From an uncultured Clostridia bacterium (GTDB lineage Bacteria > Bacillota > Clostridia > Lachnospirales > Bianqueaceae): 52,322 nucleotides of DNA. The notes under the pieces were generated by a model, which did no database searches, had not been told where the DNA came from, and saw only the letters and a program-made list of their open reading frames with translations. The position numbers were made by a program, and so were the translations under genes. Below are positions 1 through 52,322 of this stretch, piece by piece (within the stretch, counting starts at the first letter, position 1; each line of letters starts with the position of its first letter). Location of the stretch: NCBI GenBank assembly GCA_944383515.1, contig CALWPV010000123.1:1-52322 (forward strand). The letters are read 5' to 3'.

Positions 1-5
1 CTAGA

Positions 6-173
6 GTCGCTCCCCGCATGGGGAGCGTGGATTGAAATGTAGATCGGGATCGAGAGCTTAAACATGGTACCCGTCGCTCCCCGTATGGGGAGCGTGGATT
101 GAAATTGCGACCAGAATAGTCTGACGAAGATGGTCCGATAGTCGCTCCCCCACATGGGGAGCATGGATTGAAA
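6..173 (+). CRISPR. Distal end of a CRISPR array, subtype I-C-like repeat
   Basis: Three copies of a 32-33 nt repeat start at 6, 73 and 141. They begin GTCGCTCCCC, hold a CCCC/GGGG palindrome, and end GTGGATTGAAA, a form typical of subtype I-C arrays. The two spacers (38-72 and 105-140) are 35 and 36 nt. The third repeat is degenerate: one extra base and several substitutions in the centre, and GCATGG instead of GCGTGG. Such decay marks the leader-distal end, so the leader and the cas genes should lie to the left, outside the window. The array is probably cut by the window edge. Confidence 0.9.
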
Positions 174-203
174 CGGTTTAACACCTTATCGGTTTACACC
201 TGA

Positions 204-398
204 AAGACGCCTCTATTCCTTTTACCACAACTTCCTGGCGGAATATTCACTATAACAAATACACGGAAAAAATCACTTCTCTTCGGCGGCCCCACTATCA
301 ATCCCGATTACAAAAAGGAATGTCCGGAAGCCGAAATCGAATCCGAAGGTTATTTCCACAATCATATCGAACCCGACTTACATGCAAAGAAACAATAA
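204..398 (+). pseudogene. Possible remnant of an unidentified coding sequence after the CRISPR array
   Basis: The stretch from the array to 478 holds no convincing gene. One frame is open from 204 to a TAA at 396-398 (about 64 codons) with no usable start codon. Its second half reads like real protein (GGPTINPDYKKECPEAE, then EGYFHNHIEPDLHAKKQ and stop). A different frame is also open over much of the same stretch. I do not recognise the product. The simplest reading is the 3-prime end of a gene that lost its beginning, but chance is possible. Confidence 0.2.
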
Positions 399-404
399 CA
401 AATA

Positions 405-433
405 TCGCTCCCCGCAGAAAATGCGAGAAGCGA
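405..433 (+). repeat. Hairpin whose left arm copies the first bases of the CRISPR repeat
   Basis: TCGCTCCCCGCA (405-416) and TGCGAGAAGCGA (422-433) form an inverted repeat with 10 of 12 positions paired around GAAAA. The left arm is identical to 12 bases near the start of the CRISPR repeat. It may be a decayed repeat that kept only its palindromic part. Confidence 0.4.
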
Positions 434-478
434 AATATGAAAAAGGAGGTTGCTCTTACATAGAGAGCACGAATATCA

Positions 479-1024
479 ATGAAACTTACATCGTCTGACG
501 CTCAGCTTTTTTATCGACTGTGGCTTCCTCTCTTAGACTACGTTAACGAAGCCTATCGCGTAAACCCCGCCATGATTGACATGGCGCACCGTACCGGATT
601 AGATCTCGAAGCGGTACGTGCCATTGCTACCCGCCTTTGGGACAACCCCGAGATAATAGACCAATACTTAAGCCATAATACGCAGCTTCCGGCCGAGCAC
701 CGAAGCATTGTCGAAAGCTGGAAACGGCGGGTGCGTGGGAACTTCTTTTTAGAGCGTCACCAAAGCCAAGGCTCCATTTTCATTGATTCTCAGACCAACA
801 TGGTCTACCTGGTCAGCGGCATTACCTCGGCATGGAGCGAATCTTTCCCGCGCGAAACGCTTCCCGTTTTTCTGGGCACTACCCTAATCCCATTCGAAAA
901 CCGCATTATATACGACAGCACGGCACAGCGTTACCCCATTCCCCTAGGGCCCGAAATAGCGCAGCGCCTCCTCCGCGCCTACCAACAAGCAAAAGACACA
1001 GGTACCCTATGCAAAACACTATAA
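479..1024 (+). CDS. Conserved-looking protein of unknown function upstream of a YgjP-like protease
   Basis: This is a 181-residue soluble protein with no signal peptide or membrane segment. I do not recognise its family. It looks like a real globular protein: a helical N-terminal half, then a beta-rich part around residues 95-150 (GSIFIDSQTNMVYLVSGI) and a C-terminal helix. Its last 16 bases overlap the start of the metalloprotease gene at 1009, so the two are probably co-translated. The ATG at 479 is the only start in frame after a stop at 461. Its strong ribosome-binding site (AAAGGAGG, 441-448) is about 30 bases away, but a small hairpin (451-456 with 464-469) lies between them and could shorten the distance. 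Confidence 0.65.
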   Translation: MKLTSSDAQLFYRLWLPLLDYVNEAYRVNPAMIDMAHRTGLDLEAVRAIATRLWDNPEIIDQYLSHNTQLPAEHRSIVESWKRRVRGNFFLERHQSQGSIFIDSQTNMVYLVSGITSAWSESFPRETLPVFLGTTLIPFENRIIYDSTAQRYPIPLGPEIAQRLLRAYQQAKDTGTLCKTL

Positions 1025-1713
1025 TACAGTGTGGCTCTTTCCGCGTCACGCTCATACGTAAAGCCATAAAAAATCTATATTTGCGTGTGCTCCCTCCGGA
1101 CGGGCGCATACAGGTTAGCGCGCCGCTCGGCGCCAAAAATGACGAAGTCTGCCGCTTGGTCCTCGATAAACAGGACTGGATTCTCACGCAGCAAAAACGG
1201 GTAGCTACGCAGTGGCCACAGGCCCAGCGGGCTTATCAGACCGGCGAAATTTTCTACCTTTGGGGTAGCCCCCTGCGGCTCGAAGTGCAGATAGCCGACG
1301 GGCGGCCTTCGGTGACAAGGCAAGACGGTGTCGTCGTGCTTCGCGCTCCGCGCGGGGCAGACACGGAAAAACGCCGCCGCATGATCGATCAGTGGTATCG
1401 GTTGGAGCTAAAAAGTACCATGCCCATTGTGCTGGCGTATTGTGAAACGGTAACCGGCCTGCGCTGCGCCGAATGGCATATTAAAAATATGAAAACACGC
1501 TGGGGTACATGCAACCCGGCAAAACGCCGCATTTGGATCAATTTGCAGTTAGCGCAGAAGCCGCAGGAGTGTCTGGTGTATGTGGTTATGCACGAGCTGG
1601 TGCATTTTCTGGAATCCGGGCACGGACCGCGTTTTAAGGGGTTTATGGATCAGTTTTACCCTGCCTGGCGGGCGGTGCGGAAGCTGCTCAACGGGACGCA
1701 GCCGTCCGCGTAA
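1009..1713 (+). CDS. YgjP/SprT-like zinc metalloprotease
   Basis: This 234-residue protein has the YgjP-type metal-dependent hydrolase layout (DUF45). The N-terminal beta-rich half (about 10-115) is followed by WGTC near 165-168 and a zinc motif HELVH at 195-199, with a third ligand His in SGHGPRF near 205. The family is predicted to contain zinc peptidases of the SprT/wss1 type, with poorly known substrates. A longer reading frame exists upstream, but the start at 1009 gives the normal family N-terminus. It overlaps the preceding gene and converges on the minus-strand cluster, whose last gene ends at 1736. Confidence 0.88.
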   Translation: MQNTIIQCGSFRVTLIRKAIKNLYLRVLPPDGRIQVSAPLGAKNDEVCRLVLDKQDWILTQQKRVATQWPQAQRAYQTGEIFYLWGSPLRLEVQIADGRPSVTRQDGVVVLRAPRGADTEKRRRMIDQWYRLELKSTMPIVLAYCETVTGLRCAEWHIKNMKTRWGTCNPAKRRIWINLQLAQKPQECLVYVVMHELVHFLESGHGPRFKGFMDQFYPAWRAVRKLLNGTQPSA

Positions 1714-1735
1714 AAAAGAGCGGTATGGTTTGCCT

Positions 1736-3199
1736 TCATTTTTTTCTTGATGTCGCCGCTTCGATCCGCTTTATTTGAGTCGATCGAACAAATGCTACAA
1801 AGTCAAAGGAGCTCCGCTTAACGGGGCGGTTTTTAGGCGGCGGCGCAGGCGGCTGCCAGTTTGTCGTGTCATACATTTCATGATACAGAGGAAGATGCGC
1901 AATCAGTTTATACCGGTTTTTTACCATAATGAGCGCCGTTCCCGTAGGCATGGCGGCCAGGCGGCATGCGGTAATGAGCGGTTCGGTGTACGTAGTTCCG
2001 CCAATTTCAAACTGCCGCTGACCGCAGCGCTGTGCCCATTCGGTCAGCGTTTCCCAGCTGTTGGTGGCAAACCCTATGGTAATGCCTACGCAGGACTGAA
2101 TGGTTTCGGCCTTGCTTTTGCCATAAACATCGGTCAGCTGCGAGCTGCTTTGCAAAACCAGCATTAACCGAATGTTGCGACTGCGGCTAGCCACCATTAA
2201 ATTGGGAAGCGAAGGAATGGCCTGGCCAACGGAGCCCAGCTCTTCTAAAATAATATTCACGCGAATGGGCAAGCGGCCGCCGTTTTCTTGCGCGGTACGA
2301 ATTAAATGCTGAGAAACCTGCGAAATCAGCAGACCGGCTAAGCGGTCATAGACATCGGTTTCATCCGGTGTAATCACCATTAACACAAAGGGGCGCGTCA
2401 CGTCTAGCTCTAAAATACCTAGCGTATCTTCACTCAGCATGTCCATGAGCCCTCCGCTGCGGCTAAACACCTCAATGCCAGAGGCCGCCACGCTGTGGAT
2501 AGATCCTCGGGTGTCATTGGGAGCGGTGGCATATGTGGCCAGGTTGCGTTTGGCCAGCGAAGCAGAGTCTAGGGAATCGTAAAAGAGTTTAAGCAGCGTC
2601 GAAGGTCCAATGTGCTGCTCCGACTGCTCCATCATTATAGATACGCTGTCCAAGTTGATGCATTGGGGCGGCGCCAATTCGAACAGACCATACGTCAGTC
2701 CTTTGGCATAGTTCGCCGAAGAATCTATCCAGAACTTGTCCGAGTAGCCGTCGTAGGGGTAGACGCTGTTCCAGAGCTCGCTTACCATAGAACTGGCAAT
2801 ATCCTGATCGTCCGGATTGTCGGAGCGGAACAGGCGGTATGGCGTGCTCAGCGGATTCCATTTAGTAGGGCTTTGGCGCGGCGTACGAAAATCCACACAG
2901 AAAACCTGGTATTCGTCAGGAATATAGCAGGCGTTCGTGCGGTAGCCCTCGCCTTTGGGATCCAGCATAATCAGGCTCTCGCGCTTTTCCAAAATTTCTC
3001 GCATAAACGGCAGGCTGCAGCACTGGCTTTTACCGTTGCCGGTGCGCCCGACCACGGCAATATGCGCCTCGCTGTCGTCAATATACTTTCTGCCGTGTTC
3101 GGTGTAGATGACCGGGCCGGCGCCGTGGGCTTTATCGGTGCTGTCCGGAAAAGAGCGTTTAATTTCGTGGCGCGTATTCCAGCGTTCGTTTTTACTCAT
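1736..3199 (-). CDS. VirD4/TraG-type ATPase, last gene of the ubiquitin-like cluster (TraG-B)
   Basis: This 487-residue protein is a member of the VirD4/TraG/TraD hexameric ATPase family, which normally feeds proteins or DNA into secretion channels. Walker A is GRTGNGKS (51-58), DPKGE follows at 80-84, and the late motif ASRSRNIRLMLVLQS (about 337-351) is typical. The Walker B position reads IILEEL (316-321), with Glu where Asp is usual. No N-terminal membrane helices are present, unlike classical VirD4. The C-terminus has a proline- and lysine-rich stretch (PPAPPPKNRP). The start at 3199 is chosen because AAAGGAG sits just upstream; it overlaps the previous gene by ATGA. No relaxase or secretion channel gene is near, so its client is probably tied to the Ubl system. 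Confidence 0.88.
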   Translation of the reverse strand: MSKNERWNTRHEIKRSFPDSTDKAHGAGPVIYTEHGRKYIDDSEAHIAVVGRTGNGKSQCCSLPFMREILEKRESLIMLDPKGEGYRTNACYIPDEYQVFCVDFRTPRQSPTKWNPLSTPYRLFRSDNPDDQDIASSMVSELWNSVYPYDGYSDKFWIDSSANYAKGLTYGLFELAPPQCINLDSVSIMMEQSEQHIGPSTLLKLFYDSLDSASLAKRNLATYATAPNDTRGSIHSVAASGIEVFSRSGGLMDMLSEDTLGILELDVTRPFVLMVITPDETDVYDRLAGLLISQVSQHLIRTAQENGGRLPIRVNIILEELGSVGQAIPSLPNLMVASRSRNIRLMLVLQSSSQLTDVYGKSKAETIQSCVGITIGFATNSWETLTEWAQRCGQRQFEIGGTTYTEPLITACRLAAMPTGTALIMVKNRYKLIAHLPLYHEMYDTTNWQPPAPPPKNRPVKRSSFDFVAFVRSTQIKRIEAATSRKK

Positions 3200-3981
3200 C
3201 GGTGCGGTCTCCTTTCGGGTTCTTTCTGCCACTGGGCGTGTAAAGACGGCAGGCAGCTTGGGGATATAACGGGAATCTGCTTGGAAAAGTCGGCGAAAGA
3301 GGCCAGGGCGCTCGATACAGCGCTTACTTCTTTCATGGTAGCAATGCCTAGCGTAGGGATTAAGTCTAGCAGCGCGTGATAAAATGTAGACGCATTGTCA
3401 ATTACAATGCCATAGTCTGTGAGACGCTTCATGGTTAACGCGCAAAGCTCTTCGTTAGTATAGGGCGCTACGGTCAGGCGCTTAACCGAATCAATAGTCT
3501 GGCTCAATTTGTCCAGCAGCTGCTCTTCCTGGCGGCTAGGAAAAGAATGAACAAAAAAGACAACCAAGGCATGTTTGCAGATCTGCCGGCAACCGTTTAA
3601 AAACTCCGTGTACTGCGTTTCGCCGGCGTGGGTAGCCAGCGCGCTAATATCCATACTAATAATATTCTCATATGCGTTGGCATACTCTGCCGCCGAGCAA
3701 ATCAGGCCAAACGCCGCGCGAAGCTGAGGCAAAGTACCGTCAAACGTAATTTCAATATAATCGTCTAAGCTACTGGTAAAATCAAGCACGCCATACTCTT
3801 TATAAACGGTAGCCATATATTCCACCAAGGTGGTTCGGCCATAGCCGGAATCCAGCGGAATAATCAGGTGGCAGGGGCGAAGATCGCTCCACTGATATGT
3901 TTTCGCATGGCAGCATGTTTCTTCAATTTCCGCGCATGGCGCGGAAAGCCCGATAGGTCTTTTGCTGTTTAAGTCGTTCAT
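3196..3981 (-). CDS. AAA-like protein with a degenerate P-loop
   Basis: This is a 261-residue soluble protein. LIIPLDSGYGRTTL near the N-terminus resembles a Walker A loop in which the usual GK is replaced by GR. A hydrophobic strand (ALVVFFVHSFP) could be a Walker B or sensor strand, and the C-terminal helical part looks like an AAA lid. Nucleotide binding is therefore plausible but weakened. The start at 3981 follows AAGGAG by 7 bases; an upstream ATG at 4002 lacks this signal and overlaps the ClpP gene. The stop overlaps the start of the TraG-B gene by ATGA, which suggests coupled translation and a joint role. Confidence 0.6.
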   Translation of the reverse strand: MNDLNSKRPIGLSAPCAEIEETCCHAKTYQWSDLRPCHLIIPLDSGYGRTTLVEYMATVYKEYGVLDFTSSLDDYIEITFDGTLPQLRAAFGLICSAAEYANAYENIISMDISALATHAGETQYTEFLNGCRQICKHALVVFFVHSFPSRQEEQLLDKLSQTIDSVKRLTVAPYTNEELCALTMKRLTDYGIVIDNASTFYHALLDLIPTLGIATMKEVSAVSSALASFADFSKQIPVISPSCLPSLHAQWQKEPERRPHR

Positions 3982-3992
3982 GAGCAGTCTCC

Positions 3993-4586
3993 TTATTCGC
4001 ATTTGGCAAACGGATCGCCAATGTGATCGACCAGTCCATATTGCAGGGCGGCCTGCGCGTCCATAATGCGATCGCTTTCGGTGTCGCGTTCAATTTTGGC
4101 TATGGGATTGCCGGTACAGGCGGCCCAAAGTTGGTTGAGTTTGGTGCGCAGGTTTAAAATGTGTTCCGCCTGAATGCGGATGTCGGTAGCTCGTCCGCTG
4201 GCGTCGCCGAGCGGCTGGTGAATTAAAACCTCAGCGCTGGGCTGGCACCAGCGCTTGCCTTTGGCGCCGGCAGCGGCCAGCAGAAAAGCGGCAATGCTTG
4301 CCGTCATGCCACAGGCTACGGTGCAGACGTCGCAGTCTAGGCTTTGAACTGTATCGTAAATGCTTAGGCCAGCGGCCACGGTGCCTCCGGGACTAAAAAG
4401 GTAAAGCGTAATGTCTTCGTCAGAATCCCGCGCTAGGCAGCGAAGAGCGGAGTTGATGTAAACGGCTGTTTCATCGGTAATATCGCCGGCCAGAGAAAGC
4501 GTGCGGTGGGCAAAGTCAATGTCTAAAGGCGACAGCAGCAGGTCTTGCCCGCTCAGGTTAATGGTTTTTCTTAATTGGTAAAGCAT
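3993..4586 (-). CDS. ClpP-like serine protease
   Basis: This 197-residue protein has the normal ClpP length and fold. The catalytic triad is complete: Ser97 in GMTASIAAFLL, His123 in LIHQPLG, and Asp172 in IERDTESDRIM. FSPGG at 65-69 is the usual oxyanion region. ClpP forms two stacked heptamers that degrade polypeptides delivered by an AAA+ unfoldase. No ClpX, ClpA or ClpC gene is adjacent, so delivery may depend on the AAA-like or TraG-like proteins of this cluster, or on cellular Clp ATPases. It is likely a cluster-specific paralogue rather than the housekeeping ClpP, which is usually beside tig and clpX. Confidence 0.9.
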   Translation of the reverse strand: MLYQLRKTINLSGQDLLLSPLDIDFAHRTLSLAGDITDETAVYINSALRCLARDSDEDITLYLFSPGGTVAAGLSIYDTVQSLDCDVCTVACGMTASIAAFLLAAAGAKGKRWCQPSAEVLIHQPLGDASGRATDIRIQAEHILNLRTKLNQLWAACTGNPIAKIERDTESDRIMDAQAALQYGLVDHIGDPFAKCE

Positions 4587-4599
4587 AGGGAATCCTCCA

Positions 4600-5271
4600 T
4601 TATCGATGGTTTTTGGAAATAGGAATGCGGTAGCTCCAATCGGACTGCGTAAACGGATTACTGCTGGCAGGAGCGGGGTGGCGGGCTTGGTATATTAGGC
4701 TAAGCGGATCTAGCAGGCACACCTTGTACAGGCAGCCCAGCAGGCCGATAAAGCAAAGAAAAACAAGGGAATAAGAATAAAAGGAAAGTCCGAGAAACAG
4801 CACAATCGCGCAGAGGGCGGCGCGAAATAGCCATTTGCGCATTCGGGCCTTATGCTCCTGCAGCCGCTCGCGTTCCCGTTCTTGTTTTTGCGCGGCGTAG
4901 CGTCGTAATACAGGCGTAATACCGTGCAGGCGAACCAGCGCATTCCATGAGGCTTCGGCCTGCCTGCGCGGGGCGGTTTCGCGCATTGTCATGTCGGAAA
5001 AGTCTTGAGTGGCCGCCTGTATAATAGCTTCATGCAGCTTTTTGTCGGTAGGATATTGGCCTACTAGCGGGGCTAATCGCTGCAGGGCCTGCTGCCAGTT
5101 TCCGGCCTGTATATGCTGCAGAGCCTGCGCATATGTCTGGTCATATTCCATAAGGCGCTGCTCCTGCTGCGGGTTAAGCCACGGGGCGCCGCAGGTATCG
5201 CATTCCATACGCATGCGGCTGCGATTATAATGAAAATGAGAACCGCCGCAGCGAGGGCAAATGGTTTCCAT
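4600..5271 (-). CDS. Zinc-ribbon membrane protein with a TPR-like middle
   Basis: This 223-residue protein has an N-terminal zinc ribbon (Cys5, Cys8, Cys24, Cys27), a helical middle with a TPR-like unit (QALQHIQAGNWQQALQRL), a charged coiled stretch (QKQERERERLQEHKARM), and two hydrophobic segments near 146-186. The layout suggests a membrane adaptor with a cytoplasmic zinc ribbon. An in-frame ATG at 5283 contains the ribosome-binding site itself, so the start at 5271 is preferred. The gene lies 14 bases upstream of the ClpP gene. I do not recognise a named family. Confidence 0.65.
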   Translation of the reverse strand: METICPRCGGSHFHYNRSRMRMECDTCGAPWLNPQQEQRLMEYDQTYAQALQHIQAGNWQQALQRLAPLVGQYPTDKKLHEAIIQAATQDFSDMTMRETAPRRQAEASWNALVRLHGITPVLRRYAAQKQERERERLQEHKARMRKWLFRAALCAIVLFLGLSFYSYSLVFLCFIGLLGCLYKVCLLDPLSLIYQARHPAPASSNPFTQSDWSYRIPISKNHR

Positions 5272-5290
5272 TGTAACCTCCATTCTTATG

Positions 5291-6259
5291 TTATAGCCGG
5301 CGACCGCAGTGCGGGCAAAAGGCTGCGCCCGGCGGCGCCGGCTGGTGGCAGTGTGGACAGGGCCGGGCTGGCTGCGCTTCGGGGTGTAATAATTGTGAAA
5401 GCAGCATCAGCTGCATAAACGAATCTTGCCCGGCACTTTCTTTAAGTGGGTGGCCGCCGCGGGCGGAAAACCCCGTCATCATTTCGCTTATCGTTCGTTT
5501 ATCAAGATTGCCATTCCACACTCGCTTCAGGTGATCTAGCTCGAGATCGGTCCTGTTTTTGCCCACGGCAAAATCTTGTTCCAAATGGTATAGACGCTGC
5601 ATTTCCGCATCGGGAACATGAACGGCCGCCAGTGTTAATTGCTCCAGATGGAGGCCAAACAAGGCCAGGCCGGAGCGAGCCGCGGGAGTAACGGCCGCGC
5701 TGATGCGCAGCAGATGGCTGTTAAAAGAGGTAATGGACAGGCGGCTCAGCTCGCGGGAAAGCGCTTCGCGAATGGGGGCCAGTATGATTTGTTCTAAACA
5801 AGGGCGGATATTTTCTTCGGAAAAAGAAGTGTTGTAGCTGCCGATCAGGCGCCGCAAAAGGGTGAGCGGATTGGCAATAGACAGGGTTAACTGGCAAGCG
5901 GCCAGCGCCCGCATGGTAATCTGGAAGCGCTGTTCGCGAAAAGGAATTTCGCCGGTTCCCAGCCGCAAAAAGCGGGAGCGCTCGGTAGAAAGAAAAAAGA
6001 CAGATACCACGGCGGCAGGCTCGCCGCCGGTCATAATATGGCGCAGCCTTACGAAGAAGGGGCTCACGCCAGTAAAAAGCTGGTGACGGCCGGGGGCGAA
6101 GGGGGGCGAGAGCTCGCCGTTAATGACAACGAAAGCGGTGGTGCCAGGCGGCACAATTAGGTAGCTTCCGTTGACCACGGTGGTAGCGCGCCCGCAAATA
6201 TTGGGCTGAATGCGAATGAGTTCTTCGCCGCCGGGATCGCGAATAATGGATTGAAACAT
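5291..6259 (-). CDS. SPFH-type scaffold protein with a C-terminal zinc ribbon
   Basis: This 322-residue protein opens like the YdjI/virion-core group of SPFH proteins. A first beta part (ICGRATTVVNGSYLIVPPGT) and GRHQLFTGVSP are followed by a helical SPFH body to about residue 240. The C-terminus carries a double CPHC zinc ribbon (about 301-319) preceded by a proline-rich linker. Proteins of this group oligomerise into large scaffolds at membranes, often with zinc-ribbon partners. The gene next downstream also has a zinc ribbon, so the two may pair. AAGGAG precedes the start by 8 bases. Confidence 0.7.
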   Translation of the reverse strand: MFQSIIRDPGGEELIRIQPNICGRATTVVNGSYLIVPPGTTAFVVINGELSPPFAPGRHQLFTGVSPFFVRLRHIMTGGEPAAVVSVFFLSTERSRFLRLGTGEIPFREQRFQITMRALAACQLTLSIANPLTLLRRLIGSYNTSFSEENIRPCLEQIILAPIREALSRELSRLSITSFNSHLLRISAAVTPAARSGLALFGLHLEQLTLAAVHVPDAEMQRLYHLEQDFAVGKNRTDLELDHLKRVWNGNLDKRTISEMMTGFSARGGHPLKESAGQDSFMQLMLLSQLLHPEAQPARPCPHCHQPAPPGAAFCPHCGRRL

Positions 6260-6274
6260 AGTTACGACTCCTTG

Positions 6275-7045
6275 TTACGGAATGGGGTACGGATTATACT
6301 GTTCGGTTATGCACCGAGGCAGCTTTTCGGTTTGAAAGTTAAAATGATCGGCGGCAAGCTGCGCGTCAGATACATTGAAATAGCGAAAGCCGCTGCGCCG
6401 GTCGCGGCCGGTGTCCCAGGTTACGTCGCAGTGAACGGGGTTTCCCTGGAGCCAGGCAATGGTCCAGCAGTGGGCGGTTTGGTCGGCGGCGCGCCCGGAG
6501 GCTTTAATACAGGGGATTTTTAGACGGCGCAGGCAGAGCAGAAGCAGGGCGTTGTAGCCTTCGCAAACGCCGGAAGAGAACAGAACCGGTCCTACCACCG
6601 TATGATCGCTGGGATCTTTGCGATCCACATACGAAAGACGGCGGGCAATGCGTTCGTAGGTTAGGGCCTCGCGCTCCGGCTCGGAAAGCGAGGCGGTGCC
6701 GCGCACCATTTGGAAGATGGTTTTCCGGAGCTCATGCTGAATTTGGCGAATTTGAGACGCGGTGTACAGAATGGGATATTGCAGCAGGCCTTCCTGGCCC
6801 GAGTAGGGAGAAAAAAAGCGTAGCCGTATGCCCAGAAAGAAGTATTCGGGGTGGTCTTCACGCAGGGCTTCAAAAGCGGCAAAGCTGTCGGAGGCGGCGG
6901 TTTCAGGCTGACTGATGGCTACGGGAACCTGGCCGGAAAAGTCTGCGCGCTGCAGCTGAGCATGGAGGCGGTCGTACACGCCTTGTCCCTGCTTAGACAG
7001 GAACTGGCGGTAGTAAAAAGCGCCTAGGTTGGCCGGCGGCTTCAT
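6275..7045 (-). CDS. Transglutaminase-like cysteine peptidase
   Basis: This is a 256-residue cytoplasmic protein. Residues about 155-215 match the transglutaminase-like fold: the catalytic Cys161 lies in SGVCEGYNALL, His192 in AHCWTIAW, and Asp211 in HCDVTWD. Bacterial members usually act as peptidases rather than cross-linkers. In this setting it could mature the Ubl or its substrates, or remove Ubl from targets. The helical N-terminal 150 residues are unlike known family members that I can recall. The start overlaps the JAB gene by four bases. Confidence 0.82.
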   Translation of the reverse strand: MKPPANLGAFYYRQFLSKQGQGVYDRLHAQLQRADFSGQVPVAISQPETAASDSFAAFEALREDHPEYFFLGIRLRFFSPYSGQEGLLQYPILYTASQIRQIQHELRKTIFQMVRGTASLSEPEREALTYERIARRLSYVDRKDPSDHTVVGPVLFSSGVCEGYNALLLLCLRRLKIPCIKASGRAADQTAHCWTIAWLQGNPVHCDVTWDTGRDRRSGFRYFNVSDAQLAADHFNFQTEKLPRCITEQYNPYPIP

Positions 7046-7902
7046 GAGGGCGTCTCCTTAGAGCCGGCCGGGGCCAGAAGTTTGAGCGTGAGGCATTTTT
7101 GCCCTCGAACCGTAGTGCGCGTGCGAATGGTTCCGCTGTAGCCGGGAGTCTGCAGGCAGTGGCCGGCAAGCTGTACAATTTGGTCGGCCGGGGGCAGGTC
7201 CGATATGCTGCGAGCGGGAGCCGTTTGGCGGGTATACACAATAACTTCGCAGGGCTCAAAGTCTTTGCCGATACTGCCTAGCATGGTTTTTCGAATGGGG
7301 TCGCACACAAAAATACATACGGGCAATTTGGCGGCGCGGGCAGCGCCGCTAACTTTATCGGTCTGGCTGTAAAAAACGCCGAGATCGGGATGTGTGTGGC
7401 CTTCCAGAACAAATTCTGAAGGGCCGCAAAGCGAAAGGAAGGGATCTACCGTAAAGCCGCGCGCATCGGTATTGTATTTGGCCTCTGTTTGAAGAAATTC
7501 TTCACAGAAGTAGGCTAAAAAGTCGATTCCCGGGTTGTATTCCCCATGGGGGCCAAGATTGGAGGCGCTTACGGCGCTGCGGTTTTTGGTAAGGATTTCA
7601 ATAAAGTGTTTGACAATAACGAGAAAGTGCCCCTGTTCGTCGGTTAAAAAGTGCCCATAGCCAATGTATTTTTGTTCTTTTTCATTCATGGGGGAGCGTC
7701 TGCCGTAGGAAATCATGACTTCAAGCTCCCGGGTGGCTTCCGGCAGAAAGATAACTGTATGCGAGCCGGTTCCGTGCCTTTCCGCAACCTGCACTGGTCC
7801 GCACTGGGTTTCAATTAGGTGAATCGCCTTTTGCAGCGAGCAGCGGGGCAGTACTTTGGGCGGCATGGGACGGCGCGGCGGCAGTGGTGTGAAAGTAGCC
7901 AT
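7042..7902 (-). CDS. JAB/JAMM metalloprotease, predicted deubiquitinase-like enzyme
   Basis: This 286-residue protein contains a clear JAMM motif: HTHPDLGVFYSQTD at 169-182, with His169, His171, Ser179 and Asp182 matching the HxH(x7)SxxD zinc site. JAB enzymes cut isopeptide or peptide bonds after a ubiquitin-like C-terminus, and so either mature the Ubl or release it from targets. The N-terminus begins with a proline-arginine stretch (PLPPRRPMPPKVLPR) that echoes motifs in the E2 and in the small membrane protein of this cluster. AAGGA lies 9 bases before the start. Confidence 0.9.
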   Translation of the reverse strand: MATFTPLPPRRPMPPKVLPRCSLQKAIHLIETQCGPVQVAERHGTGSHTVIFLPEATRELEVMISYGRRSPMNEKEQKYIGYGHFLTDEQGHFLVIVKHFIEILTKNRSAVSASNLGPHGEYNPGIDFLAYFCEEFLQTEAKYNTDARGFTVDPFLSLCGPSEFVLEGHTHPDLGVFYSQTDKVSGAARAAKLPVCIFVCDPIRKTMLGSIGKDFEPCEVIVYTRQTAPARSISDLPPADQIVQLAGHCLQTPGYSGTIRTRTTVRGQKCLTLKLLAPAGSKETPS

Positions 7903-7917
7903 AGAAACATTCCTTTT

Positions 7918-8547
7918 TTAGCATTTTCTGGGAGGAAGCGGAGGCGGTACGGGGCGAGAGGCAGCGGCGTGGCGAGGGCGACGCGGCGGCAGATCAGGAA
8001 CATATAAAAGCTTAGGAGGCAGGGTGGGAAATTGCCTGCTGGCAACGCCGCTTTTGTGCCACTGCTCCATATCGCCGTTAGCCATGCTGTCGTAGCGGGT
8101 GACCACCGGGTCGTGAATCATGTCGTGCACCAATTTATCTACCACCGTTGTTAAAGAGCTGGTAAACGGAATCCAGTTGTCTATGCAGGCAACCCCGCTG
8201 CGGAACACATTAGGGCTGGCTAAAAAGTGATCGGGCGCGTAATAGGCATAAACAGATTTGAGCGGATAGCCGGGGTAGCAGATAATATGGACGCTCATGC
8301 CCCGGCATTCTTTCGGCGCTTTGTCGTTTAAAGAAGTAAGGTAATGCGAGGGGGCATTGACAGTTACCACAAGGTGCAGCGCTTCGCCCGGCTCGGCGTG
8401 GATTTTTTGAATGGTGACATAGCGGGCGTTGTAGCGGCGCTGCAGATCAAGGTAATCGTTTTCCAGCGCTTCTAGGTAGTCATTTTCAGAAATAGAAGCC
8501 ATGCGGCTGGCGCCGGTTTCGTCTTGATACGTAACAGAATAAGTCAT
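7918..8547 (-). CDS. E2-like (UBC fold) conjugating enzyme
   Basis: This is a 209-residue protein. Residues about 45-150 follow the UBC order: a beta-rich core, YPGYPLKSVYAYY (compare the YPxxPP of E2s), SPNVFRSGVACIDNW with the predicted catalytic Cys121 (compare HPNI...GxxCLD), and the helix VVDKLVHDMIHDP. A tail after residue 175 is proline-arginine rich and ends PPPLPPRKC. E2 enzymes take the Ubl from E1 as a thioester and pass it to a target. The start at 8547 is preferred over 8571 because GGAGG precedes it by 7 bases; the upstream ATG lacks one and overlaps the E1 stop. Confidence 0.88.
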   Translation of the reverse strand: MTYSVTYQDETGASRMASISENDYLEALENDYLDLQRRYNARYVTIQKIHAEPGEALHLVVTVNAPSHYLTSLNDKAPKECRGMSVHIICYPGYPLKSVYAYYAPDHFLASPNVFRSGVACIDNWIPFTSSLTTVVDKLVHDMIHDPVVTRYDSMANGDMEQWHKSGVASRQFPTLPPKLLYVPDLPPRRPRHAAASRPVPPPLPPRKC

Positions 8548-8570
8548 AATAACCTCCATTTCATTTTCCA

Positions 8571-9845
8571 TTAGCAGGATAACTTTTGAATCTGGCGCAT
8601 TTGACAGTGATCTTCGTCAAGGGCAAAGAAGGTGGTTTTTATTTTGTCTCGGTCTAACAAGTCGAACGCGCCTTGGCGCTCGATCACTTCTATATGCGCG
8701 CCCAAAGGGTAGCCTAGGTCAAAGAGCGTCATGTCTTGTATGGCGTCTTCGCAGGAAGGGGTGAACGCATATAAAAGCGTGCGAGGCAGATCACTGGTAA
8801 GGTAGGGCTGTTTGCCATGGAGATTGCATTCGAGGCAAAGCAGATGGTGAGGGAAGGTTCGCCCGGCATGTTTCAGTACGCGTATGGGTTTGCCGCAGGC
8901 GCGGCAATACTCGGTAACAATAAAGCAAGAATGCAGTACTTCTTTATAATGCAGGCGGTGCACCGAAAGCTCAAAGTCTGTTGTGCCCAGCTGCTCACTG
9001 ATTTGCTGCATCGCTTCACGCAGGCTAACTGTTAGTACGCTGCCGCGCAGCCAGCGCAAATGCGCGGGGGGCTGAATAGCGCAGCCGGGGCAGTTACGTT
9101 TGGGAAGAGGGTGAGAAACACGAAGCTCTAACCCGGGGTATGCCGTATAGGTAAGGCGGCGGTTCATAGCGCCCGGAGCGCCGGTAACATAGCCGCGGTA
9201 TTGCTCGGTGCTAAGGTGAGCGGCCAAAGAGCTGGCGCGCGCTGAAGTGCGAACGATAGGAGCGAGGCCGTCGTTTTGACGAATAGGAGCGCTGGTGCAG
9301 GAAGTGCGTACGGCGCTGTCTTTCAGCCAGCTTTCGTCCATGAGGCAGCGAAGACAAAATTCAGTGTTGTCCAGCATGACGCTCTGCGCCATTTCGCCGT
9401 ACGTACCGTCCATAATCAGTAAGGGACGGCGCTCCGGAGGAAGCTGCCGAATGAGTTCGTTTAGTAATACCTTAGCCGCAAAATTGTCCAGAGCGGCAAA
9501 GACTACGTCGTAATCGGCAAAAGCTTCTGGTCCTAGCAGGCAGAGATCGCTGTCTATGCCATGGGAGGTACAGCCTTGATCCAGAAAGGGTTTTACACGT
9601 TCTGACACGCAAACGGCCTTGTTACGGCCGGCGTCTTCCGGCGTGCGGATCAGGGAGCTGTGTTTGGCGGCATTTTCAAGGGTTAAAACGTCAAAGTCAA
9701 CGGCATCGGGCGAGGCGCCCATTTTGGCAAGCTGCTCTATAAGGTAGGAGCCTACGGCTCCGCAACCAACTACGCAGACGCGCCGATTATGAAATAAAGG
9801 GCGGTCGGTCATTAGTTTATCTGGATTATATAAAACAGAATTCAT
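8571..9845 (-). CDS. E1-like (ThiF/UBA) Ubl-activating enzyme
   Basis: This 424-residue protein carries the Rossmann ATP site GCGAVGS (27-33), the Arg/Lys pair near 74-76, and ALDN (118-121). Structural zinc pairs CLRC (164-167) and CPGC (252-255) are present. VRTSCTSAP (179-187) resembles the CT-type active-cysteine region of E1 enzymes, with Cys183 the likely thioester residue. The C-terminal third is extra, with a second set of CxxC pairs (314/317 and 337/340), and ends in Cys. It should adenylate the Ubl C-terminus and pass it to the E2 encoded next. Its length exceeds ThiF or MoeB (about 250). Confidence 0.9.
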   Translation of the reverse strand: MNSVLYNPDKLMTDRPLFHNRRVCVVGCGAVGSYLIEQLAKMGASPDAVDFDVLTLENAAKHSSLIRTPEDAGRNKAVCVSERVKPFLDQGCTSHGIDSDLCLLGPEAFADYDVVFAALDNFAAKVLLNELIRQLPPERRPLLIMDGTYGEMAQSVMLDNTEFCLRCLMDESWLKDSAVRTSCTSAPIRQNDGLAPIVRTSARASSLAAHLSTEQYRGYVTGAPGAMNRRLTYTAYPGLELRVSHPLPKRNCPGCAIQPPAHLRWLRGSVLTVSLREAMQQISEQLGTTDFELSVHRLHYKEVLHSCFIVTEYCRACGKPIRVLKHAGRTFPHHLLCLECNLHGKQPYLTSDLPRTLLYAFTPSCEDAIQDMTLFDLGYPLGAHIEVIERQGAFDLLDRDKIKTTFFALDEDHCQMRQIQKLSC

Positions 9846-9886
9846 AGCAATGAGTGTCCTTTAAGTAATGCTTTTGTATGCAAAAG

Positions 9887-10249
9887 TTAGAGTGGTTTGC
9901 CATTGGTTTTAAACCAGTGGCCGTGGGAACAGTGATACAGGTTTTGCGCGCTGTCAAAGAAAATTTTTTGTGGCGCGTGAGGTAAATTGCGCTGCTTGTC
10001 AAAGGGACAGCAGGGAAATTGTAAAGGGGAAAGGCCGCGGGGCCCTGGCGAGCCTTCCGCGGCTCTGTTTGCCTGCGCGGGGCGGTTTCGCGGCGGCAGT
10101 GGCGGAGGCTCCGGGCCGGGAAAGCGTCGTGGCGGCAGCGGCGGCGGACCCTGGTGAATGCGGGCCCTTCGCTTTTTACGTTTGGAACGGGCCGCCGCGA
10201 TACCATAAATCAATAGCCCCAATAGAATCAGAGAGCCCAGAGTCTCCAT
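9887..10249 (-). CDS. Small membrane-anchored protein with PPPLPPR repeats and a Cys/His tail
   Basis: This is a 120-residue protein. One transmembrane segment covers about residues 4-20, followed at once by a dense Lys/Arg patch, which predicts a cytoplasmic C-terminus. Two copies of PPPLPPR occur near 36-53, and a tail carries CCPFD and YHCSHGHW, which could bind metal. The same LPPRR-type motif occurs in the E2 and JAB proteins. It may tether the Ubl machinery to the membrane. I do not know a matching family. GGAGG lies 8 bases before the start. Confidence 0.75.
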   Translation of the reverse strand: METLGSLILLGLLIYGIAAARSKRKKRRARIHQGPPPLPPRRFPGPEPPPLPPRNRPAQANRAAEGSPGPRGLSPLQFPCCPFDKQRNLPHAPQKIFFDSAQNLYHCSHGHWFKTNGKPL

Positions 10250-10267
10250 AGTCGTAACCTCCTGCGT

Positions 10268-10567
10268 TTATGCTACGCATCCGTCATCGGTAACGAGCAG
10301 TACGTCGCCGTCTTGCAGGCCCAGGCCTGTCACCGTTTCATTTAAATCTGAGGTGGAGTCTCCTGTGCGCTTATTGTCAAAAACAATTTTTGCTGCGTTA
10401 GGATTGATACCTACATCCAGCGCATATTCGTCTAAAAGCTGGCGCATAGTATTATTGCCGTCTACAGAAACCTGGGGCACACTGGTTTGGGTAGACTTGT
10501 TCATCAGTTCAATAGTAATGCAGTTTTTGGCTGTGGCTAATGCATTGTCAATAGAATAATCAGTCAT
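10268..10567 (-). CDS. Ubiquitin-like beta-grasp protein (Ubl)
   Basis: This 99-residue protein follows the ubiquitin order: strand ITIELMN, helix TMRQLLDEYALDVGI, strand KIVFDNKRTGD, then the turn and last strand GLGLQDGDVLLV. It ends DDGCVA. No GlyGly is present, so either the final CVA is trimmed to expose Gly96 or a different C-terminus is used. A JAB and a transglutaminase-like peptidase in the same operon could do the trimming. It is presumably the protein activated by the E1 and carried by the E2. AAAGGAG precedes the ATG. Confidence 0.85.
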   Translation of the reverse strand: MTDYSIDNALATAKNCITIELMNKSTQTSVPQVSVDGNNTMRQLLDEYALDVGINPNAAKIVFDNKRTGDSTSDLNETVTGLGLQDGDVLLVTDDGCVA

Positions 10568-10593
10568 GGGTTATGTCTCCTTTGCGTTTTTTA

Positions 10594-10863
10594 TTATGCG
10601 TTTTCTTGGTCACTGTCGTGCCGATCGTACGGAGCTTTGCCGTAGTCATTAGGATTATTGTAGTAATAGTGGTCATAGTGTCCGTTGCCGTCGCCGCGTG
10701 CCCAGACGTCGATGCGGTCTTCTCTTTCACGAATCAGTTCTCCATTGGGGCCTTCATAAGCGAAAATGCCCTGGCCGGCGTCAAGAATGTCTTCTTCTAA
10801 AGAGCGGTCGGCGTAACGAGACGTGTCGTATGTACCGTTAAATTTGCCATCCCATTTACTCAT
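10594..10863 (-). CDS. Small hydrophilic Asp/Tyr/His-rich protein at the head of the Ubl module
   Basis: This 89-residue protein matches no family I know. It is very polar. The middle reads IFAYEGPNGELIREREDRIDVW, a likely beta-hairpin. The tail is a low-complexity run rich in Asp, His, Tyr and Asn (GHYDHYYYNNPNDYGKAPY) that could be disordered or metal-binding. The start at 10863 is chosen because GGAGG is 8 bases away; the ATG at 10869 is too close to it. Its position just before the Ubl gene, and first after a terminator, suggests a core component such as a substrate or adaptor. Confidence 0.7.
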   Translation of the reverse strand: MSKWDGKFNGTYDTSRYADRSLEEDILDAGQGIFAYEGPNGELIREREDRIDVWARGDGNGHYDHYYYNNPNDYGKAPYDRHDSDQENA

Positions 10864-10894
10864 GGTCATGTCCTCCTTTAGGATTGAATGGATT

Positions 10895-10908
10895 TAACCA
10901 AGTGGTTA
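10895..10908. promoter_or_regulatory. Short palindrome in the leader of the Ubl module
   Basis: TAACCAAGTGGTTA has perfect 6-base arms around AG. It lies 32-45 bases upstream of the first gene of the Ubl section, between the internal terminator and the ribosome-binding site. It could be an operator. I could not find convincing -35 and -10 boxes beside it. Confidence 0.35.
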
Positions 10909-10951
10909 TATTTTTGTATACGGGCGGCAGCGGAAAATCTCCACGTATAGC

Positions 10952-11022
10952 GTAAAAAAATAAAAAAAATACCGGGAAACAGAGTTTAACCTTTTTTTGA
11001 GGGTAAAAACTCTATTTCCCGG
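10952..11022 (-). terminator. Intrinsic terminator inside the ubiquitin-like cluster
   Basis: The arms at 10972-10987 and 11007-11022 (CCGGGAAA and TTTCCCGG at the outer ends, AGAGTTT and AAACTCT inside) form a stem of about 16 pairs with one mismatch. On the minus strand it is followed by two T-runs (10953-10971). It lies downstream of the gene ending at 11058. It would end, or attenuate, transcription of the head section and leave the Ubl section partly independent. T-rich sequence on the other side could make it bidirectional. Confidence 0.8.
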
Positions 11023-11057
11023 CATCTTTTTACTAATTTGGGGGGAGCCGCAACGGC

Positions 11058-11438
11058 TTATTGGCCCTTGTGGGCCCTGTCGTAATCCTGCTTTCGCTTT
11101 ATTTCTCGTAACAGGTATTTGAGCTCATAGGCTTTAACAAGCTCCAGTTCCGTGCCTTCTTCTAGTAGGGTCAGGTGCTCTTCGTCCTGCTTTGCCGATA
11201 CTCTGGCGTAGACAGGCTCGGCAATATTCTCCTCTGGAAGCAGGTGGTAATAGGTGGTTCCGCGAATGAGAAAGGCATGCAAAGCCAAATAATCGGTGTT
11301 GTTGATTGTTACAATATCTAGCTCTATGGTTTCGTCGGTATCGTCTTCAAACAGAGAAGTTATTTGTTCATAGAAATACCGCACCTGAGGGTTGGAAGCA
11401 AGAAAAGCCTCCATTTGTTCATTGAATGAATCTGCCAT
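11058..11438 (-). CDS. Small acidic protein, DUF1292/YrzB-like
   Basis: This is a 126-residue acidic protein. After a helical start, residues about 35-105 show paired beta-strands (TIELDIVTINNTDYLALHA, TYYHLLPEE, VYARVS) and an EELELVKAYELKYLL-like end. This resembles the DUF1292 (YrzB) family, whose function is unknown. I am not certain of the match. It is the last gene before the internal terminator, and a clear GGAGG precedes the start. Confidence 0.5.
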   Translation of the reverse strand: MADSFNEQMEAFLASNPQVRYFYEQITSLFEDDTDETIELDIVTINNTDYLALHAFLIRGTTYYHLLPEENIAEPVYARVSAKQDEEHLTLLEEGTELELVKAYELKYLLREIKRKQDYDRAHKGQ

Positions 11439-11456
11439 AGTCGGTTCCTCCGTTTT

Positions 11457-12158
11457 TTAGGGGGATTTTTCGGTGGTGTCTTCCGGTATAGGCCGGTCGG
11501 TAATAGAAGAGAGGGGAATAAAAAATTTTTTAGGGTAGGCGAGCATAATGGCGCGCAGCTCAGACGGAGTTAAATAAGAAGAAAAATCCGTTAAGGCAGC
11601 CTGGTACAGCAGCCATTCGTCCCACTGCCCCATTTCGTGCATCAGTTCTTCGGCGGAAGCCCGGCTGCGCGGCATGCGGGCCAGGTAAGAAGTTAAATAG
11701 TCTTCAAAATCGTCGTCTAAAAAAAGGGTAAAAACTTCTGCTAAACTATGAAAGCGCGGCTTAGTTTTGAGCCAGTCTGGAAAAGTAGGAATGGCCGCGG
11801 TTAGCTGATCGGAGATATCTTCCATAAGGCCATAGCTGCTTTTCTTAATTTTATGGTGTCGAAGCAAAAAATAGTGTACAAGCAGGTTTTCCGTATCGGG
11901 GGTATGCAGAGAAACGCCCCACCGCGACTGGATACGGGAAGCATCGACAAGCGGGAGGTTTTTCATGAGGGCGTCGGCAATTTGCCAGTCTTTATCGGTT
12001 CCTAAACAGAAGGCAAAAGTAAGAGCCGCATTCACCAGCGCGGCGGAGTTGCCCCGGCGAACTTCGGGGGTAATCAGGCGAAGGGCGCGTAACGGGGAAT
12101 GGGCCGCCACCTCCATATTCTGCATCCACAAGGGCCACAGAGACGCAGGCGTATTCAA
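11457..12158 (-). CDS. Helical protein of unknown function in the cluster head
   Basis: This is a 233-residue protein, mostly helical, with no signal peptide or membrane segment and no motif I recognise. The start is a TTG at 12158 with a strong GGAGGG 8 bases upstream; the next ATG in frame (codon 12) has no such signal. The neighbours are the TPR-like gene (12-base gap) and the DUF1292-like gene. A helical repeat or adaptor fold is possible, but this is inference from composition only. Confidence 0.65.
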   Translation of the reverse strand: MNTPASLWPLWMQNMEVAAHSPLRALRLITPEVRRGNSAALVNAALTFAFCLGTDKDWQIADALMKNLPLVDASRIQSRWGVSLHTPDTENLLVHYFLLRHHKIKKSSYGLMEDISDQLTAAIPTFPDWLKTKPRFHSLAEVFTLFLDDDFEDYLTSYLARMPRSRASAEELMHEMGQWDEWLLYQAALTDFSSYLTPSELRAIMLAYPKKFFIPLSSITDRPIPEDTTEKSP

Positions 12159-12170
12159 TAGGCTCCCTCC

Positions 12171-13208
12171 TTACTCACTCACGTACTCGTATAAGAGTTC
12201 ATACGAGGGATCCACGGCAATGCCGGTTTTATTGACCAAGGTGTTGGTTTTCGTACGGATTACTTCGGTATAGCTACTTTGGGTTTTTTGGAATTTAGCA
12301 AGAGCAATGTTGAAATCGGAATAAATGCTACGAACGGCTTCTTCGTCCAAGTGCAGATCCGTTTCTACTTGCTGAGCGAGCGCAATTTTACAGAGCGCGT
12401 TCAAATAATAAACATAGCCTTCATTCACGCTGGCCTGTGTCTGGTTAGCGTCGTGAATGGCGCGCTGCACCGCGGCAGCGGCTTCGCTATACAGACCGCG
12501 CTCAAACAAAATATCCGCGTAGCGGAGCGCGCATTTGGGCGCGATGCGAACGTTTTCCAGCGCCAGCCTTAGCACGGCGGCTTCCTGATCCGGTAGGTTC
12601 AGCATGCGGTATACATTGGACTCGGAGCGGTAAGGCTCTTCGGTATACGGAAACTGCTTGCGAAAATCGGTAGCAATCGATACTAATTCTTGCTCCTTGG
12701 CGTCTAGCTCTTTGGCAGAGTCACTGCGGTCCATTAAAAATAGCAGGTACTCCATTAAAAAGGCAAAGCCACGCCAGGTCCAGCGGCGGCGGGGAATTTT
12801 GAGAAGGGTTTTATAGTATTTTTTGCATGCGTCTAGCTGATTGCAGCGCGTACCGTACTGTAAATAGTCGGCCAGCAAATCTACATTTTTCGGAAACAGG
12901 CGCAGCCCGCAGTCCAGCACGGTGCAGGCGTAAACGTATTCGTTTCGCTGCGCCAATACGACGGAAAAATTGTGAAAGTCGTTAGCGTCGCCCGGTTGTT
13001 GCGGCTGCGCCGCAAATTGCTGAATCAGTTCGTATAAATCTTGCCGGGAGTCATCGTCTTCTGTTACATAAATGTAGTGCAATAGGGTTTGCGCTTTGGC
13101 GCAGGCACTGCTTACCGGCAGCATAATGGCGGAAGATGTCTGCTGCGGCTGTTCTTCGGTGAAGGTATCTTCTTCTGGGGTAATCATAATTTCTTGTTCG
13201 CTACTCAT
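12171..13208 (-). CDS. TPR-like helical repeat protein
   Basis: This 345-residue protein has helix pairs spaced like TPR units, for example YACTVLDCGLRLFPKNVDLL, ALRYADILFERGLYSEAAAA and DLYELIQQFAAQP. The first 30 residues are acidic and probably disordered. TPR proteins act as adaptors. The start overlaps the TraG-A stop by 8 bases, so the two are co-translated and may bind each other. AAGGAG lies 7 bases before the ATG. Confidence 0.6.
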   Translation of the reverse strand: MSSEQEIMITPEEDTFTEEQPQQTSSAIMLPVSSACAKAQTLLHYIYVTEDDDSRQDLYELIQQFAAQPQQPGDANDFHNFSVVLAQRNEYVYACTVLDCGLRLFPKNVDLLADYLQYGTRCNQLDACKKYYKTLLKIPRRRWTWRGFAFLMEYLLFLMDRSDSAKELDAKEQELVSIATDFRKQFPYTEEPYRSESNVYRMLNLPDQEAAVLRLALENVRIAPKCALRYADILFERGLYSEAAAAVQRAIHDANQTQASVNEGYVYYLNALCKIALAQQVETDLHLDEEAVRSIYSDFNIALAKFQKTQSSYTEVIRTKTNTLVNKTGIAVDPSYELLYEYVSE

Positions 13209-14847
13209 GGGATTCTCCTTGTTGGTTAAGATGCTCTAAGCGCTGCCGGTACGCTTCTTTTTCCAGTTCTATAATGCGGGCATTAACACTGCGCATAACC
13301 GTATTCAGATCGGCTGGTTTGTTTGGCGCAGACGTGGGGGCGGGTCGGTTGGCGGTAAAGGGGCTGCCTTCTTTGTACGGATTGGGAGGCAAGGCAGGGG
13401 TGTATTTTTTCGTAATGTCTTCGCGCAGCGCGAAGGTTAGCTTTTCGCGCGGTAAGCGGTTATGCTGCTTGTGGTCTAATAGAATATAACTGCGGTCGCC
13501 GAATTTGTCGATATCCAGCATATTGACTTTGGCAGGCTTTAGCCGCCCGGCTAATACCAGCGCTTCGCGGCGCTCTTTGCTCAAATGCTGCAAGTCATAT
13601 ACGCTAATGTTAGGCATATGGTTTTTCTGCGTTCCGCAAAGATCCGAAAGCTCATGCAGCAGGCTGAGTTCACGGCTGGTAAAGAAAATCCAGTTATTGC
13701 AGTTGGAAATAATGGTTTCAGCTTCTTCCGCATAGCGCTGCTTTAGCGAAGACTGGCTTTGCACCACCAATAAAAAGCGAATATCGCGGCTGCGCGCGGC
13801 GCTGATCATGGAGGGCATGTCAGCGATTTTGGGAAGCGACGAAAATTCGTCTAGAATATAGTTAATCCGGTTTGCCACTTTGTTTTCTTGGGTTTGCGAA
13901 GCGAGATAGATAATATATTCGTAGCTTTCCTTAATAAACATAGACACCAGGCGGTGATAGCTGGTTTTTTCGTCGGGGGTAATTAAAAAAACGGCCGTTT
14001 TGCTTTTGCCAATATCGGCAATGTCGAAGTCGTGGTTGGCAAGCATGTCTAACAAAGCCGGCTGAATCATGAAGGCTCTCATTTTCTGGTCGAACACGCT
14101 GAGAATACTGTTCATGGTATCGCGGGGGGCGTACACGCTGCCCGACAGGCTCGCGGCGGCCAGCTCGTCTTCGGAGGCATATTTCCACAGCGTGGTGTTT
14201 TGCGGCAGTTTATCGCTGGAAAAAAGCATGCGGCGCAAGGTTAGCAGGTTGCCGATATTGACCGCGTTTTCAGGAGCGTTGTGGTCTTTGCAGTAGCGAA
14301 AGAGCAGCTGAATGAGGCCGTATAGCAAATCGGAGGCCGAGAAGTCCCAGAAGGGATCGTCGGTGGAACGGTCGCTCACCATTAGGTTGTTGGCAATGTC
14401 ATTGATAAATTCCGCGGATTTATCGAGGTTTCCCTGCATGTAGAACTGGTAGGGAATGTGAAGCGGATTCCAGGCATTGCCCACGCGAGGGTCGCGGAAA
14501 TTGATCTCTACAATGGTATATCCCTGTTTTTTTAAATCGCCGGCATGGCGGGCAAACAGTTCTCCCTTCGGGTCGTTAATAATCATGGATTCATTGGCGT
14601 ACCCAAGCACCTTAATACCGGGCGATACAATAGAGCGGGTTTTGAGCGAGCCGGTTGAGCCATATACCAGCGTGTGGGTATCGCCGGCATCGATGTAGAG
14701 CCGCCGGGTCTCGGCGTCATAGTAAATGGGAACGCCGCCATGGAATTTGGCTCCCTGAGCCGGAGAAAACTGGCGGGTATTGAGGTCGAAATAGGGGTAT
14801 GTTTTTTTGAGTTTATCCGGGGTTTCAAAGCCGGGAATGGTTTGCAT
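13201..14847 (-). CDS. VirD4/TraG-type ATPase with an altered P-loop (TraG-A)
   Basis: This 548-residue protein is a paralogue of TraG-B. Its Walker A region reads GSTGSLKT (63-70): the Gly before the invariant Lys is Leu, as the codons show directly (TCG CTC AAA ACC). DPKGE is at 92-96 and Walker B is intact (ILDEF, 331-335), followed by SAARSRDIRFLLVVQSQSSL. No N-terminal membrane helices are present. The C-terminal 100 residues are linker and coiled-coil. GGAGG precedes the start by 6 bases. With TraG-B it may form a mixed ring in which only one subunit type is fully active. Confidence 0.88.
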   Translation of the reverse strand: MQTIPGFETPDKLKKTYPYFDLNTRQFSPAQGAKFHGGVPIYYDAETRRLYIDAGDTHTLVYGSTGSLKTRSIVSPGIKVLGYANESMIINDPKGELFARHAGDLKKQGYTIVEINFRDPRVGNAWNPLHIPYQFYMQGNLDKSAEFINDIANNLMVSDRSTDDPFWDFSASDLLYGLIQLLFRYCKDHNAPENAVNIGNLLTLRRMLFSSDKLPQNTTLWKYASEDELAAASLSGSVYAPRDTMNSILSVFDQKMRAFMIQPALLDMLANHDFDIADIGKSKTAVFLITPDEKTSYHRLVSMFIKESYEYIIYLASQTQENKVANRINYILDEFSSLPKIADMPSMISAARSRDIRFLLVVQSQSSLKQRYAEEAETIISNCNNWIFFTSRELSLLHELSDLCGTQKNHMPNISVYDLQHLSKERREALVLAGRLKPAKVNMLDIDKFGDRSYILLDHKQHNRLPREKLTFALREDITKKYTPALPPNPYKEGSPFTANRPAPTSAPNKPADLNTVMRSVNARIIELEKEAYRQRLEHLNQQGESHE

Positions 14848-14858
14848 GGCGTACCTCC

Positions 14859-15851
14859 TTACATAAATAATGTATCGGCCGATAAAGCAAGAGTATATTC
14901 GTCGATAGCCCGCTGCAACGCGGCATCGGCGGCGCTGGCGCCGGCCTGCGCGATATGGTAATCTTCTTCCAATTTGTCAATGCGGGCCTGGCGCGTTTCT
15001 TTTTTAATGAGATCGCCGGATAACTCCAGCGCTTCGCGCTCTAAATCCAGCTGCGCCGCAAGCAGCTCAACAATAATATGCCATTCGTCCAGATTATGGA
15101 GAAGCTGCTGCTTTAAGGGAAGCAGCTCGGGGCTCTGCTCGGTAACGCCCAGCTGAGCGAGGCAGTAGTGAATGGTTCGAATGAGCCAACGGTCGTGTTC
15201 TTCCGAGTCTTTTACCCAGGCGGCGCCGTCTTGATAGCTCTGCATATTCATAAAGTAAGGAAATGAGATTTCTTCAATATACAGTTTAATGGCCCGGTAG
15301 ATACGCAGCCGGGCTTCGCGCAGCTGCGTTACGGTATCGGCTTCAACCAGATGGTTCATAGCCATTTCCAGATTGGTGACTACCCGGGTGCGCCGGGAAG
15401 CCATCTGCTGTTGTAAAAAAGTGGGAATATCTGTGGTGAAAGGGTCAGCCGTAGCCGCCGCGCCGGAAGAGGGAATGGAAGAAACCCGGCCGTCCGGCTG
15501 TAAAACGAATTTATAGCCATACCCTCGCTCTTCTACAATAATCGTAAAAGGCCGCTTGTCACGGAGCTTTTTACGAAGCGTATAGACCATGGGTTTTACC
15601 TGATCGGGCGCCCCTCTATCGGTAATTTCCTGAGGAAACATATGGTGCAGAATCTGTAAAGGCGATAGAAACTGGTTTTTATTCTGGTAAAAATACGCCA
15701 GGAGAATTAAAAATTTATTGGTTAACCGCTCGGGTTCTTCGCCTTCAATTCGGATTAGGTGAGCCCCAAAGTCAATGGTGCAGTGGCCCGGAATGCGGAC
15801 GACTTCTTCCGGAATCTGGTAGGTATGGTTATACCGGACAATTTCAAGCAA
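14859..15851 (-). CDS. OmpR-type winged-helix protein, first gene of the cluster
   Basis: This protein of about 330 residues has an OmpR/PhoB winged-helix domain over about residues 30-115. Typical features are LTNKFLILLAYFYQNKNQFL, VKPMVYTLRKKLRDK, and the wing VEERGYGYKF. There is no receiver domain, so it is not a two-component response regulator. The C-terminal 200 residues are helical and charged and may sense a partner. A GTG at 15860 lies inside the ribosome-binding site, so a TTG at 15851, 8 bases from AGGAGG, is the more likely start. It is probably the regulator of the cluster. Confidence 0.78.
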   Translation of the reverse strand: MLEIVRYNHTYQIPEEVVRIPGHCTIDFGAHLIRIEGEEPERLTNKFLILLAYFYQNKNQFLSPLQILHHMFPQEITDRGAPDQVKPMVYTLRKKLRDKRPFTIIVEERGYGYKFVLQPDGRVSSIPSSGAAATADPFTTDIPTFLQQQMASRRTRVVTNLEMAMNHLVEADTVTQLREARLRIYRAIKLYIEEISFPYFMNMQSYQDGAAWVKDSEEHDRWLIRTIHYCLAQLGVTEQSPELLPLKQQLLHNLDEWHIIVELLAAQLDLEREALELSGDLIKKETRQARIDKLEEDYHIAQAGASAADAALQRAIDEYTLALSADTLFM

Positions 15852-15985
15852 AAGGCTCACCTCCTTACGAAGTTTTTTTCTACCGAAAAACTACCAAACA
15901 GAGGGTAGTTCTACTTTGGCGGTATCGTTTCTTCTACTTTCATGCCGGATACTTAGAGGTATCAAGCAGAGAGGAGACTGAAACA
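15852..15985. promoter_or_regulatory. Divergent control region of the ubiquitin-like cluster
   Basis: The region between the winged-helix gene and the sigma-like gene lacks convincing sigma-70 boxes. It holds three TTCTAC copies (15878, 15909, 15932), the last two extended to TTCTACTTT and 23 bases apart. AACTACC and GGTAGTT form an inverted repeat (15889-15910), and GATAC/GTATC another (15948-15963). These are candidate sites for the winged-helix protein or the sigma-like protein. Confidence 0.5.
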
Positions 15986-16837
15986 ATGGCCGCTAATGTA
16001 TATTATACGAAATTGGAATCCGTTTTTTCCACCCTGCGCGCGCAGGGCATTCAAACGAAAAAAGAGCTGGATGCACCGGAGCATAAGGCGCTTTGCCAAG
16101 ACCTCTGGCTGGCAGCGCGTAATTTTATTAACTACTGCGCGCTGGCAAGTAAAAACCATAAAGGCAATACCGGCAATGCCGGTAAATTGCGCGCTCTGAC
16201 AGAGCGAGGCATGGCGCTAGACGATATTCGAGGAGAAATTCTGGTTCATGTTATGAGTAAACTAGACCGCGTATTGGCGCAGCCACTAGAAAAACAGGTT
16301 AATTATGTATACCACATGGTGAACAACTGTGTATTCGACCAGATGAGAAAGCAGCCTCCCGCCGGAATCGTGGTGATCCACTGGGAAGACAAGGTGGGGA
16401 GCGGAGAAGCAGCCGAGGAGAAAACAACTGTGCAAGACCAAATTGCGGATTCATTGATTCTGGAAGACGAGGTTGCGGCCAAAGAGACGGTGGCCGAGCG
16501 CTACCAGGCAAAACAAAGGGAAATAATAAAAGAATTAACGCATCTAGCAGAAAGACCGGCAGAAGCGTTAGCTTGGCTTTGCACGCGGTACCTAGATATG
16601 AAGCCGGCGGCCGTTGCGAAAATGCTGCTGCAAAATCATATAACAAGCGTGTACGCCCGCGTTTTAAAAAATATAGCGCAGCGGTATCAAATGCAGCCAG
16701 CCGCCATATATCAGTGTTTAGCGGGTAGCGCGATTACAGAGGCGGCGTTAAAGGTAGACACCCAAAACGAAACCAAGGTGAGCGCGCAGGTCTCCCGGCT
16801 GGTGTATCGAGCGGATAGAAGGCTACGCCGGTACTAA
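15986..16837 (+). CDS. Sigma-70 region-2-like protein, divergent from the cluster
   Basis: This is a 283-residue protein. Residues about 75-120 (LDDIRGEILVHVMSKLDRVL, then YVYHMVNNCVFDQMRKQ) resemble region 2 of sigma-70 factors, which binds core polymerase and the -10 element. The C-terminal part is helical and basic but does not show a clear region 4. The protein may be a diverged sigma factor or a DNA-binding regulator. GAGGAG precedes the start. Its divergent position beside the first cluster gene suggests it controls the cluster. Confidence 0.5.
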   Translation: MAANVYYTKLESVFSTLRAQGIQTKKELDAPEHKALCQDLWLAARNFINYCALASKNHKGNTGNAGKLRALTERGMALDDIRGEILVHVMSKLDRVLAQPLEKQVNYVYHMVNNCVFDQMRKQPPAGIVVIHWEDKVGSGEAAEEKTTVQDQIADSLILEDEVAAKETVAERYQAKQREIIKELTHLAERPAEALAWLCTRYLDMKPAAVAKMLLQNHITSVYARVLKNIAQRYQMQPAAIYQCLAGSAITEAALKVDTQNETKVSAQVSRLVYRADRRLRRY

Positions 16838-16985
16838 TTTAAAAAATTATAGCATGGACATAAAAGCAAGTCAATGCGCTCTCCGGCAGGCTCAGCGTGC
16901 GCTTCTTCTTAATTTTTCAGAGCCGGCGTATTTAATACTAGGCATAGGCCTTATCTGTGTGGTAGAATACCCACAAAGGAATCAG

Positions 16986-17014
16986 TTGACGCGTAAACAC
17001 GCCAACCTTATGTG
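16986..17014 (+). promoter_or_regulatory. Sigma-70 promoter for the rhamnosidase gene
   Basis: TTGACG (16986-16991) and TATGTG (17009-17014) are spaced by 17 bases, 39 bases upstream of the start codon. No operator was identified. Confidence 0.45.
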
Positions 17015-17052
17015 GCATCAGCTTAGTAAAAATAAGAGGAATGGAGGAGTTC

Positions 17053-19569
17053 ATGGAGATTTACGATACCAAGGTTAACCATGTAACCAACCCTCTAGGG
17101 TTTGCATTAGACTCGCTTACTTTTTCGTGGAAAGTGCGAGGCGCGCAGGGCACGCGGCAAGAAAACGCGCGCCTTGTGATCGCGCGCGAGCAGGACATGA
17201 CGTCAGTCCTGTTTGACTCCGGGCCAGACCCGGCAGCCAACGCGCTGGCCTATCGCGTTAACATGCGGCTTGCGCCGCGCACGCGCTATTACTGGACAGT
17301 CACAGTTACTTCCGACGCGGGCGAGGTAGCAACCAGTCCGCCGCAGTGGTTTGAAACCGCTCGCATGAGCGAGCCCTGGACCGGGCGGTGGATTACCTGC
17401 GACAGCGCCAATCCGCGCCACCCCGTCTTCAGCCAATGCATTCAGCCCGCCAAACCGCTGGCCAGGGCACGCCTCTATATTACGGGACTGGGGTTATATG
17501 AAGCGTACATTAACGGTCAAAAAGTGGGCGAAGAATATTTAACCCCGTATTCTAACAATTACAACCGCTGGATTCAGTACCAGACCTATGACATTACGGA
17601 GCTCATGCGAAACGGCGGAAAGCTTTCCGTGCTGCTGGGCAATGGCTGGTATAAAGGCCGTTTCGGCTTCACCGCGCTCGAACAAAAAGGCTATTACGGA
17701 AACGAATGGAAGCTGCTGGCCGATGTGGCGCTCACCTATGCCGACGGCACCGAAGAGATTATTGGTACCGACGAAACATGGACGGTTAGCCGCAGCTGCA
17801 TTACCTTTTCTAACTTATACGACGGCGAGCATGTCGATGCCACGCTCCCGGCGGAGCCGGCCATAGGAGCGACGCTTAGCGAGGCGCCTCAGGGCGCGTT
17901 GGAGCCCAGAAGAAGCCTGCCTGTTACCGCTCATGAGAGGCTCACGCCGGTAAAGCTAATCCATACGCCCGCCGGCGAAACGGTGCTGGATATAGGGCAG
18001 GAAATCGCCGGTATTTTCACGCTACGCGTGCATGAACCCGCCGGCACTCGCATTCGTATTCAAACCGGCGAAGTTTTGCAAAACGGAAATTTCTATAACG
18101 AAAACCTGCGCTCGGCTCAGTCGGAATATGTGTATATGAGCGACGGAAACGAGGCAGTGCTGCGCCCGCATTTTACTTACTACGGATATCGGTATGTTAA
18201 GGTAGAGGGCGTGGCTCATTTAAGGCCCGAGGATTTTACCGCGCTGGCGCTATACAGCGATATTGAAATGATTGGCGGCGCATGGACGGGCAGCGCGCTG
18301 GTGAATCAGCTGGTGTCGAATGTGCGCTGGGGTATGAAAGGGAATTTTATTGACGTGCCCACAGACTGCCCGCAGCGCGACGAGCGCATGGGCTGGACAG
18401 CAGATACACAGGTATTCGTGCCGACGGCTTCGTTTTTGGCCGATACCTACGCTTTTTATAGTAAGTTTTTATACGACATGTACACAGAGCAGCTTGATCT
18501 GGACGGTATGGTGCCGAATGTGGTGCCTTCGGCTGGCATGCATGACTGCTCCAGCGTATGGGGAGACGCGGCGTGTTTCATTCCCTGGTACATGTATACG
18601 TTTTCCGGCGACGCGAAAATTTTAGAAGACCAGTTTGACAGCATGAAAGCATGGGTTGACTATATTCAGCGGCTCGACGGAGAGGATCACGCCTGGCGGC
18701 GGCATTTTCATTTTGGCGACTGGCTGGCGCTGGATCATCCGTCCGGCAAGGTAGACGAAGTGCGGGGCGGCACGCCAGAGGAGTACATTGCCAATGTATA
18801 TTACGCGGCCAGCGCGCAGCTGGTGGCGAAAGCCGCGCGTGTGCTGGGCTGGGCGGACGAAGCGGGGCATTATCAGGCGCTGGCCGATGCCCAGTTTCAC
18901 GAGGTGCGGCGCGAGTATTTTTCGCAGACAGGGCGCTGCTGTATTAACACTCAAACCGCGCTGCTGCTGGCCTTACAATATAAGCTCTCTTCCAATGAAG
19001 AACTGACCAAACAGATGCTGCAGCAGTTGTTTGAGGTTAGCGGCCATAAGCTGCGCACCGGCTTTACCGGTATGCCCATTATGGCGCCGGTGCTTTCGGA
19101 ACACGGCATGAGCGATTTAGCCTATGATCTTTTGTTAAACGAAGAGTTTCCGGGGTGGCTGTATGAGGTGAAGCTGGGCGCCACCACCGTATGGGAGCGC
19201 TGGAATAGCCTAGACGAAAACGGGAATATTTCTAGCACCGGTATGAATAGCCTAAACCATTATGCGTATGGTTCCATTGTGGAATGGATTTTCCGGTATG
19301 CGCTGGGCTTTCGGGTGAGCGCGGCGCATCCGGGCAGCCGTCATCTGGTCATTGCGCCGGTAATCAGCGAAAAGCTGGGCAAAGCCGGCGGTTTCTATGA
19401 CGCGCCGGCCGGACGCTACGAAGTGGCCTGGGAGCTGGAGCCGGAAGGAAAGCTGCGCTTTTCTGCAACCGTACCCTTTGGGTGCACGGCAGAAATACAG
19501 CTACCCGAGAGGTATTCGGTGCCAACGGCCTACCAGGGCGTGCTGAGCGCCGGAACCTATGCATGGTAA
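17053..19569 (+). CDS. Alpha-L-rhamnosidase, GH78
   Basis: This is an 838-residue cytoplasmic enzyme with no signal peptide. The family signature DVPTDCPQRDERMGW lies near residue 435, with the acidic residues of the catalytic site, and a (alpha/alpha)6 barrel follows. N-terminal beta domains (Bac_rhamnosid_N-like) precede it and a C-terminal beta-sandwich closes it. It removes terminal rhamnose from plant glycosides or pectin fragments that were taken up. The ATG at 17041 contains the ribosome-binding site (GGAGGAG), so 17053 is preferred. The gene is probably transcribed alone or with the ATPase gene 21 bases downstream. Confidence 0.93.
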   Translation: MEIYDTKVNHVTNPLGFALDSLTFSWKVRGAQGTRQENARLVIAREQDMTSVLFDSGPDPAANALAYRVNMRLAPRTRYYWTVTVTSDAGEVATSPPQWFETARMSEPWTGRWITCDSANPRHPVFSQCIQPAKPLARARLYITGLGLYEAYINGQKVGEEYLTPYSNNYNRWIQYQTYDITELMRNGGKLSVLLGNGWYKGRFGFTALEQKGYYGNEWKLLADVALTYADGTEEIIGTDETWTVSRSCITFSNLYDGEHVDATLPAEPAIGATLSEAPQGALEPRRSLPVTAHERLTPVKLIHTPAGETVLDIGQEIAGIFTLRVHEPAGTRIRIQTGEVLQNGNFYNENLRSAQSEYVYMSDGNEAVLRPHFTYYGYRYVKVEGVAHLRPEDFTALALYSDIEMIGGAWTGSALVNQLVSNVRWGMKGNFIDVPTDCPQRDERMGWTADTQVFVPTASFLADTYAFYSKFLYDMYTEQLDLDGMVPNVVPSAGMHDCSSVWGDAACFIPWYMYTFSGDAKILEDQFDSMKAWVDYIQRLDGEDHAWRRHFHFGDWLALDHPSGKVDEVRGGTPEEYIANVYYAASAQLVAKAARVLGWADEAGHYQALADAQFHEVRREYFSQTGRCCINTQTALLLALQYKLSSNEELTKQMLQQLFEVSGHKLRTGFTGMPIMAPVLSEHGMSDLAYDLLLNEEFPGWLYEVKLGATTVWERWNSLDENGNISSTGMNSLNHYAYGSIVEWIFRYALGFRVSAAHPGSRHLVIAPVISEKLGKAGGFYDAPAGRYEVAWELEPEGKLRFSATVPFGCTAEIQLPERYSVPTAYQGVLSAGTYAW

Positions 19570-19590
19570 AAGGGAATGGAGAAATAGGGT

Positions 19591-20436
19591 ATGACTTCAC
19601 AGTTAACAGTAGAGCAGGCCGCAAGGTTTTTGCAGGCCATAGGCGGCGCGCCAAGGGAAGCGCTGCCGCTCTTACGGATTTCGGTTTCGGAGCTGCAAAA
19701 GCAGAGCGACGCCCTGCTGGAGCTAGGCGACGTGTTGGAGCAAAAAGCGGAGAAGCTGGCCCAGGAACTTATCGGTAATGGGGCGGAGAACAGCGCAGAG
19801 GTGATTAAGCTGTTTACGTACCTGATTCGGGAAATGCTGCGTAATACGCCGGAACATGCGGGGTGTGACGAGATATGGTTTGGCGCCCGCTTAGAGCCGG
19901 CTGAGGGCGCGGTGGAAATTATGACGCTAGACGAAGGGTGCGGCGTACAGGCGAGTTTAAGCCATAATCCGGCGCACCGCCGGTACATAACGAACGGGCA
20001 GAAGGCGTTAGCCTGGGCTATGAAGGCGGGTATTTCCAAAAGCTTTCAGCCGGCCGCTGGACAGCGGAGTCAAAATCCATGGGCCAATTCGGGCTTTGGG
20101 TTATTTATGATTAGCGAGATTAGCCGTCTGCTGCAAGGCAGTTTTACTCTGCTTAGCGAAGAGGACTATGTGCATGTAGACGCAGGCGGCACGCGGTTTG
20201 GAAAAGCCTGTTTTCATGGAACAGCGCTAAGGCTAAGCTTGCCGGTAGAAAAAAAGCAGGTCACGGGGCGGTATGCCCTGCCGGTGGAAAGCGCGCAGCG
20301 CCTGATTAGTCAGGCGCTGGCCAGCGGCGAAGCCCAGGCCAAAACTATTCGTAATGCGTTTAAAAAAGCATCCCTTCCATCCCGCGGTCTCATGAGCGAG
20401 CTGGGGATAGAAGGGATAGGGGAAGAAAAGTGTTAA
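19591..20436 (+). CDS. Orphan histidine-kinase-type ATPase (HATPase_c)
   Basis: This 281-residue soluble protein has a GHKL ATPase domain. The N-box is REMLRNTPEHA (80-90), the G1 box DEGCG (114-118) and the G2 box NSGFGLFM (about 165). A helical N-terminal part precedes it, but no phospho-acceptor His box or sensor domain is evident. It may be a kinase of the anti-sigma type or a partner of another regulator. It follows the rhamnosidase gene by 21 bases. The C-terminal tail (residues 230-281) is charged and helical. Confidence 0.75.
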   Translation: MTSQLTVEQAARFLQAIGGAPREALPLLRISVSELQKQSDALLELGDVLEQKAEKLAQELIGNGAENSAEVIKLFTYLIREMLRNTPEHAGCDEIWFGARLEPAEGAVEIMTLDEGCGVQASLSHNPAHRRYITNGQKALAWAMKAGISKSFQPAAGQRSQNPWANSGFGLFMISEISRLLQGSFTLLSEEDYVHVDAGGTRFGKACFHGTALRLSLPVEKKQVTGRYALPVESAQRLISQALASGEAQAKTIRNAFKKASLPSRGLMSELGIEGIGEEKC

Positions 20437-20500
20437 AAAAACGGGCTAAAGCGCCGCTGCTGCTTGGTAGCGCAGAAGGAGCTTTGCGTGTATACTAAAC

Positions 20501-20520
20501 TTATAACAATTAAGTTATAA
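20501..20520. promoter_or_regulatory. Palindromic operator upstream of the XRE regulator
   Basis: TTATAAC (20501-20507) and GTTATAA (20514-20520) form a perfect inverted repeat around AATTAA, 20 bases upstream of the XRE start. The position suggests autoregulation by the XRE protein. Confidence 0.5.
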
Positions 20521-20539
20521 CGCAGACGGGAAGTTTAGC

Positions 20540-20875
20540 GTGAATTTAGGAGATCATTTATTTCAAGCACGTAAAAAGAAAGGGCTTTCGCAGGAAAATG
20601 TGGCGGAAAAGCTGGGGGTAAGCCGGCAAACCGTTTCTAAGTGGGAACTGAATGAAACGCTGCCGGATATTCGGCAAGCGAAATCTATGGCGACGCTGTA
20701 TGGGCTGACGCTGGACGAGCTTATAGAGTGGGATGCCGATATGCAAGAAATCCAGGAAATTATAGAAAAAACCAGCGAAGAGCTAACCCGCAAAATCGAC
20801 TGGACCAAAGCCTGGAGCAAAAAATACCCCATTTTGGCCGCCGTTTGGAAAAACAAACAACGTCTGCAATCGTAG
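20540..20875 (+). CDS. XRE-family HTH transcriptional regulator
   Basis: This 111-residue protein has an N-terminal helix-turn-helix of the Cro/C1 type (LFQARKKKGLSQENVAEKLG, then SRQTVSKWE) followed by LPDIRQAKSMATLYGLTLDEL, the usual layout of this family. The C-terminal 45 residues are charged and could dimerise or sense a ligand. Start is a GTG at 20540. It converges on the ogt gene, which ends five bases away. Confidence 0.88.
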   Translation: MNLGDHLFQARKKKGLSQENVAEKLGVSRQTVSKWELNETLPDIRQAKSMATLYGLTLDELIEWDADMQEIQEIIEKTSEELTRKIDWTKAWSKKYPILAAVWKNKQRLQS

Positions 20876-20880
20876 ACGCA

Positions 20881-21378
20881 TTACAGCGCGACTGCCTCTA
20901 ACCGGAGTAGCGCTCTTTTTTTATCTATTCCACCGGCGTAGCCGGTAAGCGCTCCCTGGCTGCCCACCACGCGGTGGCAGGGCACAAGAACGGAAATAGG
21001 ATTGTGCCCAACCGCGCCGCCAACAGCTTGGGCAGACATGTGCGCAAGGCCGCGCCGCGCGGCAATTTGTGCGGCAATCGCCCCATAGGTTGTCACCTGA
21101 CCATAGGGAATGCGGCGCAAAATCTCCCAGACCTCCTTTTGGAACGCGGTGCCAATCAGGTGAAGCGGCGGTGTAAAGTCCGGTTCGCTACCCGAAAAAT
21201 AAATATGGAGCCACTGCTTCGCGCTAGCCAATACAGGAATCTCTTGTTCGCTGTGCTCAGCCTCCAAAGCGCGCGCAAAGTATTTTTGCCCTTCAAACCA
21301 GAGGCCGGTCAGCCCTACAGAGTCTGCGGCCAATAGCATGGGGCCAAGCGGCGACGTATAATGACTGATATAGTGCAT
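20881..21378 (-). CDS. ogt: Methylated-DNA--protein-cysteine methyltransferase
   Basis: This 165-residue suicide enzyme has the active site LVPCHRVVGSQGALTGYAGG, whose Cys takes the methyl group from O6-methylguanine. GTAFQKEVWEILRRIPYGQVTTYG is the DNA-binding region. An ORF opens earlier, but ATG 21378 with GAGG 7 bases upstream gives the normal N-terminus and starts two bases after the preceding stop. It is the last gene of a repair-flavoured operon with tag. Confidence 0.93.
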   Translation of the reverse strand: MHYISHYTSPLGPMLLAADSVGLTGLWFEGQKYFARALEAEHSEQEIPVLASAKQWLHIYFSGSEPDFTPPLHLIGTAFQKEVWEILRRIPYGQVTTYGAIAAQIAARRGLAHMSAQAVGGAVGHNPISVLVPCHRVVGSQGALTGYAGGIDKKRALLRLEAVAL

Positions 21379-21380
21379 GG

Positions 21381-21839
21381 CTATGCCTCTTCGTGAACAT
21401 ACATGCGGGTTAGCCCCTCTTCGCCGTCGCCCTGTACCATACATAAAAACGACCATCCGTAACGTTCATAAAGCAAGGTATGATCCGTGATCAGATAGAG
21501 CGTGCTTATGCCTCGCCGCTTCATATCGGAGCAAACCAGAGCCAGAAGCTTTCCCGCAATGCCGCGGCAGCGAAATGGCTCTTCTACATAGACGGCGCAG
21601 ACATTGGGCGTTAAATCTTTGCGATTATGAAAATCATTTTCGATCACGCCTAGGCCTCCTACAATGCTGCCCTGCGAAAGCGCTATGTACCACTGCGGCA
21701 CGGCGCTTTGCGCGCAGAGGCTCTGGTTTATGCTGGTGAGGTATTCCTCATAAGGTACCTTCCATTTTTCGTGAAACCACTGCGCGGCTTTTTCTGCCAT
21801 TTCCGGGTGATCGCATAAATTACAATATTCTATATGCAT
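21381..21839 (-). CDS. GNAT-family N-acetyltransferase
   Basis: This 152-residue protein has GNAT features: GGLGVIENDFHNRKDLTPNV (beta-4) and VEEPFRCRGIAGKLL, the acetyl-CoA pyrophosphate loop (R/Q-x-x-G-x-G/A), followed by a helix. The substrate is unknown. It overlaps tag by 10 bases and is followed two bases later by ogt, so all are co-transcribed. Confidence 0.85.
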   Translation of the reverse strand: MHIEYCNLCDHPEMAEKAAQWFHEKWKVPYEEYLTSINQSLCAQSAVPQWYIALSQGSIVGGLGVIENDFHNRKDLTPNVCAVYVEEPFRCRGIAGKLLALVCSDMKRRGISTLYLITDHTLLYERYGWSFLCMVQGDGEEGLTRMYVHEEA

Positions 21840-22390
21840 GTTCTATCCTCCTGATAAAGAAAACATCCTGGCTCATGGGAGCTTATCACGCCCACGGCCT
21901 GTAAATAGGCATATATAATCACGGTGCCAACAAAAGTCATGCCACGCTTTTTTAAATCTTTGGCAATCGCGTCAGAGAGCGGCGAGCTGCTCTTTCCCGT
22001 TTCGTAGACCACCTGCCCGCCCGTCCAGTGCCAGAGATACCGGTCAAAGCTGCCCCATTCCTGCTGCATGCTTCGGAAAATAATGGCGTTACGAACCGCG
22101 GCGCGGATTTTTAAGCGATTGCGAATAATACCGGCATCGGCCTGCAGCGCCTGCAGCTTAGCCTCGTCATAGGCGCAGACGGTATCGAGATCAAAGCCGT
22201 CGAAGGCCCGGCGAAACGCCTCTCGCTTATTGAGTACGCATTCCCACGAAAGGCCGGCCTGAAAGCTTTCTAAAATTAACATTTCAAATAAACGGGCGTC
22301 ATCGTGTACGGGAACGCCCCATTCTTCATCGTGATACTGTACATAGAGAGGATTGTGGGGATTAGCCCAAGTGCATCTGTTTTTTTCCAT
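21830..22390 (-). CDS. tag: DNA-3-methyladenine glycosylase I
   Basis: This 186-residue enzyme shows the Tag signature CTWANPHNPLYVQYHDEEWG, with zinc-binding Cys near the start and His ligands, and LILESFQAGLSWECVLNKRE. It removes 3-methyladenine from alkylated DNA. Start choice: ATG 22405 overlaps the DUF1848 stop by ATGA, but ATG 22390 has AAAGGA 6 bases upstream and gives the standard N-terminus. Pairing with ogt makes sense as a response to alkylation damage. Confidence 0.93.
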   Translation of the reverse strand: MEKNRCTWANPHNPLYVQYHDEEWGVPVHDDARLFEMLILESFQAGLSWECVLNKREAFRRAFDGFDLDTVCAYDEAKLQALQADAGIIRNRLKIRAAVRNAIIFRSMQQEWGSFDRYLWHWTGGQVVYETGKSSSPLSDAIAKDLKKRGMTFVGTVIIYAYLQAVGVISSHEPGCFLYQEDRTCI

Positions 22391-22401
22391 GGCCATTCCT
22401 T

Positions 22402-23337
22402 TCATGAGAGGCTGAGCTGCGTTACCTTAAAAGATTCCATAGCTCGCTCCGTTACCTGATCTTCTGGCCCCACTTCGCCAATTAACAGCGGGGAAGCCAG
22501 GTTATGACGGGCATGGTTTTTCTTAGCGGCTGGCCCATGTCCGCCGGCATAGCAGTATAAACAGCCGTGCGGGCAGCTATGGTAGGCTCCAATGTCAATG
22601 CTTTCCGCGCAGCCGCAGGCTGGGCGCTGGTTTTTATCTTTGGAAACGCGAAGCTCCGTGCCCAAGAGGCGGCTCAGCAGCGCGCCGTCTACGCAGCGCG
22701 CATGTCCAATGCCAAACGCCGAAAGGTCAGCCTCTTCCGCGCAGGTATCGAGGGACAGGCCATAGGCGCGCGCAATGTCCGCCAGACCACGCGCTAACCG
22801 AAGTAAAGCGGGGGGCGTCAGCGGTTTCGCGGCCACGCCGCGCATGGCCTTTTCGGTGCCGCGGTAATAGTCGATAAAGCTGATGGTGCAGCGGCGCGTA
22901 TACGGCGCGAGGCGCCGCGCCAGGACCTCGAAATAGTGCAGATGATAGGCCTCAGAGTACGTTTCGCTGAGGAAAATGGGGTCGTAGCGCCAGATGACGC
23001 GATCGGGGCCCAGCATTTCGGCAAGACGCTGAAAGGCGGGGATGAGCGTGTGCTGTTTGGACGGGACGCGCGGCTCAACTTCGGGCCCGTAGGGATTGAG
23101 TGTAAACTGGAAGTAGTACATATAGTCTTGCAGCTCGCGCAGGCGGCCCAGCATGGGGAGAGGATTTTTGGTCCAGAGCACGAGGCCGTCGACTACGTCG
23201 GGGCTTAGGCTGACCCGGCTGATTTTACGCGGCTGCATGGGATTGCGGACGAAGACATAGCCTTCGCGGATGCGGGTAAGCAGCCAATCGGCGTAAAATG
23301 CGGGAATATCGGTGCGTCTGCTGGCGCTGATAATCAT
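22402..23337 (-). CDS. DUF1848 protein with a C-terminal CxxxCxxC cluster
   Basis: This is a 311-residue protein. The N-terminus (IISASRRTDIPAFYADWL, then GLVLWTKNP) is the hallmark of DUF1848. Near the C-terminus SCPHGCLYCYAG gives a CxxxCxxC pattern, as in radical SAM enzymes, preceded by ACGCAE. This suggests an iron-sulfur cluster at the end rather than the start of the chain. The function is unknown. It is the first gene of the operon with tag, the GNAT gene and ogt, so DNA or base modification repair is possible. Confidence 0.85.
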   Translation of the reverse strand: MIISASRRTDIPAFYADWLLTRIREGYVFVRNPMQPRKISRVSLSPDVVDGLVLWTKNPLPMLGRLRELQDYMYYFQFTLNPYGPEVEPRVPSKQHTLIPAFQRLAEMLGPDRVIWRYDPIFLSETYSEAYHLHYFEVLARRLAPYTRRCTISFIDYYRGTEKAMRGVAAKPLTPPALLRLARGLADIARAYGLSLDTCAEEADLSAFGIGHARCVDGALLSRLLGTELRVSKDKNQRPACGCAESIDIGAYHSCPHGCLYCYAGGHGPAAKKNHARHNLASPLLIGEVGPEDQVTERAMESFKVTQLSLS

Positions 23338-23592
23338 GGCAAGCCTCCTGTGAGTCCGTATAAAATAAATGCTATAGCTAGTATAAAAAAGTAGGAAGAG
23401 AAAGTCAAGACGGGGCTTTGGGGGAAGGCGCGTAAATTATACCTGTCAAGTCATTTTTAGTTTTATATGAAAGAGTATGATTCTCTAGAGAAAGGGAAAT
23501 ATAAATATAAATATAAATGGTAAAGAAAGTACGCAACACAGATATTGTCAAAACGTTTAATGTGAGTATTTGCAAAAAAAGCACAAATTTGA
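23338..23592. other. AT-rich gene-free stretch before the AAA/HEPN pair
   Basis: No ORF of note is present. It includes a short tandem TATAAA run (about 23500-23518). Composition turns AT-rich here and stays so until about 25750, unlike the neighbouring genes. Confidence 0.5.
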
Positions 23593-23621
23593 TTGATAAA
23601 CGGAATGTGGTGTGATATAAT
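23593..23621 (+). promoter_or_regulatory. Sigma-70 promoter of the AAA/HEPN unit
   Basis: TTGATA (23593-23598) and TATAAT (23616-23621) are separated by exactly 17 bases. A leader of about 150 bases follows before the ATPase start, containing a hairpin and a palindromic repeat. Confidence 0.7.
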
Positions 23622-23642
23622 TCTTATAGAGAGGAGGACGTA

Positions 23643-23679
23643 GTGTGAAAAATCAATTCGAATAGCTGATTTTTCACAC
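23643..23679 (+). repeat. Perfect 13-bp hairpin in the leader of the AAA/HEPN unit
   Basis: GTGTGAAAAATCA (23643-23655) is exactly complementary to TGATTTTTCACAC (23667-23679) around an 11-base loop. It follows GAGGAGG (23630-23636) directly. A mini-ORF starting at a GTG (23645) ends after six codons inside the loop. It could act on translation, mark a former gene start, or be a structured RNA element. Confidence 0.6.
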
Positions 23680-23719
23680 GGCTATATGTGCCGAAGCGCC
23701 TCAAATAGCTTCCTTCACA

Positions 23720-23770
23720 GGCGCAAATTTGAAATCTGCGCTGCGATCTCCGCGCTAAAGCGCTTCGGAA
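23720..23770. repeat. 51-bp palindromic repeat, copy 1
   Basis: This copy matches the one at 25806-25856 at 47 of 51 positions. It contains a GGCGCAAATTT... inverted repeat and the palindrome GCGCTAAAGCGC. The two copies bracket the AAA/HEPN pair, each just upstream of a ribosome-binding site. Confidence 0.85.
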
Positions 23771-23781
23771 TGGAGGTTACA

Positions 23782-25032
23782 ATGTTATTAGAGTTCAGTT
23801 GTTCTAACCATAGATCAATTAGAGATGAAGTTCTTTTTTCTGCAATAGCAGGAACAGATAAAACTCATGCAGAAAATATAGAAAAAATAGCGGGTATTGA
23901 AGTTCTAAAATCATCTGTTATTTATGGCGCAAATGGCTCTGGAAAAAGTAACTTTATAGATGCAATATCATTTGTAAAGAATCTTGTTTCAAATAGCATT
24001 AGCCATCAACCCGGACAAGGAATTTTGCAAGTGCCTCATAAACTGGACGGTTATGAACGAAAAAGTAATTATAAGATTCAGTTTATAGTTGATGGAGTTC
24101 GATATGCGTTTGGATTTTCGCTAAAAAATATGCTTGTTGTGGAGGAATATCTTTATTATTTTCCTAATGGCCGGCAAACAAAAATTTTTGAGCGTACAGG
24201 TGAAATCTTTTCAGCAGGGAGGAACTTTCGCAATCGATTTAATAGCTGCAAAGATGTTCTTAAGCCTAACCGCTTGATGTTATCCTGCGCTGCAAATTTT
24301 AGTTCTGTTGATGAAGTAATTGCTGCCTATCGCTTTTTCAATGACGAGTTAGTCATTTACAGTTCAGTTAACCAAGACAATTGGATGAATTACTCACTGC
24401 ACCAAATTAATGCTAACGAACAAATAAAGGCAATTGCTCTAAAGTTTTTAGACGCACTTGATACTGGAATTAAAGATATTCATGTAGATATTAAGAAGGA
24501 GGATCTAGATGTTTCGCATCTTCCGCCCTTTTTATCAGACGAATTCAAAAAAATGCTTTTGCAAGAGAAAATAGATGCAATTTCTGCTAAGATTATATAT
24601 GAAGGGTTTGAAACGGATCTGATTTCAGAAGAATCTACAGGAATAAAAAAGCTTTTTGGGATACTGTGTCCATTTATCGATATTATGGTTAATGGAAAAG
24701 TGTTGGTTTGCGATGAGCTTGAATCTAATTTGCATGAATCGCTTCTTTTTGGACTGGTAAAACAGTTTGTTAACACACATGGAAGTAAACCTGCACAGCT
24801 GATTTTTACGACTCATGAAACAGGGTTGTTAAACTTGGATTTGTTCAGACGAGATCAGATCTGGTTTACGGAAATCAAATCGGCAGACCGCTCTACAGAT
24901 TTATTTTCACTTACAGAGATTAAAAACGTGCGAAAAGATGAGAACTTTGGGAAAGGTTACATTGCAGGAAAATATGGAGCAATTCCAATGTTGAATCTCA
25001 ATTTCGCTAACGTAATCTCTTCTGATATGTAA
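23782..25032 (+). CDS. AAA_15-type ATPase of a probable defence pair
   Basis: This 416-residue ATPase belongs to the OLD/RecF-like AAA_15 group. Walker A is GANGSGKS (49-56), Walker B is VLVCDELES with Asp311-Glu312, and the TTHE switch follows (about 335). Such ATPases sense an invader and control a toxic partner. Start at 23782 with GGAGG 7 bases upstream; the earlier ATGs overlap the repeat. Base and codon use is AT-rich against the neighbours, which signals transfer. The next gene, 14 bases on, encodes a HEPN nuclease. Confidence 0.88.
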   Translation: MLLEFSCSNHRSIRDEVLFSAIAGTDKTHAENIEKIAGIEVLKSSVIYGANGSGKSNFIDAISFVKNLVSNSISHQPGQGILQVPHKLDGYERKSNYKIQFIVDGVRYAFGFSLKNMLVVEEYLYYFPNGRQTKIFERTGEIFSAGRNFRNRFNSCKDVLKPNRLMLSCAANFSSVDEVIAAYRFFNDELVIYSSVNQDNWMNYSLHQINANEQIKAIALKFLDALDTGIKDIHVDIKKEDLDVSHLPPFLSDEFKKMLLQEKIDAISAKIIYEGFETDLISEESTGIKKLFGILCPFIDIMVNGKVLVCDELESNLHESLLFGLVKQFVNTHGSKPAQLIFTTHETGLLNLDLFRRDQIWFTEIKSADRSTDLFSLTEIKNVRKDENFGKGYIAGKYGAIPMLNLNFANVISSDM

Positions 25033-25046
25033 GTGGAGGTGATAAT

Positions 25047-25751
25047 ATGGCATCTAGAGACTTTTCACTCACTCCGCGGGCGGAAGATACACGAGATTCG
25101 CATCCTTTGTTGATACCTATTCAGTTTTCGCTGTCTGAGATTAAACAACATTTTACGGAAAGTATGGATGAAGTTAAGGCACAATTTGCTGTTGCAGATC
25201 AATTAAACGTTGACGAAAATGAAGTTGCTTGTAAAATGGTTTGGCGGTCACAAGTCGTTTTGGCGGAAGGATTACTTGATTTTTACATTCATGAAATTAG
25301 CAAGTATTGTTTGGTTAGAATGTTTTCGGGAACGTGGCCAAAAACAGAGAAGTATAAATCTTTTCAGATTCCTATGGAAAAAGTAGAGAATGCTATAGCT
25401 GCTTTGGAATCAAGTGACTGGTTTTTTGAGTATTTGAACAATCGATTTAGCAGGGACGTGTTTTTATCGTATGAAAGTATGAGAGACCAGTTAAACCTTA
25501 TTGGTATACCGTTTAACCAAGCTATGGAGAAAGCTTTTCCTGGCAGAACTGAGCAAGAAGCAATAAGGATGGGAAAAGAAACGATTGTAATGCTGTTTCA
25601 ACGGAGAAATAAAATAGTGCATCAAAATGACAGAAGCCATGCCTCTGCTGAACAAACAGACATTACTAAGGACTTTGTTGAAGACTATATATCGAAGATT
25701 GAATCCATTGTCAACGCCATACAGGCAATTGCAGAAGAAACAGATACATAA
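25047..25751 (+). CDS. HEPN-domain ribonuclease (RiboL-PSP-like), partner of the AAA ATPase
   Basis: This 234-residue helical protein has the HEPN catalytic pattern Rx4H at Arg187-His192 (RRNKIVHQNDR). An earlier helix (MVWRSQVVLAEGLLDFYIHEI) is typical of the RiboL-PSP HEPN branch. HEPN proteins cut RNA and act as toxins in abortive-infection systems. Together with the AAA_15 ATPase it forms a two-gene module. GGAGG precedes the start. It shares the AT-rich composition of its partner. Confidence 0.8.
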   Translation: MASRDFSLTPRAEDTRDSHPLLIPIQFSLSEIKQHFTESMDEVKAQFAVADQLNVDENEVACKMVWRSQVVLAEGLLDFYIHEISKYCLVRMFSGTWPKTEKYKSFQIPMEKVENAIAALESSDWFFEYLNNRFSRDVFLSYESMRDQLNLIGIPFNQAMEKAFPGRTEQEAIRMGKETIVMLFQRRNKIVHQNDRSHASAEQTDITKDFVEDYISKIESIVNAIQAIAEETDT

Positions 25752-25805
25752 AGGTTTACTGTTGTCCTGCGTTGCCCTGGAAAACTACACACAAGGCGAG
25801 CATAA

Positions 25806-25856
25806 GGCGCAAATTTGAAATTTGCGCCGCGACCTCCGCGCTAAAGCGTTTCGGAA
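25806..25856. repeat. 51-bp palindromic repeat, copy 2
   Basis: This copy contains GGCGCAAATTT and AAATTTGCGCC as a perfect 11-base inverted repeat around one G (25806-25828), then GCGCTAAAGCG. It is 47/51 identical to 23720-23770, and lies just upstream of the ribosome-binding site of the gene at 25868. Confidence 0.85.
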
Positions 25857-25867
25857 GGGAGATGTTT

Positions 25868-26530
25868 ATGTATATTTATTTACCTAGTTGTAAGTTTTCG
25901 GCCGCTTCGCCAGAGAGCAGCCGGAAAATAAAGGCCTACCTAGCGCGTAAACCCAAGGTACGCGTGGCCGGCTGCTGCCGTAAAGAACAGGCAGCCTTGC
26001 AGCCAGAAGATGCGGTTATCAGCATTTGCTTAACCTGCTCAGCTATAACGCGGGAAGCCTCGCCTCAGGTTACGGAAATGAGTTTTTGGGAGTATGTACT
26101 CACCGACACTGCCTTTCCCTGGCCCAATTTTCACAGTGAGCGCATAACGGTGCAAGACTGCTGGCGCGCGCGGCATCTTCCTGCCTTACACCGTGCCGTG
26201 CGGGAATGCCTGCGCCGCATGAATTTTCAAATTGTCGAACTAGACGCAAATAAGGAGCGCGTGCGGTTTGACGGCACGTGGCTGTTCAACAGTACCGGCA
26301 TACAACGCAACCGGTCGCTTGCGCCCGTCTTCGCCGCCGAAGCCGAGCGCTGTCTCACGCCGCTGCCGGAAGCAGAGCAGCGCTCCCGTATGGAAGAACA
26401 CGCAAGGCAGTATGCAACGGAGCGCATTGTAGCCTATTGCAACGCCTGTCTGGCAGGGATTCGTCTGGGCACACAAAGTCAGAAACGAGGCGTCCACCTT
26501 ATGGACCTACTAACCGACAAGCTGGTATAA
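25868..26530 (+). CDS. Cysteine-rich CCG-domain-like protein
   Basis: This 220-residue protein has Cys pairs at AGCCRKEQ, ICLTCSA, DCWRARHLPALH and CNACLAGI. The order CC, CxxC, D-C-x-A/R-RH and CxxC resembles the CCG (DUF224) cysteine-rich domain of heterodisulfide-reductase-type proteins, which bind iron-sulfur clusters. The match is by eye and moderate. The start at 25868 is preferred over 25862 because GGGAG lies 6 bases upstream. It is the first gene after the repeat and returns to the GC-richer composition. Confidence 0.5.
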   Translation: MYIYLPSCKFSAASPESSRKIKAYLARKPKVRVAGCCRKEQAALQPEDAVISICLTCSAITREASPQVTEMSFWEYVLTDTAFPWPNFHSERITVQDCWRARHLPALHRAVRECLRRMNFQIVELDANKERVRFDGTWLFNSTGIQRNRSLAPVFAAEAERCLTPLPEAEQRSRMEEHARQYATERIVAYCNACLAGIRLGTQSQKRGVHLMDLLTDKLV

Positions 26531-26534
26531 AAAT

Positions 26535-26549
26535 GCGCTAAAGCGCTTC
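26535..26549. repeat. Partial copy of the palindromic repeat
   Basis: GCGCTAAAGCGCTTC matches the second half of the 51-bp repeats and again lies just upstream of a ribosome-binding site (GGAGG at 26555-26559). Confidence 0.6.
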
Positions 26550-26564
26550 AAAACGGAGGCCACT

Positions 26565-26903
26565 ATGAAAAGTAAACAAGTCATGTTAGCCGCGCTGCTG
26601 TGTATAATGCTGCTTTCCGGCTGCGCTAAGACAATAGAAGACATAATAGAAGAAGAGCCCTGCGTCAAAGGCACGGTGCAGGAAGTTAGCGAAACGCATC
26701 TTCTGCTCGCTGTCGATCCGGACGATCCGGCGTATCGTAGCAGCGACCTTATCACAGTATCGCTCGAGATTCAGCACCCCGACAGCGTAACGCATTTTGA
26801 GCCCGGCGACCAAGTAGCCGTTTATTTTGACGGCAGCATTGCCGCATCATATCCGGCTCAGATTCACCATGTCTATGCCATTATACTGTTACAGAGGAAG
26901 TAA
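26565..26903 (+). CDS. Small lipoprotein, DUF3221-like
   Basis: This 112-residue protein has a lipoprotein signal (MKSKQVMLAALLCIMLLSGC) with the lipobox LSGC. The rest is a beta-barrel-like domain (CVKGTVQEVSETHLLLAV..., GDQVAVYFDGSIAASYPAQI) as in DUF3221 lipoproteins. It should sit on the outer face of the membrane. It precedes the ccdA gene by two bases and may work with it. Confidence 0.7.
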   Translation: MKSKQVMLAALLCIMLLSGCAKTIEDIIEEEPCVKGTVQEVSETHLLLAVDPDDPAYRSSDLITVSLEIQHPDSVTHFEPGDQVAVYFDGSIAASYPAQIHHVYAIILLQRK

Positions 26904-26905
26904 GC

Positions 26906-27553
26906 ATGCAATATTTGATTACATTTTTAGAAGGCATTATTACCTTCATTTCTCCGTGTCTACTGCCCATGATCCCCATTTATGTCGCCTATCTTGCGGG
27001 AGACCGTAAGCCTCTAACCGGCGCGCTGGGGTTTGTTACGGGGTTCACCATCATGTTTTGCGCCATGGGCGCCCTAGCAGGGACGCTGGGGGCCGCGCTG
27101 GCCGAGCACCAAAGAATGGTTAATTTAGTGTGCGGTCTGGTGGTAATCGCCTTCGGACTGAGCTATCTGGGGGTGTTTCGCATTGGGCTGTTTAAAGGCG
27201 TGCAGCGGCAGATAGTAGCGTCTCATATGAACTTTTTTTCGGCGCTGCTGTTTGGCGTGGTGTTTTCAGTGGGATGGACGCCCTGCGTGGGGGCGTTTTT
27301 GGGCTCAGCGCTGCTGCTGGCTTCGCAGCAGGGACATGGGCTGCAGGGCATGCTCCTGCTGCTGGTGTATTCGCTGGGGCTGGGCATTCCGTTTATACTC
27401 AGCGCGGTGCTGATTAAGTATGTGAAGACAGTGTTTGACTGGATTAAACGGCATTACGCGGTTATTAACCGGATTTGCGGTGTATTTCTCATTGTTATGG
27501 GCGTGCTTATGGCTACGGGAACGCTGGGCTATTGGCTGGCGCTCTTAAGTTAA
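26906..27553 (+). CDS. ccdA: CcdA-type thiol-disulfide membrane transporter
   Basis: This 215-residue membrane protein has six hydrophobic segments and the motifs SPCLLPMIP near the N-terminus and GWTPCVGA in the middle. Their two cysteines carry electrons across the membrane. CcdA reduces extracytoplasmic thioredoxin-like proteins. The next gene encodes such a partner, which supports the assignment. Confidence 0.92.
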   Translation: MQYLITFLEGIITFISPCLLPMIPIYVAYLAGDRKPLTGALGFVTGFTIMFCAMGALAGTLGAALAEHQRMVNLVCGLVVIAFGLSYLGVFRIGLFKGVQRQIVASHMNFFSALLFGVVFSVGWTPCVGAFLGSALLLASQQGHGLQGMLLLLVYSLGLGIPFILSAVLIKYVKTVFDWIKRHYAVINRICGVFLIVMGVLMATGTLGYWLALLS

Positions 27554-27564
27554 GGAGGGGGACA

Positions 27565-28158
27565 ATGAAAAAAGGAAAAATCATTTTGCTGATTGTTTTT
27601 GGACTGGTGGTGCTTATCGGCGGCGCTTATATAGCTTACGACGAGCTGCGCGCGCATTTTGCGCCGCAGCAGCTGGAAGCGGAGTCGGCAGCAGGAGAGG
27701 CGTCGCAGGAAGCGCAAGAGGCCGAAACGTCAGAAGCGCCTTCGCTGGCGCCAGATTTTACCGTCTATGACGCGCAGGGAAACGCGGTGCAGCTTTCGGA
27801 CTATTGGGGAACGCCCATTGTGCTGAATTTCTGGGCGAGCTGGTGCAAGCCCTGCCAGTCGGAAATGCCGTATTTTCAGGAGAAGGCCGATGAGCTAAGC
27901 GGAGAGGTGCAGTTTTTAATGGTAAACATGACCGATGGTGTGCAGGAGACAATGGAAAGCGCGCAGGCCTTTGTAGAAGAGCATGGCTATACATTTCCGG
28001 TACTCTTCGATACCGAAGGAGAGGCGGGTATGATATATGGCGCCTATTCCCTTCCAACCACGTTTTTTCTGGACGCCGATGGCTATGTCATTGCCAGGGC
28101 GGTAGGGGCGCTGGAAATGGAGATTTTAGAACAGGGCCTGAGTATGATTACGTCGTAA
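27565..28158 (+). CDS. TlpA/ResA-like thioredoxin-fold protein
   Basis: This 197-residue protein has an N-terminal membrane anchor (about 5-24), an Ala/Glu-rich linker, and a thioredoxin fold with FWASWCKPCQSEMP (CxxC active site) and YSLPTTFFLDADG (cis-Pro). It reduces disulfides outside the membrane with electrons from CcdA. ATG 27565 follows GGAGGGGG; the earlier start lies inside ccdA. Confidence 0.92.
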   Translation: MKKGKIILLIVFGLVVLIGGAYIAYDELRAHFAPQQLEAESAAGEASQEAQEAETSEAPSLAPDFTVYDAQGNAVQLSDYWGTPIVLNFWASWCKPCQSEMPYFQEKADELSGEVQFLMVNMTDGVQETMESAQAFVEEHGYTFPVLFDTEGEAGMIYGAYSLPTTFFLDADGYVIARAVGALEMEILEQGLSMITS

Positions 28159-28179
28159 AGGCATAGAGGAGAACTTGCC

Positions 28180-28203
28180 ATGAAATTGGTATGGATAACA
28201 TGA
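28180..28203 (+). CDS. Possible 7-codon leader ORF coupled to the ASCH gene
   Basis: GAGGAG (28166-28171) has an ATG 8 bases later (28180). That ORF encodes MKLVWIT and stops at 28201-28203. The stop overlaps an ATG of the ASCH gene as ATGA. This would supply translation to a gene that has no ribosome-binding site of its own. Confidence 0.35.
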   Translation: MKLVWIT

Positions 28204-28670
28204 TTCAAGAATTTTGGAACGCATTTCAAAAAGATTACGGGCAGTCTAACCTGACATATATAGAAGCTTTTGCTTTTGGCAGTGGCGGCTTTATGGCCGA
28301 TAGGCTGCTTGCGCTTGTATTGCAAGGAAAAAAGACAGCAACCTGTAGCAGCAAAGCTGCATGGGGAAACGCTCCTTTGCCGCGTCCGGGCGATTTAAGT
28401 ATTGTACTGGACGGGCGGGGGCAGGCGCGCTGCGTGATTGAAACGCAGTCGGTGCATCTCATCGCTTTTAACGAAGTAAAGTGGGAATTAGCGCGTCTGG
28501 AAGGAGAGGATGAAACTCTAGACAGCTGGCGCGTTAAGCATAGAGCATATTTTCAGGAAGAAGCCGCACGCGAGGGCCGTGCATTTCAAGAAGATATGCC
28601 GCTGGTTTTTGAAACCTTTAAGACAATCTATTTCAAACCAGAAGACAAGGAGTTTACTAATTACAAATGA
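28200..28670 (+). CDS. ASCH-domain protein
   Basis: This 156-residue protein has the ASCH layout: FAFGSGGFMADRLLALVLQGKKTATCSS, then RPGDLSIVLDGRGQARCVIE, and TFKTIYF at the end. ASCH domains have an RNA-binding PUA-like fold; the exact role is unknown. ATG 28191 is also possible, three codons upstream. A mini-ORF ends on its start (see 28180). Confidence 0.85.
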   Translation: MIQEFWNAFQKDYGQSNLTYIEAFAFGSGGFMADRLLALVLQGKKTATCSSKAAWGNAPLPRPGDLSIVLDGRGQARCVIETQSVHLIAFNEVKWELARLEGEDETLDSWRVKHRAYFQEEAAREGRAFQEDMPLVFETFKTIYFKPEDKEFTNYK

Positions 28671-28783
28671 AAATTGGGGTTTTGCAGGCCAGTTCACAGG
28701 CCAATAAAAATCAGCTGCTTTTTGAGAGCACTAAGCGGGCGGTGCAGCGGTGGAATTCTAAAACGCCAATAAGAACAATGTAA
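28667..28783 (+). pseudogene. Fragment of an RpiB/LacAB-like sugar-phosphate isomerase
   Basis: A 38-codon ORF overlaps the ASCH stop by ATGA. It begins MKIGVLQASSQANKNQLLFE, like the N-terminus of RpiB/LacAB-family proteins (normally about 150-210 residues), then diverges after about residue 30 and stops. Only the first helix and strand remain. It is probably a truncated relic. Confidence 0.55.
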
Positions 28784-28804
28784 CGCTAAGAAAGGGGATT
28801 CATA

Positions 28805-29179
28805 ATGAGTAGAGGAAAAGTATACGAAACACAATTTGGAAAAATGTATCAGATTCTTCTGAATAAGGTGCTCAAGAAAGAGCGCACAGAAGAAGAATTT
28901 ATGCAGGTTTTACTGTGGTTTGGGGGCTATACCCCCGAGCAGATACAGGAAATGAGAGAAGACGAATACTGCTCTTATAAAGACTTTTTCGACAATGCGC
29001 CCTGTTTAAATCCGAATCGTACGCTCATTAAGGGAACGGTCTGCCGCGTGCGCATTGAGGAAATTTCCGATCCTCTCATGCTCGAAATTCGGCGTATGGA
29101 CAAGCTAGTCGACGAACTGGCAAACGGTAAAAGCATGGATAAAATCTTAAGAAAGCCAGAGGAAGAAGGCCATTCATGA
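28805..29179 (+). CDS. DUF2200 family protein
   Basis: This 124-residue protein has the DUF2200 pattern: FGKMYQILLNKVLKKERTEEE, LWFGGYTPEQIQEM, then TLIKGTVCRVRIEEISDPLM and MDKLVDELANGKSMDKILR. The function is unknown. AAAGGGG precedes the start. Its last four bases overlap the start of sbcD, so it may be co-transcribed with it. Confidence 0.9.
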   Translation: MSRGKVYETQFGKMYQILLNKVLKKERTEEEFMQVLLWFGGYTPEQIQEMREDEYCSYKDFFDNAPCLNPNRTLIKGTVCRVRIEEISDPLMLEIRRMDKLVDELANGKSMDKILRKPEEEGHS

Positions 29180-30318
29180 AATTGTTTCATTTATCCGATC
29201 TGCATTTAGGCATTAAGCTTTATAACTACGACCTAAAGGAAGATCAGCAGCACATACTAGATCAGATTGTGAGTTATACAAAAAGAGAAAAGCCCGATGC
29301 CATTCTGATCGCGGGAGATATTTACGACAAAGCGGCTCCTGCGGCCGAGGCCGTTGCTTTACTTGATAGCTTTATTAGTGAACTTTTACAGGCGTCACCC
29401 CAAACGGCAATTCTTGCCATTGCGGGCAATCATGATAGTGGCCAGCGCATAGCTTGTTTCGGCTCTATTTTGGCACGTCAGAATGTGTACATGGTCGGGT
29501 TGCCGCCACAGGCGGAAAATGAACACATGGCTACAATGACGTTACAAGACGAGTATGGGAGTGTCAATTTTTATATGCTTCCTTATGTGAGACCGGCGAC
29601 GGTGCGTGCATGGCTGTGCCCGGAAAGCGAGACGGCTATATCGCATGATGAGGCGATTCATGCCCTTTTGGAGAGGGAAGTAATCAATGGGGAAGAGCGA
29701 AATGTTCTCTTAAGCCACCAGTTTTATGTGCCCGAGGATATGAGTGCAGGTGAAGTAGAGAGGGCAGATAATGAGGTGTTTACAGTAGGCAATATGGATC
29801 AGGTTTGGGCCAGCGTGTTGGAGCCGTTTGATTACGTAGCGCTGGGTCATATTCATAAACCAACGTTGGTAAGAGGGGAATATTGTCGCTATTGCGGCAC
29901 CCCCATGCCCTATTCTGTAAGCGAGGCCGGACAGGAAAAGGGAATTGTCATGGTGGAGTTAGGTCCTAAGGGAAGTACACAAACTCGGGTTTTGCCGTTA
30001 GAACCGCTGCGCAAAGTAAAAGTGATTACAGGAACAATAGACGAAGTCCTTTTACAACACTGTGAGGATTATGTAAGCCTTCGTATTACAGGAGAAGAAG
30101 GTCCTATTGGCGAAAATGTACGTGATCGCCTACGGTATGCGTTTCCTTTTCTCTTAGATTTGCGGGTAGAAAGACAGTATCGATTAGAGGAAACGGTAGA
30201 ATATAGGGTTGAAAAACGAAATCCTATGGAAATGTGTGAAGCCTTTTTACAAGATATGAGCGAAGAAGAGAGAAGAATTTTAGAAGGCATTCTCAAAGAG
30301 ATCGAAATGGAGGAATAG
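29176..30318 (+). CDS. sbcD: Exonuclease SbcD
   Basis: This is a 380-residue Mre11-type nuclease. Metal-binding motifs are DLHLG (8-12), GDIYD (about 48-52), GNHDSGQR (about 82-89) and GHIHK (about 222-226). With SbcC it cuts hairpins and protein-blocked DNA ends. The start overlaps the DUF2200 gene by ATGA and sbcC follows after one base. Confidence 0.95.
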   Translation: MKLFHLSDLHLGIKLYNYDLKEDQQHILDQIVSYTKREKPDAILIAGDIYDKAAPAAEAVALLDSFISELLQASPQTAILAIAGNHDSGQRIACFGSILARQNVYMVGLPPQAENEHMATMTLQDEYGSVNFYMLPYVRPATVRAWLCPESETAISHDEAIHALLEREVINGEERNVLLSHQFYVPEDMSAGEVERADNEVFTVGNMDQVWASVLEPFDYVALGHIHKPTLVRGEYCRYCGTPMPYSVSEAGQEKGIVMVELGPKGSTQTRVLPLEPLRKVKVITGTIDEVLLQHCEDYVSLRITGEEGPIGENVRDRLRYAFPFLLDLRVERQYRLEETVEYRVEKRNPMEMCEAFLQDMSEEERRILEGILKEIEMEE

Positions 30319-30319
30319 T

Positions 30320-33300
30320 ATGAAGCCAGTCTATTTAAGTATTCAGGCATTTGGATCGTACCATAAAAAATGTGAAGTTGATTTTACGCAGCCGCGCCAG
30401 AATATATTTTTAGTTACCGGTAATACGGGATCTGGTAAAACTACAATATTTAATGCCATTGTTTATGCGTTATACGGCGAAAGGGGGAGCAGTGAAAAAT
30501 TAAAATCGACAGAAGAACTACAGACGCAATATGGAAATTATGATTTGCCCCCAGAAGTTCGTTTCACTTTTTCGCAAGGTGTGGGGCAGCATGAAAAGCA
30601 GTATACAATTCGTCGCGTGCCCGCATATAAAGGAGTAAAAAAGCGGGGACAGGGGCTAACAGAACGACCAGCCGAGGTGGAGATACGGATGCCAGACGGT
30701 ACGTATTATACCAAACGAGAAGCGGAGCAAAAAATTCTGGATTTGGTGGGACTGGACAAAAGACAGTTTATGCAAGTGGCAATGATTGCGCAGGGCGAAT
30801 ATATGAATTTTTTGCAAGCGGATTCTAAGCAGAAAAAACTAATTTTTCGAGAGCTGTTTCATACCGGATTATATGAGAAAATTGAAATATCTTTAAAAGA
30901 CACACTCAATCGGGAAACGCAGGATAGGGAGAGGCAAATAAAAGATTGGGAACGGGAAGTCAACCGAATTAAGTTTCCGAATATCGATTTAGAAAAAGAA
31001 GAAGAGCTGAAAAGATATATTACAGAAAAATCGGTTGTGTATATGGAACTAGCCATACAGACCTTACGCGATTGCGTGAAAAGTTGGGAACAGGCTTGGA
31101 ATGTATTACAGCAAAAAGAAAAAAAAGAAACTGAAGTTTTTCAGGCTCTTACCGACAAAAAGAGTAAAGGGGAACAAATTAAAAAGGCATATATAAGTTT
31201 AGAAGAAGCATGCCAGAAATTGAAAGAGCTGAATGAGCAAGAACTAAACATGAATCGTCTTAGAGATAAGGCGAAAAAACTGGATGATGCCTATAGGCTG
31301 AAAACCTCTTATGAATTTTATCGAGATGCCGCGGAAAATGTTGAGAAGATGCAAAGAGAACTGAACGAGAATACGGAAAAGTTACCGCAGCAAAAACTAC
31401 TGCAACAAAAATGGGGAGAGGAGAAGCAACAAGCGGAAAAACAGCAGGCACAGGCGAGGGAACGCTGTACGATTGATAAGCAACGTTTTCAAGAAGCAAA
31501 GGATAACGCTCAAAAACTGTATACCAGCCAGAAGCGGGTCCAGGAGTTGGAAAAAGAGCTCGATACAGCGAAAAAAGAGCTAGAGAAATGGCAGGAGAAG
31601 CAGCATCAGCTGGAAGAAAAAGAAGCAACTCAGCTGGCACTCCAAAAAGAACTACAAGAGGCGCCGCAACAGGTTTCGTTCTACAAAAATGAAGAAGCTC
31701 AATTAAAAGAGCTGCAAAAGAAGCAGGAAGATTTGCAAGGTAAGGAAAACGCTATAAAAGAATTGTGCCGACAAGAAGCGGAGGCCCAGAGGCAATATAA
31801 CGAGGCAAAAAAAGTATATACGCAAGAAAGCCATGCGTATGAAAACGCGTACCAACAATTTTTAGATCAACAGGCCGGTGTGTTAGCCAAGGAGCAGCTG
31901 TATGAAGGTCAGCCTTGCCCGGTTTGCGGTTCTTTGGACCACCCTAAACCGGCGAATTTGGACGAAAACTCGCAGGTGCTGAGCCGCAGTGAGCTAGACA
32001 AGTGGCAGAAAAAAGTACAGCAACTGCAGAAAAAACAAGAAGATGCGTCGTTCACGGCTAATCAATACTCAGTGACTCAAACAGTGAAACAAACTCAGTG
32101 GGAAAACGAAAAGCAGGAGCTTCAAGGCAAAATAAAAGAAATATTGCCGCCGGATATACCTTCAATTGACGCATTTCTTTTGGTAGTACAAAACGAGAAA
32201 AAACGGTGGGAAGAAAAAAATAATCGCCTTAATGAAGCTAGAGAATTTGTGGAGCATGTGGCTGAAAAGAAAGAAAAACTGCAGCAGGAAGTAGAGAAGG
32301 CTGGTCAACGAGAGAGAGAAAAAAGCAATCAATTGCTTCAAGCGCAGACAGAAATGGGGCAATACCTCAAAAACCAGAAGGGCGTTTCTTTAGCGGAAGC
32401 AGAAGAAGCTTTTAAGCAGGCACGGGCGACTAAAGACGAGGCTGAAAAAACGTTTGCTTATTGGGAAAAACAGTATCAGCAAATCTCTGCTCTGGTAGAA
32501 AAAACGGCAGGATTCATAGAACAAGAGAAGAAGGAGTTGCCACTAAGACAAGAAGATAAGCGGAAAAAAGAGGCGCAGTACCATGCGGAGCTAACAAAGT
32601 ATAAACTAAGCGAATCGGAATGGAAGAGCTTGGTTTCTACCTATGAACAAGAACAGAGCAGTCGGTGGCAACAAACCGTTACTGATTTTGAGAAAAATAA
32701 AGCTTTTTACCAAGGCAGAAAAAAGGAAAACCAAGATATTATAGGGGATACGCCGCGTCCTAATTTAGTAGAGCTACAGGAACAGTTGTCGCAAGCTCAA
32801 AACAGTTTAGACGCGATTAGAGAAAAAAATACTGAGCTTAGAAATACCAAGCGGGACAATCAGGAGGTCCTGAAGGAAATGGAGCAAATTTTCGACGCGC
32901 GTCAAGACGGTATCCGGCGCCTTGAATGCCTAGATAAACTGTATAAAAAAGTTGCTGGAAAAATGCCCGGGCAGCGTGTGTCTTTAGAAGGGTATGTGCA
33001 AAGGCAATATTTACAGTACATTCTCTATGCAGCCAATAGGCGCTTGCGCCGGATGTCCGATGGTGAATATGAACTACGCTTATTGCCCTTGGGAGAGAAA
33101 AGTAATGGAGAGAACAGTTTGGATTTGCGGGTTTACTCAGCGGTTACAGGCGGTGAGCGCAGCTTAGCTACGCTTTCTGGTGGTGAGTCGTTTATGGCGG
33201 CACTTGCCATTGCCATGGGACTTTCAGATCAGATACAAGATACCATGGCGTCTAAAACCTTAGACTTTATGTTCCTCGACGAGGGCTTTGGCTCCCTCGA

Positions 33301-33466
33301 CGACCATGCGCGCGGCCATGCTGTGCGCGTGCTTAAAGAAATGGCTGGCAGCGAAAAACTCATCGGCATTATTTCGCATGTTACAGAGCTGAAGCAAGAC
33401 ATTGAAGATCAGCTGGTTGTTACCAAAGACCAAAACGGCAGTCATGCCAAATGGCGACTTAGTTAA
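30320..33466 (+). CDS. sbcC: Exonuclease subunit SbcC
   Basis: This 1048-residue Rad50-type ATPase has Walker A GNTGSGKTT (about 34-42), long coiled coils, a zinc hook CPVC near residue 534, the ABC signature LSGGESF and Walker B LDFMFLDEGFGSLD near the end. It forms the SbcCD complex. The stop overlaps the convergent acetyltransferase stop by four bases. Confidence 0.96.
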   Translation: MKPVYLSIQAFGSYHKKCEVDFTQPRQNIFLVTGNTGSGKTTIFNAIVYALYGERGSSEKLKSTEELQTQYGNYDLPPEVRFTFSQGVGQHEKQYTIRRVPAYKGVKKRGQGLTERPAEVEIRMPDGTYYTKREAEQKILDLVGLDKRQFMQVAMIAQGEYMNFLQADSKQKKLIFRELFHTGLYEKIEISLKDTLNRETQDRERQIKDWEREVNRIKFPNIDLEKEEELKRYITEKSVVYMELAIQTLRDCVKSWEQAWNVLQQKEKKETEVFQALTDKKSKGEQIKKAYISLEEACQKLKELNEQELNMNRLRDKAKKLDDAYRLKTSYEFYRDAAENVEKMQRELNENTEKLPQQKLLQQKWGEEKQQAEKQQAQARERCTIDKQRFQEAKDNAQKLYTSQKRVQELEKELDTAKKELEKWQEKQHQLEEKEATQLALQKELQEAPQQVSFYKNEEAQLKELQKKQEDLQGKENAIKELCRQEAEAQRQYNEAKKVYTQESHAYENAYQQFLDQQAGVLAKEQLYEGQPCPVCGSLDHPKPANLDENSQVLSRSELDKWQKKVQQLQKKQEDASFTANQYSVTQTVKQTQWENEKQELQGKIKEILPPDIPSIDAFLLVVQNEKKRWEEKNNRLNEAREFVEHVAEKKEKLQQEVEKAGQREREKSNQLLQAQTEMGQYLKNQKGVSLAEAEEAFKQARATKDEAEKTFAYWEKQYQQISALVEKTAGFIEQEKKELPLRQEDKRKKEAQYHAELTKYKLSESEWKSLVSTYEQEQSSRWQQTVTDFEKNKAFYQGRKKENQDIIGDTPRPNLVELQEQLSQAQNSLDAIREKNTELRNTKRDNQEVLKEMEQIFDARQDGIRRLECLDKLYKKVAGKMPGQRVSLEGYVQRQYLQYILYAANRRLRRMSDGEYELRLLPLGEKSNGENSLDLRVYSAVTGGERSLATLSGGESFMAALAIAMGLSDQIQDTMASKTLDFMFLDEGFGSLDDHARGHAVRVLKEMAGSEKLIGIISHVTELKQDIEDQLVVTKDQNGSHAKWRLS

Positions 33467-34047
33467 CCTAAGCCGCCACCAGGTGTAATGTCGTTAGGGA
33501 TATCTTTGATCCACTTGGCGGGTACTCCACCCACCACACAGTTATCGGGTATATTTTTGGTTACCACGGCTCCGGCCGCGATAACAACATTGTTACCAAT
33601 GGTTACGCCTGGTAATATGGTACAGTTGCCTCCAATCCAGACGTCATTACCAATGTGAACGGGCTTGGCCTGTCCCAGATGCCGGCGGCGTTTGCTCGGC
33701 GGCAAAGGGTGATTCACGGTAACAATGAGCGTACCGGGGCCAATCATGACATAATCGCCAATGTAAACAGGCGCAATGTCTAAAATGGTTACATTGTAGT
33801 TGGCTAAAAAATTTTCGCCCACATGAATATTTTTTCCATTATCACAGTTGAAAACGGGTAGAACCGTTGGGCTTGCGCCACATGAGCCAAAAAGCTGCCG
33901 AATTACCTTCTCTCGTGCGGCGGTGTCTGTAGGGTCTAGGGCGTTTAGCACGGCGCAGTTTTTAACAGCGTTCATTTTTAATCCATTGACCTCGGGATCC
34001 CAGAAGTCATATTCGAGTCCGGCATTTAATTTTTCGAGTTCAGTCAT
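33463..34047 (-). CDS. Maltose/galactoside O-acetyltransferase-type LbH protein
   Basis: This 194-residue left-handed beta-helix acetyltransferase resembles LacA/Maa. Hexapeptide turns run from about residue 75 (IHVGENFLANYN...), and the loop VTVNHPLPPSKRR holds the catalytic His. The C-terminus GAVVTKNIPDNCVVGGVPAK is typical. It acetylates a sugar; the substrate is not known from context. Confidence 0.9.
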   Translation of the reverse strand: MTELEKLNAGLEYDFWDPEVNGLKMNAVKNCAVLNALDPTDTAAREKVIRQLFGSCGASPTVLPVFNCDNGKNIHVGENFLANYNVTILDIAPVYIGDYVMIGPGTLIVTVNHPLPPSKRRRHLGQAKPVHIGNDVWIGGNCTILPGVTIGNNVVIAAGAVVTKNIPDNCVVGGVPAKWIKDIPNDITPGGGLG

Positions 34048-34286
34048 TTTCTTTCTCTCCTTGTTAATGTATTATTTTTTAAATCTGTGCGGCGCTTGCC
34101 TGCGGCAAGAAGCGACTGCGTTTACTTATATTGCATAAGGATCGCCATTCTTTAGACAGTAAGTCTCTATAGGTGTATATAGCCGTAATCAATTCTTGTT
34201 TTTATTATATAAAAAAGAATGTTAAAGTCAGCGCTGAATTTTAATATTATGAGTGGTATATTTTCAGTTTTGAAAGGAGAATACGT

Positions 34287-35252
34287 ATGGATAATCGACT
34301 GGTCCTGAACAATGCCTTGGAAAAATTGGCCGCTTCCTTCGCTCAGCGGCAATGGCCTTATTTGCATGTGCCCAAAGAAAGCCGCTGGGCCAAAACATTT
34401 CAATGGCCGGGGAAGCAGTCCGATTCTATTATGATCTGCGTCCATAAAGGAACAGAGATTCAAGAAGAATTTCACCGTCAGGATTTTTTCTTTTTTAATT
34501 TTGCATATCTTGGAAGCTATGGGGCGTTCAGTGCAAACTCGGATCATTATATTGTAGTTCAAGAAGACGAGTGTTATATTGGTCAGCCGTATACGGGCTA
34601 TGCATTATCTCGAAAAGCACAGGAAGAGTTTATTATTATAGGGGTACTGATTCAAAAAGAGTCTTTTTTTAAAACTTTTTTACCTGTTTTATCGGCCGAT
34701 CCAAAGCTGTTTCAGTTTTTTCTAGATCCGCAAACCAATGAGTTTTCCGAAGATTTTATTCACTTACGATTTGACGACGCCTGGAAAATGCGTGTGCTGC
34801 TAGAAATTATGGTCATTGAGTATGCGAGCGAAAAAGAAGACGTACAAACGGTTTTGCAACCGCTGGTATTGTCGCTTTTGCTAGAAGTAGCCAGACAGTA
34901 TAAACGATCCGCGGCAGGACCGCCGCCAAAGCGTCTTTCCGACCGAATTGTGCAGTATATTAGTACGCATTCCGATCGGGTTTCATTACAAGACCTTTCT
35001 AAACATTTTATGTATCACCCTAATTATATTTCTACGCTGCTAAGAAAAGAAACTGGCCATTCGTTTTCAGAAATTCTATTAGAGCAGAGAATGCAGCGCG
35101 CTCTTAGTTTATTAAAAGGAACAACGCTGACAATTGAAGAAATTGCCGCTATGCTAGGGTATAATGATACCAGCAATTTCTATAAGTTTTTTCACCGGTA
35201 TTATGGAAAAACTCCTCGCGAATATTTGGAATTCCAAAAAGACAAACATTAA
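34287..35252 (+). CDS. AraC-family transcriptional regulator
   Basis: This 321-residue protein has a C-terminal AraC DNA-binding domain: two HTH units, KHFMYHPNYISTLLRKETG and GTTLTIEEIAAMLGYNDTSNFYKFFHRYYGKTPREY. The N-terminal 200 residues form a cupin-like sensing domain. It may act on the MATE gene downstream. AAAGGAG precedes the start. Confidence 0.92.
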   Translation: MDNRLVLNNALEKLAASFAQRQWPYLHVPKESRWAKTFQWPGKQSDSIMICVHKGTEIQEEFHRQDFFFFNFAYLGSYGAFSANSDHYIVVQEDECYIGQPYTGYALSRKAQEEFIIIGVLIQKESFFKTFLPVLSADPKLFQFFLDPQTNEFSEDFIHLRFDDAWKMRVLLEIMVIEYASEKEDVQTVLQPLVLSLLLEVARQYKRSAAGPPPKRLSDRIVQYISTHSDRVSLQDLSKHFMYHPNYISTLLRKETGHSFSEILLEQRMQRALSLLKGTTLTIEEIAAMLGYNDTSNFYKFFHRYYGKTPREYLEFQKDKH

Positions 35253-35324
35253 GATTTACCACTTATTTTATTAAAGTATATGGCTGTATTGATTCCTTCT
35301 AAACAGTATACTGTACCCAAACAT

Positions 35325-35351
35325 GGGAATCCCAATAGGGGAATCCCAATA
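35325..35351 (+). repeat. Tandem GGGAATCCCAATA repeat before the MATE gene
   Basis: Two copies of GGGAATCCCAATA (35325-35337, 35339-35351) have a period of 14, just upstream of the ribosome-binding site. Each holds the near-palindrome GGGAATCCC. It could be a regulator site or a translation-control element. Confidence 0.55.
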
Positions 35352-35367
35352 TGGGAGGAATGAATAT

Positions 35368-36693
35368 ATGCAGCAATCTCTTACTTCAGGTAAACCCTAT
35401 CGGCAAATAATACGTTTTGCGCTGCCGCTGCTCATGGGCAATCTGTTTCAGCAGCTTTATAATATGGCAGATACTTTCATAATTAGTCGTACACTAGGAG
35501 TTGACGCGTTTGCGGGTGTTAGCTGTACTACGGGGCTAGCCAATTTAATTATTGGTTTTGCTTCCGGTATGACGGCGGGACTTGCTATTCCACTAGCGCA
35601 GAGCTTTGGCGCCAGGCAAGAAAAAGAAGTTAAATGTCATTATGTGCATAATCTGATCATATCTATAGTGACCGGTCTTGTTTTAACGGCTGTAAGCGTG
35701 AGTCTTACTCCGAAACTGCTAACAATATTGCGTACGCCGAGTGATATTTTCGGTTATGCGCGCGAGTATTTATATGTAATTTTTGCCGGCATTATAGCCA
35801 CTATTTTATACAATTTTTTTGCCAATACGCTTCGCGCCTTAGGAGATAGCCGTTCGCCTTTGCAATATCTTCTCATTGCTTGTGGTATCAATATTGTTTT
35901 GGATTATGTGCTGATTGTATATACGCCGCTGGGAGTGAAAGGCGCGGCGCTGGCCACCGTTCTTTCACAGGCCATTTCCGTTGTTTTATGTGCTCTAAAA
36001 ATTGTGCGGTCTGTGCCTGTTTTGTCTTTAAAACAGTATTCATGGCACGGGTCGCTGGCCGTAGTAAAACATAATCTGGCTATGGGCATTCCCATGGCGT
36101 TTCAATCCTCCATTATTTCACTAGGCGTCATTCTAATTCAATTTGCCACCAACGGTATGGGAACAACTGCCATTGCTTCGTATTCAGTAGCGCAAAAAAT
36201 TGACGGCGTAGCCGTAGAACCGCTTCGTTCCCTGGGGCTCACCATGTCAACCTACGCGGCGCAAAATTATGGGGCACGGCAGCCGCAGCGCATTTTGCAA
36301 GGGGTTCGTCAGTGTGTATGGATGTCTATAGTGCTCTCTGTTTTTTTAGGTCTTCTTATGACAGTAGGCGGGCGTTTTCTGGCTTCGTTATTTGTGGGCA
36401 CGGAGCAGCAACCAATTTTAGATTTGGCGCATCAGTTTCTCGTGATTCATGGCGCGCTATATAGTATTTTGGCGCTTTTATTTGTATTTCGTTATACGCT
36501 ACAAGGATTAGGTAATGCTGTAATTCCTACAGTGGCCGGCCTCATGGAGCTGGCTATGCGAGTCCTGGCCGCTTTCATTTTGGTTCCGAAGCTTGAATTT
36601 ATGGGCGCCTGCATTGAAACGCCTTTATCCTGGCTGGGAGCGTTAATTCCTGTTATTATCGCGTGGTGCGCCGCTGTGCGAAAATTACGGTAA
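35368..36693 (+). CDS. MATE-family efflux transporter
   Basis: This 441-residue membrane protein has 12 predicted hydrophobic segments. The N-terminus (IIRFALPLLMGNLFQQLYNMADTFI) is the MATE signature. The family exports drugs or metabolites with H+ or Na+. The substrate is unknown. The start at 35368 follows GGGAGG by 9 bases; the upstream ATG at 35323 lies in the tandem repeat. Confidence 0.93.
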   Translation: MQQSLTSGKPYRQIIRFALPLLMGNLFQQLYNMADTFIISRTLGVDAFAGVSCTTGLANLIIGFASGMTAGLAIPLAQSFGARQEKEVKCHYVHNLIISIVTGLVLTAVSVSLTPKLLTILRTPSDIFGYAREYLYVIFAGIIATILYNFFANTLRALGDSRSPLQYLLIACGINIVLDYVLIVYTPLGVKGAALATVLSQAISVVLCALKIVRSVPVLSLKQYSWHGSLAVVKHNLAMGIPMAFQSSIISLGVILIQFATNGMGTTAIASYSVAQKIDGVAVEPLRSLGLTMSTYAAQNYGARQPQRILQGVRQCVWMSIVLSVFLGLLMTVGGRFLASLFVGTEQQPILDLAHQFLVIHGALYSILALLFVFRYTLQGLGNAVIPTVAGLMELAMRVLAAFILVPKLEFMGACIETPLSWLGALIPVIIAWCAAVRKLR

Positions 36694-36696
36694 CTT

Positions 36697-36725
36697 TTGA
36701 CAAACCGCTTGAGAAATGGTATCAT
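36697..36725 (+). promoter_or_regulatory. Sigma-70 promoter of malQ
   Basis: TTGACA (36697-36702) and TATCAT (36720-36725) are separated by 17 bases, immediately after the MATE stop and 37 bases before the malQ start. Confidence 0.75.
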
Positions 36726-36762
36726 ACAGTAACGATTATACGAAGCTGAGGAGAACACGCGC

Positions 36763-38256
36763 ATGCGTACAAGCGGAATTCTATTACCCATAACTTCGCT
36801 GCCTTCGCCCCATGGCATTGGTACCTTGGGGCAGGCGGCCTACGATTTTATTGACTTTTTGCAGCAAGCCGGTCAGACGTACTGGCAAATTTTGCCCCTG
36901 GGGCCAACGGGATATGGCGATTCGCCGTATCAGGCGTTTTCCACGTTCGCCGGCAATCCGTACTTAATAGATCTGGACGTGCTGGTTGAAAAGCACTGGC
37001 TTACGCCAGAGGAAATAGAGGCTTATTGTTACGGCGAAAACCCCGCCAAGGTAGACTACGGCCGCCTCTATGGCTGCCGGTTTAAAGTACTGAAAACCGC
37101 TTTTAAAAGGGCTAGGCCGCAGCTGAAAGAGCAGCCGGCGTATCAGGCGTTTCTGAAAGAAAACGAAGACTGGCTACCAGACTACGCCCTGTTTCGCGCG
37201 GTTAAAGACTCTTACGGCGGCCGGTTCTGGCAGGAGTGGGATACCGATATTAAGCTGCGCAGGCCCGAGGCTGTGGCGCGGTACCGCGCGTTATTAGCAG
37301 AGGATATTGCCTTCTATTGCTTTTTGGAGTACGAGTTTTTTACGCAATACGCTAAGCTAAAAGCCTATGCCCATGCTAAAGGAATACAGATTTTTGGCGA
37401 TCTGCCCATTTATGTTTCAATCGACAGCGCTGATGCCTGGGCCAGTCCCGAGCTGTTTTGCTTTGACGAAGAGCTCAGCCCCACGAAGGTGGCGGGGGTA
37501 CCGCCGGACGCGTTTTCAGAAACCGGTCAGCTCTGGGGCAATCCGCTTTATAACTGGCCGCTGCATGAACAGACCGGCTTTGCCTGGTGGATTCGGCGCG
37601 TGCAGCATAGCTTACAGCTGCACGACCTCATTCGCATCGACCATTTTCGCGGCTTCGACGAGTATTATGCCATTCCCTATGGCGAAAAAACCGCGCTCCG
37701 CGGCGCCTGGGAAAAGGGGCCGGGCATGGCCCTGTTTGCCGCCTTGCGGCGGGCACTGGGCGGCGACCTCCCGATTGTGGCAGAAGATCTGGGCATTTTG
37801 ACGCCGGGCGTGTATGCGCTGCTGGAGCAAACAGGATTTCCGGGTATGAAGGTGCTGCAATTTGCGTTTGACGGCGGGCCGGATAATGAGTATTTGCCGT
37901 ATAACCAGGGGCGGCATAGCGTGGTGTATACGGGCACGCATGATAATGATACGCTGCAAGGCTGGCGGCAGGCGATGGCGCCGGAGCTGAAAGAGCATAT
38001 TGTAGACTTTTTGGGTTTGGAAGACGAGACAAGGTGGAATGAGGCGCTCATTCGCATGGCGTTAATGAGCCGCTGCGATACGGCTATTGTGCCGCTGCAA
38101 GAGTATTTGGAGCTGGGCAGTGAGGCGCGGATCAATGAGCCTTCTACGCTGGGCACAAACTGGCGCTGGCGTTTAACGCCGGACTGGTTGGAAAAACGGC
38201 CGGAGCTGGAGGAGCAGATGCGGCACTGGGCCGAGCTGTATGGGCGTGTGCACTGA
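36763..38256 (+). CDS. malQ: 4-alpha-glucanotransferase
   Basis: This 497-residue GH77 enzyme shows SLPSPHGIGTLG near the N-terminus, FGDLPIYVSIDSADAW, IRIDHFRGF with the catalytic Asp, VAEDLG, and THDNDTLQGW. It transfers glucan chains in maltodextrin or glycogen metabolism. A monocistronic unit with its own promoter and terminator. Confidence 0.95.
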   Translation: MRTSGILLPITSLPSPHGIGTLGQAAYDFIDFLQQAGQTYWQILPLGPTGYGDSPYQAFSTFAGNPYLIDLDVLVEKHWLTPEEIEAYCYGENPAKVDYGRLYGCRFKVLKTAFKRARPQLKEQPAYQAFLKENEDWLPDYALFRAVKDSYGGRFWQEWDTDIKLRRPEAVARYRALLAEDIAFYCFLEYEFFTQYAKLKAYAHAKGIQIFGDLPIYVSIDSADAWASPELFCFDEELSPTKVAGVPPDAFSETGQLWGNPLYNWPLHEQTGFAWWIRRVQHSLQLHDLIRIDHFRGFDEYYAIPYGEKTALRGAWEKGPGMALFAALRRALGGDLPIVAEDLGILTPGVYALLEQTGFPGMKVLQFAFDGGPDNEYLPYNQGRHSVVYTGTHDNDTLQGWRQAMAPELKEHIVDFLGLEDETRWNEALIRMALMSRCDTAIVPLQEYLELGSEARINEPSTLGTNWRWRLTPDWLEKRPELEEQMRHWAELYGRVH

Positions 38257-38273
38257 GTCTTCAATGAAAAGGA

Positions 38274-38306
38274 GCTGTTACATCCATGATGTGACAGCCT
38301 TTTTTT
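38274..38306 (+). terminator. Intrinsic terminator of malQ
   Basis: GCTGTTACATC and GATGTGACAGC form a hairpin around CAT, followed by a run of seven T (38300-38306). Confidence 0.85.
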
Positions 38307-38311
38307 ATACT

Positions 38312-38346
38312 AAAAAAAAGAGCCGTCGCATTCAATGCGACAGCTC
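38312..38346 (-). terminator. Intrinsic terminator of the sugar isomerase gene
   Basis: GAGCCGTCGCAT (38320-38331) pairs with ATGCGACAGCTC (38335-38346) with one mismatch. On the minus strand it ends in a T-run (38312-38319). It sits back-to-back with the malQ terminator. Confidence 0.85.
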
Positions 38347-38372
38347 CTTTTACAGGCTAGCCATAGCTTTTT

Positions 38373-39191
38373 TTATTTGTCATTTTTCAAAAAGTCAATG
38401 CTCATTTTTACAGCTTCCAGCGGCGTACGGCCAACGGAACGGTCCTGCTCCACCACAAGCCATTGGGCGCCGGATTCTTCCGCCGCTTTCACGATTTCCG
38501 GCATGTTCTGCAGGCCGTGACCTACCGGGCGGAACTCGAAAATACCCTTGGTCTCTTTTTTGTCGTTGAGGCCAATCAGCTCGTACATATTGGAGGCTTT
38601 GCCTTCCTTATAAAAGTCTTTCAAATGAACTACGGGGCAACGACCGGCATATTTGCGAATATACGCGGCCGGATCCTGACCGGCAACCTTCACCCAGCAG
38701 GTATCCAGCTCGGTCTGCAGCAGGCCCGCGTCAATCGCGTCGTACATATAGTCTAAACCAAACTGACCGTTATCCATTTTCACAAACTCAAAATCATGAT
38801 TATGATACAGCATCGGCATACCCATGGATTTGGCTACTTCGCAAATGTGGCGCATATGCTCCAGCGTCTCGGCAAACGCCGGCGTGCCATGGCGCACGTC
38901 TTCCGTCAAATACGGAAAAGCAATGTACTGGCAGCCAATCTCCTTGTAGGCAGCAATGGTACCCTCGGGATCAGCCAGCAGCTCTGCGTACGGAACATGA
39001 GCGGAAATCGCGGGAATCCCCACCTCGTCCAGCATTTGGCGAATCTGCGCAGGCGTATAGCTATAGAGGCCGGCCAGCTCCACACCGTCATACCCCATGT
39101 CCTTTAGTTTTTGCATAGTGCCCTTAAAGTCGGCGCTAGCGTCGTCGCGCACAGAAAATACCTGTACGGCAATCGGTAAATTTGTCAGCAT
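38373..39191 (-). CDS. TIM-barrel sugar-phosphate isomerase/epimerase
   Basis: This 272-residue protein of the AP-endonuclease-2/xylose-isomerase-like family has VQVFSVRDDASADFKGTMQKL, YDGVELAGLY, LYHNHDFEF and VHLKDFY, whose acidic and His residues bind a metal. It isomerises a sugar or polyol; the substrate is not known. It has its own promoter and a likely operator immediately downstream of it. Confidence 0.9.
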   Translation of the reverse strand: MLTNLPIAVQVFSVRDDASADFKGTMQKLKDMGYDGVELAGLYSYTPAQIRQMLDEVGIPAISAHVPYAELLADPEGTIAAYKEIGCQYIAFPYLTEDVRHGTPAFAETLEHMRHICEVAKSMGMPMLYHNHDFEFVKMDNGQFGLDYMYDAIDAGLLQTELDTCWVKVAGQDPAAYIRKYAGRCPVVHLKDFYKEGKASNMYELIGLNDKKETKGIFEFRPVGHGLQNMPEIVKAAEESGAQWLVVEQDRSVGRTPLEAVKMSIDFLKNDK

Positions 39192-39213
39192 ACTTCATCG
39201 TCTCCTTTTAAAA

Positions 39214-39229
39214 ATGTAATGGATTACAT
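39214..39229. promoter_or_regulatory. LacI-type operator of the isomerase gene
   Basis: ATGTAAT and ATTACAT are perfect arms around GG, giving TGTAATGGATTACA, close to LacI/CcpA-type operators. It lies between the -10 box and the ribosome-binding site, a repressing position. Confidence 0.65.
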
Positions 39230-39237
39230 GTGCTTAT

Positions 39238-39266
39238 ATACTACCCTTTACCGTTTTTTTTGTCAA
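39238..39266 (-). promoter_or_regulatory. Sigma-70 promoter of the isomerase gene
   Basis: On the minus strand TTGACA (39266-39261) and TAGTAT (39243-39238) are 17 bases apart. The -35 box lies inside the end of the preceding MATE gene. Confidence 0.65.
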
Positions 39267-40587
39267 CAGCTTTTCTCAAAAAATATAGCAAAAAAGGAAC
39301 ACTGAGCACAAAGGTAGCGGCGTCGGCTACCGCTTGCGCAATTTGCACCCCCAAAAGCCCCAGCGCCGGCGGCAACAAAAAAATCAGAGGAATAAAAAAC
39401 AGCCCCTGCCTAGCGCTCGCCAAAAAGGTTGCTATTACCGGCCGTTTGATGGCCTGAAATCCCAAATTCACAATGGTGCAAATCCCTAAAAGCGGCATGG
39501 TCAGCGCGCCGGCGCGCAGCGCCAAAAGGGCGATGCCCTGCACCTCTTCTTCAGTAGAAAAGAGAGAGATAAGAAAAGGGGCCTGCAGAAAGCATACCGC
39601 TGCTAAAAGCACCAGGCCTGCGGTGCCCGTCCAAAGGCAAAATAGAGCAGCGCCGCGAACCCGCCGGGTGAGCCCCTGAGCGTAATTATAACCTAGTAAA
39701 GGCTGGAGCCCCTGGCCGTACCCAAGCATTAAAGTAAGAACAATCATAAAAATTTTTCCGGCAATAGACATGCCGGCTACGGCACCGGCGCCATAGGCAG
39801 TCGCCGCGCGGCTGAGCAGCGCGGCCGAAACCGCTGCCAATCCCTGGCGCAGCAGCGAAGGAAGGCCGTTAAAAAGAATGGAGGGAAGCAGCCTCAAGGA
39901 AGAAGCACGGAGAGGAAACAATCGCAGCGAGAGAACGGTCTTCTTGCGGAAAAAGGGATAAAGCAGTAAACATAAACAGAGTAGCTGACTAAGCAGCGTA
40001 GCCAAAGAAATTCCTTGTATTCCTAAAAAACGCATAAGCAGCGGAGAAAGAACAAGGCTAAGAAGTCCGGAAGAAACAATCGCGCGCATGACGTATCCGG
40101 TGTGGCCTTCGGAGCGCAGTAAATGGCTCAAACAGAGGGAGCTGGTAAAAAGCGGGGCCGATAAAAATAAAAAGAAACTGTAGTCCCTGGCATACGGCAG
40201 AATTTGGTCATCGGCGCCAAGCAGCGTTAAAATGGGATCGCGTGCCCCTAGCGCCAGAGCAATACCAATCCCCAGCAACAGGGCCAGGTAAAACGAAGTG
40301 CTGGCAATTTGGCTGGCCCGCTCCTTCTCTTGTTTACCGAGGGACAAAGAAATGAGACTGCCGCCGCCCATTCCCAGCGTAAAGCCAACGGCCTGAATTA
40401 ACGAGGTTAAGGCAAACGTAATTCCCACGGCGGCCGTTGCCTGCGTGCCCAGGCTCGCCACATAAAAGGTATCGGCAATTTGATAGATCGAGGTCATAAG
40501 CATGCTGGCCATAGTGGGAAGTGCTAGTGAGAGAAGCACGCGCGGAATCGGCCCCTGTGTCATGGTCTCATGTGTATCTTTGGACAT
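39241..40587 (-). CDS. Second MATE-family efflux transporter
   Basis: This 448-residue membrane protein has about 12 hydrophobic segments and the MATE start PIPRVLLSLALPTMASMLMTSIYQIADTFY. It belongs to a different branch from the one at 35368. AAGGAG lies 8 bases before the start at 40587; the ORF extension upstream is not supported. It is followed directly by the isomerase gene. Confidence 0.9.
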   Translation of the reverse strand: MSKDTHETMTQGPIPRVLLSLALPTMASMLMTSIYQIADTFYVASLGTQATAAVGITFALTSLIQAVGFTLGMGGGSLISLSLGKQEKERASQIASTSFYLALLLGIGIALALGARDPILTLLGADDQILPYARDYSFFLFLSAPLFTSSLCLSHLLRSEGHTGYVMRAIVSSGLLSLVLSPLLMRFLGIQGISLATLLSQLLCLCLLLYPFFRKKTVLSLRLFPLRASSLRLLPSILFNGLPSLLRQGLAAVSAALLSRAATAYGAGAVAGMSIAGKIFMIVLTLMLGYGQGLQPLLGYNYAQGLTRRVRGAALFCLWTGTAGLVLLAAVCFLQAPFLISLFSTEEEVQGIALLALRAGALTMPLLGICTIVNLGFQAIKRPVIATFLASARQGLFFIPLIFLLPPALGLLGVQIAQAVADAATFVLSVPFLLYFLRKAVDKKNGKG

Positions 40588-40670
40588 GGTATGCGCTCCT
40601 TGCAAAGTGGTTAAACTAGTCTTAGTATGCGCAACCTTGGAAAGATCATACAAAACGATGCAAAGGTGAG

Positions 40671-40699
40671 TTGACAAGCCGCTGGGCTTTTCGTATCAT
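40671..40699 (+). promoter_or_regulatory. Sigma-70 promoter of the YhhN-like operon
   Basis: TTGACA (40671-40676) and TATCAT (40694-40699) are 17 bases apart, 15 bases before the GTG start. Confidence 0.75.
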
Positions 40700-40714
40700 A
40701 GAAAGGAATACGCA

Positions 40715-41299
40715 GTGATCAAAAGGTTTTGGCTAGCTTTGGAGGCGGCGCTTTATGGCGCCTACCTTATAGGGGATATAGCTGGTGTACCGGTAGACGG
40801 GCTCAAATACGCGGCGGTTGCGTTTTGCGCCGCCATGGCCGTTGAGATTGGCGAGCCGCTTACCATGGGGGCGCTTTTATGCAGCCTGGTAGCGGATTTA
40901 TTTTTGCTTTTTGACACGCGTCATGTGCTGCTGGGGGTATTAGCGTTTGGCGTGGTGCAAACGTTATATGCGCTGTGGCTGCCGGATGGAATGGGTATAA
41001 GAGCGCTGCTGTTTAGCATAAGCCTGCTGTGGCTGCGCAGCCCGCTGGAGATAGCGGCGGCGTATTATTTTATTATGTTAAGTTTTAATACGGCCACAGC
41101 AATTCAAAGAAAAATACCCTATTTGGCGCCGGGCCTTAGTTTGCTGCTTGCCTGCGACATTTGCGTGGGGCTGCATTATATACGGCCCGCCTGGCCGCTG
41201 GTCGCCTATGGCATGTGGCTTTTTTATCTGCCGGGACAAGTGTGTTTGGTACTTGCGTCTTCACGAGTAGGAGGTATAGGAATCTATGAAAGAAAGTAA
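40715..41299 (+). CDS. YhhN/TMEM86-like membrane protein
   Basis: This 194-residue protein has six to seven hydrophobic segments. LLCSLVADLFLLF and LAFGVVQTLYALWL resemble the YhhN (lysoplasmalogenase-like) family. Some members hydrolyse lysoplasmalogens; here the activity is not proven. Start is GTG after AAAGGAA. It overlaps the next gene by 14 bases. Confidence 0.6.
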   Translation: MIKRFWLALEAALYGAYLIGDIAGVPVDGLKYAAVAFCAAMAVEIGEPLTMGALLCSLVADLFLLFDTRHVLLGVLAFGVVQTLYALWLPDGMGIRALLFSISLLWLRSPLEIAAAYYFIMLSFNTATAIQRKIPYLAPGLSLLLACDICVGLHYIRPAWPLVAYGMWLFYLPGQVCLVLASSRVGGIGIYERK

Positions 41300-41933
41300 G
41301 ATACTATCGGTGGCGCTGAGCATAGCGATTGCGTTTCTGGTTTTGACGGCGGCTATTGCCGTGCCTATTCTGTTTCGTCCGTTTTATTATTGGCAAATTG
41401 GGCCGCTGGGGCTGGAAGCGACTACGGGGCTGAGCCGGTCGGAAATCATAGAAGCGTATAACCAGATGATGAATTTTTGCATAGGCATTACCCATGAGTT
41501 TTCAACGGGGGTGCTGGCCTGGTCCGAGTGGGGTCGTTCTCATTTTGTGGATGTGCGGAGCCTGTTTATGCTGGACTTAATCGTATTGGGCGTGACCGCG
41601 TTAGGCCTTTTGGCCTGGCGCGTGGCGCGAAGCCGGTTACATATTCGCCCCTATCAATTTGCCGGGCGCACGCCTGGGTTTTATGCGGGAGCAGGTTTGC
41701 TAAGCGTTTTTATAGTGGTTGGTCTGCTGGCTGCCACTAACTTTTCAAGGGCGTTTACTATATTCCACAGGCTGTTTTTTCCAGGGAAGGAAAACTGGAT
41801 TTTTGATCCAGCCGTCGACCAGATTATTTTAATTTTGCCGGAAACATTTTTTATGAACTGCGCGATTTTAATTTTAGTGCTGCTGATCGGCGGTTGTCTG
41901 GGACTGATGATAGCAGGCAGGAGGAGAGCATGA
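41286..41933 (+). CDS. TIGR01906 (DUF1461) integral membrane protein
   Basis: This 215-residue protein has four hydrophobic segments and the family signature in the first external loop (LSRSEIIEAYNQMMNF, FSTGVL). The function is unknown. It overlaps both neighbours, so it belongs to a three-gene operon with the YhhN-like and cysteine-cluster genes. Confidence 0.88.
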   Translation: MKESKILSVALSIAIAFLVLTAAIAVPILFRPFYYWQIGPLGLEATTGLSRSEIIEAYNQMMNFCIGITHEFSTGVLAWSEWGRSHFVDVRSLFMLDLIVLGVTALGLLAWRVARSRLHIRPYQFAGRTPGFYAGAGLLSVFIVVGLLAATNFSRAFTIFHRLFFPGKENWIFDPAVDQIILILPETFFMNCAILILVLLIGGCLGLMIAGRRRA

Positions 41934-42577
41934 GAAGGGGCGTTTCGTTACAGGACATTTCCGACGGCCGGCTGTATCGGGCAGAAGACTGGGTGCGGGC
42001 TGACGCGGGCGGTTGTCAGGGCTGCTTTTTTTGCTGCTGCCATACGGCGCGGGCTATTGTGTTAGATCCGTTAGACGTAGCAAGGTTAACGCACGGGCTG
42101 CGGCTCTCTTTTGAGCAGCTGCTGCAGCAATATGTAGAGCTGGGCGTGGAAGAAGGGTTGCTGCTGCCGCATTTACGTTCAGAAGGCCGCGAAGAGCGCT
42201 GCGTGTTTTTAAATGCAGAGGGACGCTGCGCGCAGCATGCGCTGCGGCCGGGAATTTGCCGGCTGTTTCCGCTGGCTCGGTATTATGACGCACAGGGGCT
42301 GCATTATATTATACAGAAAAATGAATGTGTGAAGAAAAACCGCAAGCTGATTCAGGTGCAAACGTGGATCGATATGCCGCAGCTGGCGCAGTACGAGCAT
42401 TTTGTGAAGCAGTGGCACGATTTTCGTATTCGGGCGGTGCAGCAGGCCGGAGGCGATCTCAAAGGTTTAAATTTATATCTGCTGCGTGTCTTTTATCAGA
42501 CTCCCTGGGAAGAGGCAGCGTTTTATCAACAATTTGCCGCAAGGCTTAAGCAGGCTGAGGACGATTTGGGCATATAG
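41930..42577 (+). CDS. YkgJ-type cysteine-cluster protein
   Basis: This 215-residue protein has GGCQGCFFCCCHTA at residues 27-40, a Cys-rich metal site, and further conserved Cys in ERCVFLN, RCAQHALRPGICRLFP. This is the YkgJ family (CxxCxxCC), likely zinc- or iron-sulfur-binding. GAGGAG precedes the start at 41930, which overlaps the previous stop by ATGA. Confidence 0.9.
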   Translation: MRRGVSLQDISDGRLYRAEDWVRADAGGCQGCFFCCCHTARAIVLDPLDVARLTHGLRLSFEQLLQQYVELGVEEGLLLPHLRSEGREERCVFLNAEGRCAQHALRPGICRLFPLARYYDAQGLHYIIQKNECVKKNRKLIQVQTWIDMPQLAQYEHFVKQWHDFRIRAVQQAGGDLKGLNLYLLRVFYQTPWEEAAFYQQFAARLKQAEDDLGI

Positions 42578-42585
42578 TGCGAAAA

Positions 42586-42620
42586 TCAAGAGATAGTAAA
42601 GAAAAAAGAGGGTCTCTTGA
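42586..42620. promoter_or_regulatory. Inverted repeat touching the atp promoter
   Basis: TCAAGAGA (42586-42593) and TCTCTTGA (42613-42620) are perfect arms. The right arm overlaps the -35 box of the atp promoter. It may be an operator or the terminator of the preceding operon. Confidence 0.45.
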
Positions 42621-42644
42621 CTTTTTGAAAAATCGGTCTATAAT
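42617..42644 (+). promoter_or_regulatory. Sigma-70 promoter of the atp operon
   Basis: TTGACT (42617-42622) and a perfect TATAAT (42639-42644) are 16 bases apart. The leader (42645-42829) is long and holds a tandem ATTGCCCT repeat (from about 42710) and a hairpin (42764-42785, GCGATCACG with CGTGGTCGC). No atpI or atpZ gene is present. Confidence 0.85.
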
Positions 42645-42829
42645 AGTCGATGGTGCAAGGAAAATACATAAGCTAAGGAGGATGATGGGAGAATCTGACT
42701 AGGCGATCTATTGCCCTGGCAATTGCCCTAGCAGAATTTAATTCTTGGAACTTGGAAGCTGACGCGATCACGACCCCGTGGTCGCTTTATATAAGAAGAG
42801 ATAACTTCCAAAAAGAAAGAAGGAAAAAT

Positions 42830-43675
42830 ATGAAGAAAAAAAGAACACGATTTATAATCATCTGGATCATCGTGACGCTCGCCTTGTTGGTTGGTAGTTT
42901 TCTGGCTCCGTCAGGAAGCGGAGAGGAAACCGTTCAGGTGATGATGCGCGATGCCGTCCTGCATGAGACGAATCAAATCAGTCTGTTTGGAATCATGACG
43001 GTGAATCCCGGACTTATTTCTGCGATTACGGTAACAGTGATTCTACTGGTAGCCGCCGCATGTATTCGCATTTTTGTGATTCCAAAATTTAAATATGTCC
43101 CCGGAAAGTTCCAGATGATGCTGGAACAGGTGGTGGGCATGTTTGATAATCTGGCCAAAACGAACAGCCCCTGGAGAAACGGATTTTTGGGGGCCTATGT
43201 GTTTGCGGCCGGCGCGTTTATTTTTGTGGGAACGCTGTTTGAACTTTTCGGTTTGCAGGCGATTACCACAGAAGGGCATTCCGTTACTTTGCCCGCCCCG
43301 CTGTCCGACGTCAATGGCGCTATTATGCTGGGTGTTTTGTCCTACTGCGTCATAGTATCCGGTGCGATTGCAGGCAATGGAATTCGCGGAATCGGAAAAG
43401 CACTCAAGGAGGTATCCTTGCTCATCTCCATGAGTTTCCGACTGTTCGGCGCTTTGTTAAGTGGTTTGCTGGTTACGGAACTGGTGTATTACTACATCTC
43501 ACTTAGCTTTGTATTGCCGGTTATTGTGGGTATACTCTTTACATTATTGCACGCGCTAATTCAAAGCTATGTACTGACTATGCTCACCGCCCTGTTTTAC
43601 GGCGAAATGTCAGAGCCGACACCTAAAAAGAAAAAGGCTCGTCATGAAAAAGTTGCGAAAGCAAGTGAAATTTAA
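42830..43675 (+). CDS. atpB: ATP synthase subunit a
   Basis: This 281-residue membrane subunit has the essential Arg in LLISMSFRLFGALLSG and LHALIQSYVLTMLTALF near the C-terminus, which face the c-ring. It forms the ion path of Fo. A longer ORF starts at 42752, but AAGGAAAA precedes ATG 42830. First gene of the operon. Confidence 0.95.
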   Translation: MKKKRTRFIIIWIIVTLALLVGSFLAPSGSGEETVQVMMRDAVLHETNQISLFGIMTVNPGLISAITVTVILLVAAACIRIFVIPKFKYVPGKFQMMLEQVVGMFDNLAKTNSPWRNGFLGAYVFAAGAFIFVGTLFELFGLQAITTEGHSVTLPAPLSDVNGAIMLGVLSYCVIVSGAIAGNGIRGIGKALKEVSLLISMSFRLFGALLSGLLVTELVYYYISLSFVLPVIVGILFTLLHALIQSYVLTMLTALFYGEMSEPTPKKKKARHEKVAKASEI

Positions 43676-43698
43676 AAGGAAGATCGAGGTTAATCATT

Positions 43699-44079
43699 AT
43701 GAAGAATGTAAAAAAGATTTGTGCGCTTTTGTTTTTAACATTATTTGTTTCATTTGTAGCGATTCCGGTATTTTCTGATTCTACCGATGTTTCCGCGGCA
43801 GAGTCTACCGAGGTAACTACCACGGAGACGGCTCAGGAAGATGACGGCAGCAGCATTGACGGCGTAAAGGCAATTGCGGCAGGTGTCGCCATTGGTTTGG
43901 CGGCAGCCGGCGGTGCGCTGGGTATGGGTTTGGTCGGTGGTAAATCGGCCGAAGGTATTTCCCGTCAGCCCGATATGGAAAGCAAGATCAGAACTACGCT
44001 CATGCTGACCATGGTCTTCATTGAGACGGCTATTATTTACGCGTTGTTGGTTGTTATTTTAATTATATTCGTATTATAA
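43699..44079 (+). CDS. atpE: ATP synthase subunit c with an N-terminal extension
   Basis: This subunit has 126 residues against the usual 75-90. The first 25 look like a signal peptide (basic start, ALLFLTLFVSFVAIPV), then an acidic linker to about 53. The core is a normal hairpin: GGALGMGLVGGKSAEGISRQP loop and MVFIETAIIYALL with the ion-binding Glu109. Thr110 and Tyr114 resemble the Na+ site (ES...Y), but the helix-1 Gln of Na+ rings is Met76. The coupling ion is therefore undecided. Confidence 0.93.
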   Translation: MKNVKKICALLFLTLFVSFVAIPVFSDSTDVSAAESTEVTTTETAQEDDGSSIDGVKAIAAGVAIGLAAAGGALGMGLVGGKSAEGISRQPDMESKIRTTLMLTMVFIETAIIYALLVVILIIFVL

Positions 44080-44093
44080 AGGCAGGATTTGGT

Positions 44094-44594
44094 ATGAACA
44101 TTCCGTTAAATATAGATTGGCAGCAAATATTGCTCCATCTCTTTAACTTTGCGATTTTAGCCGGCGGGTTGTATCTGATCCTGTACCGTCCGGTAAAGGA
44201 ATTTATGAAAAAGCGGGAAGAATATTACCAGAACGTAGATAAAGAAGCAAAAAAACACAGAAAAGAAGCTGAAGATCTGGTACACTGGTATCATGCGCAG
44301 CTGGAGCATGTCGATGAAGAGCTTGAGCAAAAGAGAGCTAAAGCACAAAAAGAGATGGATCAAATGCGTGAACAGCAGATAGAAGAAACCAGGAAACAGG
44401 CCCATGCTATTTTGGCTCAGGCCAAGGAAGCAGCGCAGCATGAACACGATGTCATGATACAGCAGACTAAAAAGGAGCTGACGGACATGGTGGTTACGGC
44501 TGCCGAAAAGATTACGCTCAAAGATCAGGGAGATCCCTACGAGCAATTCCTCAGCATTGCGGAAAGGGAGGTTCCAGATGGACAAAACAAATGA
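44094..44594 (+). CDS. atpF: ATP synthase subunit b
   Basis: This 166-residue subunit has one N-terminal membrane helix ([23 protein letters not shown]) and a long charged coiled coil. It is the peripheral stalk. It has no delta fusion. Its end overlaps the next start by 17 bases. Confidence 0.93.
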
Positions 44595-46353
44595 AAAACG
44601 CGGTAAAGCCATTCTGCGCAGCGCCGCGAAGCCAAGTCAGGAGATTCAGGGACGTCTGCTTCACTTTTTAATGCGGCGTTATAAGAAAGATTTTACGCTG
44701 CAGTGGGAGCAAGATATTGATATGACCGACGGCTTTGTGCTGCAGGCCGGTTCCGACGTCTATGACTGGAGCATTGAGGGGCGTCTGCGTCAGTTTAAAG
44801 ACAGACTGGAGCAGCTGCACCCGGCGAATCGCGAAATCATTCCGCTCATAAAAGAAACCGTAAATAACTGGATTCCGGAGGTTATGCCGGAAGAAATGGG
44901 CGAAGTCATTTCAGTAGGAGACGAAATCGCCACAGTTTCGGGCTTAGAGCATGCTGCTTATGGAGAAATTTTGCTGTTCTCTTCGGGCGTCAAAGGCATG
45001 GTACAAGACCTGAAAGAAGGGGAAATTGGCTGTATTTTGTTTGGCGACGAAGAAGAAATTGTCGAAGGTAGCATTGTGCGCCGCACTGGAAAAACCGCTG
45101 GTATTCCGGTAGGCGAAGAATTTTTAGGGCGTGTAATCAACGCTTTGGGCGAACCGATTGACGGTAAAGGAGAAATCCAGGCCAGCGAGTATCGGCCTAT
45201 CGAGGCTCCCGCTCCTAGTATTATTGAAAGACAGCCGGTTGACACGCCTATGGAGACGGGCCTTTTGGCCATTGACTCCATGTTCCCAATTGGCCGTGGT
45301 CAGCGAGAGCTGATTATTGGCGACAGACAAACGGGTAAAACCGCGATTGCGCTAGATACCATTCTGAATCAGAAGGGAAAAAATGTAATCTGTATTTATG
45401 TCGCGATTGGTCAGAAGGCTAGTTCGGTTGCGCAGCTTGTGGAAACGCTGCAGCAAAACGATGCACTGGAGTATTCGATTATCGTAAGCGCCTCGGCCAG
45501 CGATGCCGCAACGCTGCAATATATCGCACCGTATGCGGGCACTGCGCTGGGCGAGTATTTTATGTATAAAGGTAAAGACGTACTCATTGTATATGACGAT
45601 TTGTCTAAGCATGCCATTGCGTATCGTGCTATTAGCCTGTTGCTGGAGCGTTCCCCTGGACGTGAGGCTTTCCCCGGCGATGTATTCTACTTACACTCTC
45701 GTTTGTTAGAGCGCTCGGCGCACCTTTCTGACGAAATGGGCGGCGGCAGCATGACGGCGCTGCCGATTGTAGAAACACAGGCGGGTGACGTTTCGGCGTA
45801 TATTCCGACTAACATTATTTCCATTACCGATGGACAGATTTTCTTGGAAAGCGATCTGTTCTTCTCCGGTCAGCGTCCGGCTGTTAACGTGGGGCTTTCC
45901 GTATCCCGTGTGGGCGGCGACGCGCAGACTAAAGCCATGAAGAAGGCGTCCGGCGGTTTACGTCTGGATTTGGCGCAGTACCGAGAAATGGAAGTCTTTA
46001 CACAGTTTTCCAGTGACTTAGACGAGCTGACTAAACGGCAACTGGTTTACGGCCAGGGGCTTATGCGCCTGTTGCGGCAGCCGCAGTATCACCCCATGCG
46101 TCAGCATGAGCAGGTGATTTTGCTTACGGTGGCGCTGCGTCACCTGATGCAGGATGTGCCGCTGGAAAAGATCGATCAGTTCTGTAACGATTTGCTTGCC
46201 TATATAGAGAATAATAGCGCTACCCTATGCTACCAAATTGATCAGACAGGCAAACTGAGTGAAGAAGATCAGGACGCCATTGTTCAAATGACGAAAAAAT
46301 ATCAGGCAGATCTCAAGCTGAAAGAAGATTTAGCGGGAAAGGATAATGGGTAA
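44578..46353 (+). CDS. atpA: Fused delta (C-terminal domain)-alpha subunit of ATP synthase
   Basis: This 591-residue protein joins two subunits. Residues 1-90 resemble the C-terminal domain of delta ([34 protein letters not shown]). From about 95 a full alpha subunit follows: [17 protein letters not shown], Walker A GDRQTGKT, and the Arg finger [10 protein letters not shown]. There is no separate atpH, and the delta N-terminal helical bundle is missing. Alpha alone is usually about 500 residues. ATG 44578 follows GGGAGG by 7 bases; the earlier ATG lies inside atpF. Confidence 0.93.
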
Positions 46354-46358
46354 GCATT

Positions 46359-48669
<2,311 letters not shown>

Positions 48670-48670
<1 letters not shown>

Positions 48671-49077
48671 TGAAACCATTTAATGTCCATATTTTGGCTG
48701 CTGACCACACATTCTACGACGGAGAATGCGTATCGCTCATTGTCCCGACGGTAACAGGAATGTATGGCATTCATGCGGGGCATAGCAATATGATTAGCGC
48801 CATTGTGCCCGGTATGCTCTCATATCAGCTGGAAGGCGAAGAAATGCAAATCGCCGCCATTTCACCGGGCATTATGAAGATTGAAAATGGCGAGGTGCTG
48901 GTATTGGTCGACTCCATTGAGCGGCCGGAGGAAATCGACGTTAACCGCGCTAAGCGCGAAGCCGACGCCGCGCAAGAAGCAATTTTGCAAAAGCGCAGCA
49001 TGAAGGAATATCGCCTGGCGCAGGCTACGCTTTCCAGAGCGCTTAACCGTTTGAAAGTAAAAAACAGTATGCGATAA
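48670..49077 (+). CDS. atpC: ATP synthase subunit epsilon
   Basis: This 135-residue subunit shows FYDGECVSLIVPTVTGMYGIHAGHSNMISAI in the beta-sandwich and a C-terminal helical hairpin (NRAKREADAAQEAILQKR). Last gene of the operon. Confidence 0.93.
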
Positions 49078-49081
49078 AAAG

Positions 49082-49140
49082 AAAAGAGGATGTTTCCTGC
49101 CTAGGGGCTGTAAGCCGTAGGTCAGAAAGCATCCTCTTTT
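49082..49140. terminator. Bidirectional terminator between atpC and purC
   Basis: AAAAGAGGATG and CATCCTCTTTT are outer arms, extended inside by TTTC/GAAAG with one bulge and by GCCTA/TAGGT. Runs of A on the left and T on the right suit both strands, for the convergent atp and pur operons. Confidence 0.85.
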
Positions 49141-49154
49141 TTAATGTTTATGAA

Positions 49155-50018
49155 TTACAGAGCTTCGCCGGTTAGCATTTCATAACCCTGCAGATATTTG
49201 GCAATGGTCTTGTCGACTATCTCCTGCGGCAGGGTCCAGTCGTGCTGGCCTTCGTTTTCTTTCAGCCAGTCGCGGGCAAACTGTTTGTCGAAGGAGGGCT
49301 GACCATGACCGGGCTCGTATCCCTGCGCCGGCCAAAAACGAGAGCTATCTGGCGTTAACATTTCGTCGCCCAGCACAATCTCGCCGTTTTCATCCAGACC
49401 AAATTCAAACTTAGTGTCGGCAATAATAATGCCGCGGCTCAGCGCATAATCGGCGCATACCGTGTATAACTGAATAGTGTAATCACGCAGCTTGGCCGCA
49501 TACTCCGCGCCCTTGCCGGGAAAATATTTTTCCAGGTGCGCTACGCTCTGCTCATACGAGATATTTTCGTCGTGATCGCCAATTTCAGCTTTGGTAGACG
49601 GGGTGTAAATCGGTTCGGGCAGTTTGTCGGATTCGCGCAGGCCCTCGGGCAGCGTGATACCGCATACCGTGCCGTTTTTCTGGTAGCTGGCCCAGCCGCT
49701 GCCGGTAATATAGCCCCGTACAATGCATTCAATCGGCAGCATGGTCAGTTTACGGCACAGCATACTTTTGCCTTCAAACTGCGGGGTTTGGAAAAAAGCG
49801 GGCATGTCTTTGGTATCGGTCGAAATCATGTGGTTGGGCACAATTTCTTTGGTCATGTTAAACCAGAATTTAGACATCTGCGTGAGAACAGTTCCTTTTT
49901 TGGTAATTTCGTTATGCAAGATCACGTCAAAGCAGCTGATGCGATCGGTGGCCACCATAATAAGGCTGTCTCCATTATCATAAATTTCACGAACTTTGCC
50001 TTCTTTAATCGGTTTCAT
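49155..50018 (-). CDS. purC: SAICAR synthetase
   Basis: This 287-residue enzyme has IKEGKVREIYDNGD, the ATP loop, DRISCFDVILHNEITKKGTVLTQMSKFWF, IECIVRGYITGSGW and GIIIADTKFEFG. It makes SAICAR in purine synthesis. GGAGG precedes the ATG. Last gene of the riboswitch-controlled operon. Confidence 0.95.
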   Translation of the reverse strand: MKPIKEGKVREIYDNGDSLIMVATDRISCFDVILHNEITKKGTVLTQMSKFWFNMTKEIVPNHMISTDTKDMPAFFQTPQFEGKSMLCRKLTMLPIECIVRGYITGSGWASYQKNGTVCGITLPEGLRESDKLPEPIYTPSTKAEIGDHDENISYEQSVAHLEKYFPGKGAEYAAKLRDYTIQLYTVCADYALSRGIIIADTKFEFGLDENGEIVLGDEMLTPDSSRFWPAQGYEPGHGQPSFDKQFARDWLKENEGQHDWTLPQEIVDKTIAKYLQGYEMLTGEAL

Positions 50019-50041
50019 AAGTATCCTCCATAGGGTAAAAA

Positions 50042-51220
50042 TTAGTGGTGGAACAGGCGCAGGCCGGTAAAGGCCATAACCATGTCATGTTTATCGCAGG
50101 CGGCAATAACGTTGTCGTCGCGCACCGAGCCGCCAGGCTCTGCAACATACTTGACGCCGCTCTTGAACGCGCGCTCAATATTGTCGCCAAAGGGGAAGAA
50201 CGCGTCAGAACCCAGCGCTACGTCGGTGAGCTGATCCAGCCAGGCCCGCTTTTCTTCGCGCGTAAAGACGGGCGGCTTTTCTTTAAATGTTGTTTCCCAA
50301 ACGCCATCGGCCAAAATGTCCATATATTCGTCGCCGATATACAGGTCAATCGCATTATCGCGATCGGCACGGCCGATGCCGTCAACAAATTGCAGATTCA
50401 GAACCTGGGGAGCTTGACGAAGCCACCAATTATCGGCCTTGCTTCCCGCTAGGCGGGTGCAGTGAATCCGTGACTGCTGCCCGGCGCCAATGCCGATGGC
50501 TTGGCCGTCTTTTACATAGCAAACGGAATTGGACTGCGTATACTTTAAGGTAATCATGGCAATCGCCAGATCGGTTTTGGCGCTGTCAGGCAGGTTTTTG
50601 TTTTGCGTGACAATTTGGCTGAAAAAGTTTTCGTCGATTTTCAGTTCGTTGCGGCCTTGCTCAAATGTAATGCCATACACCTGCTTGCGTTCCAGCGGCG
50701 CGGGGCGATACGCAGGGTCAATCTGCAGTACACAGTAGTTTCCGCCTTTTTTCTTTTGCAGCATTTCCAGCGCTTTGGGCTCATAACCGGGCGCAATGAC
50801 GCCGTCGGAAACTTCGCGGCGGCTCAGCCGGGCGGTCGGAACGTCGCATATGTCGGAGAGCGCGATAAAATCGCCGAACGAGCTCATGCGGTCGGCGCCG
50901 CGGGCGCGGGCATAGGCGCAGGAAAGGGGCGAAAAGGTTTTGACATCGTCAACCCAGTAGATTTTTTTGAGCGTGTCGGTGAGCGGCAGGCCTATGGCAG
51001 CGCCGGCAGGGGAAACGTGTTTAAACGAAGTCGCGGCGGGCAAACCGCTTACGGCTTTGAGCTCGCTCACAAGCTGCCAGCCGTTTAAAGCGTCTAGCAG
51101 ATTGATATAGCCCGGGCGGCCGCAAAGCACCTGAATGGGTAAATCGCTGCCGTCTTCCATAAAAATGCGCGATGGCTTCTGATTAGGATTACAGCCATAT
51201 TTTAATTGCATTTCGTTCAT
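50042..51220 (-). CDS. purH: Stand-alone AICAR transformylase
   Basis: This 392-residue enzyme has only the formyltransferase part of Pur[28 protein letters not shown], and [25 protein letters not shown]. The N-terminal IMP cyclohydrolase domain of bifunctional PurH is absent; the gene upstream supplies that activity as PurO. GGAGG precedes the start. Confidence 0.93.
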
Positions 51221-51240
51221 GATAATCCTCCATTCTGGTT

Positions 51241-51954
51241 TTATTGATTTTTATTCACAATACGAGTTTCGTAAGCGCCGGTTTCAATATCGATAAAACG
51301 GACAAAGAGCGAAACCTTGTTGTCTTCATTGAGACTTTGCCATAGTAGATCGGTGAAGTCGTTTAAGTTGTTGGGAATGGAAATGAGCTTGGGTTCGCCC
51401 TCGAAGCTGGGCAGCGGATCGCCATCGCCCTGATAGGTGTGAATAAAGTGTCCCTGTCCCGGCTGCGCGTTATTATACGAAAACGTAAACCGCAGGCAAG
51501 AAGAGGGATCGCCGTTTTCTGTTTTTAAAATAGAAAGGGCGTAGTTGTAAAGGCCGCTTTCAATGTGCAGAATACCGGAAATGCGAGGCGTGTAGTTGGG
51601 CGCGTCGGGCTCGAACTGACGGGTTCTGAGTGCCTGTTCAAAGGTCTGCTGCTTGTCCATGAGCTGGTAAATGGTGTCGGTTTGGTCACCGTTGGTTACA
51701 ATGGTTTTATTGCCCATAACACGGACAGGAGCGTAAATAATGAGACTGGGATCTACCAGCTTAGAGGGATCATACGCCTCGGTACGAATGCCCTCGCCCT
51801 CTTCTACAAAAATGCGATTGCGGCTGTTTTCGCTGCGGCCCATAATAAAATAGGCGACAACGGCCTTTGTGCCATCCGCGCTGCGACCAATAACAATACC
51901 GCGGCCGGGGTAAGCGTTTTCCCGAAGTTGCTGTTCAATGGATAAAATGTTCAT
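51241..51954 (-). CDS. purO: IMP cyclohydrolase, PurO type
   Basis: This 237-residue enzyme resembles the archaeal-type IMP cyclohydrolase: [35 protein letters not shown] at the start (internal stretch quoted in parts GRGIVIGRS and [10 protein letters not shown]). It closes the last ring to give IMP. It is the first gene after the riboswitch and is followed by its partner transformylase. Confidence 0.9.
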
Positions 51955-51985
51955 AGAATCCTCCGTTTCATATACTCACCAAACC

Positions 51986-52021
51986 AAAAAGGGCAGCATC
52001 GTACACAGGTACGCGCTGCCC
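51986..52021 (-). terminator. Riboswitch-controlled intrinsic terminator
   Basis: On the minus strand GGGCAGC (52021-52015) pairs with GCTGCCC (51997-51991), with an inner GTAC/GTAC stem, followed by TTTTT. The 5-prime arm shares GGGC with the riboswitch pseudoknot, so ligand binding and termination exclude each other. Confidence 0.88.
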
Positions 52022-52092
52022 AGACGGTCGGCATAACTTAGGTATACTGCTCCCCGGTGGTTGGCCACCTTGATTTCCGTCAGTTGCAGCAT
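52018..52092 (-). promoter_or_regulatory. ZTP (pfl) riboswitch
   Basis: Read on the minus strand, the order is ATGCTGC, ACTGACGGAAAT, the hairpin GGTGG/CCACC, the conserved CCGGGGAGC, then the closing arm GCAGTAT and, after a linker, GCCGACCGTCTGGGC. This matches the ZTP aptamer, which senses ZTP/ZMP when folate is short. It controls purO, AICAR transformylase and purC, the enzymes that consume AICAR. Confidence 0.9.
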
Positions 52093-52108
52093 CCTTTTAA
52101 TTTCCTCT

Positions 52109-52137
52109 ATCATATCATTTTCGCCGCGGACTGTCAA
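52109..52137 (-). promoter_or_regulatory. Sigma-70 promoter of the pur operon
   Basis: On the minus strand TTGACA (52137-52132) and TATGAT (52114-52109) are 17 bases apart. Transcription would begin about 10 bases before the riboswitch. Confidence 0.9.
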
Positions 52138-52189
52138 TGTAGAGATTTTTTTAAGACAGTGTCAAGATGTTGTGGAGTTTTTTCTTGAC

Positions 52190-52205
52190 AAACTCCCGGG
52201 AGTTT
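52190..52205. promoter_or_regulatory. Perfect 16-bp palindrome beside a TTGACA box
   Basis: AAACTCCCGGGAGTTT is a perfect palindrome. It overlaps a plus-strand TTGACA (52185-52190) by one base. It may be an operator for a gene to the right. Confidence 0.5.
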
Positions 52206-52231
52206 TACAGTTGAATAAATCAAAAATACCT

Positions 52232-52260
52232 TGCAGGCCGCATAAAGCCTGCATTTTTTT
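52232..52260 (+). terminator. Intrinsic terminator or attenuator near the right edge
   Basis: TGCAGGC and GCCTGCA form a hairpin followed by seven T. No plus-strand gene lies just upstream, so it may attenuate a leader transcript starting near 52185. Confidence 0.6.
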
Positions 52261-52301
52261 GTCAAATTTTATGTTTTTATCTGTACTTGTTTGTGATAGT
52301 G

Positions 52302-52310
52302 TGTTATAAT
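52302..52310 (+). promoter_or_regulatory. Extended -10 element at the right edge
   Basis: TGTTATAAT is a perfect extended -10 (TGnTATAAT). No good -35 is seen. It would serve a gene beyond the window. Confidence 0.4.
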
Positions 52311-52322
52311 AAAAAGAAAAGA

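Follow-up and report, generated by a model that had tools for sequence, protein, structure and literature searches.

A gene cluster linking a complete ubiquitin-like conjugation set to ClpP and VirD4-like ATPases in an uncultured Clostridia bacterium

A 52,322-nucleotide stretch of DNA from an uncultured Clostridia bacterium (the window) carries a minus-strand cluster composed of two modules, a ubiquitin-like (Ubl) core and a trio of ClpP, p2 and a VirD4-like ATPase. The core consists of Ubl, a zinc-motif membrane protein, E1, E2 and a JAMM peptidase; Ubl, E1, E2 and JAMM are linked, with their catalytic residues kept, in six loci, and both sequence and predicted fold speak strongly for their tagging chemistry. 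We tentatively propose, at close to but short of an even chance, that the cluster encodes a self-contained Ubl conjugation pathway coupled to the ClpP protease module. To our knowledge, the bacterial Ubl systems studied so far have been described as acting through tagging; a complete Ubl cascade wired directly to a self-compartmentalised protease would shed light on the origin of ubiquitin-directed degradation.

Organization of the cluster

All 17 open reading frames of the single minus-strand cluster described in the initial annotation were confirmed on the source contig, spanning positions 1736 to 15860. The features are as follows.

1736 to 3232, minus strand: VirD4-like ATPase 2 (VirD4-2), CD1115-related, soluble, Walker A and B intact (Pfam T4SS-DNA_transf, 1.9e-29)
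3196 to 4002, minus strand: p2, P-loop-like or degenerate AAA-like, GxGRTT with the Lys lost, overlapping ClpP and VirD4-2 (alignments)
3993 to 4586, minus strand: ClpP, triad Ser97/His123/Asp172 (Pfam CLP_protease, 4.4e-53; alignments)
4600 to 5283, minus strand: zinc-ribbon protein with C-terminal membrane segments (sequence, hydropathy)
5291 to 6259, minus strand: SPFH/Band-7 scaffold with a C-terminal zinc ribbon (Band_7_1, 9.5e-17; Zn_Ribbon_1, 7.5e-07)
6275 to 7045, minus strand: transglutaminase-like cysteine peptidase, Cys-His-Asp intact (Pfam Transglut_core, 1.4e-06; motifs)
7042 to 7902, minus strand: JAMM/MPN peptidase, HxH-x10-D, N-terminal LPPRR motif (AlphaFold2 model, PDB search, alignment)
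7918 to 8547, minus strand: E2, UBC fold, Cys121, SPN(x7)C motif, C-terminal LPPR tail (AlphaFold2 model, alignment)
8571 to 9845, minus strand: E1, 424 aa, single ThiF/MoeB-type adenylation domain, Cys183, C-terminal zinc ribbon (Pfam ThiF, 9.6e-19)
9887 to 10249, minus strand: membrane-anchored protein, Pro-rich linker, conserved CC...C-x2-GH zinc-like motif (six-locus alignment, hydropathy)
10268 to 10567, minus strand: Ubl, 99 aa, predicted beta-grasp (Pfam Rad60-SLD, 1.2e-05, over the cut-off)
10594 to 10869, minus strand: 91-aa variable gene at a cargo site before Ubl, without family match
about 10965 to 11026, minus strand: strong hairpin followed by a T-tract (-32 kcal/mol, z -8.1)
11058 to 11438, minus strand: 126-aa conserved protein (synteny)
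11457 to 12158, minus strand: 233-aa conserved protein, fold not recognised (synteny)
12171 to 13208, minus strand: TPR protein, conserved beside VirD4-like ATPase 1 (weak Pfam TPR match, synteny)
13201 to 14847, minus strand: VirD4-like ATPase 1 (VirD4-1), soluble, Walker A and B intact (Pfam T4SS-DNA_transf, 1.3e-38)
14859 to 15860, minus strand: OmpR-type winged-helix regulator (Pfam Trans_reg_C, 4.6e-09)
15986 to 16837, plus strand: sigma-70-region-2-like regulator, divergent (Pfam 0.04, conserved adjacency)

Intergenic spacing ranges from -37 to +41 nt, with a 188-nt gap as the single exception. The hairpin is probably a terminator, splitting the cluster into a VirD4-1 unit and a Ubl unit. 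The system extends to the divergent sigma-like gene, which adjoins the cluster in L007, L009 and L010/L011 and is absent from the same-genus genome G001, which has no E2 and also lacks the two flank genes tested. The hairpin and the conserved sigma-like gene are newly noted here, together with a tandem Ubl in a relative and a PxLPxR motif common to several cluster proteins. An origin in a mobile element or phage was rejected: E2 found no match in plasmids or phages, and the flanks of the window carry chromosomal genes (ATP synthase, AICARFT).

The conjugation core

Profile matches predict a beta-grasp fold for Ubl, consistent with the earlier assignment, and its C terminus matches that of BilA (8u38, ending ...LNAGVA). 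The encoded tail is ...TDDGCVA in the window and ...DNAGVA in relatives. None of the encoded Ubls terminates in Gly, with Val-Ala occupying that place in seven of eight domains, and the distance from Gly to the end varies among relatives; processing could expose a terminal Gly. For BilA, cleavage of the tail by the JAMM BilC has been reported to expose Gly (PMC11354881). Ubl is a single domain in the window and a tandem in L015, where, over 82 codons, 42 differences are synonymous and 6 non-synonymous, indicating purifying selection.

E1 contains only one ThiF match, covering residues 20 to 202 of 424, its catalytic-type Cys183 is invariant in the loci aligned, and its C-terminal end is possibly UFD-like. 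The E2 reading frame has an alternative start at 8571, the conserved start being 8547, so that Cys121 corresponds to Cys129 in the longer form; this residue and an oxyanion-type Asn eight residues ahead of it are invariant in the loci aligned, as is the HxH-x10-D motif of JAMM. A Pfam search gave no convincing match for either E2 or JAMM (0.025 for the latter), and the folds were recovered by structure prediction. The PDB matches listed by Foldseek for the AlphaFold2 model of E2 are E2/UEV folds (VIA, Z 9.8). The JAMM model matched MPN proteins, among them Rpn11/Rpn8 at Z 11.2 and the bacterial Ubl-deubiquitinase 8tyx. The E1, the UBC-type E2 and the JAMM isopeptidase named in the initial annotation are thus borne out.

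Membrane proteins and a common motif

The gene of the zinc-motif membrane protein sits between Ubl and E1 in all six loci. It is a candidate E3 or adaptor; comparison with the PDB returned no credible match, family searches identified no E3, and Pfam identified no RING E3 in particular. The transglutaminase-like peptidase, SPFH scaffold and zinc-ribbon membrane proteins proposed earlier agree with Pfam, motif and hydropathy evidence. The PxLPxR motif is common to E2, JAMM, SPFH and the zinc-motif membrane protein: the pattern [LM]P-x-R matches 30 times in the E2/JAMM/Zn-membrane/SPFH/TM183 set (5,794 residues), twice in a background of 38,387 residues and nowhere in the remaining cluster (3,554 residues), which predicts a docking hub.

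The ClpP, p2 and VirD4-like trio

ClpP retains its full triad, as originally read, and a genome search showed that the housekeeping ClpP is a different copy, on contig C80. The p2 gene overlaps those of ClpP and VirD4-2. A normal AAA ATPase was rejected as the identity of p2, which has no family or PDB match and has lost the P-loop Lys. Both VirD4/TraG-type ATPases noted earlier were recovered by Pfam, VirD4-2 also matching NCBIfam NF045973 (1.2e-48, below the cut-off). Hydropathy revealed no clear transmembrane segment in either, and a search for VirB4-type P-loop_TraG across the 98%-complete genome found no match. The flanking stretches examined around seven VirD4-1 homologues (L030 to L035, L037) contained no ClpP or Ubl match. 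We are not aware of any VirD4-family motor delivering substrates to ClpP; the trio, found with and without Ubl, gives rise to the new claim that ClpP can be served by a motor of the DNA-pump type.

Recurrence of the two modules

The same linkage is seen in five further loci (L007, L009, L010, L015/L044 and the core-only L008), so it is not a product of chance, in line with the conserved neighborhood that the initial annotation called for. The window, L007, L010 and L015 each carry both modules joined together. In the window these are co-oriented and closely packed; about 5.5 kb of unrelated genes separates them in L010 and two extra genes do so in L015. The core occurs without the trio in L008. 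The trio occurs without Ubl in L029, L036 (in the order p2-VirD4-ClpP) and G914, where it shares one gene run with a ClpB-type AAA ATPase. Occurrence is very patchy, at 3 of 392 genomes of the order. An STK-STAND-TPR gene adjoins the core in L008, and a WHH/colicin-DNase nuclease lies inside the L015 cluster. The L015 sequence, which carries the same cluster, comes from IMG/VR.

Proposed mechanism and alternatives

In the proposed pathway, JAMM would trim the Ubl tail, and split the tandem form of the relative, so that a Gly becomes C-terminal. Ubl would next be adenylated by the MoeB-like E1 and transferred to the Cys of that enzyme, from which E2 would receive it by thioester and conjugate it to targets, probably assisted by the membrane-anchored zinc protein. 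The PxLPxR motif may dock E2, JAMM, SPFH and the zinc-motif membrane protein to a single hub on a membrane platform of SPFH and zinc-ribbon proteins. Tags could be reversed by JAMM and perhaps also by the transglutaminase-like peptidase, and one or more VirD4-like hexamers, assisted by p2, would pull tagged targets into ClpP. The pathway is probably set off by stress on the envelope or by phage attack.

The initial annotation had envisaged tagging at a membrane platform, after which a ring ATPase would take the proteins over either for ClpP-mediated degradation or for export. The set of Ubl, E1, E2 and JAMM, the parts of the membrane scaffold and the conservation of gene linkage hold up, and neither outcome named there as refuting was encountered. 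Hand-over to ClpP is plausible: the trio genes overlap and travel together even without Ubl, and the immune-like neighbors in L008 and L015 also count for the preferred explanation. Against degradation, the trio works in other settings and the core exists without it. The preferred explanation as a whole is also weakened by the Lys loss in p2, the window Ubl ending in DDGCVA, the variable Gly position, the genes lying between the modules in L010 and L015, the lack of a known VirD4-family motor for ClpP and the failure of family searches to identify an E3. The separability of the modules (L008; L029, L036, G914) likewise counts against it, and the biochemical link that would couple tagging to proteolysis is our inference. 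Export of tagged proteins through a secretion channel, with the VirD4-like proteins as coupling proteins, fared worse: the two ATPases are members of the T4SS coupling-protein family and the L015 nuclease resembles toxin cargo, but motors without clear membrane segments and the genome-wide lack of VirB4 make it highly improbable.

An unlikely, if serious, rival is Bil-like antiphage conjugation, in which the attachment of Ubl would by itself disable phage or host targets, the ClpP/VirD4 trio being a separate defense module that happens to lie in the same locus. The BilA-like tail, the isolated core beside an STK-STAND gene in L008 and the Ubl-free trios suit this reading, whereas the joining of the modules in four loci and their co-directional, tight arrangement in the window do not. 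Platforms of SPFH and zinc-ribbon membrane proteins have a precedent in Bacillus subtilis YdjG/YdjI, and the SPFH protein with its zinc ribbon, the zinc-ribbon membrane proteins and the sigma-like and winged-helix regulators would fit envelope-stress quality control, where the platform would detect damage to the membrane and flag the affected membrane proteins for turnover, with no specific phage role. However, such patchy occurrence and nuclease and STAND neighbors suit a conflict role better, and we regard quality control as quite improbable.

Returning to the coupled pathway, the pairing of Ubl kit and ClpP/VirD4 module, which recurs in a small number of related bacteria, could be these bacteria's own equivalent of the ubiquitin-proteasome system. 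A specific form of this analogy, somewhat unlikely in our estimate, would have Ubl-tagged proteins recognized at the membrane platform and a soluble VirD4/HerA-class motor, a non-AAA+ unfoldase, unfolding them and feeding the dedicated ClpP, with the VirD4-ClpP module coupled to phospho-signaling in other Clostridia.

Comparison with known systems

Our literature search, partial in coverage, returned no description of this gene combination, and an earlier mention is possible. Like Bil, the cluster has separate Ubl, E1, E2 and JAMM genes, and the Bil tail ...LNAGVA aligns with ...DNAGVA. BilA has two Ubl domains; the Ubl here is single in the window and tandem in L015. However, the BilD E1 is an IAD+AAD pseudodimer whereas the E1 here has one adenylation domain; the Cys-Glu-His-His of BilB (PMC11354881) is missing, the window E2 having SPN(x7)C with IDNWIPFTSSL after the Cys and no Glu or His at the BilB spacing; and the zinc-motif membrane protein, SPFH, transglutaminase-like, ClpP and VirD4 genes are extras. 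Bub systems are mentioned in PMC13373217. Type 6d of Iyer 2006 (PMC1779556) likewise combines Ubl, JAB and separate E1 and E2, but its Ubl has a conserved C-terminal Gly, its alpha-helical protein was not recognized here, and the E2 here keeps Asn at the HPN position.

The FtsH-ternary Ubl tri-ligase systems, for which a link to target degradation has been suggested, also combine full Ubl conjugation with a protease-linked ATPase in one conflict-type cluster (PMC7159879); in contrast, the 17 genes include no FtsH, MoxR-vWA, EAD1 or Ubl-E2 fusion, and have ClpP and VirD4-like proteins instead. Type II CBASS (Cap2/Cap3) shares the E1/E2/JAMM chemistry, yet Cap2 fuses E1 and E2, which are separate here beside a dedicated Ubl, with no CD-NTase among the 17 genes. 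The PRTRC ThiF model TIGR03736 scores 17.9 bits against a cut-off of 144.75. Type IV secretion differs in the genome-wide lack of VirB4 and of clear transmembrane segments in the VirD4-like proteins. The intact ClpP triad recalls ClpXP and ClpCP, whereas no Hsp100 partner gene is present in the window cluster and a VirD4-like ATPase with p2 takes its place. The ATPases belong to the CD1115-type VirD4 family, but here they have no clear membrane anchor, no accompanying conjugation genes and a ClpP partner.

Composition of the cluster and identity of its enzymes

The contig belongs to a 2.34-Mb genome (completeness 98%) whose nearest named relatives are Lachnospiraceae-type MAGs. The cluster comprises 17 minus-strand genes running from 15860 to 1736, mostly spaced by overlaps or gaps of less than 42 nt. 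Family searches recognize the Ubl, E1 (ThiF), ClpP, SPFH, a transglutaminase-like peptidase, an OmpR-type regulator, and two VirD4-like ATPases; E2 and JAMM of this cluster were missed by Pfam, and their identities are resolved at the level of predicted structure by AlphaFold2 models with six homologues as input. All listed Foldseek rows for the E2 model (pLDDT 72) are E2/UEV structures, with Z up to 9.8 and E-values all at least 0.001. The JAMM protein model (pLDDT 68) matched MPN proteins, the top match (Z 11.2) being the Rpn8-Rpn11 dimer, and the bacterial Ubl-deubiquitinase 8tyx is also among the matches. In alignments and motif checks, active sites are conserved throughout the cluster enzymes.

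The single long gap (188 nt) contains a 20-bp hairpin and a T-tract, which probably places VirD4-1/TPR in one transcription unit and Ubl-to-VirD4-2 in another. Strong hairpins also precede Ubl in the homologous loci L007, L010, and L015, those of L007 and L015 lacking T-runs. The divergent gene 15986-16837 adjoins the cluster in L007, L009, and L010/L011; G001, a genome of the same genus, lacks it.

Occurrence and variable cargo

The system is rare among the genomes profiled: at the order level the E2 profile matched 3 of 392 genomes and at the class level 1 of 381, and the JAMM profile matched 1 of 398 at the phylum level. Relatives were found in genomes G003 and G004, Candidatus Pseudolachnospira avium (L007), a Lachnospiraceae MAG (L008), and an IMG/VR contig (L015/L044). 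L007 keeps the window gene order and differs in cargo alone; L015/L044 keep it with inserted genes. In L010 the Ubl gene is present in two copies, and the zinc-ribbon gene and ClpP lie about 5.5 kb apart, with other genes in between; L009 is cut by a contig end. Variable cargo occupies two sites, before Ubl and at the ClpP junction, and includes ASCH, ASCH-KptA, BRCT, SprT-like, YbjN, HerA-like ATPase, and WHH/colicin-DNase nuclease genes, of which two form one insertion:

L015:14799-18087, HerA-like ATPase beside a colicin-DNase/WHH nuclease, between the zinc-ribbon gene and ClpP

The ASCH-KptA-like (RNA 2'-phosphotransferase) fusion recurs near clusters (L007 ~7388-8310; L029:9410-10393); the Pfam search covered the L029 copy.

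Ubl tail and tandem Ubl

The Ubl tail is unusual, reading DDGCVA in the window and DNAGVA in most relatives; in L008, GGVA is followed by seven more residues. One locus encodes a tandem form:

L015:7687-8250, two Ubl domains in one ORF, NAGVA at the end of each

The first NAGVA runs straight into the second Ubl. The two copies share 92.7% protein and 79% DNA identity, and their codons differ by 42 synonymous versus 6 non-synonymous changes, which indicates that selection keeps both. The Ubl C-terminal profile matched Methylobacterium BilA (E 7.6e-4), whose NAGVA ends two residues short of the C terminus. In BilA, the C-terminal Gly is reportedly uncovered by BilC (PMC11354881), which makes cleavage after Gly the likeliest processing route here; alternatively, the mature C terminus may be Ala. 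A second Ubl copy, L010:14550-14843, ends in ENAHII and has lost the Gly-Val-Ala end, and is perhaps a non-conjugating paralogue.

Two separable modules and the proposed mechanism

L008 contains only Ubl, the Zn-membrane protein, E1, E2, and JAMM, adjoined by a kinase-STAND-TPR gene. L029 contains VirD4-1, TPR, 233-aa and 126-aa proteins, ClpP, the P-loop-like protein p2, and VirD4-2 without the intervening Ubl part, and the 5.7-kb contig L036 has the order p2-like, VirD4-like, ClpP. In G914, a genome of a different family in the same class, ClpP, p2, and VirD4-2 are followed by coiled-coil, zinc-ribbon/FHA, and radical-SAM-like proteins, ClpB-type AAA ATPase, PP2C, and Ser/Thr kinase:

L056:79-10592 (G914:C42), ClpP-p2-VirD4-2 trio with coiled-coil, FHA, ClpB-type AAA, PP2C, and Ser/Thr kinase genes, without Ubl

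This locus is possibly a phospho-signalling version, and as its ClpB-type ATPase is present, VirD4 is not necessarily the unfoldase there. We infer that the trio is a portable effector module that could act downstream of either Ubl tagging or phospho-signalling.

The reading we favour, tentatively and at somewhat under even chances, is that proteins would be reversibly tagged with Ubl on a membrane platform and delivered to a VirD4/ClpP machine. Three other readings compete with it: Bil-like tagging beside a ClpP module that works independently, envelope-stress control, and export. The last, which the initial annotation had offered as an option, is disfavoured, given that both VirD4-like ATPases are soluble and that a genome-wide search found no VirB4. 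The system differs from Bil, the E1 and E2 tests for which are both negative, and is not of the CBASS, PRTRC, or FtsH-ternary type; it is less likely than not that its VirD4-ClpP step sets it apart as a categorically new system.

A docking-like motif and other neighbours

The motif [LM]P-x-R occurs in the E2 C-tail, JAMM N terminus, and Zn-membrane linker, and in the SPFH C terminus of some species, often as PPPLPPR, a class-II SH3-ligand pattern. Its count (30 per 5,794 residues versus 2 per 38,387 background residues) is descriptive and not a test, since the motif was picked from sequences already seen and the relatives' copies are non-independent. No SH3-type reader turned up; as the L008 core also carries the motif, candidates for its reader are E1, Ubl, and a housekeeping protein. 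In L008 (11391-12416), the E2 C-tail contains a SGSCLPPRRGDT-like repeat array that is expanded, which multiplies the docking-like motif.

An AAA_21 ATPase and, next after it, a RiboL-PSP HEPN protein (23686-25751) are encoded about 8 kb from the cluster and are likely a toxin/defence pair. A stand-alone ASCH gene (28191-28670) lies immediately upstream of SbcD/SbcC-like genes (29176-33466).
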